A stretch of DNA of 64,000 bases, taken from the NCBI GenBank assembly GCA_029968055.1, contig JASCNX010000001.1, forward strand, positions 248,001 to 312,000, read 5' to 3'. Source of the stretch: Xenophilus aerolatus (GTDB lineage Bacteria > Pseudomonadota > Gammaproteobacteria > Burkholderiales > Burkholderiaceae_C). How positions within the stretch are numbered: position 1 is the first letter of the stretch; each line of letters begins with the position of its first letter. The position numbers and the translations under genes were made by a program. Under the pieces are notes generated by a model, which saw nothing but the letters and a program-made list of their open reading frames with translations, ran no database searches and had not been told where the DNA came from. This document shows, in pieces, positions 1 through 64,000 of the stretch.

Positions 1-96
1 GCACACCTGGGCTTGCAGGCCGTTGCATTGCGGACAGGGTCGCTCCCACCTGCCCGGTGCGACCTGGATTCCGCGGCGATTCCTACTTCACCCCCG

Positions 97-2163
97 ATGC
101 TCATCACCCTTGCCAGTGGCGCCACCATCGTCCTTTCGAGCTTTCTGCTGTTCCTGGTGCAGCCCATCCTGGCCAAGCAGATCCTGCCGTGGTTCGGCGG
201 CAGTTCCGCGGTCTGGACCGTCAGCATGGTGTTCTTTCAGTGCACCTTGCTGGCAGGCTACGTCTATGCGCACTGGCTTCAGGGGCGTCCGCCTCGGGTG
301 CAGCGCGTGGTGCATCTGACCCTTCTGGCAGCGGCGCTGTTCACGTTGCCCATCGTCCCGGACGTGGCGCACAAGCCCGTTGGCGAGGAAGATGCCGCGC
401 GCGGCATCCTGGGGCTGCTGGTGGTGACGGTGGGCCTGCCGTACCTGTCCCTGGCCGCGACGTCGCCGCTGTTGCAGCGCTGGCTCAGCCAGGCGCTGGA
501 GCCGGTGCAACAGAAGCAGGTCTACAGGCTGTTCGCCTGGTCGAATGCCGGCTCCCTGGCCGCTTTGCTGGCCTATCCCTTTCTGGTCGAACCCTGGTTC
601 GACAGCGACGTGCAATCGCACGCATGGAGCGTGGCCTATGCCGTGTGTGCGCTCGGCTGTGCGGGTGTGGCGTGGCGAGCGACAGGCACGGCAGCGAGCA
701 GGGCGACGACCTCGCCGGCGTCGAGCCCGCCCGCCGTCGAGCCGGTGCCTGGCCTGGGCCGGCACGTGGTGTGGGCCGTGCTGGCCATGGTGCCGTCGGC
801 CTTGCTGCTCGCCGTGACCACGCACCTGACGCAGAACGTGGCATCCATTCCCTTCCTGTGGATCGTTCCCCTGGCGCTGTACCTCCTGTCCTTCATGCTG
901 GTGTTCGAAGGGCGTGGCTGGTACGTCGGCCTGGTTGCACGCTGGCTGTGGTTGCTGCCGATGCTGGTGCTGACCCTGGGGATGGCGTGGGCGCTCTCGG
1001 TCAACAGCGGCATGCACCCCATCGCGATCGCCATTCCGCTGTTTGCCGGTGGGCTTTTTCTGGTGTGCGTGGTGTGCCACGGCGAGATGGCCGCATTGCG
1101 TCCTGCGCCCCGGCACCTGACGCGCTTCTACCTGTGCATGGCGCTCGGCGGAGCCATCGGCGGTCTGGGGGTCGGCATGGTGGCGCCGCGCGTGCTGACA
1201 GGCTATTGGGAACTGCCAGGGCTGCTGCTGGCGGTCGCGCTGGTCGGCGCGGGCGCCGCGTGGCGCGCGGGCGCCGGCCGCTGGACGCTGCGCTTCGTAC
1301 CGCTGGCCACCGCGATCGTGGTCGTGATCGGCGTCAGCGCGTATGGCCTGGACTACCTGGGCGCGCAGAACAACGGTGCGATTTCGAGGGAGCGCAACAC
1401 CTATGGCGTGTTGCGCGTGACGCAGACGGGCCAGGGCCCGCAGGCCGCGCGCCAACTCCTGCACGGCACCATCATGCACGGCGAGCAAAGCGTGGCCGAG
1501 GACCTGCGGCGCCGGCCTTCCAGCTACTACGGCGAAGCCAGCGGCATCGGGCGCCTGCTGGAACACAAGGGCACAACGGGTCCCTTGCGTGTGGGCGCGG
1601 TGGGTCTGGGCACGGGCACGCTGCTCAGTTACGCGCGCGAAGGCGACACGTATGTCTTCTACGAGCTCGATGGCCAGGTGGTGTCGGCCGCGCGGCGCTG
1701 GTTTCGCTACATCGCCGACGCCCCCGTCGAGCCTCAGGTGCGGCTGGGCGACGCGCGCCTGTCGATGGAGCGGGAACTGGCCGACCACCAGCCGGGACGC
1801 TACGACGTGATCGCCGTCGACGCCTTCTCCAGCGATGCCATTCCCGTGCACCTGCTTACGCGCGAGGCGTTGGGCGTGTACCTGGACCACCTCCATCCCG
1901 ACGGGCTGGTGGCTTTCCACATCTCCAACCGCTATCTGGACCTGTCGCCGGTGGTGGCGGAACTGGCCCGGTCCCGGGGTTTGGAGAACTGGCAGATCGA
2001 TCACACCCCCAGCGAACCTCACCAGCGCATTTCTCGCTGGGTGCTGGTGGGCCGCAGCATTCCTGCACCCCTGCAGGCGGTCGGTAACGCCATCCCGAAC
2101 CGCCCGAATGCGCCGCTGTGGACCGACCGGTACAACAACATGTTCAAGGCCCTGAGGTGGTGA
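97..2163 (+). CDS. Fused membrane / spermidine-synthase-like protein
   Basis: This 688-residue protein has an N-terminal half of many hydrophobic segments and a C-terminal SAM-dependent-methyltransferase-like half of the polyamine (spermidine) synthase family. The N-terminus reads LLFLVQPILAKQILPWFGG, typical of proteins annotated as fused MFS/spermidine synthase. The C-terminal fold shows a GLGTGTLL nucleotide loop near residue 500 and DAFSSDAIP near residue 575. I chose the ATG at 97 because the predicted membrane segment begins right there; an in-frame TTG at 13 would add 28 unremarkable residues. The substrate of this family is not established, and true polyamine synthesis is doubtful for membrane-fused members. 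The family call is firm; the function is open. Confidence 0.85.
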   Translation: MLITLASGATIVLSSFLLFLVQPILAKQILPWFGGSSAVWTVSMVFFQCTLLAGYVYAHWLQGRPPRVQRVVHLTLLAAALFTLPIVPDVAHKPVGEEDAARGILGLLVVTVGLPYLSLAATSPLLQRWLSQALEPVQQKQVYRLFAWSNAGSLAALLAYPFLVEPWFDSDVQSHAWSVAYAVCALGCAGVAWRATGTAASRATTSPASSPPAVEPVPGLGRHVVWAVLAMVPSALLLAVTTHLTQNVASIPFLWIVPLALYLLSFMLVFEGRGWYVGLVARWLWLLPMLVLTLGMAWALSVNSGMHPIAIAIPLFAGGLFLVCVVCHGEMAALRPAPRHLTRFYLCMALGGAIGGLGVGMVAPRVLTGYWELPGLLLAVALVGAGAAWRAGAGRWTLRFVPLATAIVVVIGVSAYGLDYLGAQNNGAISRERNTYGVLRVTQTGQGPQAARQLLHGTIMHGEQSVAEDLRRRPSSYYGEASGIGRLLEHKGTTGPLRVGAVGLGTGTLLSYAREGDTYVFYELDGQVVSAARRWFRYIADAPVEPQVRLGDARLSMERELADHQPGRYDVIAVDAFSSDAIPVHLLTREALGVYLDHLHPDGLVAFHISNRYLDLSPVVAELARSRGLENWQIDHTPSEPHQRISRWVLVGRSIPAPLQAVGNAIPNRPNAPLWTDRYNNMFKALRW

Positions 2164-2190
2164 GCGGCTGGCCCCTGAACGATCGATGTT

Positions 2191-3075
2191 TCAGTGCGCG
2201 AGCCTCGCGACGAGGAAATCGATGAAGCTGCGCAGCTTGGGCGCCATGTATTGGCGGCTGGTGTAGACCGCATAGAGCGTGTTCACCGGCGCCGTGTACG
2301 TCGGCACCAGGCGCACCAGCGCCCCGCTGGCCAGATCGTCCTCGACCAGCCAGCCGGGCAGGTAGGCGAAGCCCAGGCCGGCACGCACCGTGTGCAGCGT
2401 GAGGTTGGTGTCGTCCGAGCGCATCGCGGGCGCCAGACGCAGCGGCACCTGGCGCCCGCCCGGTCCACGCAAGCTCAGGCCTTCCAGGCGGACATAGCTC
2501 GGCACGATCGCCGCCATGCGGGCCAGGTCGGCAGGCTCCAGCGGCACGCCCGCGCGCTGCAGATAGGCGGGCGATGCGACGAGGTGAAAAGCCACCGGGC
2601 ACAGTGGCCGCGCGATCAGCGCGGGCGAGGGCTCCTGCGTGGCGCGCAGCGCCAGGTCGTAGCCGTCGGCGGCCAGGTCCACCTTGCGGTTGGCCAGGTG
2701 CATGTCGACGAGCACCTCCGGGTAGTGCGCGCGGTAATCGGCCAGCACGCGCGCGATGCGCGGCGTGGCGCACCACACGGGCGCGCTCACCTTGAGCTGG
2801 CCGCGCGGCGTCGCGTCGCGGTTGCCGATGGCGCTTTCGGCGGCATCGAGCAGGTCGAGCGCGCGCGCACTCTGCTCGTACCAGGCCGTGCCGGTCTCGG
2901 TCAGGCTCAGGTGCCGGCTGGATCGGTGCAGCAGACGGGCGCCGAGCGATTTCTCCAACTGGGCCACGTGCTTGGTGGCCATCGGTGCCGAGATGCCCAG
3001 CACCTGCGCCGCCTGGGCGAAGCTGCCGGCCTCGACCACTTCGCGAAACACGCGCAGGCTGGTGAGTCGGTCCAT
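2191..3075 (-). CDS. LysR-family transcriptional regulator
   Basis: This 294-residue protein has the LysR layout: an N-terminal winged helix-turn-helix (residues 1-60, with the recognition-helix region GSFAQAAQVLGISAPMATKH) and a C-terminal substrate-binding-like effector domain (about residues 90-290). It is divergent from the extradiol dioxygenase gene at 3162, and 86 bases separate the two ATG codons. LysR regulators commonly control the divergent neighbour, so it probably regulates that dioxygenase in response to an aromatic or related ligand; this is inference. A perfect inverted repeat in the shared promoter region (3102-3144) is a candidate site. The length is normal for the family. 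Confidence 0.92.
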   Translation of the reverse strand: MDRLTSLRVFREVVEAGSFAQAAQVLGISAPMATKHVAQLEKSLGARLLHRSSRHLSLTETGTAWYEQSARALDLLDAAESAIGNRDATPRGQLKVSAPVWCATPRIARVLADYRAHYPEVLVDMHLANRKVDLAADGYDLALRATQEPSPALIARPLCPVAFHLVASPAYLQRAGVPLEPADLARMAAIVPSYVRLEGLSLRGPGGRQVPLRLAPAMRSDDTNLTLHTVRAGLGFAYLPGWLVEDDLASGALVRLVPTYTAPVNTLYAVYTSRQYMAPKLRSFIDFLVARLAH

Positions 3076-3101
3076 GCTTTCCTCCGGAGAAATCGATCAT
3101 T

Positions 3102-3144
3102 GAATGTAGCGCTCTCGAATTCCAAGGAGGAAATCCCTACATTC
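3102..3144. promoter_or_regulatory. Divergent promoter region with inverted repeat
   Basis: The arms GAATGTAG (3102-3109) and CTACATTC (3137-3144) form a perfect 8-base inverted repeat with a 27-base centre, between the LysR gene and the dioxygenase gene. Each arm contains a TACATT hexamer facing outwards, so the repeat may be a pair of mirrored -10 elements, a LysR operator, or both. A strong ribosome-binding sequence (AAGGAG, 3150-3155) precedes the dioxygenase ATG. Confidence 0.4.
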
Positions 3145-3161
3145 TGGACAAGGAGCATTCC

Positions 3162-4010
3162 ATGACCACATCCACGATTTCCGGCGGCGGCACGCGGCTG
3201 CCGACCTACTTCATCTCGCACGGCGGCGGTCCCTGGCCCTGGATGAAGGCCGAGATGGGCGATACCTATGCCAGGCTGGAGGCCGCGCTGGCCGACATGC
3301 CGCGCCAGCTCGGCCGCACGCCCAAGGCCATCCTGATGGTGTCTGCGCACTGGGAAGCGCCGGTGTTCACCGTGCAGGCCAACCCGCGCCCGCCCATGAT
3401 CTACGACTACGGCGGCTTCCCGCCCCACACCTACACGGTGCACTACGACGCCCCGGGCTCGCCGGAACTGGCGCAGCGTGTGCAGCAATTGCTCGAGGCC
3501 GCCGGCCTGCCGAGCGCCATTGACCCCGAGCGAGGCTACGACCATGGCATGTTCTCGCCCATGAAGGCCATCTATCCCGAGGCCGACGTGCCCGTGGTGC
3601 AGCTGTCGCTCAAGCGTGGGCTGAGTCCGGCCGAGCACCTGGCGCTGGGCCGCGCGCTGGCGCCGCTGCGCGACGAGGACGTGCTCATCGTCGGCAGCGG
3701 CCTGAGCTACCACAACCTGCGTGCCTTCGGCCCGCAAGCCGCCGCCCCGTCGAAGGCCTTCGACGACTGGCTGGGCGACACGGTGACCGGCCGCACCGGC
3801 GAGGTCCGCTCGCAAGGGCTGGCGGACTGGGCCGCCGCGCCGGCGGCGCGCATCGCCCATCCGCGCGAGGAACACCTGATCCCGCTCATGGTGGCGGTGG
3901 GCGCGGCCGAGGGCGAGGCCGGTACGCTCGTCTATCACGAGAACGCCTTCATGGGCGGCCTGACGGTGTCGAGCTACCGCTTCGGCGCCGCGGCGGGCGA
4001 CGCGCGCTGA
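3162..4010 (+). CDS. DODA-type extradiol ring-opening dioxygenase
   Basis: This 282-residue protein matches the LigB-superfamily DODA-type (4,5-DOPA-dioxygenase-like, YgiD-like) non-haem iron or zinc dioxygenases. Putative metal-site histidines are visible in FISHGGGPWPW (near residue 20), VSAHWEAP (near 60), YDHGMFSPMK (near 130) and GSGLSYHN (near 185). The usual length is 250-290 residues. In this family a catecholic substrate is cleaved next to its hydroxyl groups. The gene is divergent from a LysR regulator and has no other aromatic-degradation genes beside it, so the physiological substrate cannot be inferred. The ATG at 3162 follows AAGGAG by 6 bases. Confidence 0.9.
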   Translation: MTTSTISGGGTRLPTYFISHGGGPWPWMKAEMGDTYARLEAALADMPRQLGRTPKAILMVSAHWEAPVFTVQANPRPPMIYDYGGFPPHTYTVHYDAPGSPELAQRVQQLLEAAGLPSAIDPERGYDHGMFSPMKAIYPEADVPVVQLSLKRGLSPAEHLALGRALAPLRDEDVLIVGSGLSYHNLRAFGPQAAAPSKAFDDWLGDTVTGRTGEVRSQGLADWAAAPAARIAHPREEHLIPLMVAVGAAEGEAGTLVYHENAFMGGLTVSSYRFGAAAGDAR

Positions 4011-4029
4011 AGCACGCCGGCGCGGCCGT

Positions 4030-4812
4030 TCAGCCGGCGCGAAGCGCCGCCACGAGCGCCGGCAGGCCGCGCGCCGCGGTGGTCCGCCACACGATGTCGC
4101 CCGGCTCGGCCTGTGCCTGGGCATCGGGGTTGATGACGGCCACGCGCGCGCCTTGCTGGCGTGCGGTCGCCGGCAGGCCGGCTGCCGGATAGACCAGCCC
4201 GGAAGTGCCGACCACCAGCACCAGGTCGGCAACGGCAACCCGCGCCAGCGCGGCGCGCCACGGCGCCTCGGGCAACGCCTCGCCGAACCACACGACGCCG
4301 GGCCGCACCGGCCCGCCGCAGCGGATGCAGCGCGGCGGCGGCAGCGAGGCCAGCTCGGGCGCGCGGGCATCGTCGTCGGCCGGCAGTGTGTGCGGATGGC
4401 CGCAATCGAAGCAGCGCGGCGCGAACAGGCTGCCGTGCAGGTGCACGACCTCGGCCGAGCCGGCGCGTTCGTGCAGGTCGTCCACGTTCTGCGTGACGAT
4501 GACCAGCGCCTCGAGTTGCGGCAGCGCCGCCAGTTCGTGCAGCGCATGGTGCCCGGCGTTGGGCTGCGCACGCGCCACCTGCCGGCGCCGCGCCTCGTAC
4601 CAGGCCCACACCACCGCGGGCTGGCGGGCGAAGGCCTCGGGCGTGGCCAGGTCTTCGGGCCGGAAGTGCGCCCACAACCCCGATACCTTGTCGCGGAAGG
4701 TGGGGATGCCGCTCTCGCTCGACATGCCGGCGCCCGTCAGCACGACGATGCGCCGCGCAACGCTTGCGCAGGCCTGCAGCTCGGCGGGCACCGGGGACAA
4801 CTCGGCGGTCAT
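4030..4812 (-). CDS. Sir2-family NAD-dependent protein deacylase
   Basis: This 260-residue sirtuin shows GAGMSSESGIPTFRD (NAD-binding, residues about 27-41), TQNVDDLHERAG (NAD/ribose site), HLHGS with the catalytic histidine, and two CxxC pairs (CFDC, CIRCG) for structural zinc. WYEARRRQ carries the Y-x-x-R pair that in class III (SIRT5/CobB-like) sirtuins binds acidic acyl groups, so desuccinylase or demalonylase activity is plausible alongside deacetylation. The protein is cytoplasmic. It lies 30 bases downstream of the small gene at 4843-5310 on the same strand, so the two may be cotranscribed. The gene converges on the dioxygenase gene. Confidence 0.92.
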   Translation of the reverse strand: MTAELSPVPAELQACASVARRIVVLTGAGMSSESGIPTFRDKVSGLWAHFRPEDLATPEAFARQPAVVWAWYEARRRQVARAQPNAGHHALHELAALPQLEALVIVTQNVDDLHERAGSAEVVHLHGSLFAPRCFDCGHPHTLPADDDARAPELASLPPPRCIRCGGPVRPGVVWFGEALPEAPWRAALARVAVADLVLVVGTSGLVYPAAGLPATARQQGARVAVINPDAQAQAEPGDIVWRTTAARGLPALVAALRAG

Positions 4813-4842
4813 GCGCTCACGCTCGGGCGGCGCGCCGCCCCT

Positions 4843-5310
4843 TCATGCCCCGCGGGCGTAGGCCGCGAGCAGCGCGTGCACCTTGTCCAGGCCCTGCGGC
4901 GTGCCGGCCATCTGCTGCGGCGTCTGGCCGCCCAGCAGCGGGTGCGGACGGCGCAGCCAGGAGGAGGCCTCGCTGCCCAGCACACGCCGCGCGTGCTCGC
5001 GCAGGTCGTCGCCGCTTGCACCCTTCGACGGTTCGCGGCCGGGTGCCGCGGGCCGGCTGGCGGGCGCCGGCGCCGGGGCGTCCCGCAGCCGGCTGCGGGC
5101 GTAGGGCCGCAGCGCGGCGATGCCTTCCTGGATGGAAAAGCCGCCCGCCTGCAGCTTGCGCGCAAAGGCGTCGGCCAGGACCTTGAGCTCCTCTTCACGC
5201 GCCGTGACGCGCTGTTCGGCAAGTGCATCGCGGGCCCGGCTGAGCTTCTGGATGCGTGCCTCAAGGTCGGCCAGGGTGGGGTGGCGGTGGTCCGGATGGT
5301 CTTGCGTCAT
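4843..5310 (-). CDS. Small protein with MbcA/ParS/Xre antitoxin-like C-terminus
   Basis: This 155-residue protein has three parts. Residues about 10-70 form a charged helix, probably a coiled coil. Residues about 75-100 are an Ala/Pro-rich linker. The C-terminus (about 105-155) has the pattern WLRRPHPLLGGQTPQQMAGT followed by G-x3-V-x2-LL, which resembles the toxin-binding domain (DUF2384-like) of MbcA/ParS/Xre antitoxins. No Xre helix-turn-helix is evident, and no RES-type toxin lies next to it; the neighbours are a sirtuin gene and a divergent hydrolase gene. The domain call is from memory of the motif and is moderately sure. The function is unknown. Confidence 0.6.
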   Translation of the reverse strand: MTQDHPDHRHPTLADLEARIQKLSRARDALAEQRVTAREEELKVLADAFARKLQAGGFSIQEGIAALRPYARSRLRDAPAPAPASRPAAPGREPSKGASGDDLREHARRVLGSEASSWLRRPHPLLGGQTPQQMAGTPQGLDKVHALLAAYARGA

Positions 5311-5477
5311 CGATCGGCGGGAGAGGGAACGGAATAGTCGGGCCAGGTGCCCGCGGGGCTACCCCCCGGGCCCGGCGATTGTCCCGGAAAGCGATGACGG
5401 CGGGCCGCGGCGGCCGTCGGACAAGGCCGATGCCCCTTGGCCGTGCCCGCCGCGATCGGGTGGCCACAATCGCGGCC

Positions 5478-6371
5478 ATGTCCTCGTTGCCCTCCGATCC
5501 CTTCTCCTGGTCCCCCGCCGACGCCGACCCGCAGGCGCGCGCACAGATCGCCCGCATCGAGGGGCTGGCCGCGGTGTTCGACCGTGAGCACGCGGGCGTC
5601 CGGGTGCGCTGGCGCCGCTTCGGCACCGACACGCGCCGGCCGCCGCTCGTGCTGCTGCACGGTGGGCACGGCAGCTGGATGCACTGGCTGCGCAATGCCG
5701 AGGCACTCTCGGAAGGACGCACGCTATGGCTGCCCGACATGCCGGGCTTCAACGAATCCGACGCACTCCCACGATCGGCTCCCGCCGAAGACCCGCTGCA
5801 GCCGCTGCTCGCCGCGCTCGGCGGCACGCTCGATCAGCTCGTCGGCACAGGCACCGTGATCGATCTTGGCGGCTTTTCCTTCGGCGGGCTGACGGCTGCG
5901 CGCTTCGGAGCGGGTCGCGGTGCGGTCCGCCGGCTCGCGCTGATCGGCAGTGGCGGCCACGGCACGCTGCGGCGCATGACGGTGCAGATGGTCAACTGGC
6001 GCGCCGCCCCCGACCGGGACGCCGAACGGGCGGCGCTGCGGCACAACCTGGCGGCGCTGATGCTGCACGATGCATCCGCCATCGACGAGCTGGCCTTCGT
6101 CATCCACGACATCTCCTGCCACGGCACGCGCTTTCGCAGCAAGGAGGTGTCGCAGTCGGGCGGGCTGCAGCAGGCGCTCGCCACGATGGGTGTGCCGACG
6201 CTGCTGCTGTGGGGCGAGTTCGACGTCACGGCCGACCCGCGCCCACTGGTGGCACGGCTCGTTGCCGAAGGCCCGGAGCGTGAAGGCGTGGTGATCGACG
6301 GCGCCGGGCACTGGGCGCAGTACGAGCGCGCCGACGAGGTCAACACGCGGCTCGTGCGGTTCTTCGGCTGA
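5478..6371 (+). CDS. Alpha/beta hydrolase
   Basis: This 297-residue alpha/beta-hydrolase-fold protein has the oxyanion-region motif LLHGGHGSWMHW (near residue 60), the nucleophile elbow GGFSFGG (Ser near 139), an acid at WGEFDVTADPR and the catalytic His in GAGHWAQYE near the C-terminus. No signal peptide is seen, so it is probably cytoplasmic. The ATG at 5478 was chosen because the conserved fold starts soon after; longer in-frame readings upstream are Gly/Arg-rich and look non-coding. The substrate cannot be told from sequence; such proteins include esterases and C-C bond hydrolases. It converges on the Bug gene at 6387. Confidence 0.88.
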   Translation: MSSLPSDPFSWSPADADPQARAQIARIEGLAAVFDREHAGVRVRWRRFGTDTRRPPLVLLHGGHGSWMHWLRNAEALSEGRTLWLPDMPGFNESDALPRSAPAEDPLQPLLAALGGTLDQLVGTGTVIDLGGFSFGGLTAARFGAGRGAVRRLALIGSGGHGTLRRMTVQMVNWRAAPDRDAERAALRHNLAALMLHDASAIDELAFVIHDISCHGTRFRSKEVSQSGGLQQALATMGVPTLLLWGEFDVTADPRPLVARLVAEGPEREGVVIDGAGHWAQYERADEVNTRLVRFFG

Positions 6372-6386
6372 GGCTGGCTGCCGCCG

Positions 6387-7394
6387 CTATTGCGGCTGCT
6401 TCACCAGTCCCAGCCTGCGGATGATGTCGCCCCACCGGTCGTAGGTCGAGCGCGTCAGGTCGGCCAGCTGCTTCGGGCTCGACGACTCGGCCTCGTAGGC
6501 GCCCTGGCGGAAGAATTCGCGCGTGGCGGGCATCGCCAGCACCTGCGCCAGCGCGGCGTTCAGCTTCTCGACCACCGGTGCCGCCATGCGGGGCGGGCCG
6601 TAGAAGCCCAGCCAGCTCGGCATGTCGACGCCGCTGACGCCCTGTTCGCCCATGGTGGGCACGTCGGGCAGCATCGGGCTGCGCTTGGGCGCAGCCACCG
6701 CCAGCATGCGCACCTTGCCGGTGGCCGTGTTCTGGATGGCGTTCGGCGCCGCGTCGAAGTAGTACTGCACCCGGCCGGCGAGGAAGTCCTTGGCCGCGTC
6801 GGCGCCGCCCTTGTAAGGCACGTGCACCACGTCCAGCCCGGCCTGGCGCGCGAAGGCCTCGCCGTAGATGTGCGACGAGGTGCCGGTGCCGAAGGAGGCA
6901 TAGCTCATCTTTCCCGGGTTGGCCTTGATGTACGCCACCAGTTCCTGCACCGTGCGCGCCGGCACGCTCGTGTGCACGGTCAGCACCAGCGGCCCGCGCG
7001 CGCCGAGCGAGATCGGCGTGAGGTCCTTGAACGGGTCGTAGCGCACCTGCGCCAGCGTCTGCGGGTTCTGCGCCACCACGGAGGAGGGCGCATACATGAA
7101 GGTGTAGCCGTCGGGCGCGGAGCGGATCACTTCCTCGGTCGCGAGGATGAAGCTGGCGCCCGGCTTGTTCTCCACGATCACCGGCGTCTGCAACACCTCG
7201 CCGAGCTTGGTGGCGACGAACCGTGCCTGCGCGTCCGAGGCGCCGCCGGCCGCCAGGCCCAGCACGATGCGGATGGTGCGGCCCTTGTCCGGAAAGGGGG
7301 CGGCGGCATGCGCCAGCAGTGCGGGCGCGGCCGCGCCGAGCGCGAGGCAGGCGGCAACGCGGCGCCGGCCAAGAGAGCGAGGTCTGCCGTTCAT
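6387..7394 (-). CDS. Bug-family TTT substrate-binding protein (copy 1)
   Basis: This 335-residue periplasmic solute-binding protein is of the Bug family (tripartite tricarboxylate transporter receptors). It has a signal peptide (residues 1-30, with GRRR then a hydrophobic Ala/Leu stretch) and the family signatures RIVLGLAAGGASDAQAR, VIVENKPGAS, YDPFKDLTPIS and PDVPTMGEQG. Such proteins capture carboxylates or other small solutes for TctAB-type permeases, but no tctA or tctB lies in this window, as is common for orphan Bug genes in Burkholderiales. Its ATG overlaps the stop of the upstream paralogue by 4 bases (7391-7394), so the two are translationally coupled. The two are clearly tandem duplicates. 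Confidence 0.9.
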   Translation of the reverse strand: MNGRPRSLGRRRVAACLALGAAAPALLAHAAAPFPDKGRTIRIVLGLAAGGASDAQARFVATKLGEVLQTPVIVENKPGASFILATEEVIRSAPDGYTFMYAPSSVVAQNPQTLAQVRYDPFKDLTPISLGARGPLVLTVHTSVPARTVQELVAYIKANPGKMSYASFGTGTSSHIYGEAFARQAGLDVVHVPYKGGADAAKDFLAGRVQYYFDAAPNAIQNTATGKVRMLAVAAPKRSPMLPDVPTMGEQGVSGVDMPSWLGFYGPPRMAAPVVEKLNAALAQVLAMPATREFFRQGAYEAESSSPKQLADLTRSTYDRWGDIIRRLGLVKQPQ

Positions 7395-8386
7395 TGCTTC
7401 GCCAGTCCCACCTGTTGCACCATCGCGCCCCAGCGCTCGTAGGTCGAGCGCGTGATGCTCGCGAACTCGGCCGGCGTGGTCGAGCCGGCTTCGTAGCCGC
7501 CGTTGCGATAGAACTCCTGCACCTGCGGCATCGCCAGCACCTTGGCGAGCGCCGCGTTGAGCTTGTCCACCACCGGCGCCGGCATGCGCGCCGGGCCGTA
7601 GAAGCCCAGCCAGCTCGGCAGGTCGAGCCCGGCGTAGCCCTGCTCGGCGAAGGTGGGCACGTCGGGCAGTGCCGCGATGCGCGCGTTGGAGGCCACCGCG
7701 AGGATCTTCACCTTGCCGGTCGAGGCGGTGATGATGGCCGAGGAGGCCGAGTCGAACATGTACTGCACGCGTCCGCCGATCAGGTCCTTCGCCGCGTCGG
7801 AGCCGCCCTTGTACGGAATGTGCGTGGCGTCGATGCCGGTCTTCTTCACGAAGGCCTCGCCGTAGATGTGCGAAGACGTGCCCGCGCCGAACGAGGCGTA
7901 GCTCACCTGCCCCGGATGCGACTTCACGTAGGCCACGAGTTCCTTCACGTTGCTTGCCGGCACGGTGGTGCTCAGCGACAGCACCAGCGGCCCGCGGCCG
8001 CCCATCGAGATGGCGGTGAAGTCCTTGAACGGGTCATAGGGCACCTGCGCGAAGGTGTGAGGGTTCTGCGCCATGGTGGACGAAGGCGCGTACAGCAGCG
8101 TGTAGCCGTCCGGCTGGGCGCGCGACACCTCGTTGGCGGCCATCATGGTGCTGGCCCCGGGCCGGTTGTCGACGATCACGCTGGTGTTCAGCACCTCGCC
8201 GAGCTTCTGCGCCACGATGCGCGCCTGCGCGTCGGTGCCCCCGCCGGGGGTGAAGCCCACCACGATGCGGATGGTCTTGCCGCGCGCCGGGAAGTCCTGC
8301 GCCATGGCCACGGGCGCCAGGCCCAGAAGGACGGCGCCGCCGAGGGCCGCGCCGAAGGCACGGCGGGTGCCGTGGGGTTTGTTCAT
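7391..8386 (-). CDS. Bug-family TTT substrate-binding protein (copy 2)
   Basis: This 331-residue Bug-family periplasmic binding protein has a signal peptide (TRRAFGAALGG then a hydrophobic stretch, cleavage probably after VAMAQ). Core signatures are RIVVGFTPGGGTDAQAR, VIVDNRPGAS, YDPFKDFTAIS, SYASFGAGTSSHIYGEAF and PDVPTFAEQG. It strongly resembles the downstream protein along its whole length. The ATG at 8386 follows GGAG on the minus strand; a TTG directly upstream (8389) would add one residue. The gene faces the FAD oxidoreductase across an AT-rich 152-base region. It probably binds the substrate of the adjoining catabolic cluster, but this is inference. Confidence 0.9.
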   Translation of the reverse strand: MNKPHGTRRAFGAALGGAVLLGLAPVAMAQDFPARGKTIRIVVGFTPGGGTDAQARIVAQKLGEVLNTSVIVDNRPGASTMMAANEVSRAQPDGYTLLYAPSSTMAQNPHTFAQVPYDPFKDFTAISMGGRGPLVLSLSTTVPASNVKELVAYVKSHPGQVSYASFGAGTSSHIYGEAFVKKTGIDATHIPYKGGSDAAKDLIGGRVQYMFDSASSAIITASTGKVKILAVASNARIAALPDVPTFAEQGYAGLDLPSWLGFYGPARMPAPVVDKLNAALAKVLAMPQVQEFYRNGGYEAGSTTPAEFASITRSTYERWGAMVQQVGLAKQ

Positions 8387-8480
8387 CAATGTCTCCGTTC
8401 GGCTGATGCTCAGATAATGATATGAACGCCCATAAAAAGCTACATATGCTAGGGATTACCCGGAAATAGCCTATTAATGT

Positions 8481-8509
8481 TTGACAAAATGGAAAGTGAA
8501 ACCAAAATA
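8481..8509 (+). promoter_or_regulatory. Candidate sigma70 promoter of the oxidoreductase
   Basis: A perfect TTGACA (8481-8486) is followed after 17 bases by AAAATA (8504-8509), a weak -10, and the FAD oxidoreductase ATG lies 30 bases further on. The whole 8387-8538 intergenic stretch is much richer in A and T than its surroundings, fitting a divergent promoter/operator region, probably bound by the IclR regulator encoded at 10093. Confidence 0.45.
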
Positions 8510-8538
8510 AGACGAAACAGTCCAACCTAAACGTCTTC

Positions 8539-9999
8539 ATGAAAACTGTCGTCCGCACCGACGAGCGCATCCTGACCTCCGACATCTTCGACCGGGACAG
8601 CCGCGTCAAGCGTCCCGACCACGGCAGTTGGGCCGAGCCTGGCAAGCGCATTCCGGTCTATCACCGCTGCGGGGTGCTGGTGGTGGGCGGCGGGCCCTCG
8701 GGCACGGCCGCCGCCGCCGCCGCCGCGCGTGCGGGCGCCGACGTGGCGCTGCTGGAGCGCTACAACCACCTGGGCGGCCTGTCGACCGGCGGCCTCGTCA
8801 TCTGGATCGACCGCATGACCGACTGGGAAGGCAAGCTGGTCATCCGGGGCTTCGCCGAAGAATTGTTCGACCGCCTGCCGCCAGAGGCCATCGCCGGCCC
8901 GGTGCGCGAGGACTGGGGCTCGCAGGACGCAGGCAAGGCCGCACACTGGTCGCAGCGCACCGCGGCCTACCACGGCATCGTCACCTGGTCGCCCACCATC
9001 GACCCCGAGCGGCTCAAGCTGCTCTCGCAGGAGATCGTGCTGGAGCGCCAGGTCAAGCTCATCTACCACTCGTGGGCTGCCATCCCGATCGTGGAGGACG
9101 GCGCCGTCAAGGGCGTGGTGTTCGAGAGCAAGGAAGGGCGCATGGCCATCATGGCCGACGTGGTGGTCGACGCCACCGGCGACGGCGACCTGTTCGCCCG
9201 CGCCGGCGCCGAGTACGTGAACGACATCGAGGAGGCCGACGTGCACCACTGCATGAACACCTCCTGGCTCTTCGGCGGCGTGGACATGAACCGCTGGATC
9301 GAGTTCAAGGCCGGCCAGCCCGAGGCCTTCAGCGCCTTCATGGCGGGCGGTCGCGAACAGTGCGGCCTGTTCGAGCGGCCCTTCGTCTCCTGGCGCAACG
9401 ACGTGGCGCTCTTCATGGGACCGCGCCAGTCGGGCTACTCGGCGCTCGACGTGGACGACCTGACCGCCGTGGAAGTGCGCTCGCACCGCGCCATGGCCGC
9501 ACACCTCGACTACTTCCGCGCGCATGCGCCGGGCTTCGAGAATGCCTACCTCATGCTGAGCGCGCCGCAGATCGGCGTGCGCCATGCGCGGCGCCTCGTC
9601 GGCGTGGGCGCGGTGCTGCGCAGCCAATGGCCCGACGGCGTGGCGCTGGCGGACGAGATCGGCGTGTCGCCCGCCGTCTCGCCCAAGTTCCCGAACATCT
9701 CCATTCCCTACGGCGCGCTGGTGCCCAAAGAGCTCGACGGCCTGCTGGCCTGTGGGCGCCACATCTCGTGCGACCGAAATTCGCACGGCTTCATGCGCGA
9801 GATACCGCAGTGCTGGATCACCGGCCAGGCCGCCGGCGCGGCCGCGGCGCTCGCCTCTCGCGCCAGCGTCGCGCCTCGCTCCGTCGACGTGGGCGCGCTG
9901 CAGTCCGAGCTGCTGAGCCAGGGCGTGTACCTGCGTGCCGCCGCTGAAACGGGCCAGCCCGCGGTGGCCTCGCCCGCCACGGCCGAAGCCGGCGCCTGA
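8539..9999 (+). CDS. FAD-dependent oxidoreductase
   Basis: This 486-residue flavoprotein belongs to the FAD-dependent oxidoreductase family of the PF12831 kind. The dinucleotide-binding motif is VVGGGPSG (residues 48-55), with ERYNHLGGLSTGG following. The C-terminal FAD-contact region reads SIPYGALVPKELDGLLACGR, then GQAAGAAAALA. The first 40 residues precede the Rossmann fold. It is the first gene on the plus strand of the catabolic cluster and is followed after 93 bases by the IclR gene. Neighbouring aconitase X and IlvD/Edd genes suggest it oxidises the starting hydroxy acid or a sugar-like intermediate; the actual substrate is unknown. Confidence 0.85.
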   Translation: MKTVVRTDERILTSDIFDRDSRVKRPDHGSWAEPGKRIPVYHRCGVLVVGGGPSGTAAAAAAARAGADVALLERYNHLGGLSTGGLVIWIDRMTDWEGKLVIRGFAEELFDRLPPEAIAGPVREDWGSQDAGKAAHWSQRTAAYHGIVTWSPTIDPERLKLLSQEIVLERQVKLIYHSWAAIPIVEDGAVKGVVFESKEGRMAIMADVVVDATGDGDLFARAGAEYVNDIEEADVHHCMNTSWLFGGVDMNRWIEFKAGQPEAFSAFMAGGREQCGLFERPFVSWRNDVALFMGPRQSGYSALDVDDLTAVEVRSHRAMAAHLDYFRAHAPGFENAYLMLSAPQIGVRHARRLVGVGAVLRSQWPDGVALADEIGVSPAVSPKFPNISIPYGALVPKELDGLLACGRHISCDRNSHGFMREIPQCWITGQAAGAAAALASRASVAPRSVDVGALQSELLSQGVYLRAAAETGQPAVASPATAEAGA

Positions 10000-10092
10000 T
10001 GACACTGCACGGCCATGACCCCGGCAACCCTCCGTCCGCAAGCCTCTACATTCGGCCATCCCGATCCTGAGAGTCTTGCGAAGGGTTCCGCC

Positions 10093-10938
10093 ATGTCCAC
10101 CGAAAAGAACGACACCTCTTTCCCTCCTGCCGAAGCGCAGGCCGACGCGCGCGGCGAGCGCTCCGACACCGTCAGTGCGCTGGAGCGCGGCATCTCGGTC
10201 CTGCGCTGCTTCAGCGAGGACCGGCCGGTGCTCGGCCATGCCGACCTGGCGCGCATGACCGGCATTCCGCGCGCCACCATCAACCGGCTGGTCGCCACGC
10301 TGCTCTCGCTGGGCATGCTCAAGCCGGCGCAGGCGCCCGACCGCTTCATGCTCGGCCCGGGCGTGGTGTCGCTGGCGCGCGTGTTCCTCGGCAGCCTGGA
10401 CGTGCGCGCCGCCGCGCGGCCGAGCATGCAGGCGATGGCGGAGGAGGTCGGCGCCTCGGTCTACCTGGCCGTGCGCGACGGCATGGAGATGGTGCTGATC
10501 GAAGCCTGCCGCCCGCGCTCGTCGATGCTGTCGGCGCGCCTGGACGTCGGCTCGCGCGCGCCGCTGGCCAACTCGGCGCTCGGCCGCGCCTACCTCTCGG
10601 CGCTGCCCGAGGCGCAGCGCAACCAGCTCGTCGATTCGATGCGCCTCTTGCGCGGTCCCGAATGGGACTCCATCGCGCCCGGCATGAACCGCGCCATCGG
10701 CGAGTCGAAGCGGCTGGGCTACTGCCTGTCGCTGGGCGAGTTCCATCGCGAGATCAATTCGGTGTCGGTGCCCCTCATCGGGCCCGACGGCGAGGTGATG
10801 GCGCTCAATGGCGGCGGGGCGGCCTTCGTCTTCACCGAGGAACGCCTGCGCAACGAACTCGCGCCGCGCCTGCACGACATCGCGCTGAGCATCGCCCGCG
10901 ACATCGGCGGCCACGTACCCACGCCCTCGCCGGGATAG
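10093..10938 (+). CDS. IclR-family transcriptional regulator
   Basis: This 281-residue regulator has a disordered N-terminus (residues 1-27), an IclR winged helix (about 28-95: TVSALERGISVLRCF, then ATINRLVATLLSLGML) and a C-terminal GAF-like effector domain (about 105-275: GASVYLAVRDGMEMVLIEACRP, SVSVPLIGPDGEVMALNGGG). The ATG at 10093 is preferred; an in-frame start at 10015 would add 26 residues that do not look like protein. It sits inside the cluster it probably controls, between the FAD oxidoreductase and aconitase X genes. IclR proteins usually repress or activate such operons according to a pathway metabolite. Confidence 0.9.
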   Translation: MSTEKNDTSFPPAEAQADARGERSDTVSALERGISVLRCFSEDRPVLGHADLARMTGIPRATINRLVATLLSLGMLKPAQAPDRFMLGPGVVSLARVFLGSLDVRAAARPSMQAMAEEVGASVYLAVRDGMEMVLIEACRPRSSMLSARLDVGSRAPLANSALGRAYLSALPEAQRNQLVDSMRLLRGPEWDSIAPGMNRAIGESKRLGYCLSLGEFHREINSVSVPLIGPDGEVMALNGGGAAFVFTEERLRNELAPRLHDIALSIARDIGGHVPTPSPG

Positions 10939-10990
10939 CAGCCCCGGCCGGGGTTCGTCCCCACGACACAGAAGAACGGAGACACAGGTC

Positions 10991-12286
10991 ATGCACCTGA
11001 GCGATGAAGAAAAAGCCATGTACGACGGCCGCGACGGACCGGCCGTGCAGAAGGCGATGGACCTCCTGGTGCGCTACGGCGAAGCCCTTGGCGCCGAGCG
11101 CCTGGTCGAGACGCGCAACGTCTGCGCCACCATCACCTCGACCACGCCCTTCCAGCGCGACTTCGCGCTCGCCAAGGGCGGCGGCATGGACGCCGTGTTC
11201 TCCGAATTCAGCCTCGACAGCCAGGAGACCGTCGAGATCCCGAAGTTCAAGGTCTTCACCAGCCACCTGCAGCTGGGCTTCGACCCCGGCCAGCCCGAGC
11301 GCATGGGCGTGAGCGAGGAGATCGTGCGCTTCTACGAGAAGAGCGAGCGCCATGCCGCCGGCCTCGGCGCGCAGATCATGAACACCTGCACCCCCTACCA
11401 GGTCGGCAACATTCCCACGCGCGGCGAGCACTGCGCGTGGATGGAGTCCTCGGCGGTCGTGTACTGCAATTCGGTGCTCGGCGCGCGCACCAACACCGAA
11501 GGCCGCGAGAGCACGGGCGCGGCGATGCTCACCGGCCGCATTCCCTACTGGGGCTACCACCTCGACGAGAACCGCCATGCCACGCACGTCGTCGAGCTCG
11601 ACGTCGAGGTCGAGTCGGTGCAGGACTGGGGCCTGCTGGGCTACTACATCGGCGAGCAGGTGCAGGAGCGTGTGCCGGTGGTGCACAGCCGGCGCGGCAT
11701 CTCGCGCGTGCCGAACCTGCCTCGGCTCAAGCACTTCGGCGCCGCGGCGTCGTCCTCGGGCGGCGTGGAGATGTACCACATCGCCGGCGTCACGCCCGAG
11801 GCGCTGACGCTCGAGCAGGCGCTCGGCGGCAGGGCGCCGGTGGAGGTGCTGCGCTACGGCGAGGCCGAACGCCGCGCCACCTACGAGAAGATCAACATCA
11901 CGGCCAAGGATGCCGAGGTGCAGTACGTGATGCTGGGCTGCCCGCACTACACCATCGAGCAGATCTGGGAGGCCGCGCAGTTGATCGAGGGGCGCAAGGT
12001 GCATCCGGACTGCGCGCTGTGGATCTTCACGCCGCGCGCCATCAAGGCGCTGGCCGACCGCAACGGCTACACGAAGATCATCGAGGACGCCGGCGGCATC
12101 ATCATGGGCGACAGCTGCTCCGCCATGAGCCGCGCCGTGCCCAAGGGCACGAAGACCGTCGCGCTCGACTCGGCCAAGCAGGCCCACTACCTGCCGGCCA
12201 TCCTGGGCGTGCAGGCCTGGTTCGGCAGCACGGCCGAATGCATCGATGCGGCCTGCACCGGCCGCTGGAACGGAGCTTTCGCATGA
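10991..12286 (+). CDS. Aconitase X large (catalytic) subunit
   Basis: This 431-residue protein matches the aconitase X (AcnX, DUF521) catalytic subunit. Probable Fe-S cluster cysteines lie in NTCTPYQ (C133), LGCPHYT (C317) and GDSCSAM (C376). Characterised AcnX enzymes are Fe-S dehydratases acting on cis-3-hydroxy-L-proline, or on mevalonate 5-phosphate in archaea. This one is of the two-subunit type, with the swivelling small domain encoded separately just downstream. The neighbourhood (IlvD/Edd dehydratase, FAD oxidoreductase, Bug proteins, porin) lacks obvious proline-catabolism genes, so a different hydroxy-acid substrate is likely. The 52-base gap to the IclR gene may hold a promoter. 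Confidence 0.9.
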   Translation: MHLSDEEKAMYDGRDGPAVQKAMDLLVRYGEALGAERLVETRNVCATITSTTPFQRDFALAKGGGMDAVFSEFSLDSQETVEIPKFKVFTSHLQLGFDPGQPERMGVSEEIVRFYEKSERHAAGLGAQIMNTCTPYQVGNIPTRGEHCAWMESSAVVYCNSVLGARTNTEGRESTGAAMLTGRIPYWGYHLDENRHATHVVELDVEVESVQDWGLLGYYIGEQVQERVPVVHSRRGISRVPNLPRLKHFGAAASSSGGVEMYHIAGVTPEALTLEQALGGRAPVEVLRYGEAERRATYEKINITAKDAEVQYVMLGCPHYTIEQIWEAAQLIEGRKVHPDCALWIFTPRAIKALADRNGYTKIIEDAGGIIMGDSCSAMSRAVPKGTKTVALDSAKQAHYLPAILGVQAWFGSTAECIDAACTGRWNGAFA

Positions 12287-12352
12287 GCGACGCGCCGGGC
12301 CGCCCCAAGCAAGCTCGCACCGCAGTGCGAAGCACGGAGGTATTGCATTGAG
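12284..12352 (+). other. Possible 22-codon coupling ORF between AcnX subunits
   Basis: An ATG at 12284 overlaps the stop of the large subunit as ATGA, opens a 22-codon frame, and ends at a TGA (12350-12352) that overlaps the TTG start of the small subunit (12348). Such a geometry could carry ribosomes across the 61-base gap and couple the two subunits. The peptide (MSDAPGRPK at its start) has no recognisable domain. It may equally be accidental. Confidence 0.25.
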
Positions 12353-12800
12353 CGCCGCAGTTATCACTGAACACGCCATCGTCATCCGCGGCCGCAAGGT
12401 GGTGGGCGGCGTCGCCGAGGGCGAGGCGCTGGTCACGCGCGACCGCATCTCGGGCTGGGGCGGCATCGATCCGCGCACCGGCACCGTCGTCGAGACGCGG
12501 CACGCGCTGCGCGGCCAGAGCTTCGCGGGCAAGGTGCTGGTGTTTCCGGGGGCCAAGGGTTCCTCGGGCTGGTCCGCCATGTTCCACATGACGCGGCTCC
12601 TGAACTCGGCGCCTGCCGCCTTCCTGTTCAACGAGATGACCACCAAGATGGCACTGGGCGCCGTGGTGACGCACTCGCCCGCGATGACCGACTTCGAGCG
12701 CGACCCGCTCGAATGCATCGAGACCGGCGACTGGGTGCGCGTGGACGCCGATCGCGGCGTGGTCGAGATCACCAAGAAGAAACAGGAAGGTGCCGCATGA
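12348..12800 (+). CDS. Aconitase X small (swivel) subunit
   Basis: This 150-residue protein matches the DUF126 / aconitase X swivel domain. It starts SAAVITEHAIVIRGRKVVGG and carries GQSFAGKVLVFPGAKGSSG, the glycine-rich loop that helps bind substrate in AcnX enzymes, then FNEMTTKMALGAVV. The TTG at 12348 was chosen as start because a perfect GGAGG (12336-12340) lies 7 bases before it and the conserved protein begins there; an earlier in-frame start would add non-conserved residues. Its stop overlaps the ATG of the next gene (ATGA, 12797-12800), so it is translationally coupled to the IlvD/Edd dehydratase. Confidence 0.88.
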   Translation: MSAAVITEHAIVIRGRKVVGGVAEGEALVTRDRISGWGGIDPRTGTVVETRHALRGQSFAGKVLVFPGAKGSSGWSAMFHMTRLLNSAPAAFLFNEMTTKMALGAVVTHSPAMTDFERDPLECIETGDWVRVDADRGVVEITKKKQEGAA

Positions 12801-14497
12801 CCCGAGCCCTACGCAGCAACTTTCCGCGCGGCTCCTACCTCTGGTCGGTGCGCAACGCGCACTGGCGCGCGCTCGGCATCCCGGAGGAGGATTGCGAGAA
12901 GCCCAAGATCGCCATCGTCAACAGTTCCTCCGAACTGGCGGCCTGCTTCAGCCACCTCGATCGCGTGGCGGCGGAGATCAAGGAAGCCATCCGCGCGGCG
13001 GGCGGCGTGCCTTTCGAGATCCGTACCGCGGCGCCCAGCGACTTCATCACCGGTGCCGGCGCGCGCGGCGCCTACATGCTGGCGGCGCGCGACCTGGTCA
13101 CCAACGACATCGAGGTGGCCGTCGAAGGCGCGCAGCTGGACGGCATGGTCTGCCTCACCTCCTGCGACAAGACCGTGCCGGGCCAACTCATGGCGGCCGC
13201 GCGCTTGAACATCCCGACGCTGCTCGTGCCCTGCGGCTACCAGCCCAGCGGCGAGTACAAGGGCCATCACATGGACATCGAGGAGGTGTTCATCGGCGCG
13301 ATGCATGCCGTCACCGGCAACCTGCCGGTGGAAGAACTCGTGGGCATGAGCCGCGAGGCCATCCGCGGCCCCGGCGTGTGCTCGGGCCTGGGCACGGCCA
13401 ATTCGATGCACATCGTCTGCGAGGCGCTGGGCATGGCCTTGCCCGGCAGCGCGCCGGTGGCGGCGCTGAGCCCGAAGATGATGGCCGACGTGCGCGCCGC
13501 CGGCACACGCATCGTGCAGATGGTGTGGGACGACCTGAAGCCGCGCGACATCCTCTCGCCCGGCGCCTTTGCCAACGCGGTGCGCGCGGTGCTGTCCATC
13601 GGCGGCTCGCTCAACACCGCCAAGCACCTGCAGGCGGTGGCGACCGAGGGCGAGACCGGCATCGACGTGTACGACATGTTCGAGCGCCTGGGGCCCGAGA
13701 CGCCCGTGCTGGCCAGCGTGCGGCCCATCGGCAACGACTCGATCGAGGCCTTCGAGGCGGCGGGCGGTTGCCGCGCGCTGATGAAGCAACTGGAGCCGCT
13801 GCTCGACACCGCCGCGCGCACCGTCACCGGTGGCACAGTCGCCGACAACCTGCGCGATGCCGAGGTGGCGAACGCCGAAGTGATCCGCCCCATCGGCCGC
13901 CCGGTGGCGCCGCTGCCGGCCATCGTGCTGCTGCGCGGCAACCTCGCGCCGGAGTCGGGGCTCATCAAGACCGGCATCGCCGAACGCAAGGTGCGCCGCT
14001 TCACCGGCCCGGCGGTGTGCTTCTGGGCCGCGGACGCGGCCATCGCCGCGCTGAAGAAGGGCGAGATCGTGCCCGGCCAGGTGGTCGTGATGCGCGGCGC
14101 CGGCGCCTGCGGCGGGCCCGCGATGGGCGGCGGCGCATCGCGCGTCGTCTTCGCGGTCGACGGCGCGGGCCTCGGCGACCAGGTCGCGCTGCTGACCGAC
14201 GGCCACCTGTCGGGGCTGGTCTGCAAAGGCCTGGTGGTGGCCGAGGTATCGCCCGAGGCCGCGCTCGGCGGGCCGCTCGGGCTGGTGCGCGACGGCGACG
14301 TCATCACCATCGACCTCGATGCGCGCCGCCTCGATATCGACCTCACGGACGCCGAACTGCAGGCGCGGCGCAACGGCTGGCAGGCGCCGGCGCCGGTGAA
14401 CGACACCGGCTGGCTGCAGCAGTACCGCCGCAACGTGGGGCCGCTGTCGAAGGGCGCGGTGCTCGTGCGCACCGAGCGCGGCGCGCCCCCGGGCTAG
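12797..14497 (+). CDS. IlvD/Edd-family dehydratase
   Basis: This 566-residue protein is of the dihydroxy-acid/6-phosphogluconate dehydratase family, which removes water from sugar acids or dihydroxy acids using an Fe-S cluster. Expected cluster cysteines occur in TSCDKTVPG (near residue 119), GPGVCSG (near 195) and GACGGPAM (near 437). The typical active-site block DGRFSG is DGHLSG here, so it is a divergent member and probably not the biosynthetic IlvD. Its coupling to the AcnX small subunit by a 4-base overlap suggests consecutive steps in one pathway. A family call of aldonate-type dehydratase is fair; the substrate is unknown. Confidence 0.88.
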   Translation: MTRALRSNFPRGSYLWSVRNAHWRALGIPEEDCEKPKIAIVNSSSELAACFSHLDRVAAEIKEAIRAAGGVPFEIRTAAPSDFITGAGARGAYMLAARDLVTNDIEVAVEGAQLDGMVCLTSCDKTVPGQLMAAARLNIPTLLVPCGYQPSGEYKGHHMDIEEVFIGAMHAVTGNLPVEELVGMSREAIRGPGVCSGLGTANSMHIVCEALGMALPGSAPVAALSPKMMADVRAAGTRIVQMVWDDLKPRDILSPGAFANAVRAVLSIGGSLNTAKHLQAVATEGETGIDVYDMFERLGPETPVLASVRPIGNDSIEAFEAAGGCRALMKQLEPLLDTAARTVTGGTVADNLRDAEVANAEVIRPIGRPVAPLPAIVLLRGNLAPESGLIKTGIAERKVRRFTGPAVCFWAADAAIAALKKGEIVPGQVVVMRGAGACGGPAMGGGASRVVFAVDGAGLGDQVALLTDGHLSGLVCKGLVVAEVSPEAALGGPLGLVRDGDVITIDLDARRLDIDLTDAELQARRNGWQAPAPVNDTGWLQQYRRNVGPLSKGAVLVRTERGAPPG

Positions 14498-14626
14498 ACC
14501 TTTTTTCCAACCGGCTCCCGCCAACCGGTGCGCACCCCCCTGCGCACCCGGTGGCGCAGCCCTGCGCGCCTTCGTTCGTTCGGCGGCGTTTTCAACCCAA
14601 GAGAAGAAGCAGGAGACAAGCAAACC

Positions 14627-15760
14627 ATGAAGAGAGTCTTGATGTGGTCGGCGCTGGGGCTGGTCGGCAGCGGCGTGGCTCAGGCGCAATCCAGCGTCAC
14701 CGTGTTCGGGGTGATGGACCTCGGCGTCCAGTACACGAACGGCGCCGGGCCCGGCGGCGGCTCGGTGAGGGCGCTGTCCAACGGCGGCCTGTCCACCAGC
14801 CGGATCGGCTTTCGCGGCACCGAGGACCTGGGCGGCGGCCTGCGCGCGGGCATCTGGCTCGAAGGCAGCCTGAACCCCGACACGGGCGAAGGTCGTCCGA
14901 GCAACAGCAACAACCAGGCGAGCGGGGCGGGCCCGGCCGGCGCGATCAGCTTCGACCGCATGTCGTACGTGAGCCTGTCCTCCGACACGCTGGGCGAACT
15001 GCGGCTGGGCCGCGACTTCATTCCCACGCACTACAACAGCATCTACTTCGACCCCTTCAACGCCAACGGCGTGGCGCGCGCGGGCAACCTCACCTTCGCA
15101 GGCGTGGGCACCGGCCCGCTGCCCACGGCCATCACGGGCAGCAACACCGTGAGCTACTGGCTGCCGCCCAAGCTCGGCGGCTTCTACGGCATGGCGATGA
15201 TCGGCACCGGCGAGAACGTCTCCACCGCCGCGAACCGTGACGATGGCAATTTCGCCGGCGCGCGCTTCGGGTTCGCATCGGGCGCGTTCGACGTGGCGGC
15301 GGCCGTCACGCGCTCGAAGTTCAGGTCCACGGCCGCCATCGGCAACTACACGCACGCCAACATCGGCGGCTCCTGGGACGCGGGCTTCGCCAAGTTCTTC
15401 GCGCTCTACAACAAGGTGACGGTGAAGCTGGCGGCAGGCACGGTGCGCAAGAACACGGCCGAGGTCGGTGCGCACATCCCGGCCTTCGAGGTCGGGCGCA
15501 TCCGCATCAGCTACGCCTACCTGGACGACCGCAGCGACGAGGGCCTGCGCAACGCCGCGGGCCTGCCGCGCAACCGCGACGACGCGCGGCAGTTCGGCAT
15601 CGGTTACGTGCACAACCTGTCCAAACGCACCGCGCTCTACGGCACCTACGCGCGGCTGACGAACAGCGCCCAGGCGCGCTACGTGGTCAGCGGCGGCGTG
15701 GCGCCGGCGGCCGGGCGTCGCTCGAGCGGCACCGAATTCGGCGTGCGCCATCTCTTCTGA
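14627..15760 (+). CDS. Gram-negative general porin
   Basis: This 377-residue outer-membrane porin of the Burkholderiales OmpC-like type has a cleavable signal peptide (MKRVLMWSALGLVGSGVAQA), then SSVTVFGVMDLGVQYTNG, the usual first strand. The family pattern SRIGFRGTEDLGGGLRAGIW follows, and the chain ends in a C-terminal aromatic residue (EFGVRHLF) required for outer-membrane assembly. The ATG at 14627 follows AGGAGA. It is placed between the IlvD/Edd gene and a Bug gene, 129 bases after the former, so it probably admits the cluster's substrate. The 14498-14626 gap contains a T6 run and no other clear element. Confidence 0.92.
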   Translation: MKRVLMWSALGLVGSGVAQAQSSVTVFGVMDLGVQYTNGAGPGGGSVRALSNGGLSTSRIGFRGTEDLGGGLRAGIWLEGSLNPDTGEGRPSNSNNQASGAGPAGAISFDRMSYVSLSSDTLGELRLGRDFIPTHYNSIYFDPFNANGVARAGNLTFAGVGTGPLPTAITGSNTVSYWLPPKLGGFYGMAMIGTGENVSTAANRDDGNFAGARFGFASGAFDVAAAVTRSKFRSTAAIGNYTHANIGGSWDAGFAKFFALYNKVTVKLAAGTVRKNTAEVGAHIPAFEVGRIRISYAYLDDRSDEGLRNAAGLPRNRDDARQFGIGYVHNLSKRTALYGTYARLTNSAQARYVVSGGVAPAAGRRSSGTEFGVRHLF

Positions 15761-15776
15761 ACCGGAGGCCTTCATC

Positions 15777-16742
15777 ATGCGACGCAGGACATTCACACTG
15801 GCGACCCTGGCGGCCGCCGCCACCTTGCCCGGCGCGGCGGCCTGGAGCGCCGACGCCTACCCGAACAAGCCGGTCAAGCTGATCGTGGGCTTCGCGCCCG
15901 GCGGCGGCGCCGACGCGCTGACACGGATCATCGCGGAGGGCCTGGCCAAGCAGCTCGGCCAGCAGGTGATCGTGGAGAACCGCCCCGGTGCCGACGGCGT
16001 GCTCGCCGCGCAGGCTGCCGCGTCGGCCAGGCCCGACGGCTACACGCTGCTGATGGGCACCAACACCGCGATGGTGGCCGCGCCCACGCTGCGGCCCACG
16101 CCTCCCTACGACCCCTTCAAGGCCTTCACGCCGATCAGCTCGGCCGGGCAGTTCTCGATGTTCCTGGTGGTGCCTGCGAGCCTGCCGGTCAAGAGCGTGA
16201 AGGAGCTGCTCGCGCTGGTCGCGTCGAAACCCGGCACGCTGAACTCGGCGTCGAGCAACAGCGCCTCCGAGCTCGCGATGCTGCAGCTTCTGGGCGAGGG
16301 CAAGGTGGTCAACGCGCGCTACAAGGGCGACATGCAGGCCATGACCGACCTGCTCGGCGGGCAGGTGCAGATGATGTTCACCACCGGCACGCTGGCGCCG
16401 AGCTACGTCAAGGACGGGCGCATCCGCGCGCTGGTGACACTGCAGCCGCAGCGCAGCGCGCTGCTGCCCGACGTGCCCACCGGCGGCGAGCTGGGGCTGG
16501 GCAAGCTCACCATCACGCCCTGGGCCGGCTTCTTCGGGCCGCCGGGGCTGCCGCAGGCGATCACCGACAGGCTCTCGCAGGAGCTGCAGAACACGCTCAA
16601 GCGCCCCGAGGTGCACGCGCAGCTGGTGCAGCAGGGCTTCGAAGGCTACGGCATGAGCCCCGCGAAGTTCGCCGAGTTCTTCCGCACGCAGTACGACGCC
16701 TTCGGCGCCACCGTGCGCGAGCACAACGTCAAGTTCGAATAG
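15777..16742 (+). CDS. Bug-family TTT substrate-binding protein (copy 3)
   Basis: This 321-residue Bug-family periplasmic binding protein has a signal peptide of about 25 residues (MRRRTFTLATLAAAATLPGA). Signatures include KLIVGFAPGGGADALTRIIAEGL, VIVENRPGADG, YDPFKAFTPIS and PDVPTGGELG. It is less similar to the two tandem copies at 6387-8386 than they are to each other, so it arrived separately. The start is preceded by GGAGG and lies 16 bases after the porin stop, so porin and binding protein form an outer-membrane/periplasm uptake pair. No TctAB membrane partner is in view. Confidence 0.9.
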   Translation: MRRRTFTLATLAAAATLPGAAAWSADAYPNKPVKLIVGFAPGGGADALTRIIAEGLAKQLGQQVIVENRPGADGVLAAQAAASARPDGYTLLMGTNTAMVAAPTLRPTPPYDPFKAFTPISSAGQFSMFLVVPASLPVKSVKELLALVASKPGTLNSASSNSASELAMLQLLGEGKVVNARYKGDMQAMTDLLGGQVQMMFTTGTLAPSYVKDGRIRALVTLQPQRSALLPDVPTGGELGLGKLTITPWAGFFGPPGLPQAITDRLSQELQNTLKRPEVHAQLVQQGFEGYGMSPAKFAEFFRTQYDAFGATVREHNVKFE

Positions 16743-16792
16743 GACCTGCAGCACCCGCAGGCCAGGCGCACCGGCCGCGAAGCCGCTGGCAA

Positions 16793-17752
16793 TCAGCCCA
16801 GCACGCCGGCGGCGTGGCGCTGCCAGAACGCCGCGTCGGGCAGCGTGCCGGTGCCTGCGGCGGCGTTGTCCGCCATGTGCTCGGGCCGGCTGGTGCCCGG
16901 AATCGCGCAGGTCACGGCCGGGTGGCTCAGCACGAACTTGAGCAGCACCTGTGCCCAGCTGCTGCAGCCGATCTCGGCGGCCCACGGCGGCAGCGGCCGG
17001 TCGCGCAGGCGGCGCAGCAGGCCGCCACCGCCGAAGGGCTGGTTGACGATCACCGCCACGCCGCGTTCGGCCGCCAGCGGCAGCAGACGTTGCTCGACGG
17101 CGCGGTCGTCCAGGGCATAGTTGATCTGCAGGAAGTCCAGGGTCTCGGTGCGCAGCACGGCCTCGACCTCGTCGTGCGCGCTCGGCGTGTAGTGCGTGAT
17201 GCCGAGGTAGCGGATGCGCCCCTTGGCCTTCCAGTCGCGCAGCGTCGCGAGATGCACCTTCCAGTCGACCAGGTTGTGGATCTGCATGAGGTCGATGCGC
17301 TGCGTGCGCAGGCGCCGCATCGACTCCTCCATCTGCGCGATGCCCGCCTCGCGCCCGCGCGTCCACACCTTGGTGGCGAGGAAGGGCGTCGCGCCGCCGG
17401 CAGCCGCAGCGAGCAGCGTGCCGGTGTTTTCCTCGGCGCGCCCGTACATCGGCGAGCTGTCGATCACGCGGCCGCCCGCGGCGAAGAGCGCAGCCAGCAC
17501 GCCGGGCAGGCGCTGGTAGTCGGCGCTGCCCGGGGCATGGTCGAAACCGAGCCAGGTGCCGCAGCCGATGACGGGCAGCGTTTCGCCGGAGGAGGGGATG
17601 GGTCGGGTGTGCATGGCGCCAGTCTGCGCGCGAGTGGCCGCGCGTGCACGCGCGGGGGCGATCCCCAGGCCGGCCGCACCGGCCAGCACCGCGGCGGCCC
17701 CGGCCCCGCGCAGCCATTGCGCACGGGTGAGGCCGCCGCGCGCCGCGTTCAT
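16793..17752 (-). CDS. Aldo/keto reductase with export-like N-terminus
   Basis: This 319-residue aldo/keto reductase has the catalytic tetrad Asp and Tyr in VIDSSPMYG (near residues 93-99), Lys in LATKVW and His in MQIHNLVDW. The NADPH-site region CAIPGTSRPEHMADN lies near the C-terminus. Unusually for a cytoplasmic family, residues 1-40 look like a signal sequence: LTRAQWLRGAGAAAVLAGAA, then an ARARA-type site, weakly Tat-like although without a clear RR pair. Its ATG overlaps the stop of the RND permease by 4 bases (17749-17752), so it is coupled to the efflux pump. Confidence 0.85.
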   Translation of the reverse strand: MNAARGGLTRAQWLRGAGAAAVLAGAAGLGIAPARARAATRAQTGAMHTRPIPSSGETLPVIGCGTWLGFDHAPGSADYQRLPGVLAALFAAGGRVIDSSPMYGRAEENTGTLLAAAAGGATPFLATKVWTRGREAGIAQMEESMRRLRTQRIDLMQIHNLVDWKVHLATLRDWKAKGRIRYLGITHYTPSAHDEVEAVLRTETLDFLQINYALDDRAVEQRLLPLAAERGVAVIVNQPFGGGGLLRRLRDRPLPPWAAEIGCSSWAQVLLKFVLSHPAVTCAIPGTSRPEHMADNAAAGTGTLPDAAFWQRHAAGVLG

Positions 17753-20700
17753 CCCTCGCCCTGCAGCCGCGCCGCCGTGCCTCCCTGCGGCGCCGTGTCG
17801 ACGGTCGCGGGCCGACGGCCGACGGTGCGAACGATCAGGTAGAACAGCGGCACGAAGAAGATCGCCAGGATGGTGCCGGTGACCATGCCGCCGATCACGC
17901 CGGTGCCGATGGCGTGCTGGCTGCCCGAGCCGGCGCCGGTGGCCACGGCCAGCGGGATGACGCCGGCCACGAAGGCCAGCGAGGTCATCAGGATCGGCCG
18001 CAGCCGCAGGCGCGCGGCCTCCAGCACGGCGTCCCACACCGGCAGGCCGCGCCGCTCGCCGTCGGCTGCGAACTCGACGATCAGGATCGCGTTCTTGGCC
18101 GCCAGGCCCATGGTGGTGAGCAGCCCGACCTGGAAGAAGATGTCGTTGTTCATGCCGCGCAGGTTGGCCGCCACCAGCGCGCCCACGATGCCCAGCGGCA
18201 CCACCAGCAGCACCGACACCGGGATGCTCCAGCTCTCGTACAGGGCCGCGAGCGCCAGGAACACGACGAGCAGCGAGATCAGGTACAGCGACAGCGCCTG
18301 CCCGGAGGCGAGCTTTTCCTGGTACGACAGGCCCGTCCAGGCGCCGCGCACGCCGCCCTGCAGCTCGTCGACGTAGCGCTCCATGCGGGTGAGCGCCTCG
18401 CCCGAGCTGACGCCCGGCGCCGCCTCGCCCTGGATGTTGAAGGACGGCATGCCGTTGTAGCGGTACAGCGCCGACGGGCCGTAGGTCCAGCGCGAGGTGG
18501 CGATGGTGGAGAAGGGCGCCATCGCGCCGCTGCTGCTGCGCAGGCTCCACAGGCCGATGTCCTCCGGGTTCATGCGGTAGGGCGCGTCGGCCTGCAGGTA
18601 GACGTTCTTGACCCGGTTGCGGTCGATGAAGTCGCCGATGTAGATGCTGCCGATGGTGGAGGTGAGCAGGGTGTTGATCTGCGCCTGCCCGATGCCCAGT
18701 GCGCCGGCCTTGGCGCGGTCGATGTCGACCTGCAGCTGCGGCTGGTCTTCCAGGCCCTGGAAGCGCACCTGGCGCAGGTCGGGGTCCTTGCGGGCCGTGG
18801 CCAGCAGCTTGTCGCGCAGCCCGAGGAACTGGTCGCGCGGCATGCTGGCGATGTTCTGCAGCTGCAGGTCGAAGCCGGCCGAGTTGCCCAGGCCCGACAC
18901 CGAGGGCGGCACGATCACCACGATCAGCCGCGCCACCGGGTCGTTGCCCAGCGCCTGGCGCGCACGCTCGCGGATGGCGAAGACGCTGTTCTCGGCGCCC
19001 TTGCGCTCGCTCCAGTCCTTGAGCTTGACGAAGGCCTGGCCCTGGTTCTGGCCCGAGCCGGCGTTGCTGAAGCCCGGCGAGGTGAACACGCCCTCGACGT
19101 TGGCCGCGTCCTTCTCGCGGAAGTGCGCGCTGATGCGCTGTGCCACCGCGCGCGTCTGCTCCAGCGTCGCGCCTTCGGGCAGCGTGTAGTTGACGATCAG
19201 CGAGCCCTGGTCCTCGTCGGGCAGGAAGCCGGTGGGCGTCTTCATGAACATCGCCACCATGCCGGCGACGATGAGGGCGTAGATGCCCATGAACAGCACG
19301 CGCCGGGGCAGCCGCTTGCGCAGGCTGCCCTCGTAGCGGTCCACCTGGCGGTCGAAGAAGCGGTTGAACCAGCCGAAGAAGCCGGTGGTCTTTTTCTGGT
19401 CGGCCGTGTGCTGCTTGAGCAACTGGCCGCACAGCGCGGGCGTGAGGATCAGCGCCACCAGCACCGACAGCACCATGGCCGAGACGATGGTGATCGAGAA
19501 CTGGCGGTAGATGATGCCGGTGGCGCCGCCGAAGAAGGCCATCGGCAGGAACACCGCCGACAGCACCACGCCGATGCCGATCAGCGCGCCGGTGATCTCG
19601 CCCATCGACTTGCGCGTGGCCTCCTTGGGAGAGAGGTGCTCCTCGGACATCAGGCGCTCGACGTTCTCGACCACCACGATGGCGTCGTCCACCAGCAGGC
19701 CGATCGCCAGCACCATGCCGAACATGGTGAGCATGTTGATCGAATAGCCGAACACCGACAGCACGCCGAAGGTGCCCAGCAGCACCACCGGCACCGCGAT
19801 CGCCGGAATGAGCGTGGCGCGCCAGTTCTGCAGGAACAGGAACATCACCAGCACCACCAGCACGATGCCCTCGATCAGCGTCTTGACCACGTCGTGGATG
19901 GCCTGCTCGACGAAGGGCGTGGTGTCCACGGGGTACGAGACATCGACGCCGGCCGGGAAGGCGCCGCGCAGCTGCTCGACCGTGGCCTTGACGGCCGCGA
20001 TGGACTGCAGCGCGTTGGCGTCGGGCGCCAGCCGCACCGCGATGCCCGAGGCCGGGAAGCCGTTGAAGTTGCCGCTGAAGGTGTAGTTGGCCGAGCCCAG
20101 CTCGACGCGCGCCACGTCCTTGAGCAGCACGGTGGAGCCGTCCGGGTTGCTGCGTACCAGGATGGCGCGGAATTCCTCGGCCGTGCGCAGGCGCGACTGG
20201 GCGTTGACCACCGCGTTGAGCTGCTGCCCCGGCGGCGCCGGCTGGTCGCCGATCTGGCCGGCGGCCAGTTGCACGTTCTGCGACTGGATGGCCGTCTGCA
20301 CGTCGGCCGGCGTGAGCGAATAGCTGCGCAGGCGGAACGGGTCGAGCCAGATGCGCATCGCGTACTGGCCGCCGATGACCTGCACCTCGCCCACGCCGTC
20401 GACGCGGCTGATCGGGTCCTGCAGGTCGCTCACCAGGTAGTCGGCCACGTCGCCGGGCGACATGCGGCCGCTCTTGTCGTAGAGCGTCACGAACAGGTCG
20501 GTGGCCACGCCGGCCTTGCGCACCGTGATGCCCTGGTCCTGCACCTGCTGCGGCAGGCGCGGGATGGCCTGCTGCACGCGGTTCTGCACCTGCACCTGGG
20601 CGGTGTCGGGGTTGGTGCCGGGCTGGAAGCTCACCAGGATCTGCACGCGGCCGGACGAATCGCTGCGCGCCGTCATGTAGAGGTAGCCGTCCAGCCCGGT

Positions 20701-20910
20701 GAGCTGCTGCTCGATGACCTGCGTGACGCTGTTCTCCAGCGTCTGCGCGTTGGCGCCCGGGTAGTAGGAATTGATGCTGACCGAGGGCGGCGCCACCGTC
20801 GGGTAGCGCGTGAGCGGCAGCAGGTGGATGGCCAGCGCGCCGGCCAGCATGATCGTGATCGCGATGACCCAGGCGAAGATGGGCCGGTCGATGAAGTAGC
20901 GGGAGATCAT
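17749..20910 (-). CDS. RND efflux transporter permease (HAE1 type)
   Basis: This 1053-residue inner-membrane pump of the AcrB/MexB (HAE1) family is full length for the family. The N-terminus MISRYFIDRPIFAWVIAI is diagnostic, the proton-relay Asp pair occurs in LLVDDAIVVVENVERL (near residue 410), and the conserved GSIYIGDFIDRNRVKNVY and FQVGLLTTMGLAAKNAILIVEFA blocks are present. It should drive proton-coupled export of hydrophobic drugs or metabolites together with the adaptor encoded 9 bases upstream and an outer-membrane channel encoded elsewhere. There is no adjacent TetR regulator, so control is not evident. Confidence 0.95.
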   Translation of the reverse strand: MISRYFIDRPIFAWVIAITIMLAGALAIHLLPLTRYPTVAPPSVSINSYYPGANAQTLENSVTQVIEQQLTGLDGYLYMTARSDSSGRVQILVSFQPGTNPDTAQVQVQNRVQQAIPRLPQQVQDQGITVRKAGVATDLFVTLYDKSGRMSPGDVADYLVSDLQDPISRVDGVGEVQVIGGQYAMRIWLDPFRLRSYSLTPADVQTAIQSQNVQLAAGQIGDQPAPPGQQLNAVVNAQSRLRTAEEFRAILVRSNPDGSTVLLKDVARVELGSANYTFSGNFNGFPASGIAVRLAPDANALQSIAAVKATVEQLRGAFPAGVDVSYPVDTTPFVEQAIHDVVKTLIEGIVLVVLVMFLFLQNWRATLIPAIAVPVVLLGTFGVLSVFGYSINMLTMFGMVLAIGLLVDDAIVVVENVERLMSEEHLSPKEATRKSMGEITGALIGIGVVLSAVFLPMAFFGGATGIIYRQFSITIVSAMVLSVLVALILTPALCGQLLKQHTADQKKTTGFFGWFNRFFDRQVDRYEGSLRKRLPRRVLFMGIYALIVAGMVAMFMKTPTGFLPDEDQGSLIVNYTLPEGATLEQTRAVAQRISAHFREKDAANVEGVFTSPGFSNAGSGQNQGQAFVKLKDWSERKGAENSVFAIRERARQALGNDPVARLIVVIVPPSVSGLGNSAGFDLQLQNIASMPRDQFLGLRDKLLATARKDPDLRQVRFQGLEDQPQLQVDIDRAKAGALGIGQAQINTLLTSTIGSIYIGDFIDRNRVKNVYLQADAPYRMNPEDIGLWSLRSSSGAMAPFSTIATSRWTYGPSALYRYNGMPSFNIQGEAAPGVSSGEALTRMERYVDELQGGVRGAWTGLSYQEKLASGQALSLYLISLLVVFLALAALYESWSIPVSVLLVVPLGIVGALVAANLRGMNNDIFFQVGLLTTMGLAAKNAILIVEFAADGERRGLPVWDAVLEAARLRLRPILMTSLAFVAGVIPLAVATGAGSGSQHAIGTGVIGGMVTGTILAIFFVPLFYLIVRTVGRRPATVDTAPQGGTAARLQGEG

Positions 20911-20919
20911 CGGGGCGGG

Positions 20920-22140
20920 TCAGGGCTTGCGTGCGGCTTCGGCGGCGGTGCCGGTGGCAGCGCTCGATGCCGTGGGGGCCACGGGGGTCCCGTTCTGCGG
21001 CGCGGCGGCGGCCGCGGGCGGCTCGTCGACCGGCTTGACCGTCGTGCCCGGCTGCACGTTCTGGCCGCCGGCCATCACCAGCCGGTCGCCGGCTTTCAGG
21101 CCTTCGGTCACCAGCCAGTTCTGGCCCACCGAACGCGCGATCACCACGTTGCGCAGGTCGAGCTTGTTCTCGGCCGTCACCAGGCGCGCCTGCGGCGTGC
21201 CGCGGCGGTCACGGATGATGGCGGCCTGCGGCACCAGGATGCCGTCGGGCGTGGCGCCTTCGGTCACCACCGCGCGCACGTACATGCCGGGCAGCAGCAG
21301 CCCGTCGGGGTTGGGAAAGCGTGCGCGCAGCGTGACCGAGCCGCTGCTCGGGTCCACCGTGACTTCGGTGAGCTGCACGCGGCCCTCGGCCGGGTAGGGC
21401 GTGCCGTCCTCCATCACCAGCGACACGCGCTGGGATTCGTCCTGGCGGTTGATCCTGCCGGCCATCAGCGCCTGGCGCATGCGCACCAGCTCGGCGCTGG
21501 ACTGCGTGATGTCGACGTAGATCGGATCGAGCTGCGAGATGGTCAAAAGCGGCGTGGCCTGCGAGGCGCTCACCAGGGCGCCCGGCGTGACGCTGCTGCG
21601 GCTGGTGCGCCCGGAGATGGGTGCCGTCACCTTGGTGTACTGCAGGTTGATGCGCGCGGTGTTGAGCAGCGCCGTCTGCACCTTCACCGCCGCCTGGGCC
21701 TGCTCGTGGGCGGCCTGGGCGTTGTCGTGCTCCTGCTTGCTCACCGCGTTCTGCGGCAGCAGCGCCTTGTAGCGCTCGGCCAGCGCGCGGGTGGAGCTGA
21801 CGGTGGCACGCGCGTTGGCCAGCGCGCCTTCCTGCTGCTGTACCGCGGCCTGGAAGGGCGCGGGGTCGATCTCGTAGAGCACCTGCCCCGCCTTGACGGC
21901 GGCACCCTCGGTGAAGGGCCGGTTGCGGATGATGCCGCCCACCTGCGGGCGCACCTCGGCCACCATGAAGGCGGCAGTGCGCCCCGGCAACTCGGTGCGC
22001 AGCGGCACGTTCTGGCTCTGCAGCGTGCGGACCGTCACTTCGGGCACGGCGGGCGGGGCCGCTTTCGGCTGTTCGCGGCAGGCGCCCAGCAGCAGCAGGG
22101 CGCACAGGGGCACGAGGCCCAGGAATCTGGAAGAACTCAA
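20920..22140 (-). CDS. RND efflux periplasmic adaptor subunit (MFP)
   Basis: This 406-residue AcrA/MexA-type membrane-fusion lipoprotein has a signal peptide ending in the lipobox LLLLGAC (Cys near residue 19). The barrel-sandwich motif VRPQVGGIIRNRPFTEGAAVKAGQVLYEIDP is interrupted by a helical hairpin (about residues 85-160), followed by beta-barrel segments. I chose the TTG at 22140 because it is preceded by AAGG at good spacing and places the signal peptide at the N-terminus. An upstream in-frame start at 22287 would put 49 extra residues before the signal. The C-terminus is Ala/Pro-rich. It is the first gene of the adaptor-pump-reductase operon. Confidence 0.9.
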   Translation of the reverse strand: MSSSRFLGLVPLCALLLLGACREQPKAAPPAVPEVTVRTLQSQNVPLRTELPGRTAAFMVAEVRPQVGGIIRNRPFTEGAAVKAGQVLYEIDPAPFQAAVQQQEGALANARATVSSTRALAERYKALLPQNAVSKQEHDNAQAAHEQAQAAVKVQTALLNTARINLQYTKVTAPISGRTSRSSVTPGALVSASQATPLLTISQLDPIYVDITQSSAELVRMRQALMAGRINRQDESQRVSLVMEDGTPYPAEGRVQLTEVTVDPSSGSVTLRARFPNPDGLLLPGMYVRAVVTEGATPDGILVPQAAIIRDRRGTPQARLVTAENKLDLRNVVIARSVGQNWLVTEGLKAGDRLVMAGGQNVQPGTTVKPVDEPPAAAAAPQNGTPVAPTASSAATGTAAEAARKP

Positions 22141-22365
22141 GGGGTCGCCTTCTCGGGAGTCGGTGGCGTGCGGGGGTCGTCGCGTGCCGCGGAACGCCCC
22201 GGTCGGGCACTCATCACGGCCAGATGAGGAGAACCTGACTGCACGCGAAAGTTGCAAGCGTAAGCCGGTTGTGTGAACGAAGTGCAAAGTTTCGTTGCAT
22301 TTTCGGGGCCCGTGTCGGCCGAATGCCCGGGTCGCGCGCTCGGGCTGGGCATCAAAGGTGAAATA

Positions 22366-22381
22366 CTGTATAAAAATACAG
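22366..22381. promoter_or_regulatory. LexA (SOS) box upstream of imuA
   Basis: The sequence CTGTATAAAAATACAG has the CTGT-N8-ACAG form of the proteobacterial LexA box, with an AT-rich centre and flanking TA/T bases. It ends 13 bases before the imuA ATG, so LexA bound here would block transcription of the imuA-imuB-dnaE2 operon until DNA damage. The rest of the 22141-22394 gap also serves the divergent efflux operon. Confidence 0.93.
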
Positions 22382-22394
22382 TCATCGATCCATC

Positions 22395-23246
22395 ATGGGC
22401 CAGCCTTCTCCCGACCCTTTCTCCTCCCTTCTGCTGCCGGCAGAGGCGGGGGTGTGGCGCGCCGACGAACTGGGCGCGGCCGACGCCCCGGCCCTGCCCA
22501 CGGGCCACGCCGCCCTCGACGCGCAACTGCCGGGCGGGGGCTGGCCGGTCGGCGCCCTCACCGAGGTGCTGCAGGCGAGGCCCGAAGCCCACGTCTGGCC
22601 GCTGCTGCTGCCCGCGCTGGCCCAGGCGGTGGCCCGGCATCCCCGTGCGCGCGCGCCGGTCGTGCTGGTCGGCGCACCGCACGAGCCCTTCGGCCCGGCC
22701 CTGGCCGCTGCCGGCGTGCCGGTCGAGGCGCTGCTGTGGGTGCGGGCGGAGGCTGCGGCAGCGCGGCTGTGGAGCTGCGAGCAGGCCCTGCGCTGCGCCG
22801 ACGTGTCCGCGGTGCTGGCCTGGCTGCCCCAGGCGCGGGTGGGCGAGTTGCGCCGGCTGCAGCTGGCCGCGGCGCGGCACGAGGGGTTGCTCTTCGTGTT
22901 CCGGCCGCTGTCGGCGGCGCAGGGTGCCTCGCCCGCGCGCCTGCGCCTGCAGGTCGAGTGCACGCCCGATCCCGGCGCGATGGACGTGCACATCCTCAAG
23001 CGCCGCGGTCCGCCGCTGGCAGCACCGGTCACCCTGCCGGCGCGCAGCGAGCGCATGGCGGCCCTGCTGGCGGCCGCACGGCTGCGCCGCCGCGAGCGGC
23101 AGGCCTGGCGCGCGGCCGGGCCCGAGGCCATGGCCGGTGCCATCGTGGTGCGGCTGGCCGAGCACCGGTTGTCGCGCCCGGCCGGCAGCGCATCGACGGC
23201 GGCAGGAGTTCCCGATGCACTGGCTGGCGCTGCAGTGGTTGCCTGA
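22395..23246 (+). CDS. imuA: ImuA, mutasome-associated RecA-like protein
   Basis: This 283-residue protein is of the ImuA / SulA-like type associated with translesion synthesis. The N-terminal block TGHAALDAQLPGGGWPVGALTEV is the RecA-like remnant typical of ImuA, without a convincing Walker A. ImuA works with ImuB and DnaE2 in SOS-induced mutagenesis, where it aids recruitment of the polymerase to lesions. The gene follows a LexA box directly and overlaps imuB by 32 bases. The Ala/Arg-rich C-terminus is lineage-specific. The identification rests on both sequence and the invariant gene order. Confidence 0.92.
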   Translation: MGQPSPDPFSSLLLPAEAGVWRADELGAADAPALPTGHAALDAQLPGGGWPVGALTEVLQARPEAHVWPLLLPALAQAVARHPRARAPVVLVGAPHEPFGPALAAAGVPVEALLWVRAEAAAARLWSCEQALRCADVSAVLAWLPQARVGELRRLQLAAARHEGLLFVFRPLSAAQGASPARLRLQVECTPDPGAMDVHILKRRGPPLAAPVTLPARSERMAALLAAARLRRRERQAWRAAGPEAMAGAIVVRLAEHRLSRPAGSASTAAGVPDALAGAAVVA

Positions 23247-24696
23247 GCCGGCGGCCGAGGCCCCGGCCGCCAGCGCGTCGCCTGCGGGCGCGCCGCCCGG
23301 CGACGCGCTGGCGGCTGCCGCGGCCCTGGCGGCGCAGGCCGAGGCCGCGCCGGTGCGCCTGCCCGTTTCGCCCGAGGCCCTGGGCTGGTGGGCGCTGGGC
23401 TTCACGCCGCACGTCACCTGGCAGGACGAGGCCCTGCTGCTGGAAGTCTCGGCCTGCGAACGGCTGTGGGGCGGGCGGCGTTCGCTCATGCGCCAGCTTC
23501 AGCACACGAATCCGGCCCCGACGCCCGTCCAGCAAGCGCAGGGGGCCACCAGCCTGATCGCGCTGGCCCGGCTGCGCATGTACGCCGCCGGCCAGCGTCC
23601 GCCCCCCGCGGAGGGCCGCCAGACGCCGGCGGCGCTGCCCCTGTCCGTGCTCGGCGCCGCCGGGCCGCACCTGGACGTGCTGGCGCGCATGGGCTGCCGC
23701 ACCTGGGGGCAGGCGGCGGCGCTGCCGCGCGGCGGGTTCGTGCGGCGCTTCGGCGCCGGCCTGCGCGAGGCGCTGGACATCGCCTGGGGCCAGCGGCCCG
23801 AACGCCACGCCTGGCTCACGCTGCCCGAGGTCTTCGACCAGAAGGCCGAGCTGCCGGCCCTGGCCACCACCGCGCCGGAGCTGCTGTGGGCGGCCCAGCG
23901 GCTGCTGGCGGCGCTGCGCATCTGGCTGCAGGCACGCCAGCGCGGCGTGCTGGCCTTGGAGCTCGAATGGACGCTGGACCTCAAGCGCCTGAACGGCGTC
24001 GACCTGCCGTCCCAGCAGCAACTGCGCGTGCGCACCGCCGAGCCCACCCAGGACATGGCCCACCTGCGTCGCCTGCTGGCCGAGCGGCTGGCCGTGACCC
24101 AGCTGGCGGCGCCCACCGGCTGGCTGCGCCTGCGCTCCCTCGAGACCGTGCCCTGGGGCGGCGCCGCACGCAGCTTCCTGCCCGAGGACAACCGCCCCGG
24201 CGAGCCGCTGCACGAGCTGGTCGAGAAGCTCAGCGCCCGCCTGGGTCCGCAGCAGGTGCTGGTGGCGCGCCCGCAGGCCGACCATCGGCCCGAACGCATG
24301 CAGGCGTGGGAGCCGGCGGTACGGCGGCAGGCTCCGGGCCTGGCAAAGGCCGGGCCGGCGTTGGCGCAGGCCCTGCCGTCGCGCCTGGCCGGCGACCCGG
24401 GCGCCGACCTGCTGCCGCACTGGGTGATGGGCGCGCCGCTCGAACTCGAGATGCACGGCGAACAGCCCCACTACCAGGGCGCGCTGCGCTCGCTGGTCGG
24501 CCCCCAGCGCATCGAGGGCGACGGCTGGTGGGAGCAGGTCGAGGCAGGGGGTGAGCTGGGGGGCGCACCTGCCGAGCGCGACTACTACGTGGCCGAGAGC
24601 CCGGGCGCCGGGCTGGTGTGGATCTTTCGCGAACGGCCCGGCGCGCAGCATGCCGATCGTGCGCCGCGCTGGTTCCTGCAGGGCCTGTATGCCTGA
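23215..24696 (+). CDS. imuB: ImuB, inactive Y-family polymerase-like protein
   Basis: This 493-residue protein is a Y-family DNA polymerase homologue (ImuB). Canonical catalytic carboxylates are missing: the N-terminus reads MHWLALQWLP where active polymerases have DxD, and the second site reads LLLEVSACERLWGG. The thumb/little-finger region follows (MGCRTWGQAAALPRGGFVRRFG). ImuB bridges DnaE2, ImuA and the beta clamp in the SOS mutasome. The ATG at 23215 lies inside imuA's 3' end, preceded by GGCAGGAG, which indicates translational coupling. The C-terminal part (DYYVAESPGAGLVWIFRE) matches the family's carboxy domain. Confidence 0.92.
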   Translation: MHWLALQWLPEPAAEAPAASASPAGAPPGDALAAAAALAAQAEAAPVRLPVSPEALGWWALGFTPHVTWQDEALLLEVSACERLWGGRRSLMRQLQHTNPAPTPVQQAQGATSLIALARLRMYAAGQRPPPAEGRQTPAALPLSVLGAAGPHLDVLARMGCRTWGQAAALPRGGFVRRFGAGLREALDIAWGQRPERHAWLTLPEVFDQKAELPALATTAPELLWAAQRLLAALRIWLQARQRGVLALELEWTLDLKRLNGVDLPSQQQLRVRTAEPTQDMAHLRRLLAERLAVTQLAAPTGWLRLRSLETVPWGGAARSFLPEDNRPGEPLHELVEKLSARLGPQQVLVARPQADHRPERMQAWEPAVRRQAPGLAKAGPALAQALPSRLAGDPGADLLPHWVMGAPLELEMHGEQPHYQGALRSLVGPQRIEGDGWWEQVEAGGELGGAPAERDYYVAESPGAGLVWIFRERPGAQHADRAPRWFLQGLYA

Positions 24697-24701
24697 GCGT
24701 C

Positions 24702-27700
24702 ATGCCTGAACTCAGCGACAAGGACGAACACGCCCGGCGCCGCCGGTTGCGGCTGGCGCGGGCGGCGGCCAACGAGCCGATGGCGCCGCCGGAGCCGGGG
24801 GCGGTGCCTGTGGCCGATGGCCTGCCCGACTACACCGAGCTGCACTGCCTGTCCAACTTCAGCTTCCAGCGCGGCGCCTCGCACCCGTGGGAACTGGCGG
24901 CACGCGCCTGGTCGCTGGGTTACCGGGGCCTGGCCATCACCGACGAATGCTCGGTGGCCGGCGTGGTGCGGGCGCTGTCGGGGCTGAAGGAGTTCATCGA
25001 AGACCTCGACGAGAAGGAGCAGCGCGACCTGACCCTGCCGAAGACGCCGCGCAACCCCGACTTCCGCCTGCTCTACGGCAGCGAGTTCGTCTTCGAGCGC
25101 TTCACGCTGGTAGCGCTGGCGCGCGACCTCGAGGGCTGGGGCCAGCTGTGCGAGCTGATCACCGGCGCCCGCATGGCCGCCGACAAGGGCCACTACCGGC
25201 TGCCCTGGGAGCCGGCGCGCCTGGCCGCGCTGCAATGCTGCGAGCTGCTGGTCGTGCCGCACCGGCAGCCCGGCGCTGCGATCGATTCCACGGCCCTCTG
25301 TGCAGATGTGGCGAGCGTTGCAGCCGTGTTCTCTTCGAATCTCTGGCTCGCGGTCGAGCTCTTCAACGAACTGGACGACGACCTCTGGCTGGCGGCGATG
25401 CGCGAGGTGGGCGAGCACACCGGCGTGCCCCTGGTGGCGGCCGGCGACGTGCACATGCACGTGCGTTCGCGCAAGCCGCTGCTCGACGTCGTCACCGCCG
25501 TGCGCGAGGGCCGGCCCGTGGCCGAGTGCGGCTTCGCACGCCGTGCCAATGCCGAGCGCCATCTGCGCTCGCGCCTGCGGCTGACGCAGACCTACCCGCC
25601 CGAGCTGCTGGCCAACACGATGGTGGTGCGTTCGCGCTGCGGCTTCTCGCTGGAGGAATTGCGCGCGCACTACCAGTACCCGCTGGAGGTGGTGGGGCCG
25701 CACGAGACGCCCACCGAAACCCTGGCGCGCAAGACCTGGGCCGGTGCGAAGGAGCGCTACCCGCAGGGCGTTCCGCCCAAGGTGCGGCAGCAGGTGCTCA
25801 ACGAACTCGCACTCATCGCCGAGAAGAAGTACGAGATGTTCTTCCTCACCGTCGAGGACGTGGTGCGCTTCGCCAGGGAACAGAAGATCCTCTGCCAAGG
25901 CCGCGGCTCCTCGGCCAACTCGGCCGTCTGCTATTGCCTGGGCATCACGGCCGTGAATCCCGACGACGGCAACCTGCTCTTCGAACGCTTTCTCAGCCGC
26001 GCACGCGACGAGCCGCCCGACATCGACGTCGACTTCGAGCACCAGCGCCGCGAAAAAGTCATCCAGTACATCTACGAGAAGTACGGCCGCCACCGCGCGG
26101 CCATCGCGGCCGTGGTCATCAGCTACCGCTCGCGCAGCGCCATCCGCGACGTGGGCAAGGCGCTGGCCATCGACGAGCGCCTCATCGACGCCTTCGCCAA
26201 AGACCACTACTGGTTCGACGACCCCATCCTCGACCAGCGGCTGGAAGAAGCGATGGAAAGGGCCGGCGTGCGCGAGGGCCTGCACCGCCTCAGGCTGTGG
26301 ATCGAGCTCACGCGCACGCTCAAGGGCTTTCCGCGCCACCTCTCGCAGCACGTGGGCGGCTTCGTGCTGGCCGAGCACAAGGTCAGCCGCCTGGTGCCGA
26401 TCGAGAACGCCTCCATGCCCGATCGCTCCGTCATCCAGTGGGACAAGGACGACCTGGAGGACATGGGCATGCTCAAGGTCGACGTGCTCGCGCTGGGCAT
26501 GCTCAGCGCCATCCGGCGCGGGCTCGACTTCATGAACCAGTGGCGCGGCACGCTGCAGCCTTCGACGTACCAGCCGCTGGAGATGCACCAGCTGCCCATC
26601 GACGACGAGCCCACCTACGACATGCTCTGCGAAGCCGACACCGTCGGCGTGTTCCAGATCGAGAGCCGGGCGCAGATGTCGATGCTGCCGCGCCTGAAGC
26701 CGCGCTGCTACTACGACCTGGTGATCGAGGTCGCCATCGTGCGGCCCGGCCCCATCCAGGGCGGCATGGTGCATCCGTACCTGAAGAACCGCGAACGGCG
26801 GCGCCGCAAGCTTCCGATTCCCAACCCCTACCCGGCACTCGACGAGGCCCTGGGCCGCACCCTGGGCGTGCCCATCTTCCAGGAGCAGGTGATGCAGATC
26901 GCGATGATCGCCGCCGGCTTCAGCGCCGACGAGGCCGACCGCCTGCGCCGCGCCATGGCCGCCTGGAAGCGCAAGGGCGGCATCGACAAGTTCCACGACC
27001 AGCTGGTGGACGGCATGGTGCTGCACGGCTACGACCGCGACTTCGCCGAAGGCATCTTCAAGCAGTGCCAGGGCTTCGGCGAATACGGCTTTCCCGAAAG
27101 CCATGCGGCCAGCTTCGCCAAGCTGGTCACGGTGAGTGCCTGGCTCAAGCTGCACGAGCCGGCCTGCTTTCTCGCGGCGCTGCTCGATTCGCAGCCCATG
27201 GGCTTCTACTCGCCATCGCAGCTCGTGCAGGACGCGCGTCGCCATGGCGTTCAGGTGCGGCCGGTGGACGTGATGGTCAGCGGCATCGATTGCAGCCTGG
27301 AGCCGCGCACGGCCGATGCGCCGACGCCGCACCTCGACCCGCGCCATGCCCAGCGTCAGGGCCGGCCCGGCCAGCCGGCCGTGCGCCTGGGGCTCTCGCG
27401 CATCGTCGGGCTGAGCCAGGCCGGTGCCAAGCGGCTGGTGGAAGCCCGTGCGCAACAGCCCTTCGCGAGCGTCGAAGACCTCGCCCTGCGGGCCGAACTC
27501 GACCCGCGCGACATGGCCGCCCTGGCCGGCGCCGAAGCGCTGGCCGCCCTGTCGGGCCACCGCCGGCAACAGGTGTGGGAGGCCACGGCCACGCGCGGGC
27601 TGGCGGGTCGGGCCAAGGGCCTGCTCAAGGGCGTTCCCATCCAGGAGCCTTTCCTGGCGCTGCCGGCTGCCGCCGAGGGCGAAGAGATCGTGGGCGACTA

Positions 27701-28109
27701 CGCCTCGCTGGGCCTGACCCTGCGCCGCCACCCGCTCGCGTTGCTGCGCCCCCGGCTGGCGCGGCTCAAACTGCAGAGCGCGCAGGCGCTGCGCGACGCG
27801 CCGCACGGCGCCACCGTGCGCGCCTGCGGCATCGTCACCGTGCGCCAGCGGCCCGGCACCGCCAAGGGCACCATCTTCGTCACCCTGGAGGACGAGACCG
27901 GCGCGGTCAACGTCATCGTCTGGAGCCATGTGGTCGAGGCCTGGCGCGAGCCGCTGCTCAAGTCGCAACTGCTGGCCGTGCAGGGCACCTGGCAGCGCGA
28001 CACCGAGAGCGGCGGCCACGTGCAGCACCTGGTGGCCCAGCGCTTTCGCGACCTCACGCCCTGGCTGGGCCGCCTCGCGCAGGGGCAGCGCAGCCGGGAT
28101 TTCCATTGA
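24702..28109 (+). CDS. dnaE2: Error-prone DNA polymerase III alpha subunit DnaE2 (ImuC)
   Basis: This 1135-residue C-family polymerase begins, after a basic 40-residue extension, with a PHP domain (YTELHCLSNFSFQRGASHP). The palm carries the catalytic aspartates in PPDIDVDFEHQRRE (near residue 440), followed by helix-hairpin-helix segments (LSRIVGLSQAGAKRLVEAR) and a C-terminal OB fold (VRACGIVTVRQRPGTAKGTI). It performs error-prone lesion bypass with ImuA and ImuB. The gene starts 5 bases after the imuB stop. It is slightly longer than usual DnaE2 proteins because of the N-terminal extension. The operon order and LexA box make the call secure. Confidence 0.96.
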   Translation: MPELSDKDEHARRRRLRLARAAANEPMAPPEPGAVPVADGLPDYTELHCLSNFSFQRGASHPWELAARAWSLGYRGLAITDECSVAGVVRALSGLKEFIEDLDEKEQRDLTLPKTPRNPDFRLLYGSEFVFERFTLVALARDLEGWGQLCELITGARMAADKGHYRLPWEPARLAALQCCELLVVPHRQPGAAIDSTALCADVASVAAVFSSNLWLAVELFNELDDDLWLAAMREVGEHTGVPLVAAGDVHMHVRSRKPLLDVVTAVREGRPVAECGFARRANAERHLRSRLRLTQTYPPELLANTMVVRSRCGFSLEELRAHYQYPLEVVGPHETPTETLARKTWAGAKERYPQGVPPKVRQQVLNELALIAEKKYEMFFLTVEDVVRFAREQKILCQGRGSSANSAVCYCLGITAVNPDDGNLLFERFLSRARDEPPDIDVDFEHQRREKVIQYIYEKYGRHRAAIAAVVISYRSRSAIRDVGKALAIDERLIDAFAKDHYWFDDPILDQRLEEAMERAGVREGLHRLRLWIELTRTLKGFPRHLSQHVGGFVLAEHKVSRLVPIENASMPDRSVIQWDKDDLEDMGMLKVDVLALGMLSAIRRGLDFMNQWRGTLQPSTYQPLEMHQLPIDDEPTYDMLCEADTVGVFQIESRAQMSMLPRLKPRCYYDLVIEVAIVRPGPIQGGMVHPYLKNRERRRRKLPIPNPYPALDEALGRTLGVPIFQEQVMQIAMIAAGFSADEADRLRRAMAAWKRKGGIDKFHDQLVDGMVLHGYDRDFAEGIFKQCQGFGEYGFPESHAASFAKLVTVSAWLKLHEPACFLAALLDSQPMGFYSPSQLVQDARRHGVQVRPVDVMVSGIDCSLEPRTADAPTPHLDPRHAQRQGRPGQPAVRLGLSRIVGLSQAGAKRLVEARAQQPFASVEDLALRAELDPRDMAALAGAEALAALSGHRRQQVWEATATRGLAGRAKGLLKGVPIQEPFLALPAAAEGEEIVGDYASLGLTLRRHPLALLRPRLARLKLQSAQALRDAPHGATVRACGIVTVRQRPGTAKGTIFVTLEDETGAVNVIVWSHVVEAWREPLLKSQLLAVQGTWQRDTESGGHVQHLVAQRFRDLTPWLGRLAQGQRSRDFH

Positions 28110-28123
28110 AGGGCTTCACATCC

Positions 28124-28726
28124 ATGTCCGACGCATTGCCCCAGACCTACGTGTGGTTGCGGCCACCCCTGAACGTGAGCCGCGCACTCGATGCCCATCG
28201 CCATCGATGGTGGTGGCCGTGTGGCGCCAGGCTGCCCCCAGCGCATCGGCTGCACATGACGCTGCATCCGCTCGGCGTGCTGGACGAGGGCCAGACCCAG
28301 GCCGTGGCCGAAGCGCTGCAGTGGGTACGGCTGCCTGCGTTCCAGTTCGAGCTCGACTGGACGGGCGTCTGGACGCGCAACCGTATCGCCGTGGCGTGCG
28401 CTCGGCCGGATGCTGCGCTGGCGCAGCTTCATGACGCCTGCGCCAGTGCACTCGGTTCGTCTCTTCGATCGAGTGCCTGGCTGCCTCACGTGACCTTGGC
28501 GCGCAATGCGCTCGGTGCCGGCGCCGAGTTGATCGAGCCGCTGCGCTGGCCCGTCGAGGCGTTCTGGCTGGTGCGATCGTGGATCCGTCCACGTGCCTCG
28601 CGGCACGAAGTCCTGCGGTGCTATCCGCTGGCCGGCGCTTCAGCCGGACCCGCCGAATCGAACCCCTGTGCCGCCCAGGGGCTGCCGGACCGCCTTTGGT
28701 CCGCGCCGCCACTTGGGCTACGCTGA
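28124..28726 (+). CDS. 2H phosphoesterase (LigT / 2'-5' RNA ligase-like)
   Basis: This 200-residue protein has the two H-x-T motifs that define the 2H phosphoesterase superfamily: HMTLHPLG (near residue 45) and HVTLARNA (near 124). Members hydrolyse cyclic phosphodiesters of RNA or nucleotides, or ligate RNA ends in vitro. The ATG at 28124 lies 14 bases after the dnaE2 stop on the same strand, so it is very probably cotranscribed with the SOS mutasome genes. The C-terminal 30 residues are Pro/Gly-rich and unlikely to be part of the fold. The role in this context is unknown. Confidence 0.82.
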   Translation: MSDALPQTYVWLRPPLNVSRALDAHRHRWWWPCGARLPPAHRLHMTLHPLGVLDEGQTQAVAEALQWVRLPAFQFELDWTGVWTRNRIAVACARPDAALAQLHDACASALGSSLRSSAWLPHVTLARNALGAGAELIEPLRWPVEAFWLVRSWIRPRASRHEVLRCYPLAGASAGPAESNPCAAQGLPDRLWSAPPLGLR

Positions 28727-28729
28727 ACC

Positions 28730-29668
28730 ATGAACGCGACATCGACCGCCCGCCACATGGCCTGGGGTTCCCTGGCCGCCGAAACCCCCATCGGCCCACC
28801 CCCGCCCGCGCCCGACGTGCCCCAGCCGCCATCGTCCCCGCCCATCGTCGTACCGCCGCCGCCCGCGGGCGACCCGCCCCCGGCCGACCCGCCTTTCACC
28901 GACCCCGGCGCACCGCCGCCCGTGGCCGATCCGCCCCCGGCCGCCGTCGTGCTCGGGCGCGTGCATGCGCGGCGCCTGCGCGAGGTGTACCGCTCGGCGG
29001 GCTGGCCCTGCTGCGACGCGATCGAGGTCGACCTGCTCGCCGCCGGCCTGCTCGAGCGCCAGCGTTCGGCGCAGGGCCACGAGACCCTGCGCGTGAGCGA
29101 CAGCGGCATCGCGCACATCGCGTCGTCGCTGCTCGTCAACCGCGGTGCGCTCTCGGCGCACGAGGCGCTCGTCGAGCAGGTCGCGCGCGAGATGACGCGC
29201 AACGGCCGCATCGCCTGGCGCGGCCTCGGCCTGCGCGCTCGACTGGCGCCGACGCAGGAGGGCGGCAAGCCGCGCTGGTGCATCGCGCGGCCCGACGTCT
29301 TCTCCATCCGCAACACCAGCGTCGAGGCCTATGTGCAGCCCGTGGTGCACGAGGTCAAGGTCAGCCGTGCCGACCTGCTGGGCGACCTGCGCAAGCCCGA
29401 CAAGCGCGCCGCGTACCTCGACCTGGGCGGCGAGTGCTGGTACGTGCTGGGACGCGATGCGCGTGGCCGGCCCATCGCCGGGCCCGAGGAAATCCCCGAG
29501 GGTTGCGGCGTGCTGGTCCAGGAGGGCACGCGCCTCGTCGTGGCGCGTGCCGCGACCCACCGGCCCGTGCAGCGCCTGCCCTTCGGCGTGTGGATGGCAC
29601 TCGCCAAGGCACAGCCCGTGGCCGGCTTCGACGAGCAGACGCAGGACCTGTTGACGGCCCTGGCCTGA
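28730..29668 (+). CDS. MmcB-like PD-(D/E)XK nuclease-like protein
   Basis: This 312-residue protein has three parts. Residues about 20-72 are a proline-rich disordered segment. Residues about 75-135 look like a winged helix (LREVYRSAGW, DLLAAGLLERQR, LRVSDSGIAHI). The C-terminal region shows a PD-(D/E)XK nuclease pattern: ARPDVFSI with D189, then VVHEVKVSRADLLGDLRKPD with E208 and K210. The EVKVSRADL-DL-KPD-K-AYLD series strongly recalls MmcB, an SOS-induced DNA repair protein described in Caulobacter. The ATG lies 3 bases after the 2H phosphoesterase stop, placing it at the end of the LexA-controlled operon. The nuclease call is inferred from motif and context, not proven. Confidence 0.65.
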   Translation: MNATSTARHMAWGSLAAETPIGPPPPAPDVPQPPSSPPIVVPPPPAGDPPPADPPFTDPGAPPPVADPPPAAVVLGRVHARRLREVYRSAGWPCCDAIEVDLLAAGLLERQRSAQGHETLRVSDSGIAHIASSLLVNRGALSAHEALVEQVAREMTRNGRIAWRGLGLRARLAPTQEGGKPRWCIARPDVFSIRNTSVEAYVQPVVHEVKVSRADLLGDLRKPDKRAAYLDLGGECWYVLGRDARGRPIAGPEEIPEGCGVLVQEGTRLVVARAATHRPVQRLPFGVWMALAKAQPVAGFDEQTQDLLTALA

Positions 29669-29768
29669 GCGCTCGGCGGCCTGCTCGCTGCGCGACGGAC
29701 GGCGTGGACGAAGGCACCGAACGAAAACAAAATCAACTTTTGCCAACGGACCCCGGAACCCCGAATTC

Positions 29769-30089
29769 ATGCAGCCTGTGCTCGAACTCCTCAAGCGCCA
29801 CGCCACTTCCTACACATACAGCGTGCGCGCACCGAGCTCGGGCGGTGTGCTGCCGGCGTCGTGCTACGTGGACGGCGGCTTCGGCAGTCTGGCGGACTGC
29901 CTGTCGGATGCCGCCGAGGCCTTCAGCCCTTACTTCACGCGCGTGTACGTGCGCTACCAGGGCCTCTGCGTGGGCGAGCACATGGTCATGCGCCTGCGCG
30001 CCCAGCCCGAGGCCCTGGCCGATCACTTGGTGCAGGAATACCAACGCCAGAAGCTGGCGGCCGACGAGCCCGCCCGGCGCGTTGCATGA
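29769..30089 (+). CDS. Small conserved-looking hypothetical protein
   Basis: This 106-residue acidic soluble protein has no domain I recognise. The sequence starts MQPVLELLKRHATSYTYSVR and has an even, folded-protein-like composition, a central VDGGFGSLADCLSDAAEAF segment and a Lys/Ala-rich C-terminal helix. Codon usage matches its neighbours. It lies 100 bases after the MmcB-like gene and ends 31 bases before a strong terminator hairpin, so it could be the last gene of that transcript or have its own promoter in the 29669-29768 gap. The coding call is likely; the function is unknown. Confidence 0.6.
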   Translation: MQPVLELLKRHATSYTYSVRAPSSGGVLPASCYVDGGFGSLADCLSDAAEAFSPYFTRVYVRYQGLCVGEHMVMRLRAQPEALADHLVQEYQRQKLAADEPARRVA

Positions 30090-30120
30090 AGCGGGCGCCC
30101 AGGTGCCGTGCCCCACGAAA

Positions 30121-30142
30121 GAACCCGGCCGAGGCCGGGTTC
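30121..30142. terminator. Bidirectional rho-independent terminator
   Basis: A 9-base-pair stem, GAACCCGGC / GCCGGGTTC, with the 4-base loop CGAG is preceded by AAA and followed by GTTCTTT. It lies between the convergent genes ending at 30089 and 30170 and can end transcripts from both sides. Confidence 0.8.
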
Positions 30143-30169
30143 GTTCTTTGGCGCGGTGCGCCTCGGTGA

Positions 30170-30601
30170 TCAGCGCGTCATCGCATTGATCACCACCGCC
30201 GAGATCACGCCGGTGGCGATCGCCGCCAGCACATAGTCCGAGCCGTTCTGCACCCAGTAGTAGCCGCGCGGCGGCTGGCGCAGCCCGTGGCCGCGCCAGT
30301 CCTGCACCACGTACTGCGGACGCCGGTACTGCGGCGGCAGCCGTTCGCCGCGGTTGAAGCGGCGGTATTCCGGGTAGGCCATCGGCGGCGGCCCGCCCTG
30401 CGGTCCGCGGTAATGCCGCGGCGGCCCCGGCCGGTGCATGCCCGGCCCCGGGCCCTGCATGTGCGGCGGCCCGCCCGGGCGACCTGCATGCGGCCCACCC
30501 GGCCCGCGCCGGTCGGGGCCGCCGTGGCCCGGCTGCGCGAAGGCCGCGGCGCAGGCCAGCGCAAGGGCGCCGGCCGCAAGCGTGCGGAAGGTGTTCGTCA
30601 T
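30170..30601 (-). CDS. RcnB-family periplasmic protein
   Basis: This 143-residue secreted protein has a signal peptide (MTNTFRTLAAGALALACAAAFA), a long His/Gly/Pro/Arg-rich middle (residues about 24-75) and a C-terminal RcnB-like domain (RPQYVVQDWRGHGLRQPPRGYYWVQ, then a short hydrophobic end). RcnB-family proteins are periplasmic and in E. coli affect nickel/cobalt homeostasis, but most homologues are uncharacterised. The ATG at 30601 was chosen because it begins the signal peptide; a longer reading would run through the tRNA gene. The His-rich linker may bind metal. Confidence 0.78.
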   Translation of the reverse strand: MTNTFRTLAAGALALACAAAFAQPGHGGPDRRGPGGPHAGRPGGPPHMQGPGPGMHRPGPPRHYRGPQGGPPPMAYPEYRRFNRGERLPPQYRRPQYVVQDWRGHGLRQPPRGYYWVQNGSDYVLAAIATGVISAVVINAMTR

Positions 30602-30736
30602 GTCGACTCCTCGTTCTTTGGATGAAGAACCATCGTAGGCATGCGCCGCGCCGGCCCGCGTAGGCCGAGGGCGCCGATGTGCGCAGAGGGTCAGGAGAGG
30701 GGAGCGAGGCCGTCCCGCCGGATCGGGGGAGGCTGC

Positions 30737-30810
30737 TGGAGCGGGTGAAGGGAATCGAACCCTCGTATGAAGCTTGGGAAGCTGCCGTTCTGCCATTGAA
30801 CTACACCCGC
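30737..30810 (-). tRNA. tRNA-Gly (anticodon CCC)
   Basis: The minus strand reads GCGGGTGTAGTTCAATGGCA at the 5' end (30810 downwards) and closes with a matching CACCCGC acceptor strand, discriminator T and an encoded CCA (30737-30739). The anticodon loop is TTCCCAA, giving anticodon CCC. The T arm has GGGTTCGATTCCC. The anticodon stem GCAGC/GCTTC contains one C-U mismatch. The tRNA 5' part and upstream flank recur, degenerate, at 33050-33094. Confidence 0.95.
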
Positions 30811-31066
30811 AGCGGCGCGGATTCTAGCGGGTGTCTTGACGGTCGGTCGGCAGTGGTCGCTCGGCGATGATCGTCATCACGGCCGGCCGTCCTGAGAGGG
30901 CCCCCCGACCAGCGCGCCGAGGATGGCGATCGCGGCTTGCGTCATAACCTCCATCAGCTCTCGATAGGTCGCAGCCAGTTCGCTGCTGCATCAGCGGGTG
31001 CCATCTCTCGCAGGCGGGGAACACGCATTAGCTCCCGCGCGGTGTCTTCACGACTGGGTTGAGGGG

Positions 31067-31306
31067 ATGAACGAGAAGCACGCCATCCTGTACGACCTGA
31101 CGGCTGGCCACGAACTGATGCGGCTGCATCGCGCCCACATCGACAGCGTGCGGGGCGGCGCGCTGTTCGTCCGCGGGCAGCGCATGGTGTACCGCGGCAC
31201 CAAGTCGAAGGGGGAGCCGTGCGATCAAGTGTGGTGGTGCGTGCCTATCCAAGTGGCCACTCTCGTCCGGGCCGAGCGCGACATGCGCGCGTCCGGCAAC
31301 CGCTGA
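31067..31306 (+). CDS. Small hypothetical protein
   Basis: This 79-residue predicted protein starts MNEKHAILYDLTAGHELMRL. The ATG at 31067 is preceded by GAGGGG. It has no recognisable domain; the composition (basic, with two Trp in QVWWCVPIQ) is compatible with a small soluble protein. It lies in the orphan-gene stretch between tRNA-Gly and the degenerate tRNA copy. It could be a spurious frame, but the clean ribosome-binding site supports it. The function is unknown. Confidence 0.45.
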   Translation: MNEKHAILYDLTAGHELMRLHRAHIDSVRGGALFVRGQRMVYRGTKSKGEPCDQVWWCVPIQVATLVRAERDMRASGNR

Positions 31307-31677
31307 AGGTCTAGCTTTCCACGCAGCCTCTGGGGCGATTTCCTGCCCCGCCACTCCGCAACCCTTCGTGACCCCGCTACGGGCTCGCCTGCGCCCCGCT
31401 GGTGGCCTTGGCGTGCCCGCACGCGTGCGTCGGGCACCAGCCCGCGGCCGCCAGCGTGCCCCCACCCGCCAGCGCGCGGTTTAGCCCCCACCGAGCCCGC
31501 GTGCTTCAGGTAGCGATTTTTCCGAGAAGTCGATCACCAGGAGACGCGCGCCGATCCTTGGACGGCCGGCGGTTCCACTCACCTGATTTATTACCGACTT
31601 TTACGGAATATTCAGTCCTTCAGCTGCGACGGGAATAACGAATGCGTCACAACGGCTGGGCGAGGACTTGACAACGC
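31307..31677. other. Non-coding or decayed stretch
   Basis: About 370 bases hold no convincing gene. The first two thirds are GC-rich with overlapping short frames on both strands, none resembling a known protein. The last third (from about 31560) turns AT-rich (TGATTTATTACCGACTTTTA), probably a promoter region for the membrane protein downstream. Confidence 0.5.
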
Positions 31678-31710
31678 ATGTGGCAGTATCCACGCACCCC
31701 GACTTCCGCC

Positions 31711-32154
31711 ATGCGCTCTATGAGGACTATGAACGTCTGCCTCCCGCTGGGGATCCTTTCCGTACTGGCAGTCGCCGAGGCAGCAATCGGCTACGCGCAC
31801 AGCGTGGACGCTCGTGGTTGGTGGCCCATCATCTTCTCGGTCGGTTTGGTTCTTTATTCCGGCTACAGCCTTGTGTTTGGAGCCATCGCCGGAGAACGCC
31901 GGCTGCCGGCGATGTACATCCTCGGACTGAATGGCGGCCTGGCCGCACTCAAGTTCTTGGCGACTTACACCTTCTATGCACTTCCCCTGACGGGAGATGC
32001 AGTCGCCGCGGGAAGGTCCGAGTTCTTTCTGCTCCAACTCGGCCGAAGCAATTGGACGTACTACCTACTACCTTTTCCTTTCTTGATTGTGCACTTCGTC
32101 GCAACTCGGATATGGTGGCCTGACGCCGACAGAATCGAGGCTTCCTCTCGGTGA
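31711..32154 (+). CDS. Hypothetical four-helix membrane protein
   Basis: This small membrane protein of about 147 residues has four hydrophobic segments: LGILSVLAVAEAAIGYA, IIFSVGLVLYSGYSLVFGAI, MYILGLNGGLAALKFLATYT and YYLLPFPFLIVHFVATRIW. The start is uncertain: ATG codons at 31678, 31711, 31720 and 31729 are all in frame. The codon composition is more AT-rich than in the surrounding chromosome, which fits acquired DNA in the tRNA-Gly-associated stretch. No family is recognised and the function is unknown. Confidence 0.6.
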   Translation: MRSMRTMNVCLPLGILSVLAVAEAAIGYAHSVDARGWWPIIFSVGLVLYSGYSLVFGAIAGERRLPAMYILGLNGGLAALKFLATYTFYALPLTGDAVAAGRSEFFLLQLGRSNWTYYLLPFPFLIVHFVATRIWWPDADRIEASSR

Positions 32155-32227
32155 CTGACTTCGGCCAGAAGCAGCCAGTCGGTAGGGCAGCTAATCGCTG
32201 CGCCCGTTTCTTAACAGACTCGCCGTG

Positions 32228-32443
32228 CTACTGCCGAAGTTCCTGCTCAGCGACCTCGTCAGAGACAGCCAGTGCCTCGAACTCCTCGGCCGAGATACCT
32301 AAGTACTCGTTGAAGAAGCCGCATTGTTCGCAATCGATGGTGACATTGGCGCGGCCTTCAGCTAAGAGGTCAAGCGGAGTGTCGTTCTCCGTGATGCTCA
32401 GGCGGTGACACTTTGGGCAACGGACGAAGTGGCTATAGGACAT
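32228..32443 (-). CDS. Small zinc-ribbon-like hypothetical protein
   Basis: This 71-residue protein has two CxxC pairs, VRCPKCHRL (near residue 9) and IDCEQCGFF (near 38), an arrangement that typically binds one zinc ion. The remainder is acidic and helical (SAEEFEALAVSDEVAEQELRQ). Such small zinc ribbons are often accessory to transcription or toxin-type modules, but nothing specific is visible here. It sits among orphan genes in the tRNA-Gly-associated stretch. Confidence 0.6.
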   Translation of the reverse strand: MSYSHFVRCPKCHRLSITENDTPLDLLAEGRANVTIDCEQCGFFNEYLGISAEEFEALAVSDEVAEQELRQ

Positions 32444-32556
32444 GACGGGTCGACTCTACGTGATCGACAACTGTCGAACAGGAATGTCAGGGCCGACCGG
32501 CGCCTTAGGGCCCGAAGCAGACCCCCAGATGCAGCGACGCCGCCCGCTTGGCCGGC

Positions 32557-32856
32557 TCAAGCGAAGCTATTAGGGAACGCGAGGTCCTCGAAGTCTTGCA
32601 AGAGGTGCGCACCTTTCCGACGGTCACCGTCGGCATACGCATCCTGCGCTGACGCGAGCAGTGTTCGGAGCGCGCTGCCTCCCGCATAACCTGCCGCCTC
32701 CAGCAGTTCGACACCGTGTCGAAGCTCGGCGAATGCTTTCGGCAATGTCATCTGGTCGGCCTCCTCCAGAAAATCATGTCGTCGAAAGTCTGGGGCAGTG
32801 ACGATGACCACCGACAGGAAGTTCAACAGTTCGGCAGAGGTCCTAACACGCTGCAT
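32557..32856 (-). CDS. Hypothetical protein, mostly helical
   Basis: This 99-residue protein starts MQRVRTSAELLNFLSVVIVT and continues through HDFLEEADQMTLPKAFAELR with a predicted all-helical body. The composition is folded-protein-like and acidic. No domain is recognised. It runs in the same direction as the zinc-ribbon gene downstream, with a 113-base gap, and may share a transcript. The start ATG at 32856 lacks a strong ribosome-binding sequence. Confidence 0.5.
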   Translation of the reverse strand: MQRVRTSAELLNFLSVVIVTAPDFRRHDFLEEADQMTLPKAFAELRHGVELLEAAGYAGGSALRTLLASAQDAYADGDRRKGAHLLQDFEDLAFPNSFA

Positions 32857-33157
32857 TTGATGTTCTCAAGGACGTGGACGCCATAAAGTCGAGCGGCAGC
32901 TATTGGCCGAATGTAGCCGCTGGCATCGGCAGCGAGAAGAGCCGAGGTTGAGGCCCTAGCGCTTCGGCACGCACGTTGCACGTATGACCGGAGGCGTAGC
33001 TTTTGGCGTAGCTTTTTTGAGATAAGGCCAAACTGTAAAGGAGGGCTCAGTTCTGCCATTGAACTGCACCCACAGCAGCCGCAGGCTCTAGCGCGCGGCT
33101 CGGTTCGCCCGAACCCCATCCTGGCCGTTGCCACGCCATCGACGACCGAGCACGAAG
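32857..33157. other. Intergenic stretch with tRNA-Gly remnant
   Basis: About 300 bases hold no supported gene. The stretch contains a perfect tandem 12-base repeat GGCGTAGCTTTT (32993-33004 and 33005-33016) followed by a T run, then the degenerate copy of the tRNA-Gly 5' end and flank (33050-33094). It looks like the right-hand edge of an old insertion. Confidence 0.55.
33050..33094 (-). repeat. Degenerate copy of tRNA-Gly 5' end and flank
   Basis: The 16 bases GTTCTGCCATTGAACT at 33050-33065 are identical to 30787-30802 inside tRNA-Gly. The similarity continues with scattered changes through the acceptor strand and about 25 bases of upstream flank (both copies contain CTCTAGCG or TTCTAGCG). 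This is a direct repeat about 2.26 kb from the intact gene, with orphan genes between, as left by site-specific integration or duplication. Confidence 0.75.
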
Positions 33158-33179
33158 AAGGGGCTCCGCAGAGCCCCTT
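33158..33179 (-). terminator. Rho-independent terminator of the DUF6351-type gene
   Basis: The 8-base-pair stem AAGGGGCT / AGCCCCTT with loop CCGCAG lies 21 bases beyond the stop codon of the minus-strand gene at 33201. The minus strand continues CTTCGTG, so the T tract is poor but the hairpin is stable. Confidence 0.6.
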
Positions 33180-33200
33180 CCATTCCGCTCCGCAGGCGCC

Positions 33201-35462
33201 TCAACTCAACGGCAACCGCAAATACGTCCCCCTCAGCGGCTGCTGCCCCACCCCCGCCTTGCTCCAATCGCACACGCCGTTCGGGAAGATGGTCCTCAGC
33301 CGCGTCTCCTCGGCGCCGCTGAAGGGCACGGCGTAGTCGGTCACGTTCACGGGCTTGAGCTGGCACTTGAGCACGTCGTTGACCAGGGGCGATCCGGCGA
33401 CGAGGCGCGGGGTGCTGAAGCGGGGGTAGACGACGTTGCACGCCGCGGCCGGGTCCTGCGATGCGGGCTCGTCGATGCGCCGGCCGGTGCGGTCCCAGCA
33501 GGCGTCGTTGGCGCCTGCGGGCTTGTTGCGCACGACCTTGTCGATGGACGCGGGTGCGGTGTCGGCGGCCATGTTGTCGAGCCACCGGTTGAGCAGGTCG
33601 ATGGACGCGGCCATGTAGTTCACGCCGGAGGTGGAGCCGAGGGTCCAGATGATCTGGTTGTCGCTGCGGCCGTTGGCGCGTTGCAGGCGGGCGCGGATGA
33701 TGAGGTCCTGCATGGTGTCGTGGATGTCGCCGACGGCGTCGGCGTTGCCGCGCTGGGTGATGATGGGGATGTTGGCCAGGCCCGGGCCGGTGAAGCTGTT
33801 CTTGAAGCCGCCGCCGTAGGTGGCCTCCAGCGCGCCGCTGTCGGCCACGGTGCGGGCGGCCTGCAGGTTGCCGTCGCCGTCGTACCCGCCCACGTTCTCG
33901 TTGAGGTCGAGGAATTCCCGGACCGTGATCGCGCCCTGGTTGAGCGCCGCCAGCCCGTACTGCACGCCGGTGTTGTCCAAGGCACGCCGCGCCTCCTGCG
34001 TGCCGGGGCGCTTGCCGAGCAGGTTGACGTTGGTCTGGAAGAGGTCGCAGCGCACGCCGTTGGGGTTGGTGCTGCGGTTGAACACGTTGGCCACGTTGCC
34101 GGGCTCCAGGAAGCCGCAGCCCGGCGCGTTGTCGGACTTGACGATGCTGGCAAAGGACAGGTCCCAGGCCAGGCAAGTGTTGGTGTTGAAGCCGTTGACC
34201 GCGTTCTGCTTGGTGGTGCTCCAGGTCACCGGGTCGAGGTTGTAGACCTTGTTGAGCAGCCGGCATTCCATGACCTCGGGCATCAGCGTCTCGGGGAAGG
34301 ACACGATGGGCTGGATGCCGTCGAGCAGGCCCGGGTACAGCTGCGCGATGAGGTACTGCTGGATGGCGCCGCCGGAGCCGCCGAAGCCCGCGGTCCACTT
34401 CGGCACGCTGCCGAATTCCTCGATCACGTGCTCCTTGAGCATCATGAGGGTCTCGCCCTGCAGGTGCGGGTTGGCGTGCTGGTTGTTCCACAGCTCGGTG
34501 GAGTTGATGAACGCGAACCCGCGCGAGAGCTGGATGTGCCCCGCGTCGCCGAGGATCGAGTCGATGGGATGCACGCCCTGGTTGTACTGGGCCGAGCCGC
34601 AGCAGTCGAAGTACACGACCAGCTTGCGGTTCCAGCCCGGGCCGGGCGTCCAGGTGGCAGGCGCGCCGGCCGACGGGTTGTCGAGCACGGCGAGGCGGTA
34701 CACGCCGCGGTTGATGGTGCCGGACTCCACGCGCACGATGTAGGGCACGGTGGCGCCGTCGTTGGTGGTGGTCTGCGCCAGGTCCGACGGCCGCGGGCCG
34801 GTCGGGTCGGTCAGCGGCTTGAAGAGGCCGCCGGTCGTGCGGTAGTACCAGACCACCTGGGTGGTGGCCGAGCAGTCCGCGTCGAGTGGCGCGCCCAGCC
34901 CGTTCTGCACCGTGCGGCACTCGTAGGGCGTGATGTGCGGCCCCGACAGGATCGGCCCGGTGATGGGGTAGTTGGTCAGCTTCAGCTCGGTGCGCTGCTC
35001 GGCGTTGTCGGCGTTGCTCACCACAATGAGGTTGTCCTTGCCGGTGGGCGAGGACGGGTCCTCGGCCAGGCCGCTGACCTTGCCGCGCAGCACGCGTGCG
35101 GCGGCGTCGCGCACCGGGACCTGCGCGGTGACGTCCTTGCCGTTGAGGCTCACGCGCACGCTCGAGGGCGACACGCCTTCGGGCGCCCGGATCTCCAGCA
35201 GCGTGTCGCCGCCGCTGACCATGTCGGGCCGCGAGGACAGGGTGCGTACGTCGAAGGCGGCCGGCGCCGGGGCCGGTGCGGGCGCTGGCGCTGGCGCTGG
35301 CGCGGGGGCCGGGGCGGGCGCCGGAAAGAAGAAGCCGCCGCCCGACCCGCCACCGCCGCAACTGGCGAGGAGGGCCGCGCTGGCGACCATGAGGGCCGCC
35401 CCGGCACGAACGGCCGGCCGCGGACAAACCCGCTGGCGCGATGAAGGTGTGAGAGTGAACAT
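33201..35462 (-). CDS. DUF6351-type secreted lipoprotein, hydrolase-like
   Basis: This 753-residue exported lipoprotein has lipobox LLASC (C35), a glycine run, then about ten Ala-Pro repeats (residues about 48-68) that form a stiff tether, and a large C-terminal domain. The elbow-like motif [11 protein letters not shown] (near residue 360) suggests a serine hydrolase of alpha/beta type. Many cysteines ([30 protein letters not shown]) fit an oxidised extracytoplasmic protein. From memory it matches DUF6351, an uncharacterised family of this size. It is divergent from a Crp/Fnr regulator, which probably controls it, and a terminator follows. The substrate is unknown; a polyester or ester is a guess. 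Confidence 0.7.
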
Positions 35463-35540
35463 GCTGTCTCCTGGTGTCGGTCCGTGTTCTTCGCCCAGCG
35501 TACGGAGCGCCGACTGACACCACGGTCGTTGCGATGACAG

Positions 35541-36311
35541 ATGAGAGATGAATTGCTACAGGTAATCCCTGATGCCCCGCAGGCCGTGCCCTGCCTGGAG
35601 GCGATGGTGCGGCGCTCGCGGTGGGCGGTCCGGCTTTCTTCTTCCGACCTCGAACACGTGCTCGGCGGCATGCAGGAGCGGCGCTTCGCGCGCGGTGCCT
35701 GCATCGCGGGCGCGGGCCAGCAGGTCGAGCACTGGATGGCGCTGATCGACGGCTTCGCCAAGATGTCGGTGACCTCGGAAGGGGGCCGCGTGTCGACGTT
35801 GACGGGCGTGTCCGCCGGGGTGTGGTTCGGCGAGGGCTCGCTCATCAAGCACGAGGCCCGCCGCTACGACGTGTTCGCGCTGCGGCCCACGCGCGTCGCG
35901 CTGATGCCGCGCCGCACCTTCGAGTGGCTGCGCGAGACCAGCATCGCCTTCAACCACTACCTGCAGGAACTGCTCAACGCGCGGCTGAGCCTGTTCATCG
36001 GCGCGCTCGCGCACGAGCGGCTGCTCGACACCGATGCCCGCGTCGCGCATTGCCTGGCGAGCCTGTTCAACCCCGAGCTGTACCCCGATGCGCCGCGCCA
36101 CCTGCAGGTCGGGCAGACCGAGGTGGGGTTGCTCGCCAACGTCTCGCGCCAGCGGGTGAACGTGGCGCTGCAGCGTCTGCAGGCGCTCGGCCTGATCCGG
36201 CTGGAGCGGCGCGGGCTCACCGTGCTCGACCTGCCGGGCCTGGACGGCTTCCGGCCCGGCGACGGCAGCGATCCGGCATCGCGCGACACCGGCACGGCGC
36301 GGCGCGCCTGA
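35541..36311 (+). CDS. Crp/Fnr-family transcriptional regulator
   Basis: This 256-residue regulator has an N-terminal cyclic-nucleotide-binding-like beta roll (about residues 25-145, with GVWFGEGSLIKHEARRYDVFAL) and a C-terminal winged helix (about 170-230: TEVGLLANVSRQRVNVALQRLQALGLIRLERRGL). No Fnr-type cysteine cluster is seen at the N-terminus, so oxygen sensing through Fe-S is unlikely, and a strict cAMP-contact motif is not obvious either. It is divergent from the lipoprotein gene at 33201, with 78 bases between the start codons, and probably regulates it. Confidence 0.9.
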   Translation: MRDELLQVIPDAPQAVPCLEAMVRRSRWAVRLSSSDLEHVLGGMQERRFARGACIAGAGQQVEHWMALIDGFAKMSVTSEGGRVSTLTGVSAGVWFGEGSLIKHEARRYDVFALRPTRVALMPRRTFEWLRETSIAFNHYLQELLNARLSLFIGALAHERLLDTDARVAHCLASLFNPELYPDAPRHLQVGQTEVGLLANVSRQRVNVALQRLQALGLIRLERRGLTVLDLPGLDGFRPGDGSDPASRDTGTARRA

Positions 36312-36332
36312 GCCTCGCGCGCCCCGGGCGCG

Positions 36333-37634
36333 TCAGCCGAACAGCCGCTGCGCGTGCACGCCCAGCCCCTGCGCCACGCTGGCGTTGCGGTCGCCATGCA
36401 CCGCGCGCGCCGCGGGCAGCCGCGCGGCGATGCGGTCGGTGAGGGGCCTGAAGCCGGTCGAGCCGCCGGTGAAGTACAGCGCGGCGACGTCCGCTGCCTG
36501 CACACCGGCCGCGCGCAGGGTCTCGTCGGCCGCATCGACGATGCGCTGCAGGTCGGCGTCGAGCGCCTGCACGGCCTGCGCCTCGTCCAGTCCGGCATGC
36601 AGGCCGGGTTCGATGCGGCCGAGGTCGATGCGCGTTTCGCCGCCTTCGGCCACGGCGATCTTCGCGGCCTCGGCCTGGCCGATGAGGGCATGGCCGAGGT
36701 GCTCGTCCACGACGGTCATCAGGCGCCGGTAGTGCGCCGGGTCGCCGTAGAAGTCGCGCATGCGGCGCAGTTCGGCCACGCGGGGCGCGGTGTAGACGGT
36801 GTTGATGAGGTGCCAGGTCGCCAGGTCGAAGTACACGCGGCTGGGCACTTCGCGCGGGGTCTGTCCGGCCCGCGCCGGGCCCAAGCCGCGGTAGCCGCAC
36901 AGCGGCAGGATGCTGGCGAGCTCGACGTGGCGGTCGAAGTCGGTGCCGGCGACGTGCACGCCGTGGTTGGCGAGGATGTCGTCCTTGCGTTCGAGCCGGC
37001 CGCGCCGCTGCGGGCCCACGCGCACCAGCGAGAAGTCGGAGGTGCCGCCCCCGATGTCGGCCACCAGAACCAGTTCCTCGCGCTCGGTGCGCTGCTCGTA
37101 GTCGAGCGCGGCGGCGATGGGCTCGTACTGGAAGCTCAATGCCTGCAGGCCGACCGAACGCGCCGCGGCCTCGAGCGTGGCCTGTGCCTGGGCGTCGCGT
37201 GCCGGGTCGCCGTCGACGAAGTACACCGGCCGGCCCAGCACCGCCCGTTCGATGGGCCTGCCCGCCTGCCGCTCGGCCATGTCCTTCAGGTGCCGCAGGT
37301 ACGAGGCCACCACGTCGAGGTAGCGCACCGCATGCCCGGCGCCGACCTCGGTGCTCTGCTCCGCCAGCGTCGAGCCGAGGATGCTCTTCATCGAGCGCAT
37401 CAGGCGGCCCTCGTGCCCCTCGACGTAGGCGGCCAGTGCGCGCCGGCCGTACAGGCGCTGCGGCTCCTCGTGCGCCGCCAGCCCCTCGACGCCGTAGAAC
37501 ACGGCGGTGGGCATGGTGTGCTGGCCCGGTTCCAGCTCGACCAGCGCCATGCGCCCGTCGGCCGCCGACAACGCGATGGCCGAGTTGGAGGTGCCGAAGT
37601 CGATGGCGCAGAAGGGCAGGGCGGAGCGGGTCAT
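36333..37634 (-). CDS. Hsp70-family (YegD-like) actin-fold ATPase
   Basis: This 433-residue Hsp70-like protein has the nucleotide-binding domain only: phosphate-1 motif CAIDFGTSNSAIAL near the N-terminus, phosphate-2 VLVADIGGGTSDFSLV (near residue 200) and adenosine motif ALYFTGGSTGFRPL (near 400). It lacks the peptide-binding domain of DnaK, as do YegD-type proteins, whose function is poorly known. The ATG at 37634 puts the phosphate-1 motif at the start; a longer frame adds 34 unlikely residues. It converges on the Crp/Fnr gene and lies 147 bases from the ferritin-like gene, with a REP-like repeat in between. Confidence 0.87.
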   Translation of the reverse strand: MTRSALPFCAIDFGTSNSAIALSAADGRMALVELEPGQHTMPTAVFYGVEGLAAHEEPQRLYGRRALAAYVEGHEGRLMRSMKSILGSTLAEQSTEVGAGHAVRYLDVVASYLRHLKDMAERQAGRPIERAVLGRPVYFVDGDPARDAQAQATLEAAARSVGLQALSFQYEPIAAALDYEQRTEREELVLVADIGGGTSDFSLVRVGPQRRGRLERKDDILANHGVHVAGTDFDRHVELASILPLCGYRGLGPARAGQTPREVPSRVYFDLATWHLINTVYTAPRVAELRRMRDFYGDPAHYRRLMTVVDEHLGHALIGQAEAAKIAVAEGGETRIDLGRIEPGLHAGLDEAQAVQALDADLQRIVDAADETLRAAGVQAADVAALYFTGGSTGFRPLTDRIAARLPAARAVHGDRNASVAQGLGVHAQRLFG

Positions 37635-37737
37635 GGCACGGGCGCCCGGCGGGCCGCTGTCGCGGGCCGGGTCGAGAAGGCGTTCGGGGGAAGGGGCGCG
37701 AATTCTAGGGAGTTCGCGTGCTTCGAGCCGGCCCACC

Positions 37738-37763
37738 CGTTCGGGCTGAGCCTGTCGAAGCCC
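37738..37763. repeat. REP-like short inverted repeat
   Basis: The stretch containing GTTCGGGCTGAGCCTGTCGA (37739-37758), followed by AGCCC, resembles a short interspersed palindromic element widespread in beta- and gammaproteobacterial intergenic regions. GGGCT (37743-37747) pairs with AGCCC (37759-37763). It sits between two minus-strand genes. Recognition is from memory of the sequence. Confidence 0.55.
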
Positions 37764-37781
37764 CGCGCCGCGCGCGCGGCT

Positions 37782-38603
37782 TCAGCGCAGGAACACGCGC
37801 TGCATGAACAGCTCGATCGGCACCTGCAGCGCAGTCTGCACCGGCGCCGGCAGCTCCAGCGGGCGCATCAGCATCTTGAGTGTCATGCCGGGGTTGAGGT
37901 TGCGGCTGACGGTGCGGTTCACGCGGCTGCTCAGGCCGCGCTGCCAGGCGCGGTCGTCGGCCTGCGCGGGATGGCGGCCGCGGGCGATGTGGCGCAGGGC
38001 GCAGTCGGCATCCTCGCTCTTCAATTCCCAGGTGCGGCGCGCCACCGTGCCCAGCACGCGCAGCCGGCCCAGCCGCTCCTCGCCGCGGTAGCGGCGGAAG
38101 AACTTGTAGAAGTGCTTGTAGTGGTTGACCTCGTCGGTCGCGATGCGGGTGCACAGGTCGACGAAGACCGGCTCGCTCGCCGCCTTGGCCAGCGCCCGGT
38201 AGTAGGTGGCGGTGCCGGTCTCGACCACGCAGCGGGCCGACATCTCCAGCCCGCGCGTGGGCGCGAGCAGGTCCACCTTGCAGTAGGTCGCGTACTCGGT
38301 GAGGAAGTTCCGGAAGGCCGGCTCCCAGTCGAACTCGGGCCAGACGTGGTTGACGTAGGCGCGCAGGGCGCGGCCGTGCTGCAGCTCCTCGTGCTCCCAG
38401 TGGTCGCGCAGCCAGGCCGTGACCTCCTCGTCGCCGGCGAAGAAATCGACCAGGTTGTGGGTGTAGAGGTCGGAGCCGCTCTCGATGAAGGACGCCGAGC
38501 AGGCCAGGTAGAACAGGGTGTCGTCGTCGCGGATGCGGTCGAGCTCGATGCGCGAGAAGTCGAGGTCGTCGATGGTCCAGTGCGCGGCTTCGTAGCCAGC
38601 CAT
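37782..38603 (-). CDS. Ferritin-like di-iron protein
   Basis: This 273-residue, mainly helical protein has a complete carboxylate-bridged di-iron signature: E41, E73-x-x-H76 (EHEELQH), E128 and E158-x-x-H161 (TDEVNHYKHF). This E / ExxH / E / ExxH order is that of the ferritin-like superfamily (rubrerythrin, acyl-ACP desaturase or oxygenase-like). No signal peptide is present. The C-terminal 80 residues are basic and may contact membrane or a partner. Oxidase, desaturase or iron-redox activity cannot be distinguished from sequence. The ATG at 38603 was chosen because the first helix begins there. Confidence 0.8.
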   Translation of the reverse strand: MAGYEAAHWTIDDLDFSRIELDRIRDDDTLFYLACSASFIESGSDLYTHNLVDFFAGDEEVTAWLRDHWEHEELQHGRALRAYVNHVWPEFDWEPAFRNFLTEYATYCKVDLLAPTRGLEMSARCVVETGTATYYRALAKAASEPVFVDLCTRIATDEVNHYKHFYKFFRRYRGEERLGRLRVLGTVARRTWELKSEDADCALRHIARGRHPAQADDRAWQRGLSSRVNRTVSRNLNPGMTLKMLMRPLELPAPVQTALQVPIELFMQRVFLR

Positions 38604-38950
38604 GCAGAAACTCCTTGTGACAGGGTGCGGGCGCCGCGGGGCGGCGCTCGCGGGCCAGGCGCGGCCTGTGGGCCGCGTCGACCTGCACCTTACGCGCATT
38701 GTGCAGTCGCGGGACTGACCGGCCGCAAGCCCGGGACGACGGCAGGCCCTCGGACGAGGGCGATCCGGCCGCGGCGCGACGCCGACGCGCCGCTTGCCCG
38801 CAGGCTCCGCATGGACGGCCCGGCGCCCCCGGCCGCCGGGAGGGGCCAAACCTATAATCGAATGTTCAATCGAATCAAGCAGTTAGCGGCCGTGCCACCC
38901 CAGTCGACGGGAGGGACGGCCGGCCGCCGGTGCCCCAGCCCCCACATCCC
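38604..38950. promoter_or_regulatory. Divergent promoter region upstream of alaS
   Basis: About 350 bases lie between the ferritin-like gene and alaS. A perfect TATAAT (38853-38858) is 93 bases before the alaS ATG and is the best -10 candidate for alaS. No matching -35 is obvious in the GC-rich DNA upstream. I see no further gene or hairpin of note. Confidence 0.5.
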
Positions 38951-41575
38951 ATGAGCCAGCCCACGTTCACGGTCGCGGACATCCGCAAGACCTTCCTCGA
39001 ATTCTTCGAATCCAAGGGCCACACGGTCGTGCCGTCGAGCCCGCTGGTGCCGGGCAACGACCCGACGCTGATGTTCACCAACTCGGGCATGGTGCAGTTC
39101 AAGGACGTGTTCCTGGGCACCGACAAGCGCCCCTACGTGCGCGCGGCCTCGGTGCAGGCCTGCCTGCGCGCCGGCGGCAAGCACAACGACCTGGAGAACG
39201 TGGGCTACACCGCGCGGCACCACACCTTCTTCGAGATGCTGGGTAACTGGAGCTTCGGCGACTACTTCAAGCGCGAGTCGATCACCTGGGGCTGGGAACT
39301 GCTGACGAAGGTCTACAAGCTGCCGGCCGACAAGCTGCTGGCCACCGTCTACCACGAGGACGACGAGGCCTACGACATCTGGACCAAGGAGATCGGCCTG
39401 CCGCCCGAGCGCGTGATCCGCATCGGCGACAACAAGGGCGGCAAGTACAAGTCCGACAACTTCTGGATGATGGCCGACACCGGTCCCTGCGGCCCCTGCT
39501 CGGAGATCTTCTACGACCACGGCCCGCACATCCCCGGCGGCCCGCCCGGCAGCCCGGACGAGGACGGCGACCGCTTCATCGAGATCTGGAACCACGTGTT
39601 CATGCAGTTCGACATGCAGCCCGACGGCAGCGTGGTCAAGCTGCCGGCGCCCTGCGTCGACACCGGCATGGGCCTGGAGCGCCTCGCGGCCATCCTGCAG
39701 CACGTGCACAGCAACTACGAGATCGACATCTTCGATGCGCTGATCAAGGCCGCTGCACGCGAGACCGGCACCACCGACCTCGCCAACCCGTCGCTCAAGG
39801 TGATCGCCGACCACGTGCGCGCGACCTCCTTCCTGGTCAGCGACGGCGTCATCCCGAGCAATGAGGGCCGCGGCTACGTGCAGCGCCGCATCATCCGCCG
39901 CGCCATCCGCCATGGCTACAAGCTGGGCCGCAAGAAGCCCTTCTTCCACAAGCTGGTGAAGGACCTGGTCGCGCTGATGGGTGCCGCGTACCCGCGCCTG
40001 CAGGCGCAGGAACAGCACATCACCGACACGCTCAAGGCCGAGGAAGAGCGCTTCTACGAGACGCTGGCCAACGGCATGGAAATCCTCGACAGCGCGCTCG
40101 AGGGCGGCAAGACCACGCTGCCGGGCGACGTCGCCTTCAAGCTGCACGACACCTACGGCTTCCCGCTCGACCTCACGCAGGACGTGGCCCGCGAGCGCAA
40201 CGTGACGGTGGACGAGGCCGGCTTCGACGCCGCCATGGACCGGCAGAAGGCCGCCGGCCGTGCCGCGGGCAAGTTCAAGATGGAGCGCGCCGTGGAGTAC
40301 GCCGGCGCCGCCAACACCTTCACCGGCTACGAGCACCTCGAAGAGGCTGCCAAGGTCGTGGCGCTCTACCACGAGGGCGCCTCGGTGCCCGAGCTGAAGG
40401 AAGGCCAGCCCGGCATCGTGGTGCTCGACACCACGCCCTTCTACAGCGAGAGCGGCGGCCAGGTCGGCGACCAGGGCACGATCAGCGCCGAGGGCGTCAC
40501 CTTCGGCGTCGAGGACACGCAGAAGATCAAGGCCGACGTGTATGGCCACCACGGCGTTCAGACCCAGGGCACGCTCAAGGTCGGCGACGCGGTGAAGGCC
40601 GCGGTGGATGGCGAGCGCCGCGCCGCCACCATGCGCAACCACTCGGTCACCCACCTGATGCACAAGGCCCTGCGCGAGGTGCTGGGCACGCACGTGCAGC
40701 AGAAGGGCTCGCTGGTCGATGCCGACAAGACGCGCTTCGACTTCGCGCACAACGCGGCCGTCACGCACGACCAGATCCTCGAGATCGAGCGCCTCGTCAA
40801 CGCCGAGATCCTGGCCAACACGTCCACGCAGGCGCGCGTGATGGGCATGGAGGACGCGCAGAAGACCGGCGCCATGATGCTGTTCGGCGAGAAGTACGGC
40901 GAGACCGTGCGCGTGCTCGACATCGGCAGCAGCCGCGAGCTGTGCGGCGGCACGCACGTGCACCGCACCGGCGACATCGGCCTCTTCAAGGTGGTGAGCG
41001 AGGGCGGCGTGGCCGCGGGCGTGCGCCGCATCGAGGCCATCACCGGCGCCAACGCGCTGGCCTACCTGCAGCAGCTCGAATCGACCGTGCACAGCGTGGC
41101 CGCCACGCTCAAGGCGCCCCCGGCCGAGGTGCAGCCGCGCCTGGCGCAGGTGCTGGAGCAGGTGCGTGCGCTCGAGAAGGAGATCGGCACGCTCAAGGGC
41201 AAGCTGGCGTCCAGCCAGGGCGACGAGCTCGTCAACCAGGCCGTCGACGTCAAGGGCATCAAGGTGCTGGCCGCCCGGCTCGAGGGGGCCGACGCCAAGC
41301 AGCTGCGCGACACCATGGACCAGCTCAAGAACAAGCTCAAGAGCGCAGCCATCGTGCTGGCCGCCGTCGACGGCGCGAAGGTGCAGATCGCGGCCGGCGT
41401 CACGCCCGACGCCATGGCGAAGATGAAGGCCGGCGAACTGGTCAACTTCGTCGCCAGCCAGGTCGGCGGCAAGGGCGGCGGCAAGCCCGACATGGCGATG
41501 GCCGGCGGCACCGATGCGGCCGGGCTGCCCAAGGCGCTGGCGTCGGTGCAGGGCTGGGTGGCCGAACGCGCCTGA
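38951..41575 (+). CDS. alaS: Alanine-tRNA ligase
   Basis: This 874-residue alanyl-tRNA synthetase, close to the 876 of E. coli, charges tRNA-Ala. The class II catalytic domain begins with [20 protein letters not shown]. The editing domain carries the zinc/active-site [11 protein letters not shown] and CGGTHVHR motifs (near residues 570 and 670), and the C-terminal C-Ala domain includes [15 protein letters not shown]. The ATG at 38951 matches the family start. The next gene begins 23 bases after the stop. This is a core housekeeping gene. Confidence 0.98.
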
Positions 41576-41598
41576 GGCGCTGCAACACGGCCCGCGCC

Positions 41599-42303
41599 AT
41601 GCGTGCGACTTTCGTTCGCCACGGCCAGAGCACCGGCAACGCCGGCCAGCCGACCCGCGACCTGGTGGCGATGCCGCTCACGCCGCTGGGCGTGTCGCAG
41701 GCGCGCGAGGTGGCCTGCAGCTGGCGCTGCGAGCCGACGCACATCGTGAGTTCGCCCTTCCTGCGCGCTCGCCAGACGGCCGAGCCCACCTGCGTGCGCT
41801 TTCCCGGCGTGCCGATGGCGATCTGGCCGATCCACGAGTTCACCTACCTGTGCCCCGCCAACTGGGCCGACACCACGCGCGCGCAGCGCCGGCCCTCGGT
41901 CGAGGCCTACTGGCAGCGTGGCGACCCGGCGTACCTGGACGGCGAGGGCGCCGAGAGCTTCTCGCAGGTACTGCGCCGTGCCGAGTCGGCGCTGGCCCGC
42001 CTGGCCGCGCTGCCCGAGGACGCGGAGGTCTTCCTCTTCAGCCACGGCCAGTTCATGCAGGCGGTGCGCCAGAGCGTGGGCCTCGCGGGCGAAAGCGACG
42101 GCGACAAGATGGTCCAGTTCTGGCCCTTCGAGCAGCGCTCGCCGGTGCTCAACTGCCAGAAGCTGGTGCTGGGCCACGCCGGCGGCGTCTGGCGTGTGCT
42201 CGACGAAGACCCGCTGGCCGCACCCGAACTGCCCGTGGCCATGGATTCGATGGCGGCCCGCGCGGAGCGGACGGGCCCTGGAGGACGATTTGGCCGCGAG
42301 TGA
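41599..42303 (+). CDS. Histidine phosphatase family protein
   Basis: This 234-residue phosphoglycerate-mutase-like phosphatase has the catalytic RHGQSTGN at residues 6-13, SSPFLRARQTAE with the second arginine, and FSHGQFMQA with the second catalytic histidine (near residue 150). Substrates in this family range from phosphosugars to cofactor precursors and cannot be predicted here. The gene follows alaS by 23 bases and overlaps the next gene by 14 bases, so all three may be cotranscribed. The last 30 residues overlap the downstream start and are probably not conserved. Confidence 0.85.
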   Translation: MRATFVRHGQSTGNAGQPTRDLVAMPLTPLGVSQAREVACSWRCEPTHIVSSPFLRARQTAEPTCVRFPGVPMAIWPIHEFTYLCPANWADTTRAQRRPSVEAYWQRGDPAYLDGEGAESFSQVLRRAESALARLAALPEDAEVFLFSHGQFMQAVRQSVGLAGESDGDKMVQFWPFEQRSPVLNCQKLVLGHAGGVWRVLDEDPLAAPELPVAMDSMAARAERTGPGGRFGRE

Positions 42304-43318
42304 AATTGGAACCCCCGGCGACGTGCTGGTCATGGGCGCGGGTGCCGTCGGCTGCTACGTCGGCGGCTGCCTCGCTGCCGCGGGCGTGCCCGTCACCTTC
42401 GTCGGCCGGCCGCGGGTGCTCGACGCGCTGGGGCAGCATGGGCTCACGCTCACCGACCGCGACGGCGCCTGCCGCCGAGTGGCGGCCGCCGACCTGCGGC
42501 TGACGACGGCCGTGCCCGCGGGCGCGCGGCCGTCGCTGGTGCTGCTGTCGGTCAAGAGCGGTGCCACCGCCGCGGCAGCGGCCGAACTGGCGGCCGCGCT
42601 GCCGGCCGGCACGCCCGTCGTGTCGCTGCAGAACGGCATCGGCAACGCCGGGCTGGCGCAGCGCGCCGCCCCATCGCTCAAGACGCTGCCGGGCATGGTG
42701 CCCTACAACGTGGCCGAACTCGCGCCCGGCGCCTACCACCGCGGCACTGCCGGCCGATTGGCCAGCGTCGCCCATCCGGCGCTGCTGCCGTGGGGGCCGG
42801 TCTTCGAAGCCGCGGGCGTGCCGATCGACCTGCGCACCGACCTGCAGGCCATCCAGTGGGGCAAGCTGCTGCTCAACCTCAACAACCCGGTCAATGCGCT
42901 GTCGGGCCTGCCCCTGCGCGAGCAACTGCTGGACCGCGGCTACCGCCGCTGCTTCGCCGCGCTGATCGACGAGGCCCTGGCCGCCCTGGACGCCGCCGGC
43001 ATCGACCCGGCGCAGATGACCGCCGTGTCGCCGCGCCGCCTGCCGATGCTGCTGCGCCTGCCCGACTGGCTGTTCCGCCGCGTTGCCGCGCCCATGCTGC
43101 GGGTGGATGCCAAGGCGCGCTCCAGCATGGCCGACGACCTGGCGCTGGGCCGGCGCACCGAGGTCGATGCGCTCAGCGGCGAGGTGGTGCGGCTGGCGCA
43201 GGCGCATGGCCTGGCAGCGCCGCGCAACGCGAAGATGGTCGAACTGCTCGACGGCGGCTGGCCCAAGGCGCCGGCGCGCCTCGATTCGGCGGCGCTGCAG
43301 CGCTCGCTCGGGCTCTAG
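42290..43318 (+). CDS. Ketopantoate reductase family protein (PanE/ApbA)
   Basis: This 342-residue NADPH-dependent reductase resembles 2-dehydropantoate 2-reductase. The nucleotide motif is VMGAGAVGCYVGG (near residue 18), the catalytic Lys is in QWGKLLLNLNNPVNAL (near 190), and the substrate-binding region is VDAKARSSMADDLALGRRTEVDAL. The TTG at 42290 is taken as start because a perfect GGAGG (42280-42284) stands 5 bases before it. It is somewhat longer than E. coli PanE (about 303 residues), so it may be a paralogue acting on another 2-oxo acid rather than the coenzyme A pathway enzyme. Confidence 0.87.
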   Translation: MAASEIGTPGDVLVMGAGAVGCYVGGCLAAAGVPVTFVGRPRVLDALGQHGLTLTDRDGACRRVAAADLRLTTAVPAGARPSLVLLSVKSGATAAAAAELAAALPAGTPVVSLQNGIGNAGLAQRAAPSLKTLPGMVPYNVAELAPGAYHRGTAGRLASVAHPALLPWGPVFEAAGVPIDLRTDLQAIQWGKLLLNLNNPVNALSGLPLREQLLDRGYRRCFAALIDEALAALDAAGIDPAQMTAVSPRRLPMLLRLPDWLFRRVAAPMLRVDAKARSSMADDLALGRRTEVDALSGEVVRLAQAHGLAAPRNAKMVELLDGGWPKAPARLDSAALQRSLGL

Positions 43319-43370
43319 CCCTCGGCGGGGCTGCGCGCCCGCCCTCGACGGACCGCGCGCGCTCGGCGGC

Positions 43371-43970
43371 TCAGCGCCGGGCCACCAGGGTGCCCAGCAC
43401 CGTGCGCAGCGTGGCCACCGCCGCCGCGCGCCCGGACGCATCGCCGGCCATCTGGGCACGCACGATCGCACCGTCGAAGACCAGGGCCGCGGCATCGGCC
43501 AGCAGCATCCGCGTCGCGCCGTCGGGCAGCAGCTCGGCGATCACCTGCGTCATCTCGGCCTTGTGGTCGCGCGCGATGTCCACCGCCTCGGGCAGCGCCT
43601 GCGCGATCTCGACCACCGAGTTGATGAAGGCGCAGCCGCGGAAGTCGGGCTGCTCGGTCCATTCCTGCAGCACGTCGGCCAGCAGGAGCAGGCGCGCATG
43701 GCCTTCGGCCGGCGAGGCCGCGCCGCGACGGCCCAGCGCGTCGATGAACCACGCCATCCAGCGGCAATGGCGGAAGTCCAGGAACTCGCGCACCAGCGCG
43801 TCCTTGCTTGCAAAGTGCCGGTAGAAGGTGAGCTTGGCCACGCCGGACTCGGCGATGAGCCGGTCCACGCCGGTGGCGCGGATGCCGTCGCGGTAGAACA
43901 GGTCGTGCGCGGTCGCGAGGATGCGCTCGCGTGCGGAAAGGTCGGCGGCAGGGGAGGGCTTGGCAGGCAT
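43371..43970 (-). CDS. TetR-family transcriptional regulator
   Basis: This 199-residue repressor has an N-terminal TetR helix-turn-helix (about residues 14-60: ARERILATAHDLFYRDGIRA, then ESGVAKLTFYRHFASKDALV) and a helical ligand-binding C-terminus. The ATG at 43970 is chosen; a TTG at 43988 lies within an operator. It is divergent from the DUF1348 gene. Two near-identical 18-base palindromes in the 98-base intergenic region are its probable operators, so it should repress both its own gene and the DUF1348 gene. The inducer is unknown. Confidence 0.92.
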   Translation of the reverse strand: MPAKPSPAADLSARERILATAHDLFYRDGIRATGVDRLIAESGVAKLTFYRHFASKDALVREFLDFRHCRWMAWFIDALGRRGAASPAEGHARLLLLADVLQEWTEQPDFRGCAFINSVVEIAQALPEAVDIARDHKAEMTQVIAELLPDGATRMLLADAAALVFDGAIVRAQMAGDASGRAAAVATLRTVLGTLVARR

Positions 43971-43980
43971 TGCCACGATT

Positions 43981-43998
43981 GTAGACAAGTCTGTCTAC
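43981..43998. promoter_or_regulatory. TetR operator 1
   Basis: GTAGACAAGTCTGTCTAC has perfect GTAGACA/TGTCTAC arms around a 4-base centre. It lies 11 bases upstream of the TetR ATG and is repeated almost exactly at 44022-44039, with 41 bases from centre to centre. Placement fits autorepression. Confidence 0.85.
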
Positions 43999-44021
43999 CT
44001 GCGTTATCGTCGGCGCCTGGA

Positions 44022-44039
44022 GTAGACAGGTCTGTCTAC
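44022..44039. promoter_or_regulatory. TetR operator 2
   Basis: GTAGACAGGTCTGTCTAC differs from operator 1 at one base, in the centre. It lies 29 bases before the DUF1348 ATG, where a bound repressor would block that gene. The 41-base spacing is about four helical turns, so two dimers could sit on the same face of the DNA. Confidence 0.85.
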
Positions 44040-44068
44040 ATCAACCCACCCGCCGAAGGAGCCCTCGC

Positions 44069-44551
44069 ATGTCCGACACCCATCCCGAAACCCGCCCGCC
44101 CGTGCCGCCGTTCACGCTGGCCACCGCCACCCAGAAGGTGCGCGGCGCCGAGGACGCCTGGAACTCGCGCGACCCCGACCGCGTGGCCCAGGTCTATACG
44201 CACGACACCGTGTGGCGCAACCGGGCCGAGTTCCCGAGGGGCCGCGAGGCGGCGCGCGCCTTCCTGCAGCGCAAGTGGGCGCGCGAGCTGGACTACCGGC
44301 TCATCAAGGGCCTGTGGGCCTTCACCGAGCACCGCATCGCGGTGCGCTTCGCCTACGAGTGGCACGACGACTCGGGCCAGTGGTTCCGCAGCTACGGCAA
44401 CGAGAACTGGGAGTTCAATGCCCAGGGCCTGATGCAGCGGCGCTTCGCCAGCATCAACGACCTGCCCATCGCGGCGGGCGACCGCCTGTTCCACTGGCCG
44501 CTCGGCCGCCGGCCCGACGACCATCCCGGGCTGGAAGAACTGGGCCTCTGA
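44069..44551 (+). CDS. DUF1348 / NTF2-like protein
   Basis: This 160-residue protein of the nuclear-transport-factor-2-like fold, DUF1348 type, has the family blocks [57 protein letters not shown] and [11 protein letters not shown]. The biochemical function is unknown; the cone-shaped fold often binds small hydrophobic ligands. It is tightly linked to the TetR repressor by two operators, so it is probably induced by the same xenobiotic or metabolite. No signal peptide is seen, so it should be cytoplasmic. Confidence 0.9.
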
Positions 44552-44592
44552 AGCGCCGTGGCCGGGCCGGCAAGGAGCGCTACATTGCCGGC

Positions 44593-46167
44593 ATGACGCC
44601 CCCGCCGCTCGTCCGCCTCCTGCTCGCCGTGGCCGCACTGGCGCTGGCCGGCTGCGCGAGCCTGCCGCCGCCCCAGCCAGCGCCGCGCTCCACCGCGCCG
44701 ACCGATGTCGCGGGCACCCGCCTGGCGCAGGTCGCCAGGGCCAGCACGCCGCCCGGCACCGGGCCGGACGCGCTCTCGGGCTTCCAGCTCATGCCCGAGG
44801 GGCCGACGGCGCTGAACGCGCGCGTGGCGCTCGCGCGCCAGGCCCAGAAGAGCATCGACGCGCAGTACTACATCCTGCAGGCCGACGGCTCGGGCCTGCT
44901 CTTCCTGCACGAGCTGCTGCAGGCCGCGCGGCGCGGCGTGCGGGTGCGGCTGCTGGTCGACGACCTCTACACCGCGGGCAAGGACGAGCTCTTCGCCGCG
45001 CTGGCCTCGCAGCCGAACTTCGAGCTGCGCCTGTTCAACCCGCTGGCGGTGCGCACCGGCCCGCTGACGCTGCGGCTCGCGCTCTCGCTGGGCGACGTGC
45101 GGCGCATCAACCGGCGCATGCACAACAAGCTCTTCGTGGCCGACAACAGCGTCGCCATCACGGGCGGGCGCAACATCGCCGACGAGTACTTCATGCGCAG
45201 CGACGTGGCCAACTTCATCGACATGGACGTGCTGGCCACCGGGCCCGTGGTGCCGGAGCTGTCGGCCTCCTTCGACGACTACTGGAACAGCGCCCAGATT
45301 CGGCCGATCGGCTCGCTGGTGCAACTGCCCATCGACGGCGAGGGCACCCGCGAGTGGCTGCAGGCGCACCTCGTCGGCAAGCGCGAGCCCCTGCCCGAGC
45401 GCTACGCCGACGTGCTGGGCCATCCCACCATCGCGGCCCAGCTCGCGGCCGGCCGTCTCGAGCAGACGCCGGGCGACGGCCGCGCGGTGGCCGACATTCC
45501 CGAGAAGATCACCATCCGGGACCCCGAGGCCAGCTATGCCGACAGCGTGACCCAGCGCACCGTCGCCATGCTCTACGGCGCGCGCGAACAGGTGGTGATG
45601 GTGTCGCCGTACTTCATCCCGGGCGAGCGCGGCCTCGAGATGCTGGAGGACGGCGTCAAGCACGGCGTGGAGATGATCGTGCTGACCAACTCGCTCGACG
45701 CCACCGACGAGTCGCTGGTGTACGCCGGCTACGCGCGCTACCGCATGGCCATGCTCAAGGCGGGCATCCATGTCTACGAGCTGGGCGCGAAGCTGGCCCC
45801 GCGCGACCACCAGCTGGGCGACTTCAAGAGCTCGACCGGGCGCCTGCACTCCAAGCTGGCCATCGTCGACCGGCGGCGCATGTTCATCGGCTCGATGAAC
45901 CTCGACGGCCGCTCGGCGCGCCTGAACACCGAGATCGGCGTGCTGATCGACAGCCCGGCGCTGGCGGCGCAGTTCGGCCGTTTCATGCCGCTGCGCGCGC
46001 TGGGCGCCTACCAGCTGCAGCTCGGTGCCGGCGGCAACGGCGTGGAATGGATCGAGCACAACCCCGACGGGACGAGCCAGGTCATCACCGACGAGCCGGG
46101 CGCCCACTGGCTCGGCAGCTTCCGCGACTGGCTGCTGCTGCGCTTCCTGCCGGAAGACCTGCTGTGA
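44593..46167 (+). CDS. Phospholipase D family lipoprotein (cardiolipin-synthase-like)
   Basis: This 524-residue protein has two H-x-K-x4-D (HKD) motifs, HNKLFVADNSVAITGGRN (near residue 177) and HSKLAIVDRRRMFIGSMN (near 419), which together form one phospholipase D active site. The N-terminus MTPPPLVRLLLAVAALALAGC is a lipoprotein signal (C21). The family includes ClsC-like cardiolipin synthases and other phosphodiesterases; a lipoprotein anchor suggests the periplasmic face of a membrane. The ATG at 44593 directly begins the signal. It is 41 bases after the DUF1348 gene. The lipid substrate is unproven. Confidence 0.87.
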   Translation: MTPPPLVRLLLAVAALALAGCASLPPPQPAPRSTAPTDVAGTRLAQVARASTPPGTGPDALSGFQLMPEGPTALNARVALARQAQKSIDAQYYILQADGSGLLFLHELLQAARRGVRVRLLVDDLYTAGKDELFAALASQPNFELRLFNPLAVRTGPLTLRLALSLGDVRRINRRMHNKLFVADNSVAITGGRNIADEYFMRSDVANFIDMDVLATGPVVPELSASFDDYWNSAQIRPIGSLVQLPIDGEGTREWLQAHLVGKREPLPERYADVLGHPTIAAQLAAGRLEQTPGDGRAVADIPEKITIRDPEASYADSVTQRTVAMLYGAREQVVMVSPYFIPGERGLEMLEDGVKHGVEMIVLTNSLDATDESLVYAGYARYRMAMLKAGIHVYELGAKLAPRDHQLGDFKSSTGRLHSKLAIVDRRRMFIGSMNLDGRSARLNTEIGVLIDSPALAAQFGRFMPLRALGAYQLQLGAGGNGVEWIEHNPDGTSQVITDEPGAHWLGSFRDWLLLRFLPEDLL

Positions 46168-46201
46168 ACGCCATGGCATGTCGGTTGCATGCTCTCAACC
46201 C

Positions 46202-47398
46202 ATGTCCCAAGCGCTGAACCCGCCCCGCCACGCCGATGCCGGCGTCGATCCGCTGTGGGGCCACCCGCTCAGCCTGCTGTTGGAATCCACGGGCGAGGGC
46301 GTGTTCGGCATCGACCTGGACGGCCATTGCACCTTCATCAACCGGGCGGGCGCCCGCCTGCTCGGCCACGATGCGGCGGCGGTGATCGGCCGCAACATGC
46401 ACGAGCTGACCCATCATTCCCACGCCGACGGCTCGCCCTACCCGGACACCGACTGCCCGATCTTCAACGCCTTCCGGCGCGGCCTGCCGTGCCGCATCGA
46501 CACGGAGGTGTTCTGGCGCCGCGACGGCAGCGCCTTCGCGGTGGAGTATTCGAGCCACCCGATCCTCGACGGCGAGGTCGTGCGCGGTGCCGTCATCACC
46601 TTCGTCGACATCACCGAGCGCCGGCGGGCCGCGCACGCGCTGCAGCAGTCGCGCGACGAGCTGGAGCGGCGCGTGGCCGAGCGCACCTCGGAACTCAGCG
46701 CCGCCCTCCAGCAGGTGCGCGAGCTCTCGGCCTGGATGGAGTCGGTGCGCGAGGACGAACGCACCCGCATCGCGCGCGAGGTGCACGACGAGCTGGGCAG
46801 CCTGCTGGTGGCCCTGAAGATGGACGTCGACTGGATCGGCAAGCGTTTGGGCGAACAGGGGGCGCGCACGCCCGAGGCCGCCGAGGACATGCGCCTGCAG
46901 ATGCGCGGCAAGTGCAGCAACATGAGCGGGCTGATCGAGCGCGCGGTGGACAACGTGGGCCGCATCATCACCGACCTGCGGCCGAGCATCCTCGACCACC
47001 AAGGCCTGTGGGCGGCGCTGGAGTGGCAGGCCCACGAGTTCGCGCGCGCGGCCGAACTCGAGATGGATTGGCGCATGGCGGTGGACGATTCGCTGGAGTT
47101 GCCCGGGCCGGCCGCCATGGCCGTGTTCCGCATCTTCCAGGAGATGCTGAGCAACGTCGGCCGCCACGCGCGCGCCAGGCGGGTGGAGGTCGACATCCAC
47201 CTCGAGGGCGAGGCGCTGTACCTGCATGTGCGCGACGACGGCGTCGGGGCGCCGGCCCAGGCCTTCCATGCGCCGGCGTCCTATGGCGTGCGGGGCATGC
47301 GGGAGCGCGCGCTGCACTTCGGCGGCAGCGTCGAGATTTCGAGCCAGGTCGGCCGCGGAAGCCTGCTGTGCCTGCGGATGCCGGTCTCCCATGAGTAG
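46202..47398 (+). CDS. PAS-domain sensor histidine kinase (NarX/DesK type)
   Basis: This 398-residue soluble kinase has a PAS domain (about residues 22-140: LLLESTGEGVFGIDLDGHCT), a coiled-coil linker, a HisKA_3 dimerisation domain with the phosphoacceptor in AREVHDELGS (H195), and a HATPase domain (FQEMLSNVGRHARA, VRDDGVGAP, YGVRGMRERA). No membrane segment is seen, so the signal is sensed inside the cell. An in-frame ATG at 46178 would add 8 residues. It overlaps the response-regulator gene by 8 bases and precedes the cyanate transporter and cyanase genes, which it probably controls. Confidence 0.9.
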   Translation: MSQALNPPRHADAGVDPLWGHPLSLLLESTGEGVFGIDLDGHCTFINRAGARLLGHDAAAVIGRNMHELTHHSHADGSPYPDTDCPIFNAFRRGLPCRIDTEVFWRRDGSAFAVEYSSHPILDGEVVRGAVITFVDITERRRAAHALQQSRDELERRVAERTSELSAALQQVRELSAWMESVREDERTRIAREVHDELGSLLVALKMDVDWIGKRLGEQGARTPEAAEDMRLQMRGKCSNMSGLIERAVDNVGRIITDLRPSILDHQGLWAALEWQAHEFARAAELEMDWRMAVDDSLELPGPAAMAVFRIFQEMLSNVGRHARARRVEVDIHLEGEALYLHVRDDGVGAPAQAFHAPASYGVRGMRERALHFGGSVEISSQVGRGSLLCLRMPVSHE

Positions 47399-48074
47399 CG
47401 GCATCGTGGCGACACCGATCCGCGTCCTGCTGGGCGACGACCACCGCATCGTGCGCGAGGGCCTGCGCCAGATGCTGGGCGACCCGGCCAACGGCAGCCC
47501 GGAGATCGCAGTGGCGGCCGAAGCGGCGACCGGGCCCGAGGTCATCGAGCGGGTGACGCAGCTCGGCGGCACGCAGGGGGTCGACGTCGTGCTGCTGGAC
47601 ATCGCGCTGCCCGGCCGCGACGGGCTGGACGTGCTGCAGGACCTGCGGGCGGGCTGGCCCGGCCTGCCGGTGCTGATGCTGTCGACCTATCCCGAGCGGC
47701 AGTACGCCGTACGCTGCATCCGCCTGGGCGCGGCCGGCTACCTCAACAAGAGCGCCGACGCCGAGGAGATGGTGGCCGCGGTGCGCAAGGCGGCCGGCGG
47801 CGGCATCTACGTCACGCCGGCCACGGCCGAGGCGCTGGCCGGCGCGGTGGGCCGCAGCGGCTCGGCCACCGAGGCGCTGTCGCACCGCGAACACCAGGTG
47901 TTCCGCCTGCTCACGGCGGGGCACAGCGTGAGCGAGATTGGTGCAAGCCTCGGCCTGGCGCCCAACACCGTCAGCACCTACCGGGCGCGCATCCTCGAAA
48001 AGACGGGCACCAAGAACGACGTGGAGCTGGCGCTGTACGCCGAGCGGCAGGGCCGGCGCCCTCCGGCGGGCTGA
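47391..48074 (+). CDS. NarL/FixJ-type response regulator
   Basis: This 227-residue regulator has a receiver domain (residues about 10-130; acidic pocket GDDHR, phosphoacceptor D70 in VVLLDIALPG, a Lys in YLNKSAD) and a LuxR-type helix-turn-helix (about 160-222: LSHREHQVFRLLTAGHSVSEIGASLGLAPNTVSTYRARIL). It is the partner of the overlapping PAS kinase. The inverted repeat at 48097-48118, upstream of the cyanate transporter genes, is a candidate binding site. In E. coli the cyanate operon is controlled by the LysR-type CynR, so two-component control would be a different solution. Confidence 0.92.
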   Translation: MSSGIVATPIRVLLGDDHRIVREGLRQMLGDPANGSPEIAVAAEAATGPEVIERVTQLGGTQGVDVVLLDIALPGRDGLDVLQDLRAGWPGLPVLMLSTYPERQYAVRCIRLGAAGYLNKSADAEEMVAAVRKAAGGGIYVTPATAEALAGAVGRSGSATEALSHREHQVFRLLTAGHSVSEIGASLGLAPNTVSTYRARILEKTGTKNDVELALYAERQGRRPPAG

Positions 48075-48096
48075 TTCGGCCCGTCGCGAGGCCCCG

Positions 48097-48118
48097 CTTG
48101 TAGGGGCAGCACTACAAG
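48097..48118. promoter_or_regulatory. Inverted repeat upstream of cyanate operon
   Basis: CTTGTAG (48097-48103) and CTACAAG (48112-48118) form a perfect inverted repeat with an 8-base centre, 104 bases before the cynA-type start. Its core GTAGGG-N6-CTACA (48100-48116) recurs upstream of urtA at 57086-57102. A LuxR-type response regulator is the likely binder. Confidence 0.6.
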
Positions 48119-48133
48119 GCCTCGACGGGCGAG

Positions 48134-48149
48134 GCACGATTTTTCGTGC
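48134..48149. other. Hairpin before the cyanate operon
   Basis: GCACGATTTTTCGTGC is a perfect 6-base-pair inverted repeat with a TTTT loop between the response-regulator gene and the transporter genes. It may be a weak terminator for the two-component genes or part of the operon leader. Confidence 0.4.
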
Positions 48150-48221
48150 GGGCGTCGCTGTGGCGCCGAACGGGCCCGCACGTTGCATGGGACCAGGCAC
48201 TTCCACTGCACGAGGTGAACC

Positions 48222-49604
48222 ATGCCGCGACTGCCCACCACCCTCCGCGCCGACCCCTACGACGCCGACCGCCCGCTGCTGATGCGCTGTGCCTGCGGGC
48301 AGGACCATGCACCGCAGGCCCACGGCGCGGCGCAGGCGGTGGCCGCCGTGTCGGTGGAAGAGGCCTCGCGCGACTTCGTCGAGGCCGCGCTGGTCAAGGC
48401 GCTGTTCCCGCACGAGCCGCTGCGCCGGCGCTTCCTGCAGGCGGTGGGTGCGGGCACGGCACGCGCCGCCATCGCCTCGCTGCTGCCGGTCGCCTCGCTG
48501 CAGGCCATGGCGCAGGAGAAGAAGGCGCCGGAGAAGAAGGACCTGAAGATCGGCTTCATCCCGATCACCTGCGCCACGCCGCTGATCATGGCGCACCCGC
48601 TGGGCTTCTACCGCAACGAGGGCCTGAACGTGGACGTCGTCAAGACGGCCGGCTGGGCGCTGATCCGCGACAAGATGATGAACCGGGAGTACGACGCCAC
48701 GCACTTCCTCAGCCCCATGCCGCTGGCCATGTCGATGGGCGTGGGCTCCAACCCGGTGCCGATGAACGTGGCCACCATCCAGAACACCAACGGTCAGGCC
48801 ATCACGCTGTCGGTGAAGCACAAGGACAAGCGCGACCCGAAGCTGTGGAAGGGCTTCAAGTTCGCGGTGCCCTTCGAGTTCAGCATGCACAACTTCCTGC
48901 TGCGCTACTACGTGGCCGAACACGGGCTCAACCCCGACACCGACATCCAGATCCGCGTGGTGCCGCCGCCCGAGATGGTGGCCAACCTGCGCGCCGGGAA
49001 CATCGACGGCTACCTGGGCCCGGACCCCTTCAACCAGCGCGCGGTCTATGAAGAGGTGGGCTTCATCCACCTGCTGACCAAGGAGCTGTGGAACGGCCAC
49101 CCGTGCTGCGCCTTCGGCACCAGCACCGAGTTCATCCAGAAGAACCCCAACACCTTCGCGGCGCTGTACCGCGCGGTGCTCACCGCCTCAGCGATGGCGC
49201 GCGAGGCCAAGAACCGCGAGCTGATCGCCAAGGTCATCTCGCCGGCGCAGTACCTGAACCAGCCCGAGACCGTCATCGCCCAGGTGCTGACCGGCCGCTT
49301 CGCCGACGGCCTGGGCAAGATCCAGACCGTGCCGGACCGGGCCGACTTCGACCCCATCCCCTGGCAGAGCATGGCCGTGTGGATGCTCACGCAGATGCAG
49401 CGCTGGGGCTACGTCAAGGGCGAGGTCAACTACAAGCAGATCGCCGAGAAGGTGTTCCTGCTGACCGACGCCAAGAAGTACATGAAGGAGCTGGGCCAGC
49501 CGGTGCCGCAGGGCGCGTACCCCTCGTTCAAGGTCATGGGCAAGGAGTTCGATCCCGACAAGGCCGCGGCCTACGCCAAGAGCTTCGCGATCTACAAGGC
49601 ATGA
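48222..49604 (+). CDS. CmpA/NrtA-type ABC substrate-binding protein (probably cyanate)
   Basis: This 460-residue binding protein of the nitrate/nitrite/cyanate (CmpA/NrtA) family includes the block KIGFIPITCATPLIMAHPLGFY. Export looks Tat-dependent (RRRFLQAVGAG, residues 68-78), but the signal is preceded by an odd 67-residue N-terminal stretch with RCACGQDHA (C23, C25), a feature I recall in betaproteobacterial members of this family. Placement directly before permease, ATPase and cyanase genes points to cyanate as ligand, corresponding to CynA. The stop overlaps the permease ATG (ATGA, 49601-49604). The ribosome-binding sequence is GAGGTG. Confidence 0.87.
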   Translation: MPRLPTTLRADPYDADRPLLMRCACGQDHAPQAHGAAQAVAAVSVEEASRDFVEAALVKALFPHEPLRRRFLQAVGAGTARAAIASLLPVASLQAMAQEKKAPEKKDLKIGFIPITCATPLIMAHPLGFYRNEGLNVDVVKTAGWALIRDKMMNREYDATHFLSPMPLAMSMGVGSNPVPMNVATIQNTNGQAITLSVKHKDKRDPKLWKGFKFAVPFEFSMHNFLLRYYVAEHGLNPDTDIQIRVVPPPEMVANLRAGNIDGYLGPDPFNQRAVYEEVGFIHLLTKELWNGHPCCAFGTSTEFIQKNPNTFAALYRAVLTASAMAREAKNRELIAKVISPAQYLNQPETVIAQVLTGRFADGLGKIQTVPDRADFDPIPWQSMAVWMLTQMQRWGYVKGEVNYKQIAEKVFLLTDAKKYMKELGQPVPQGAYPSFKVMGKEFDPDKAAAYAKSFAIYKA

Positions 49605-50458
49605 AGTCGCTCAACGCCAAGGCGGCGCTGCTGTCGCTGCTGCTGCTGCTGGTGGTGCTGGGCATCTGGCACCTGGCCACCGCCACGGGCGCGGCCGGCG
49701 GCAGCGCCGCCGGCATGACGGCCGAGGAGGTCGAGTACGCCAAGATGATGGGCAAAGACCCCGGCGCGGCGAAGGCCGGGGGCTTTCCCACGCCGCTGGA
49801 GATGGGCCGCACGGCCTGGAAGCACCTGTCGCACCCGTTCTACGACAACGGGCCCAATGACAAGGGCATCGCGATCCAGCTGGGCCATTCGCTCGCGCGC
49901 GTCGGGCTGGGCTTCGGTCTCGCGTGCCTGGTGGCGATCCCGCTGGGCTTCCTGATCGGCATGTCGCCGCTGGCCTACCGGGCGCTCGACCCCTTCATCC
50001 AGGTGCTCAAGCCGATCAGCCCGCTGGCGTGGATGCCGCTGGCCCTCTACACCATCAAGGATTCGGGCATCAGCGGCATCTTCGTGATCTTCATCTGCTC
50101 GGTCTGGCCGATGCTGGTCAACACGGCCTTCGGCGTCGCCTCGGTGCGGCGCGACTGGCTCAACGTGGCACGCACGCTGGAGGTCAGCCCCTTGCGCAAG
50201 GCCTTCCGGGTGATCCTGCCGGCGGCCGCGCCGACCATCCTCACGGGCATGCGCATCAGCATGGGCATCGCATGGCTGGTGATCGTCGCGGCCGAGATGC
50301 TGGTCGGCGGCACGGGCATCGGCTACTTCGTCTGGAACGAGTGGAACAACCTGTCGCTGACCAACGTGATCTTCGCCATCCTGCTGATCGGCGTGGTCGG
50401 CATGCTGCTGGACCTGGCGTTCGGCCGCCTGCAGAAGGCCGTGACCTATGTGGAGTGA
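49601..50458 (+). CDS. ABC transporter permease (cyanate/nitrate type)
   Basis: This 285-residue inner-membrane permease has about six hydrophobic segments and the EAA-type coupling loop around LNVARTLEVSPLRKAFRVILPAAAPTILTGMR (near residues 190-220). It begins with a signal-anchor-like helix and a periplasmic segment (TAEEVEYAKMMGKDP) as in NrtB/CynB-type permeases. It is translationally coupled to the binding protein upstream and closely followed by the ATPase gene. It should import cyanate or a similar small anion. Confidence 0.9.
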   Translation: MKSLNAKAALLSLLLLLVVLGIWHLATATGAAGGSAAGMTAEEVEYAKMMGKDPGAAKAGGFPTPLEMGRTAWKHLSHPFYDNGPNDKGIAIQLGHSLARVGLGFGLACLVAIPLGFLIGMSPLAYRALDPFIQVLKPISPLAWMPLALYTIKDSGISGIFVIFICSVWPMLVNTAFGVASVRRDWLNVARTLEVSPLRKAFRVILPAAAPTILTGMRISMGIAWLVIVAAEMLVGGTGIGYFVWNEWNNLSLTNVIFAILLIGVVGMLLDLAFGRLQKAVTYVE

Positions 50459-50486
50459 CCATGGCCACGCAGCGCCCGAGGCAACG

Positions 50487-51326
50487 ATGACGGCCACCAC
50501 GACGGCACCGACGACAGCAACGAACCCATCGCCGGAATTCCTTCGCGTCCAGGGCCTGGCGCGGTCCTTCCAGGCGCAGCGCCCGGTGTTCGCCGAGGTC
50601 GACTTCGACGTCTCGCGCGGCGAGTTCGTCTGCATCATCGGCCACTCCGGCTGCGGCAAGACGACCATCCTCAACGTGCTGGCCGGCCTCGACCGTGCCA
50701 GCGCCGGCCATGTGTTCATGGACGGGCGCGAGGTGGCCGGCCCCAGCCTGGAGCGGGGCGTGGTGTTCCAAAGCCACGCGCTGCTGCCCTGGCTCACCGT
50801 GCGCCGCAACATCGCCTTCGCCGTCGAATCGCGCCGGCCCGACTGGCGCCGCGCCGAGGTGGACGCGCATGTCGAGAAGTACGTGGCGATGGTCGGCCTG
50901 TCCGCGGCGCTGGACAAGAAGCCGTCCGAGCTCTCGGGCGGCATGAAGCAGCGCGTGGGCATCGCGCGGGCCTTCGCCATCGAACCGAAGATGCTGCTGC
51001 TCGACGAGCCCTTCGGTGCGCTGGACGCGCTCACCCGCGGCACCATCCAGGACGAACTGGTGGCCATCGTGCGGCGCACGCAGCAGACCGTCTTCATGAT
51101 CACGCACGACGTGGACGAGGCCATCCTCCTGGCCGACCGCGTGCTGATGATGCGCAACGGCGTGGTGCTGCCCGACGGCGGCTGGCGGCCCGGCGGCATC
51201 GCCGAGACGCTTCGCATCGAGCTGCCGCGCGAACGCACGCGCGGCACGCTGCACCACATGCCCGGCTACTACGAGCTGCGCAACCACATCGTCGACTTCC
51301 TCGTCACCCGGGCGCACGCCGCCTGA
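50487..51326 (+). CDS. ABC transporter ATP-binding protein (cyanate/nitrate type)
   Basis: This 279-residue ATPase has Walker A GHSGCGKTT, Q-loop FQSHALLPWL, signature LSGGMKQRVGIARAF, Walker B MLLLDEPFGALD and the switch His in MITHDVDEA. It resembles NrtD/CynD-type proteins, single-domain and without the binding-protein fusion of NrtC. The start is uncertain: ATG at 50487 (GAGG 5 bases before) is used here, while an ATG at 50448 overlaps the permease by 11 bases and would add 13 residues. It energises the cyanate-type uptake system. Confidence 0.9.
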   Translation: MTATTTAPTTATNPSPEFLRVQGLARSFQAQRPVFAEVDFDVSRGEFVCIIGHSGCGKTTILNVLAGLDRASAGHVFMDGREVAGPSLERGVVFQSHALLPWLTVRRNIAFAVESRRPDWRRAEVDAHVEKYVAMVGLSAALDKKPSELSGGMKQRVGIARAFAIEPKMLLLDEPFGALDALTRGTIQDELVAIVRRTQQTVFMITHDVDEAILLADRVLMMRNGVVLPDGGWRPGGIAETLRIELPRERTRGTLHHMPGYYELRNHIVDFLVTRAHAA

Positions 51327-51365
51327 GGTCTTCCGTTTCCCCCAACACATCAAGGAGTGATATCC

Positions 51366-51809
51366 ATGAACCGCAACGACGTGACAGAAAAGATCATCGG
51401 CACCAAGGTGGCCAAGGGCATCCAGTGGGCCGACGTGGCCACGAAGGTCGGCCTGTCCAAGGAGTGGGTCACCGCGGCCTGCCTGGGCCAGATGACGCTC
51501 GACGCCGAGCAGGCCCAGGTGGTCGGCGAGATCTTCGGCCTCGACGCCGAGGAGCAGAAATGGCTGCAGGTGGTGCCGTACAAGGGCTCGCTGCCCACGG
51601 CCGTGCCCACCGACCCGCTGATCTACCGCTGGTACGAGATCGTCAGCGTCTACGGCACCACGATCAAGGAACTGATCCACGAGGAGTTCGGCGACGGGAT
51701 CATGAGCGCCATCGACTTCAAGATGGACATCGTGCGCGAGCCCGACCCCAAGGGCGACCGCGTGAACGTGGTGCTGTCGGGCAAGTTCCTGCCCTACAAG
51801 ACCTACTGA
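51366..51809 (+). CDS. cynS: Cyanate hydratase (cyanase)
   Basis: This 147-residue cyanase converts cyanate and bicarbonate to ammonia and carbon dioxide. All three catalytic residues are present at a constant offset of 8 from E. coli CynS numbering: R88 and E91 in IYRWYEIV and S114 in GDGIMSAIDF. The N-terminal helical domain (NRNDVTEKIIGTKVAKGIQW) forms the decamer interface. It starts after AAGGAG and 39 bases from the ATPase stop, so it is the last gene of the transporter operon. Together these genes let the cell use cyanate as a nitrogen source and detoxify it. Confidence 0.97.
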   Translation: MNRNDVTEKIIGTKVAKGIQWADVATKVGLSKEWVTAACLGQMTLDAEQAQVVGEIFGLDAEEQKWLQVVPYKGSLPTAVPTDPLIYRWYEIVSVYGTTIKELIHEEFGDGIMSAIDFKMDIVREPDPKGDRVNVVLSGKFLPYKTY

Positions 51810-51855
51810 GAAGCCGCGCCGGTGGCCCCGGCCGTCGGTCGGCCGTCGCTGGGCG

Positions 51856-52596
51856 TCAGGCCGTGGCGGCGGGCGCGACGGAGGCGCCTTCGATGCGGTG
51901 CCGCGCCAGCGCGTCGGCCACGAGGCCGCTGGCCTTCATGTCCTCGACGAAGGCCGCCAGGAAGGCCGCCGCTTCGGCACCGCGGCCCGCCGGCAGGCCC
52001 ATCGCCTGCTGGATCACCATGAAGTGGCCGGGCAGCATGCGCAGCGACGCATCGTCGCGCGCCCAGCCTTCGAGCAGCTGGCGGATGCCCGCCGCCACCT
52101 CGACGCCGCCGGCCTTCACCGCTTCGCGGACGGCACCGGCGTTGGGCAGGCGCTCGATGGTGGCGGCCTTCAACTCGCGCGCGAGGAAGAGGTCGTAGGC
52201 GCTGCCCGCACCGACGCCCACGCGCGTGCCGGCGCGGTCGACCTCGGCGTTGTCCTGCAACGCCGAGGCGGCCGGCACGAGGTAGCTGCCTTCGATGAGC
52301 ACGTAGGGCGCGGTGAAGCGCAGGCCTTCGCTGCGCGCCGGGTCGATGGCGAAGAAGCCGACGTCGGCCTGCTCGCCGCGCACCGCCTCGACCGACTGCG
52401 CGGCCTTGTCGAACACCACCAGCTCGACCGGCACGCCCAGGCGTGCGCCGAGCGCACGGGCCAGGTCGACGGAGACGCCGGCCGCTTCGCCGGTGGCGTC
52501 GCGCCCGGCCAGGATGGGATTGCCGAGGTTGATGGAGGCGCGCAGCATGCCGGTCGGCGCGAATGCCTGGAGGAGGGCAGGGGACGGTGCGGTCAT
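51856..52596 (-). CDS. Solute-binding family 3 protein lacking a signal peptide
   Basis: This 246-residue protein has the polar-amino-acid-binding (SBP family 3) fold: GMLRASINLGNPILAGRD, GVSVDLARALGARLGVPVELV, ADVGFFAIDPARSEGLRFTAPYV and GVGAGSAYDLFLARE. No export signal precedes the fold, since the N-terminus is MTAPSPALLQAFAPTG, so it may stay in the cytoplasm. It lies 80 bases downstream of the LuxR-type response regulator on the same strand, and no permease or ATPase gene accompanies it. A ligand-sensing accessory to the two-component system is conceivable. It could also be an exported protein with a mis-set start, but no better upstream start is visible. Confidence 0.8.
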   Translation of the reverse strand: MTAPSPALLQAFAPTGMLRASINLGNPILAGRDATGEAAGVSVDLARALGARLGVPVELVVFDKAAQSVEAVRGEQADVGFFAIDPARSEGLRFTAPYVLIEGSYLVPAASALQDNAEVDRAGTRVGVGAGSAYDLFLARELKAATIERLPNAGAVREAVKAGGVEVAAGIRQLLEGWARDDASLRMLPGHFMVIQQAMGLPAGRGAEAAAFLAAFVEDMKASGLVADALARHRIEGASVAPAATA

Positions 52597-52676
52597 GGTG
52601 CGGTGGCAAGGACGAAGGTGCGGGCCAGTGTACGGCTCAAGCCCTGCGCGTTCGCCCGTCCAGGCGGCCGTCTGCG

Positions 52677-53573
52677 TCAGTCGAGGTGGCCACTGGCCAG
52701 TGCCGCGGCCGCGGCACGCGTCTCCACACCCAGCTTCTCGAAGATGTGCTCAAGGTGCTTGTTCACCGTGCGCGGGCTCATGCCCAGGATCTCGGCGATG
52801 TCGCGGTTGGTCTTGCCCTTGGCCAGCCAGGACAGCACCTCGGTCTCGCGCGGCGTGAGCGCCGCTTCGCCCAGGCGAGAGGCGCCGCTGGGCCCGCGGT
52901 CCTGGGCCAGCAGGAGCATGGTCTCGCCCAGGGTCGCGGTGCCGAGGTTGCGGGCCGACAGGCGCTGGCCCGTGGCGGTGGTCAGCCGCTCGGTTCCGCC
53001 CTGCAGCACCGGCGCGAGGGCGGGCGGCAGGTGGCCGGGCAGCGCGGCCTGCGGCAGGCCCTGCAGCCAGGCGGCGGCCTGCGGCGACAGCCAGGCGATG
53101 CGGCCCTGCGCATCGACGAAGACCACGCCCATGCCCGCCACGTCGACCGCGTCGCGCGCCATGCGGGTGATTCGCGCGTTGCGCGTGTGGGTGTGCAGGC
53201 GGGCCAGCACCTCCTGCGCACGGATGGGCTTGACCACGTAGTCCACGCCGCCCGACTCGAAGCCTTCCACCACGTGCGGCGTTTCGGACAGGCCGGTCAT
53301 GAACAGCACTGGGATGTGGGCCAGCGCTGCATTGGCCTTGATGCGCCGGCAGGTGTCGAAGCCCGAGAGGCCGGGCAGCATGCCGTCGAGCAGGATGGCA
53401 TCGGGCACGACCAGTTCCAGCCGCTCCAGCGCGCTCTCGCCGTCGCCGGCCACCAGCACCGTGTAGCCGCTGGATTCGAGCGTGTCGCACAGCATGCCCA
53501 GGCTGCTGGGCGCATCGTCCACCACGAGGACGACCGGGCGTTCGGCGTCAGAGGTCGAGGGCGACAGCGTCAT
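52677..53573 (-). CDS. Response regulator, REC-PAS-like-LuxR
   Basis: This 298-residue regulator has a receiver (residues about 14-130; VVDD pocket, phosphoacceptor D63 in AILLDGMLPG, conserved Lys in VVKPIRA). The middle segment (about 135-215, GMGVVFVDAQGRIAWLSPQA) looks like a PAS domain, and the C-terminus is a LuxR-type helix-turn-helix (LTPRETEVLSWLAKGKTNRDIAEILGMSPRTVNKHL). It overlaps the kinase gene upstream by 26 bases, so it is surely its partner. The PAS-like insert suggests a second input. It probably controls the divergent urt-fmd operon. Confidence 0.9.
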   Translation of the reverse strand: MTLSPSTSDAERPVVLVVDDAPSSLGMLCDTLESSGYTVLVAGDGESALERLELVVPDAILLDGMLPGLSGFDTCRRIKANAALAHIPVLFMTGLSETPHVVEGFESGGVDYVVKPIRAQEVLARLHTHTRNARITRMARDAVDVAGMGVVFVDAQGRIAWLSPQAAAWLQGLPQAALPGHLPPALAPVLQGGTERLTTATGQRLSARNLGTATLGETMLLLAQDRGPSGASRLGEAALTPRETEVLSWLAKGKTNRDIAEILGMSPRTVNKHLEHIFEKLGVETRAAAAALASGHLD

Positions 53574-56500
53574 CGGCGATCACTTTCCTGAGTTGGTCGA
53601 GTTCGAAGCGCGACACCAGGCCGCGCAGTTGCGTGCAGGCCGCGGCCAGGTCGGGCCGCTCGGCCGCGATGCGGTCCAGCGCCTGCTGCAGCCCGCGCAC
53701 GTGGCCGATCTGCGCCAGGTGCAGCAGCTCGGCGCGGGCGTCTTCGGGCAGCGCGATGGTGCCAGGCGTCGGCGGCGCGTCCATGCGCACTGCGGGCGCC
53801 GGCGTGTGCACCAGCCATTCGAGGCCCAGGTGCCGCTCGAGCGCGGCGATGAGTTCGGACTCGATCACCGGCTTGCCCACGAAGCCCTGGCAGCCGGCCT
53901 CGCGCAGCCGGTCGGCCTGGTTCTCGAACACGTTGGCCGAGACGATGATGATCGGCACTTGGTCGAAGCCCGCGGCGCGCACGTGGCGGGCCGTGTCCCA
54001 GCCGTCCATGTCGTCCATGCTCAGGTCCAGCAGGATGGCCGAGGGCTGGTGGTCGCGCAGGCTGTCCAGGCACTCGGTGCCGCTGGCAGCCTCGCGCACG
54101 TCGAAGCCCAGGGGCATGAGCAGGCCGGCCAGCATCTGGCGCTGCACCGGCTGGTCGTCCACCACCAGCAGCGTGCGGCGCGGGCCGAAGTAGCCCGAGA
54201 TCGGCCGCTGCGGCTCGGCCTGCGGGCCGGGGTCGGCCACCTCGCGCAGGTAGATGCGCACGCTGAAGGTGCTGCCCCGGCTGGAGCTGTCGGCCAGCGC
54301 CAGCTCGCCGCCCATCAGCGAGGTGAGCAGGCCGGTGATCGTCAGGCCCAGGCCGGTGCCCGGCTCGCCCGCGCGCCGGCCGACGCTGCCGCGCTCGAAG
54401 GGCAGGAAGATGCGCTGGCGGTCCTGCGGCGCGACGCCAGGGCCGGTGTCGATGACGTCGAAGCGCAGCACCTCGCGCCGCGCGTCCACCTGCAGCGTGA
54501 CGGTGCCGGCCTCGGTGAAGCGCACCGCGTTGGCCAGCAGGTTGATGAGGATCTGCCGCAGGCGCTTGGCGTCGGCCTGCACCCAGTCCGGCAGCCGGCC
54601 CAGGTGGGTGTAGACGAAGGCCAGGCCCTTGTTCTCGGCCTGCGGCCGCACCATGCGCACCAGCTCGTCGAGGAAGGCCGGCAGCGCCAGCGGCGCCGGC
54701 TCCAGCTGCAGGCGGCCGGCCTCGATGCGCGCCAGGTCGAGCAGCCCGTCGATCAGGCCCAGCATGTGCTCGCCGCTGCGGTGGATGGTCTGCACCGCGC
54801 CGTGCACCGAGGCCGGCGTGGCGGCGGCCGGCTCCGACTTGAGCAGGATCTGCGAGTAGCCCAGGATGCTGTTGAGCGGCGTGCGCAGCTCGTGCGTCAT
54901 GCCGGCCACGTAGCGCGTCTTGGCCTGGTTGGCTGCCTCGGCCGCCTCCTTGGCGGCCTGCAGCGCGGCGTCGGTGCGCTGGTGGGCCTCGATCTCCACC
55001 GTCAGCAGGTGGTTGTGGCGGTTGGATTCCTCCTGCGCCATGTGGCGGCTCTCGCTGCCCAGCACCACCCACCAGGCCGCCACCGCCGCCACCAGCGACA
55101 GCAGCGCGAAGACCTTGAGGAAGGGCGTGCGCAGCGCCTCGTGCGGCATGCCGCCGGTGCCGATCAGCTCCTGCGCGTAGACGATGCCCATGATGGTGGC
55201 CAGCAGCGCGACCAGCGAGAAGGCCACCACCAGGTAGTGGGCCACGCGGAAGTTCAGGCGCGCCGACAGCCGGGCCGGCAGCAGCGCCTGCAGCCAGCCG
55301 CTGATCTGCTCGGCGGCGCGCGAGTCGGTCTTGCAGCGGTCGTGGCAGCGCGACTCCAGCGTGCAGCACAGCGAGCAGATCGGCGCGCTGTAGGCCGGGC
55401 AGAAGGCCATGTCCTCGGACTCGAAGCGGTTGTCGCACACATGGCAGGTCACGCTCTGGCCGGGGGTCCAGTGCTGCAGGTCCTGCCGCGCCAGGTAGTA
55501 GCGCCCGCGCGTGCGCCAGGCCAGCAGCGGCGAGACCACCAGCGCGGTGGCCAGCGCGATGAAGGGCGAGAAGGCGGCGGCCCATTGCCCCAGAACCCCC
55601 GCATAGGCCACCATCGCCAGTCCGGCCGCCACCAACGTGGCCACCAGGCCGACCGGGTTGATGTCGTACAGGTGCGCCCGCTTGAACTCGATCACCTTCG
55701 GGCTGAAGCCCAGCGGCTTGTTGATGACCAGGTCGGCCACCAGCGCGCCGACCCAGGCGATGGCGATGTTGCTGTACAGCCCCAGCACCTTCTCCAGCGC
55801 GCCGAAGACGCCCAGCGTCATCAGCAGCACGGCGATCAGCACGTTGAAGACCAGCCACACCACGCGCCCCGGGTGGCTGTGCGTCAGGCGGGCGAAGAAG
55901 TTGGACCAGGCCAGCGAGCCCGCGTAGGCGTTGGTCAGGTTGATCTTCATCTGCGATACGACCACGAAGAGCGTCGTCACCGCCATGACCGTGGCCGGGT
56001 CCTGCAGCACGTAGGCGAAGCCGGCCAGGTACATGCGGGTGGGCTCCACCGCGTGCTCGGCCGGGATCTCGTGCTGCAGCGCGAGGAAGGCCAGGAAGGC
56101 GCCGCCCAGCATCTTGAGCATGCCCGGCACGATCCAGCCCGGCCCGGCGATGAGCACCGCGGCCCACCAGCGGCCGCGGTTGGCGGCCGTCTTCTCGGGC
56201 AGGAAGCGCAGGTAGTCGACCTGCTCGCCGATCTGCACCACCAGCGCGAAGGCCACGGTGGCGCCGGCGCCGAACATCAGCGGGTCGAAGCCGCTGCTGC
56301 CCGACACGCGCCCCACGAGGCTGGTGAAGTCGGCGTACAGCTGCGGGTTCTTCGCCAGCACCGCGAGGAAGGGCAGGAAGAACAGCACGATCCAGATCGG
56401 CTGGCTCCACAGCTGCAGCCCCGAGATCAGCGTGATGCCGCGCATCACCAGCGGGATGATGACGAGCGAGGAGGCCAGGTACAGCACCGGCAGCGGCCAG

Positions 56501-56943
56501 TTCAGGTACATCTGCAGCGCCAGCGCGAGGATGGCCGCCTCCAGCGCGAAGAAGATGAAGGTGAAGCTCGCGTAAATCAACGAGGTGATGGTCGAGCCCA
56601 GGTAGCCGAAGCCGGCGCCGCGGGTGAGCAGGTCCATGTCGACGCCGTGCCGCGCCGCGTAGTACGAGATCGGCAGGCCGGTGAGGAAGGTGATCAGGCC
56701 CACGACCAGGATGGCCCACACCGCGTTCGAGAAGCCGTACGACAGCGCGATGGCGCCGCCGATCGCCTCAAGCGCCAGGAAGGAGGTGGCGCCGAAGGCG
56801 GCGTTGGCCACGCGGAACTCCGACCACTTGCGAAAGCTGCGCGGCGTGTAGCGCAGGGCGTAGTCCTCCAGCGTCTCGTTCGCGACCCAGGTGTTGTAGT
56901 CGCGCCGGATGCGAAAGATCTTCTGGCCGGAGAGGGGTTGCAT
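53548..56943 (-). CDS. NCS1 transporter-hybrid histidine kinase fusion
   Basis: This 1131-residue protein joins a transporter to a sensor kinase. Residues 1-475 form a full NCS1 (cytosine/purine permease-like) membrane domain. Residues 500-537 hold eight cysteines (C500, C503, C515, C523, C526, C527, C533, C537), a likely metal-binding module. Two more membrane helices (about 568-590, 608-628) and a coiled coil lead to HisKA (H684 in GMTHELRTPL), HATPase (ILINLLANAVRFT, GTGLGLTIT) and a receiver (D973 in ILLDLSMDD). The C-terminal 80 residues are helical. The ATG at 56943 begins the NCS1 domain. It is divergent from urtA, which suggests that it senses urea, an amide or a nucleobase. Confidence 0.92.
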   Translation of the reverse strand: MQPLSGQKIFRIRRDYNTWVANETLEDYALRYTPRSFRKWSEFRVANAAFGATSFLALEAIGGAIALSYGFSNAVWAILVVGLITFLTGLPISYYAARHGVDMDLLTRGAGFGYLGSTITSLIYASFTFIFFALEAAILALALQMYLNWPLPVLYLASSLVIIPLVMRGITLISGLQLWSQPIWIVLFFLPFLAVLAKNPQLYADFTSLVGRVSGSSGFDPLMFGAGATVAFALVVQIGEQVDYLRFLPEKTAANRGRWWAAVLIAGPGWIVPGMLKMLGGAFLAFLALQHEIPAEHAVEPTRMYLAGFAYVLQDPATVMAVTTLFVVVSQMKINLTNAYAGSLAWSNFFARLTHSHPGRVVWLVFNVLIAVLLMTLGVFGALEKVLGLYSNIAIAWVGALVADLVINKPLGFSPKVIEFKRAHLYDINPVGLVATLVAAGLAMVAYAGVLGQWAAAFSPFIALATALVVSPLLAWRTRGRYYLARQDLQHWTPGQSVTCHVCDNRFESEDMAFCPAYSAPICSLCCTLESRCHDRCKTDSRAAEQISGWLQALLPARLSARLNFRVAHYLVVAFSLVALLATIMGIVYAQELIGTGGMPHEALRTPFLKVFALLSLVAAVAAWWVVLGSESRHMAQEESNRHNHLLTVEIEAHQRTDAALQAAKEAAEAANQAKTRYVAGMTHELRTPLNSILGYSQILLKSEPAAATPASVHGAVQTIHRSGEHMLGLIDGLLDLARIEAGRLQLEPAPLALPAFLDELVRMVRPQAENKGLAFVYTHLGRLPDWVQADAKRLRQILINLLANAVRFTEAGTVTLQVDARREVLRFDVIDTGPGVAPQDRQRIFLPFERGSVGRRAGEPGTGLGLTITGLLTSLMGGELALADSSSRGSTFSVRIYLREVADPGPQAEPQRPISGYFGPRRTLLVVDDQPVQRQMLAGLLMPLGFDVREAASGTECLDSLRDHQPSAILLDLSMDDMDGWDTARHVRAAGFDQVPIIIVSANVFENQADRLREAGCQGFVGKPVIESELIAALERHLGLEWLVHTPAPAVRMDAPPTPGTIALPEDARAELLHLAQIGHVRGLQQALDRIAAERPDLAAACTQLRGLVSRFELDQLRKVIADDAVALDL

Positions 56944-57059
56944 CGAAGGGTCTCGCGAAAGCGGGGCAGGCGAGCCGTCTTGCAAGAAGCGATCCGCGGG
57001 GCGGGCGCAGACACCGCAGCACGCCCGCGCAGTCTGCCGCCGCGGCCGGCGCATGCCGC

Positions 57060-57075
57060 TACGTTGAATGACGTA
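57060..57075. promoter_or_regulatory. Palindrome TACGT-N6-ACGTA
   Basis: TACGT (57060-57064) and ACGTA (57071-57075) form a palindrome in the region between the kinase fusion and urtA, 26 bases from the GTAGGG motif start. It may be a second regulator half of the shared control region. Confidence 0.45.
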
Positions 57076-57085
57076 TTCGCCGTGC

Positions 57086-57102
57086 GTAGGGCCGTTCCTA
57101 CA
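57086..57102. promoter_or_regulatory. Motif GTAGGG-N6-CTACA upstream of urtA
   Basis: GTAGGGCCGTTCCTACA matches the core of the inverted repeat upstream of the cyanate operon (48100-48116) in all 11 defined positions, with the same spacing. It lies 85 bases before the urtA ATG. A LuxR-type response regulator encoded in this window is the likely ligand. Confidence 0.6.
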
Positions 57103-57135
57103 GTGGCGGCCATGGTGCTTCGCGGCACCTCCCGC

Positions 57136-57152
57136 TGCACCCCGATGGTGCG
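57136..57152. promoter_or_regulatory. NtrC-like site upstream of urtA
   Basis: TGCACC-N5-GGTGCG (57136-57152) matches the NtrC consensus TGCACC-N5-GGTGCA at 11 of 12 positions. It lies 35 bases before the urtA ATG. A fitting sigma54 promoter is not obvious downstream, so NtrC may act on the divergent kinase gene, or the match may be chance in GC-rich DNA. Confidence 0.4.
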
Positions 57153-57187
57153 GCGAGGCCCCTTCGCCACTCAACCTGGAGCCTTCG

Positions 57188-58450
57188 ATGTCCCGACCCC
57201 AAGATCCTTCCGACGTCCTCGCCCTGCGCCGCCGCCGGCTGCTGCAGGGCGCGGCGGCCCTGCCCGTGATGGGCCTGGGCGGCCTCGCCTTCGGCCAGAC
57301 GCCGCCGACCGCCAAGGTCAACACCACCAAGCTGGCGGTGACCGACACGGAAGTGACGGTGGGCCAGCTGCATTCGTCCTCGGGCACCATGGCCATCTCG
57401 GAGACCGGCTCGATCCAGGCCGAGCAGCTCGCGATCGACCAGATCAACGCCATGGGCGGCATCCTGGGCCGAAAGATCAAGGTCATCAAGGAGGACGGCG
57501 CCTCCGACTGGCCCACCTTCGCCGAGAAGAGCAAGAAGCTGCTGGTCAACGACAAGGTGGCCTGCGTCTTCGGCTGCTGGACCAGCGCCTCGCGCAAGGC
57601 GGTGCTGCCGGTCTTCGAGAAGGAGAACGGCCTGCTGTACTACCCCACCTTCTACGAGGGCCTGGAGCAGAGCAAGAACGTGATCTACACGGGCCAGGAG
57701 GCCACGCAGCAGATCATCTACGGCCTGGACTGGGGCGCGAAGGAGAAGAAGGCGAAGACCTTCTTCCTGGTGGGCTCCGACTACATCTGGCCGCGCACCT
57801 CGATGAAGATCGCGCGCAAGCACATCGAGACGGTGGGCAAGCTCGGCAGCGTGAAGGGCGAGGAGTACTACCCGCTGGGCCACACCAACTTCAATTCGCT
57901 GATCAACAAGATCAAGGTCGCCAAGCCCGACTGCATCTTCGCGGCGGTGGTGGGCGGCTCCAACGTGGCCTTCTACAAGCAGCTCAAGGCCGCCGGCATC
58001 ACCGGCGACAAGCAGTTCCTGCTGACGCTGTCGGTCACCGAGGACGAGATGACCGGCGTGGGCGGCGAGAACTTCGCCGGCTTCTACTCGTCGATGAAGT
58101 ACTTCCAGACGCTGCAGAACGACAACAACAAGAAGTTCGTCGAGGCCTTCAAGGCCAAGTACGGCAAGGACGCCGTGATCGGCGACGTGACGCAGGCCGG
58201 CTACCTGGGCCCCTGGCTGTGGAAGGCCGCGGTGGAGAAGGCCGGCAGCTTCGACGTCGACAAGGTGGTGGCCGCCTCGCCCGGCATCGAACTGAAGACC
58301 GCGCCCGAGGGCTACGTGAAGCTGGACGCCAACCACCACCTGTGGAGCAAGTCGCGCATCGCGCAGGGCCAGCCCGACGGCACCTTCAAGGTGGTGGCCG
58401 AGTCGCCGGACCTGATCAAGCCCGATCCGTTCCCCAAGGGTTATCAGTAA
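57188..58450 (+). CDS. urtA: Urea/short-chain amide ABC substrate-binding protein
   Basis: This 420-residue periplasmic binding protein has a Tat signal (RRRRLLQGAAALPVMG, residues 14-29) and the UrtA signature VGQLHSSSGTMAISETGSIQAE, with AIDQINAMGGILGRKIKV. The family binds urea; the homologous FmdD of methylotrophs serves formamide and other short amides. With fmdA and fmdB downstream, amides are as likely as urea here. It is the first gene of a seven-gene operon and is divergent from the transporter-kinase fusion. A hairpin-rich gap of 171 bases separates it from urtB. Confidence 0.93.
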   Translation: MSRPQDPSDVLALRRRRLLQGAAALPVMGLGGLAFGQTPPTAKVNTTKLAVTDTEVTVGQLHSSSGTMAISETGSIQAEQLAIDQINAMGGILGRKIKVIKEDGASDWPTFAEKSKKLLVNDKVACVFGCWTSASRKAVLPVFEKENGLLYYPTFYEGLEQSKNVIYTGQEATQQIIYGLDWGAKEKKAKTFFLVGSDYIWPRTSMKIARKHIETVGKLGSVKGEEYYPLGHTNFNSLINKIKVAKPDCIFAAVVGGSNVAFYKQLKAAGITGDKQFLLTLSVTEDEMTGVGGENFAGFYSSMKYFQTLQNDNNKKFVEAFKAKYGKDAVIGDVTQAGYLGPWLWKAAVEKAGSFDVDKVVAASPGIELKTAPEGYVKLDANHHLWSKSRIAQGQPDGTFKVVAESPDLIKPDPFPKGYQ

Positions 58451-58621
58451 GCCCACCCCCGTTTGGCTCGCCTCGCGGCGAGCCGATACCCCCTCAAGGG
58501 GGCACACCCTACGGCCCGGCAAAGCCGGTTCCGTGGGTGTCCCCGGGCGGGCCTCGCTGCGCTGGCCGCGGTCGAGGCGCTGGCTCCCGCTTCCTCCGGC
58601 TCGCGTTCTGAAAGCTGATCC
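58451..58621. repeat. Hairpin/REP-like cluster between urtA and urtB
   Basis: Several inverted repeats lie close together: GGCTCGCC/GGCGAGCC (58465-58472, 58477-58484, loop TCGC), CCCCC-TCAA-GGGGG (58489-58502) and an imperfect CACACCC / GGGTGT palindrome around GGCCCGGCAAAGCCGG. The CTCAAGGGGGC and CCGGCAAAGCCGG pieces resemble an interspersed element of Comamonadaceae. Such hairpins after a binding-protein gene can stabilise its mRNA or attenuate downstream transcription. Confidence 0.6.
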
Positions 58622-59536
58622 ATGACCCTCTCCGACATGCTCAACATCGGCCTCATGCAGGGCTTCGCGGGGCTTTCGCTCTTCGCGGTGCTGCTGCTGA
58701 TGGGCCTGGGCCTGGCGATCATCTTCGGCCAGATGGGCGTCATCAACATGGCGCATGGCGAGTTCATGGCCATCGGGGCGTACACCGTGTACATGTCGGC
58801 CCTGTTCACCGAGCGCACGGCGCCGGGGGCCATGGCGTACTACTTTCCCGTTGCCATCGTGCTGGGCTTCGGCGTGGCCTTCGCGCTGGGCTGGCTCATG
58901 GAATGGGCGCTGATCCGCCACCTGTACAGCCGGCCGCTCGACACGCTGCTGGCCACCTGGGGCGTGAGCCTGGGGCTGCAGCAGTGCTTCCGCACCTTCA
59001 TCAATCCCAAGGAAGTGAGCCCGACGCTGCCCGAGTGGCTGATGGGCTCGTGGACGCCCATGGAGGGCGTCGACATCCCGATCAACGGCCTGTTCGTGCT
59101 CGGCCTCACGGCCGTGGTGACCGTCGGCGTGCTGATCGCCCTGCACAAGAGCCGCTGGGGCCTGCGGGTGCGCGCCACCGTGGCCAACCGCACCATGGCC
59201 AACGCCACCGGCATCGACACCAGGAAGACCGACCGCCTGACCTTCGCCATGGGCTGCGGCATCGCCGGCGTGGCGGGCGCGGCCTTCACCACCATCGGCT
59301 CCACCGGGCCGACCTCGGGGCAGCTGTACATCGTCGATTCCTTCCTGGTCGTCACCTTCGGCGGCGCCGCCAGCCTGCTGGGCACCGTGGTCTCGGCCTT
59401 CGGCATCGCCCAGACGCAGTCGATCTCGGAATTCTTCATGACCGGCTCGATGGCCAAGGTGCTGACGCTCTCGCTGATCGTGCTGATCCTGATGATGCGG
59501 CCGCAAGGCCTGTTCGCCTCCAAGGTCCGCCGCTGA
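58622..59536 (+). CDS. urtB: Urea ABC transporter permease UrtB
   Basis: This 304-residue LivH-type permease has many membrane segments and the block IFGQMGVINMAHGEFMAIGAYT, characteristic of UrtB. Conserved HKSRWGLRVRATVANRTMANATGIDTRK follows, and near the end SFLVVTFGGAASLLGTVVSAFG. It pairs with UrtC to form the membrane channel of the urea/amide importer. The gap to urtC is 25 bases. It is the short form, without the extra periplasmic domain seen in some UrtB proteins. Confidence 0.94.
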   Translation: MTLSDMLNIGLMQGFAGLSLFAVLLLMGLGLAIIFGQMGVINMAHGEFMAIGAYTVYMSALFTERTAPGAMAYYFPVAIVLGFGVAFALGWLMEWALIRHLYSRPLDTLLATWGVSLGLQQCFRTFINPKEVSPTLPEWLMGSWTPMEGVDIPINGLFVLGLTAVVTVGVLIALHKSRWGLRVRATVANRTMANATGIDTRKTDRLTFAMGCGIAGVAGAAFTTIGSTGPTSGQLYIVDSFLVVTFGGAASLLGTVVSAFGIAQTQSISEFFMTGSMAKVLTLSLIVLILMMRPQGLFASKVRR

Positions 59537-59561
59537 TTCCACTTCCTCCCGAAACGACGCC

Positions 59562-60767
59562 ATGGACTCCCTCAAGGCCCTGATCAAGCGCTACCAGCTC
59601 GGCAGTCTGCTGCTGCTCACCCTGCTGCTCGCGGTGGTGCTGCCGCTCACGCTGGACATCTTCCGCCTCAACCTGGTGGGCAAGTACCTGTGCTACGCCT
59701 TCGTCGCCGTCGGGCTGGTGATGGTGTGGGGCTACGGCGGCGTGCTGAGCCTGGGGCAGGGCGTGTTCTTCGGCCTGGGCGGCTACGCGATGGCGATGTT
59801 CCTCAAGCTCGAGGCCTCCGACCCCGAGAGCACCAAGATCCAGTCCACGCCGGGCATCCCCGACTTCATGGACTGGAACCAGATCACCTCGCTGCCGGCC
59901 TTCTGGGTGCCTTTCAAGAGCCTGCCGCTGGCGCTGCTGGCGGTGGTGCTGGTGCCGATGGCGCTGGCCTGGCTGATCAGCTTCGCGATGTTCAAGCGGC
60001 GCGTGGGCGGTGTGTACTTCGCCATCATCACGCAGGCGGTGGCGCTGATCTGCACCGTGCTCATCATCGGCCAGCAGGGCTACACCGGCGGCGTCAACGG
60101 CATGACCGACCTGAAGACGCTGCTGGGTTGGGACACGCGCACGGACAGCGCCAAGTACATCCTCTACTTCGTCTGCGTGGCGCTGCTGATCGGCTCGATC
60201 GTGCTGTGCCGCTGGATCCAGACCAGCAAGCTGGGCACGCTGCTGCTGGCCATGCGCGACAAGGAGGACCGCGTGCGCTTCTCGGGCTACGACGTGTCGA
60301 ACTTCAAGGTCTTCACCTTCTGCCTGGCGGCCGGCCTGTCGGGCATCGGCGGCGCGATGTTCGCGCTGCAGGTGGGCTTCATGTCGCCCAGTTTCGTGGG
60401 CATCGTGCCCTCGATCGAGATGGTCATCTTCGCCGCCGTGGGCGGGCGCATGAGCCTGGTGGGCGCGGTGTACGGCACGCTGCTGGTCAACGCCGGCAAG
60501 ACGCTGTTCTCGGAGAGCTTTCCGGACCTGTGGCTCTTCCTCATGGCGGGCCTCTTCATCGGCGTGACCATGGCCTTCCCCATGGGCCTGGCCGGCCTGT
60601 GGGACGAGAAGATCAGGCCCTGGTGGAAGCGCAGCCGCATGGAACGCCAGGCCGATGCCGCGCGTGTGGCCGCTGCCCATGCCGCCTACCCCGAAGCGCT
60701 GCCGCCGCGCGAGGGCAAGAAGTCCCCATCCGAGCTGCCCGAAGGCATGAGCGGGCAGGGCGCCTGA
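59562..60767 (+). CDS. urtC: Urea ABC transporter permease UrtC
   Basis: This 401-residue LivM-type permease is UrtC of the urea/amide importer. Signatures include WGYGGVLSLGQGVFFGLGGYAMAM, GGVYFAIITQAVALICTVLIIGQQGYTGG and the coupling region DKEDRVRFSGYDVSNFKVFTF. The C-terminal 50 residues are charged and cytoplasmic. It is followed by the urtD ATPase gene after 13 bases. Length and motifs are typical. Confidence 0.94.
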   Translation: MDSLKALIKRYQLGSLLLLTLLLAVVLPLTLDIFRLNLVGKYLCYAFVAVGLVMVWGYGGVLSLGQGVFFGLGGYAMAMFLKLEASDPESTKIQSTPGIPDFMDWNQITSLPAFWVPFKSLPLALLAVVLVPMALAWLISFAMFKRRVGGVYFAIITQAVALICTVLIIGQQGYTGGVNGMTDLKTLLGWDTRTDSAKYILYFVCVALLIGSIVLCRWIQTSKLGTLLLAMRDKEDRVRFSGYDVSNFKVFTFCLAAGLSGIGGAMFALQVGFMSPSFVGIVPSIEMVIFAAVGGRMSLVGAVYGTLLVNAGKTLFSESFPDLWLFLMAGLFIGVTMAFPMGLAGLWDEKIRPWWKRSRMERQADAARVAAAHAAYPEALPPREGKKSPSELPEGMSGQGA

Positions 60768-60780
60768 GGAGACCACACCC

Positions 60781-61524
<744 letters not shown>

Positions 61525-61525
61525 C

Positions 61526-62227
61526 ATGAGCAACGTGATGTTGAAGGTCGAGGACCTGCATGTCGCCTACGGCCAGAGCGAGGCGCTGCACGGCGTGTCC
61601 TTCGAGGGCATGGCCAACGAGACGGTGGCCATCATGGGCCGCAACGGCATGGGCAAGACCACGCTGTTCAAGTCGCTGATGGGCGTGCTGCCGGTCAAGA
61701 GCGGCCGCATCGAGGTGGCGGGCCAGGACGTGACGAAGGACGAGAGCTTCCGCCGCGTGGCCAAGGGCATCGCCTACGTGCCGCAGGGCCGCATGATCTT
61801 CCCGACGCTGACGGTGGAGGAGAACATCCAGACCGGCCTGGAGAACAGGAGGACCCGCCGCATCCCGGAGGAGATCTACGCGCTCTTCCCGGTGCTCTTC
61901 GACATGAAGCGGCGCAAGGGCGGCAACCTCTCGGGCGGGCAGCAGCAGCAGCTGGCCATCGCGCGCGCCCTGGTCACCGAGCCCAAGGTGCTGCTGCTGG
62001 ACGAGCCGACCGAGGGCATCCAGCCTTCGATCATCAAGGACATCGCGCGCGCCCTCAACGAGATCCGCCGGATGAAGGGCATCACGATCGTGGTGTCGGA
62101 GCAGGTGCTCTCCTTCGCCATGGACGTGGCCGACCGCCTCTTCGTCATCGAGGGCGGCCGCCTCGTGCACGAGACCGCCCGCGACAAGACCGACGAGGCC
62201 CGCATCAAGGCCTACCTCTCGGTCTGA
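61526..62227 (+). CDS. urtE: Urea ABC transporter ATP-binding protein UrtE
   Basis: This 233-residue LivF-type ATPase has Walker A GRNGMGKTT, signature NLSGGQQQQLAIARALV, Walker B VLLLDEPTEGIQPS and the UrtE-like YVPQGRMIFPTLTVEENIQTG. It is the second nucleotide-binding subunit of the importer. A 46-base gap with GGAG precedes the formamidase gene, so the operon continues into fmdA. Confidence 0.94.
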   Translation: MSNVMLKVEDLHVAYGQSEALHGVSFEGMANETVAIMGRNGMGKTTLFKSLMGVLPVKSGRIEVAGQDVTKDESFRRVAKGIAYVPQGRMIFPTLTVEENIQTGLENRRTRRIPEEIYALFPVLFDMKRRKGGNLSGGQQQQLAIARALVTEPKVLLLDEPTEGIQPSIIKDIARALNEIRRMKGITIVVSEQVLSFAMDVADRLFVIEGGRLVHETARDKTDEARIKAYLSV

Positions 62228-62273
62228 GCGCCCCGCCTTTCCCTCCCGCCATTTCAACCAGGAGCCTTCCCAA

Positions 62274-63503
62274 ATGCCCGACACCCTGATCAAGGTCGAC
62301 CTTTCGCAGCCTGCGCCCAGCAACGAGATGGTGCACAACCGCTGGCACCCGGACATCCCGATGGCCTGCTGGGTGAACCCGGGCGACGACTTCAAGCTGG
62401 AGACCTACGACTGGACCGGCGGCTTCATCAAGAACAACGACAGCGCCGACGACGTGCGCGACATCGACCTGACGACGGTGCATTACCTGAGCGGCCCGGT
62501 GGGCGTGAAGGGTGCCCAGCCCGGCGACCTGCTGGTGGTCGACCTGCTGGACATCGGTGCCAAGGACGACAGCCTCTGGGGCTTCAACGGCTTCTTCAGC
62601 AAGAAGAACGGCGGCGGCTTCCTGACGGAGCATTTCCCGCTGGCGCAGAAGTCCATCTGGGACTTCCACGGCATGTTCACCACCTCGCGCCACGTGCCGG
62701 GCGTGAAGTACGCGGGCCTGATCCACCCGGGCCTGATCGGCTGCCTGCCCGACCCCAAGATGCTGGAGGTGTGGAACACGCGCGAGCAGGCGCTGATCGA
62801 TTCCGACCCGGCCACCAGCGGCCTGGCCAACCCGCCCTTCGCCGGCACCGCGCACATGGGCAAGCTCACCGGCGAGGCCAAGGCCAAGGCAGCGGCCACC
62901 GGCGCGCGCACCGTGCCCCCGCGCGAGCACGGCGGCAACTGCGACATCAAGGACCTCTCGCGCGGCTCGAAGATCTTCTTCCCGGTCTACGTCGAGGGCG
63001 CCGGCCTGTCGGTGGGCGACCTGCACTTCAGCCAGGGCGATGGCGAGATCACCTTCTGCGGCGCCATCGAGATGGCCGGCTGGGTGCACATGAAGGTGTC
63101 GATCATCAAGGGCGGCATGGCCAAGTACGGCATCAAGAACCCGATCTTCAAGCCCAGCCCGATCAAGCCCGTCTACGACGACTACGTGATCTTCGAGGGC
63201 ATCAGCGTCGACGAGAGCGGCAAGCAGTACTACCTCGACGTGAACGTCGCCTACCGCCAGGCCTGCCTCAACGCCATCGAGTACCTGAAGAAGTTCGGCT
63301 ACTCGGGCGCGCAGGCCTACTCGATCCTCGGCACGGCGCCCGTGCAGGGCCACATCAGCGGCGTGGTCGACGTGCCCAACGCCTGCGCCACGCTGTGGCT
63401 GCCGACGCAGATCTTCGACTTCGACATCAACCCGAGCGCCGCCGGGCCGACGAAGTTCCTGGACGGCAGCATCGACATGCCGCTCTCTCAGGATCTGCTC
63501 TGA
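62274..63503 (+). CDS. fmdA: Formamidase
   Basis: This 409-residue acetamidase/formamidase-family enzyme hydrolyses formamide to formate and ammonia. The sequence agrees with FmdA from the N-terminus (TLIKVDLSQPAPSNEMVHNRWHPDIPMACW) on; PPREHGGNCDIKDLSRGSKIFFPVYV and FSQGDGEITFCGAIEMAGWV are the conserved core with metal-binding candidates. The length is that of characterised formamidases. Lying directly behind urtABCDE, it suggests that the importer's real cargo is formamide or related amides, with ammonia as nitrogen source. The ribosome-binding sequence is AGGAG. Confidence 0.95.
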   Translation: MPDTLIKVDLSQPAPSNEMVHNRWHPDIPMACWVNPGDDFKLETYDWTGGFIKNNDSADDVRDIDLTTVHYLSGPVGVKGAQPGDLLVVDLLDIGAKDDSLWGFNGFFSKKNGGGFLTEHFPLAQKSIWDFHGMFTTSRHVPGVKYAGLIHPGLIGCLPDPKMLEVWNTREQALIDSDPATSGLANPPFAGTAHMGKLTGEAKAKAAATGARTVPPREHGGNCDIKDLSRGSKIFFPVYVEGAGLSVGDLHFSQGDGEITFCGAIEMAGWVHMKVSIIKGGMAKYGIKNPIFKPSPIKPVYDDYVIFEGISVDESGKQYYLDVNVAYRQACLNAIEYLKKFGYSGAQAYSILGTAPVQGHISGVVDVPNACATLWLPTQIFDFDINPSAAGPTKFLDGSIDMPLSQDLL

Positions 63504-63504
63504 C

Positions 63505-63846
63505 ATGCCGGCCTACGAGTACGAATGCGCCGGCTGCGGGGGCTTCGATGCCTTCCGCAGCATGAGCCAGCGCAACGAGCCCGCGGCCTGCCCGGTGTGC
63601 GCCACGCCCTCGCCGCGGGTGCTGGCGAGCGCGCCCCGGCTGGCGCTGCTCGACGGCGGCACGCGGCGCGCGATGGACGTCAACGAACGCGCGCGGCACG
63701 AGCCGAAGAGCTCGCGCGACTACCAGCGGCTGCGCCACCCGGCCGGCTGCGGCTGCTGCAGCCCGGGCCGCAGCAAGGCGACGGTGACCGCGCCCAACGG
63801 CGCCAAGGCTTTCCCTTCGAAGCGGCCCTGGATGATCAGTCACTGA
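63505..63846 (+). CDS. fmdB: FmdB-family zinc-ribbon protein
   Basis: This 113-residue protein of the FmdB regulatory family has an N-terminal zinc ribbon: YEYECAGCGGFDAF, then AACPVCATPSPRVL, two CxxC pairs. A basic tail contains GCGCCSPGR, near residue 85. FmdB was named for a proposed regulatory role in the formamidase/acetamidase operon of Methylophilus, but its mechanism is unknown. It starts 1 base after the fmdA stop and its own stop overlaps the convergent gene's end by 11 bases. Confidence 0.9.
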   Translation: MPAYEYECAGCGGFDAFRSMSQRNEPAACPVCATPSPRVLASAPRLALLDGGTRRAMDVNERARHEPKSSRDYQRLRHPAGCGCCSPGRSKATVTAPNGAKAFPSKRPWMISH

Positions 63847-64000
63847 GGGCCGGCACGCGGGCCTCGGCCCGCCCGCACAGCCGCGCGACCAGGGCGCCGG
63901 CGTCCGCCGGCAGCCGGTCGCCACGCCAGGCCACGTGCTGGTCGGCGCGGCACAGCACCAGCGCATGGCGGTAGCCGGCCTCGGCAGGCAGTTCGTCGGC
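63836..64000 (-). CDS. C-terminal end of FAD monooxygenase-like protein (partial)
   Basis: This is the 3' end of a minus-strand gene that runs off the window; 54 residues are visible. ALVLCRADQHVAWRGDRLP resembles the C-terminus of FAD-dependent aromatic monooxygenases (PheA/TfdB/MhpA type), where RPDxHVAWRG is typical. The stop TGA (63836-63838) overlaps the end of fmdB. The identification from so short a piece is tentative. Confidence 0.55.
   Translation of the reverse strand, partial: ADELPAEAGYRHALVLCRADQHVAWRGDRLPADAGALVARLCGRAEARVPALSD

Follow-up and report, generated by a model that had tools for sequence, protein, structure and literature searches.

The window analysed here, the whole 64,000-nucleotide stretch of Xenophilus aerolatus DNA, encodes a hybrid histidine kinase with an N-terminal domain of the NCS1 transporter fold. 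The best explanation we can offer is that this kinase, a LuxR-type regulator and a palindromic DNA site together control genes for the uptake and breakdown of urea and small amides, and we consider this probable. Comparative sequence analysis establishes the kinase family, with its predicted NCS1-fold sensor, conserved partner regulator gene, conserved palindrome, and adjoining genes. Genes, partner and site together form a strongly supported chain. The features are listed in Table 1.

Table 1. Features of the kinase locus (window coordinates).
Feature	Position	Strand	Remarks
Response regulator, receiver and LuxR-type HTH (GerE), presumed partner	52677-53573	-	overlaps kinase gene 3' end by 26 bp
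Hybrid histidine kinase with NCS1-fold N-terminal domain, 1131 aa	53548..56943	-	ATG at 56943
Receiver domain (Response_reg), residues 926-1035, Asp973	53839..54168	-	Pfam
HATPase_c, residues 791-899	54247..54573	-	Pfam
HisKA, residues 674-743, phospho-acceptor His684	54715..54924	-	Pfam
Transmembrane hairpin, about residues 565-632, then signalling helix	55048..55251	-	hydropathy and predicted model
Eight-cysteine module, residues 500-537	55333..55446	-	
NCS1-fold membrane domain, about residues 20-480	55504..56886	-	hhalign, Foldseek, VIA-align
Palindromic site CTACGTTGAATGACGTAT, presumed operator	57059..57076	.	centre about 124 bp from kinase ATG, 120 bp from urtA ATG (57188)
urtA, urea ABC transporter binding protein	57188..58450	+	NCBIfam 522.9 bits, cut-off 492.75
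urtB	58622..59536	+	above NCBIfam cut-off
urtC	59562..60767	+	above NCBIfam cut-off
urtD	60781..61524	+	above NCBIfam cut-off
urtE	61526..62227	+	above NCBIfam cut-off
fmdA, formamidase	62274..63503	+	NCBIfam 745 bits, cut-off 500
fmdB-type zinc-ribbon (RPWMISH) protein	63505..63846	+	above NCBIfam cut-off

The original prediction described a complete transporter-like domain, two more helices, and HisKA, HATPase, and receiver domains in one chain, and Pfam, hydropathy and a predicted model recover this layout. The Pfam matches to HisKA, HATPase_c and a receiver, with the phospho-accepting histidine and aspartate, identify a hybrid histidine kinase. H684 and D973 are unchanged in every family row that has a letter there (87 of 87 in one alignment). 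By hydropathy and the model, the transporter helices run to about residue 478; further helices lie at about residues 565–595 and 601–659, the second being membrane-like to about 632. A Pfam search of the stretch between this hairpin and HisKA gave no PAS and no other sensor domain. The C-terminal tail (residues about 1040–1131; window 53548–53826, minus strand) is without a Pfam match, has an invariant Gly1080, and is possibly an HPt-like or other helical domain. The closest named relatives of the kinase are from Xenophilus aerolatus and Variovorax contigs.

Residues 1–485 have no Pfam match of their own at E≤10, PF02133 included, so that the domain is assigned to NCS1 from profile comparison, from its fold, and through a linking homologue. 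PF02133 is also absent from the families listed for 40 homologues cut at residues 1–660 (Pfam, E≤5). With hhalign, the domain gave 97–98% against NCS1, and SSF and AA_permease_2 scored low; the value for SSF, the SLC5 domain, was 8.7%, and Pfam found no SSF match in the kinase. A bridging homologue (L202, 1.3e-39) passes PF02133 and scores 59.4 bits against an NCBIfam NCS1 cut-off of 353.1. The predicted model has a pLDDT of 77.5 and is unreliable for residues 1–37. As had been set beforehand as a test, residues 1–480 align with NCS1 transporters over their helices (hhalign, Foldseek, and VIA-align). Domain search and structure prediction had been named as checks on this part of the protein; the Pfam search gave nothing, whereas the NCS1 fold was found. 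We therefore describe the domain as NCS1-fold, on a divergent branch that the Pfam model does not cover, and not as a filed PF02133 member. NCS1 transporters have twelve helices. With that number, and with the hydropathy and the predicted model, residues 479–560, including the Cys module, would be cytoplasmic, and the hairpin would bring the kinase back to the cytoplasm.

Like Mhp1 and CodB (Foldseek and VIA-align; PDB IDs: 2jln, 4d1a, 2x79, and 7qoa), the domain has the NCS1 fold over about 400 residues and keeps an aromatic residue at the W117 position of Mhp1 (F131 in the alignment). Unlike them, it is fused to a kinase, has E135 where Mhp1 has Q121, has lost the Ser/Thr pair of the sodium site, and is only 15–19% identical in the fold alignments. 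Opposite Mhp1 S312/T313, the hydroxyl pair of the sodium-2 site, the kinase has K333/I334 (I334/N335 in a CodB-led register), and the pair is gone in either register. To our knowledge, this pair is not universal among NCS1 proteins. Across 141 family rows, with identity down to about 43%, E59, E135, Q237, E240, D243, R246, Q331, K333, N335, and N338 never vary. In the three stand-alone relatives inspected (L202–L204), E135 is present and arginine replaces K333. In one of these, L202 (9449–14484), the NCS1 permease has a C-N hydrolase, an AmiC-like binding protein and AmiR as neighbours and is possibly an amide permease of the NCS1 family.

Eight cysteines had been counted within 38 residues of the linker. 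The count is correct (residues 500, 503, 515, 523, 526, 527, 533, and 537), and all eight are kept in every one of the 141 family rows, which rules out a chance cluster. The rest of the kinase has three cysteines (958, 1018, and 1103). A DNA pattern for the cysteine core matched 56 places in 50 of 396 genomes, and all 56, checked by eye, lie inside kinase places; within that sample, the exact core is therefore seen only in the NCS1-kinase family. The kinase places in genomes G391 and G261 have no exact match to this pattern. The module, which stands in a linker region where a Pfam search gave no STAC-type match, is faintly similar to Prok-RING_1 (12 of 40 members, best E 0.014) and, among others, to FYVE-type folds. 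It is probably a two-zinc module. Metal or redox sensing by it, as raised in the original prediction, is conjectural.

The LuxR-type regulator gene overlaps the kinase gene, as predicted, and a gene of this type lies within 900 bp after the kinase in 135 of 142 loci. Directly downstream of it in the window (51856–52596, minus strand) is a family-3 solute-binding-like protein, with a relative in 10 of 90 loci. On the other side, urtABCDE-fmdA-fmdB runs the opposite way from the kinase, in keeping with the position opposite a urea/amide operon that had been claimed. We placed the urtA start at 57188, which is more likely than the first ATG of the open reading frame (57068) because of what we judge to be a twin-arginine-like signal sequence. 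Elsewhere in the window (47226–51809), a nitrate/cyanate-type ABC transporter and cyanase (cynS) come after a regulator that, judged from its sequence, is NarL-like; of 90 loci, 3 have cynS close to the kinase.

The arrangement of kinase, regulator, palindrome, and urea/amide genes appears to recur across many proteobacteria. In an even phylum sample, 58 of 398 genomes matched, and 52 genomes hold 58 kinase places, one of them partial; G212, G227, G231, G273, G335, and G421, with weak stand-alone transporters or a fragment, were left out of this count. Besides the window and the region of its paralogue, 51 of the 58 places were fetched (L211–L261) and five were left out. Of these 51, 50 carry Urt, Ure, or Fmd genes by BLAST; some Urt assignments rest on 37–42% identity and could be other binding proteins, among them L236, with one UrtA-like match only (37%). 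For L251, the one locus without such genes, just 360 bp of upstream sequence is available. No ure gene was found in 39 of the 51 loci. In L220, L221, and L241, urt-ure lies upstream on the same strand as the kinase and is not divergent. In L217 and L218 the kinase is short (889 and 883 aa), fmdA-fmdB follows it on the same strand, and a good palindrome is missing upstream.

Annotated plasmids, compared for 9 of 20 listed matches, give a similar picture; one more record among these matches carries no annotation. The divergent urt-fmd layout is present in Burkholderia, Chelatococcus, Paraburkholderia, Azospirillum, and Methylobacterium; Methylovirgula has fmdA-fmdB alone, Mitsuaria urease, and Roseomonas urt alone, and a Tistrella plasmid (L098) carries the kinase-regulator pair and a palindrome site with no urea genes nearby. 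On the tree, the nine urease-labelled rows group together (2 changes versus 8.7 in shuffles). The window's own genome has a second NCS1-kinase with a LuxR-type regulator (L164 9839–13570, G000:C3), facing ureC, ureE, and ureG. The common thread of the neighbours is urea and small amides. The link to nitrogen compounds made in the original prediction is thus borne out by the 50 of 51 loci, the paralogue beside urease, and the shared palindrome.

This palindrome, ATACGTCAATTGACGTAT (about 24 bits), came from an EM search of 90 non-redundant 300-bp kinase-upstream regions, with a log-likelihood of 888 versus 34 for base-shuffled sequences. Scored in-sample with a matrix from 89 regions, 76 of the 89 and 118 of all 142 regions reach at least 12. 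When the matrix was trained on 44 regions of L001–L080, 12 of the 45 others scored at least 12 and 14 at least 8; each of 20 column-permuted matrices gave 0 at 12 or above. The hold-out misses include sites with TACGC/GCGTA arms (Methylobacterium and Methylovirgula) and the urease group, and 2 of 9 urease-labelled upstream regions score at least 12. The matrix scan found no palindrome in the kinase-upstream regions of the own paralogue (L164) and of L095, L211, L216, L055, L217, L218, L219, L220, L221, L241, L252, and L254; in L049 the site lies a little further off. The fetched loci that lack this kinase (449,657 bases) contain no site of at least 12. The 64-kb window has a single site, with a score of 25.6 (next best 3.4). 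When up to 3 mismatches are allowed, the strict consensus occurs at one place in the own genome, as does a reversed control.

Of the 142 kinase-upstream sites, 128 have urtA as the nearest identified divergent start, 2 have ureA, 1 has amiE, and 1 has fmdA; 10 have none. The same loci contain 41 further sites, 34 of which lie 34–150 bp before fmdA (26), urtA (5), or amiE (3); the remaining 7 have no assigned target gene. Of the 26 extra fmdA sites, 21 come from named Pseudomonas/Stutzerimonas loci and hence are not independent. In the own 5.1-Mb genome, the degenerate pattern VTACGYNNNNNNRCGTAB occurs at three places, all before urea/amide genes, and the reversed control at 27. The first place is the window site. 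The second precedes an aliphatic amidase gene by 59 bp (L277 4196–4213, ATG 4273; NCBIfam 712.6 bits, cut-off 427), and the third precedes a second urtA by 71 bp (L278 8329–8346, ATG 8418; TIGR03407 601.9 bits, cut-off 492.75). Since the pattern was written knowing the first two places, the third is the independent one. After the amidase gene (L277 4196–7730, G000:C1:315595 on), open reading frames resemble, judged from sequence, a MoxR-type AAA ATPase and a VWA-type protein.

The own urease-linked kinase has no VTACGY-type site. GC-rich TACGCCA-like palindromes lie before or near urtA in urease-linked settings (L215 18533, L095 20097, L211 15573, and L278 8329). Because such sites occur in some urease-linked loci, the second pair may prefer a different site, and these variants are perhaps that of the paralogous regulator.

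In the mechanism that we propose, urea or a small amide such as formamide would bind in the NCS1-type pocket. Rocking of the NCS1 fold would pass through the cytoplasmic eight-Cys module and the TM13–14 hairpin to the DHp helix. His684 would then autophosphorylate and hand the phosphate to the adjacently encoded LuxR-type regulator, with Asp973 of the built-in receiver serving as relay or brake. The regulator would bind ATACGTCAATTGACGTAT-like palindromes and activate urt, fmdA, amiE, and probably its own gene. We infer the ligand from the neighbouring genes and, at the same strength, which way control runs, what the internal receiver does, and the metal of the Cys module. AmiC and AmiR control amidase groups. 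The target enzymes and transporters of those groups and of fmd-urt clusters are of the same kind as here; unlike in AmiC-AmiR groups, control would lie with a membrane kinase and a LuxR-type regulator.

A fuller reading is offered tentatively, as one that may hold but is on balance doubtful. The NCS1 domain would be a dedicated urea/amide receptor without sodium coupling, the eight-Cys module would be a signal adaptor of a new class, equivalent to STAC, that transmits the motion to the kinase, and two paralogous pairs per cell would divide amide/urea uptake from urease control. On this reading, the invariant K333 (Arg in the three stand-alone relatives) at the place of the sodium ion would mean that ligand binding alone drives the rocking.

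It is quite improbable that the kinase is a general sensor of nitrogen limitation for which urea/amide genes are merely one target set. The targets are nitrogen-scavenging genes, and urea systems are commonly under nitrogen control, but the set is narrow, with three degenerate palindrome matches in 5.1 Mb, all before urea/amide genes. The NCS1 fold itself would suit a sensor of nucleobase, hydantoin, allantoin, or a similar cyclic ureide, as transported by other NCS1 proteins, and a nucleobase-type ligand had been suggested originally. That suggestion fared poorly: around the kinase on the annotated plasmids, urea and amide genes are named and purine, pyrimidine, or hydantoin genes are not, the palindrome sites precede urea and amide genes, and L202, the nearest stand-alone relative found, belongs to an amidase–AmiC-like–AmiR group. 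We would be surprised to find such a ligand. Urease needs nickel, and one family branch has a link to urease; together with the eight invariant cysteines and the faint Prok-RING_1 and FYVE-type similarity, this would fit a Cys module that acts as the primary sensor, for zinc, nickel, or redox state, and ties urea/amide use to metal supply, a role that we regard as very unlikely.

The strongest caution for the receptor account comes from CbrA, the closest studied analogue, whose SLC5 transporter domain is reported in the available part of PMC9100948 not to be essential for signal perception; transport by CbrA runs without the kinase (available part of PMC7096432). The NCS1 domain could likewise be mainly an anchor or an independent transporter, with the kinase reading a cytoplasmic or periplasmic cue through another part, such as the Cys module, which is as invariant as the transporter residues, the hairpin, or ligand-loaded UrtA. 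Against this stand the lack of a PAS or other sensor domain between hairpin and HisKA in Pfam, the full invariance of charged residues in the membrane part, and residues at the aligned sodium-site positions that are unlike those of Mhp1 and CodB. We consider it rather unlikely.

Transporter-kinase fusions are already known for Amt, in Ks-Amt5, the ammonium sensor kinase of an anammox bacterium (PMC5764959, in part), and for SLC5, in the SLC5-STAC kinases CbrA, CrbS, and RpuS, where a whole transporter domain is joined to a histidine kinase. The available parts of PMC13022988, PMC7096432, PMC5715377, and PMC9100948 describe the latter, and describe CrbS and RpuS as hybrids with LuxR-type partners acting on nutrient genes, with CrbR needing an inverted repeat. 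The comparison with CbrA in the original prediction therefore holds, with an NCS1-type fold joined to the kinase, and the hybrid layout and LuxR-type partner are as in CrbS and RpuS. The sodium-site hydroxyl pair is missing here; CbrA, too, is reported to lack conserved sodium-site residues, and its uptake to be proton-driven (PMC7096432, in part). The present family differs from these three in its transporter class (NCS1, not SLC5), in the eight-Cys module and transmembrane hairpin that apparently take the place of STAC and PAS, and in the urea/amide genes that adjoin the kinase; the CrbR motif printed in the available part of PMC5715377 (e.g. TACTACCATCGTCGAAT) differs from our palindrome. 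As in Ks-Amt5, judged from that same partial source, a nitrogen transporter domain would be the receptor for a histidine kinase; unlike Ks-Amt5, with its Amt domain in an anammox bacterium, the sensor is NCS1-type and occurs in 52 of the 398 genomes of the phylum sample.

PMC13296017 mentions a further urtABCDE operon, a second one, that has a two-component regulator of the LuxR family, and labels a hybrid HK in a figure legend; the portion of its text examined holds no description of the sensor. Our search of the open-access PMC literature found no description of an NCS1-kinase sensor, the Cys module, or the palindrome, nor of membrane sensing of urea or formamide by these bacteria. Urea and formamide are common environmental nitrogen sources. 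With this family, NCS1 joins the small number of transporter classes known from kinase sensors, and the prediction extends to a ligand class, a partner, a DNA site, and a three-promoter target set in one genome. The invariant charged residue near the transporter ion site offers a clean way into how a transporter becomes a receptor.
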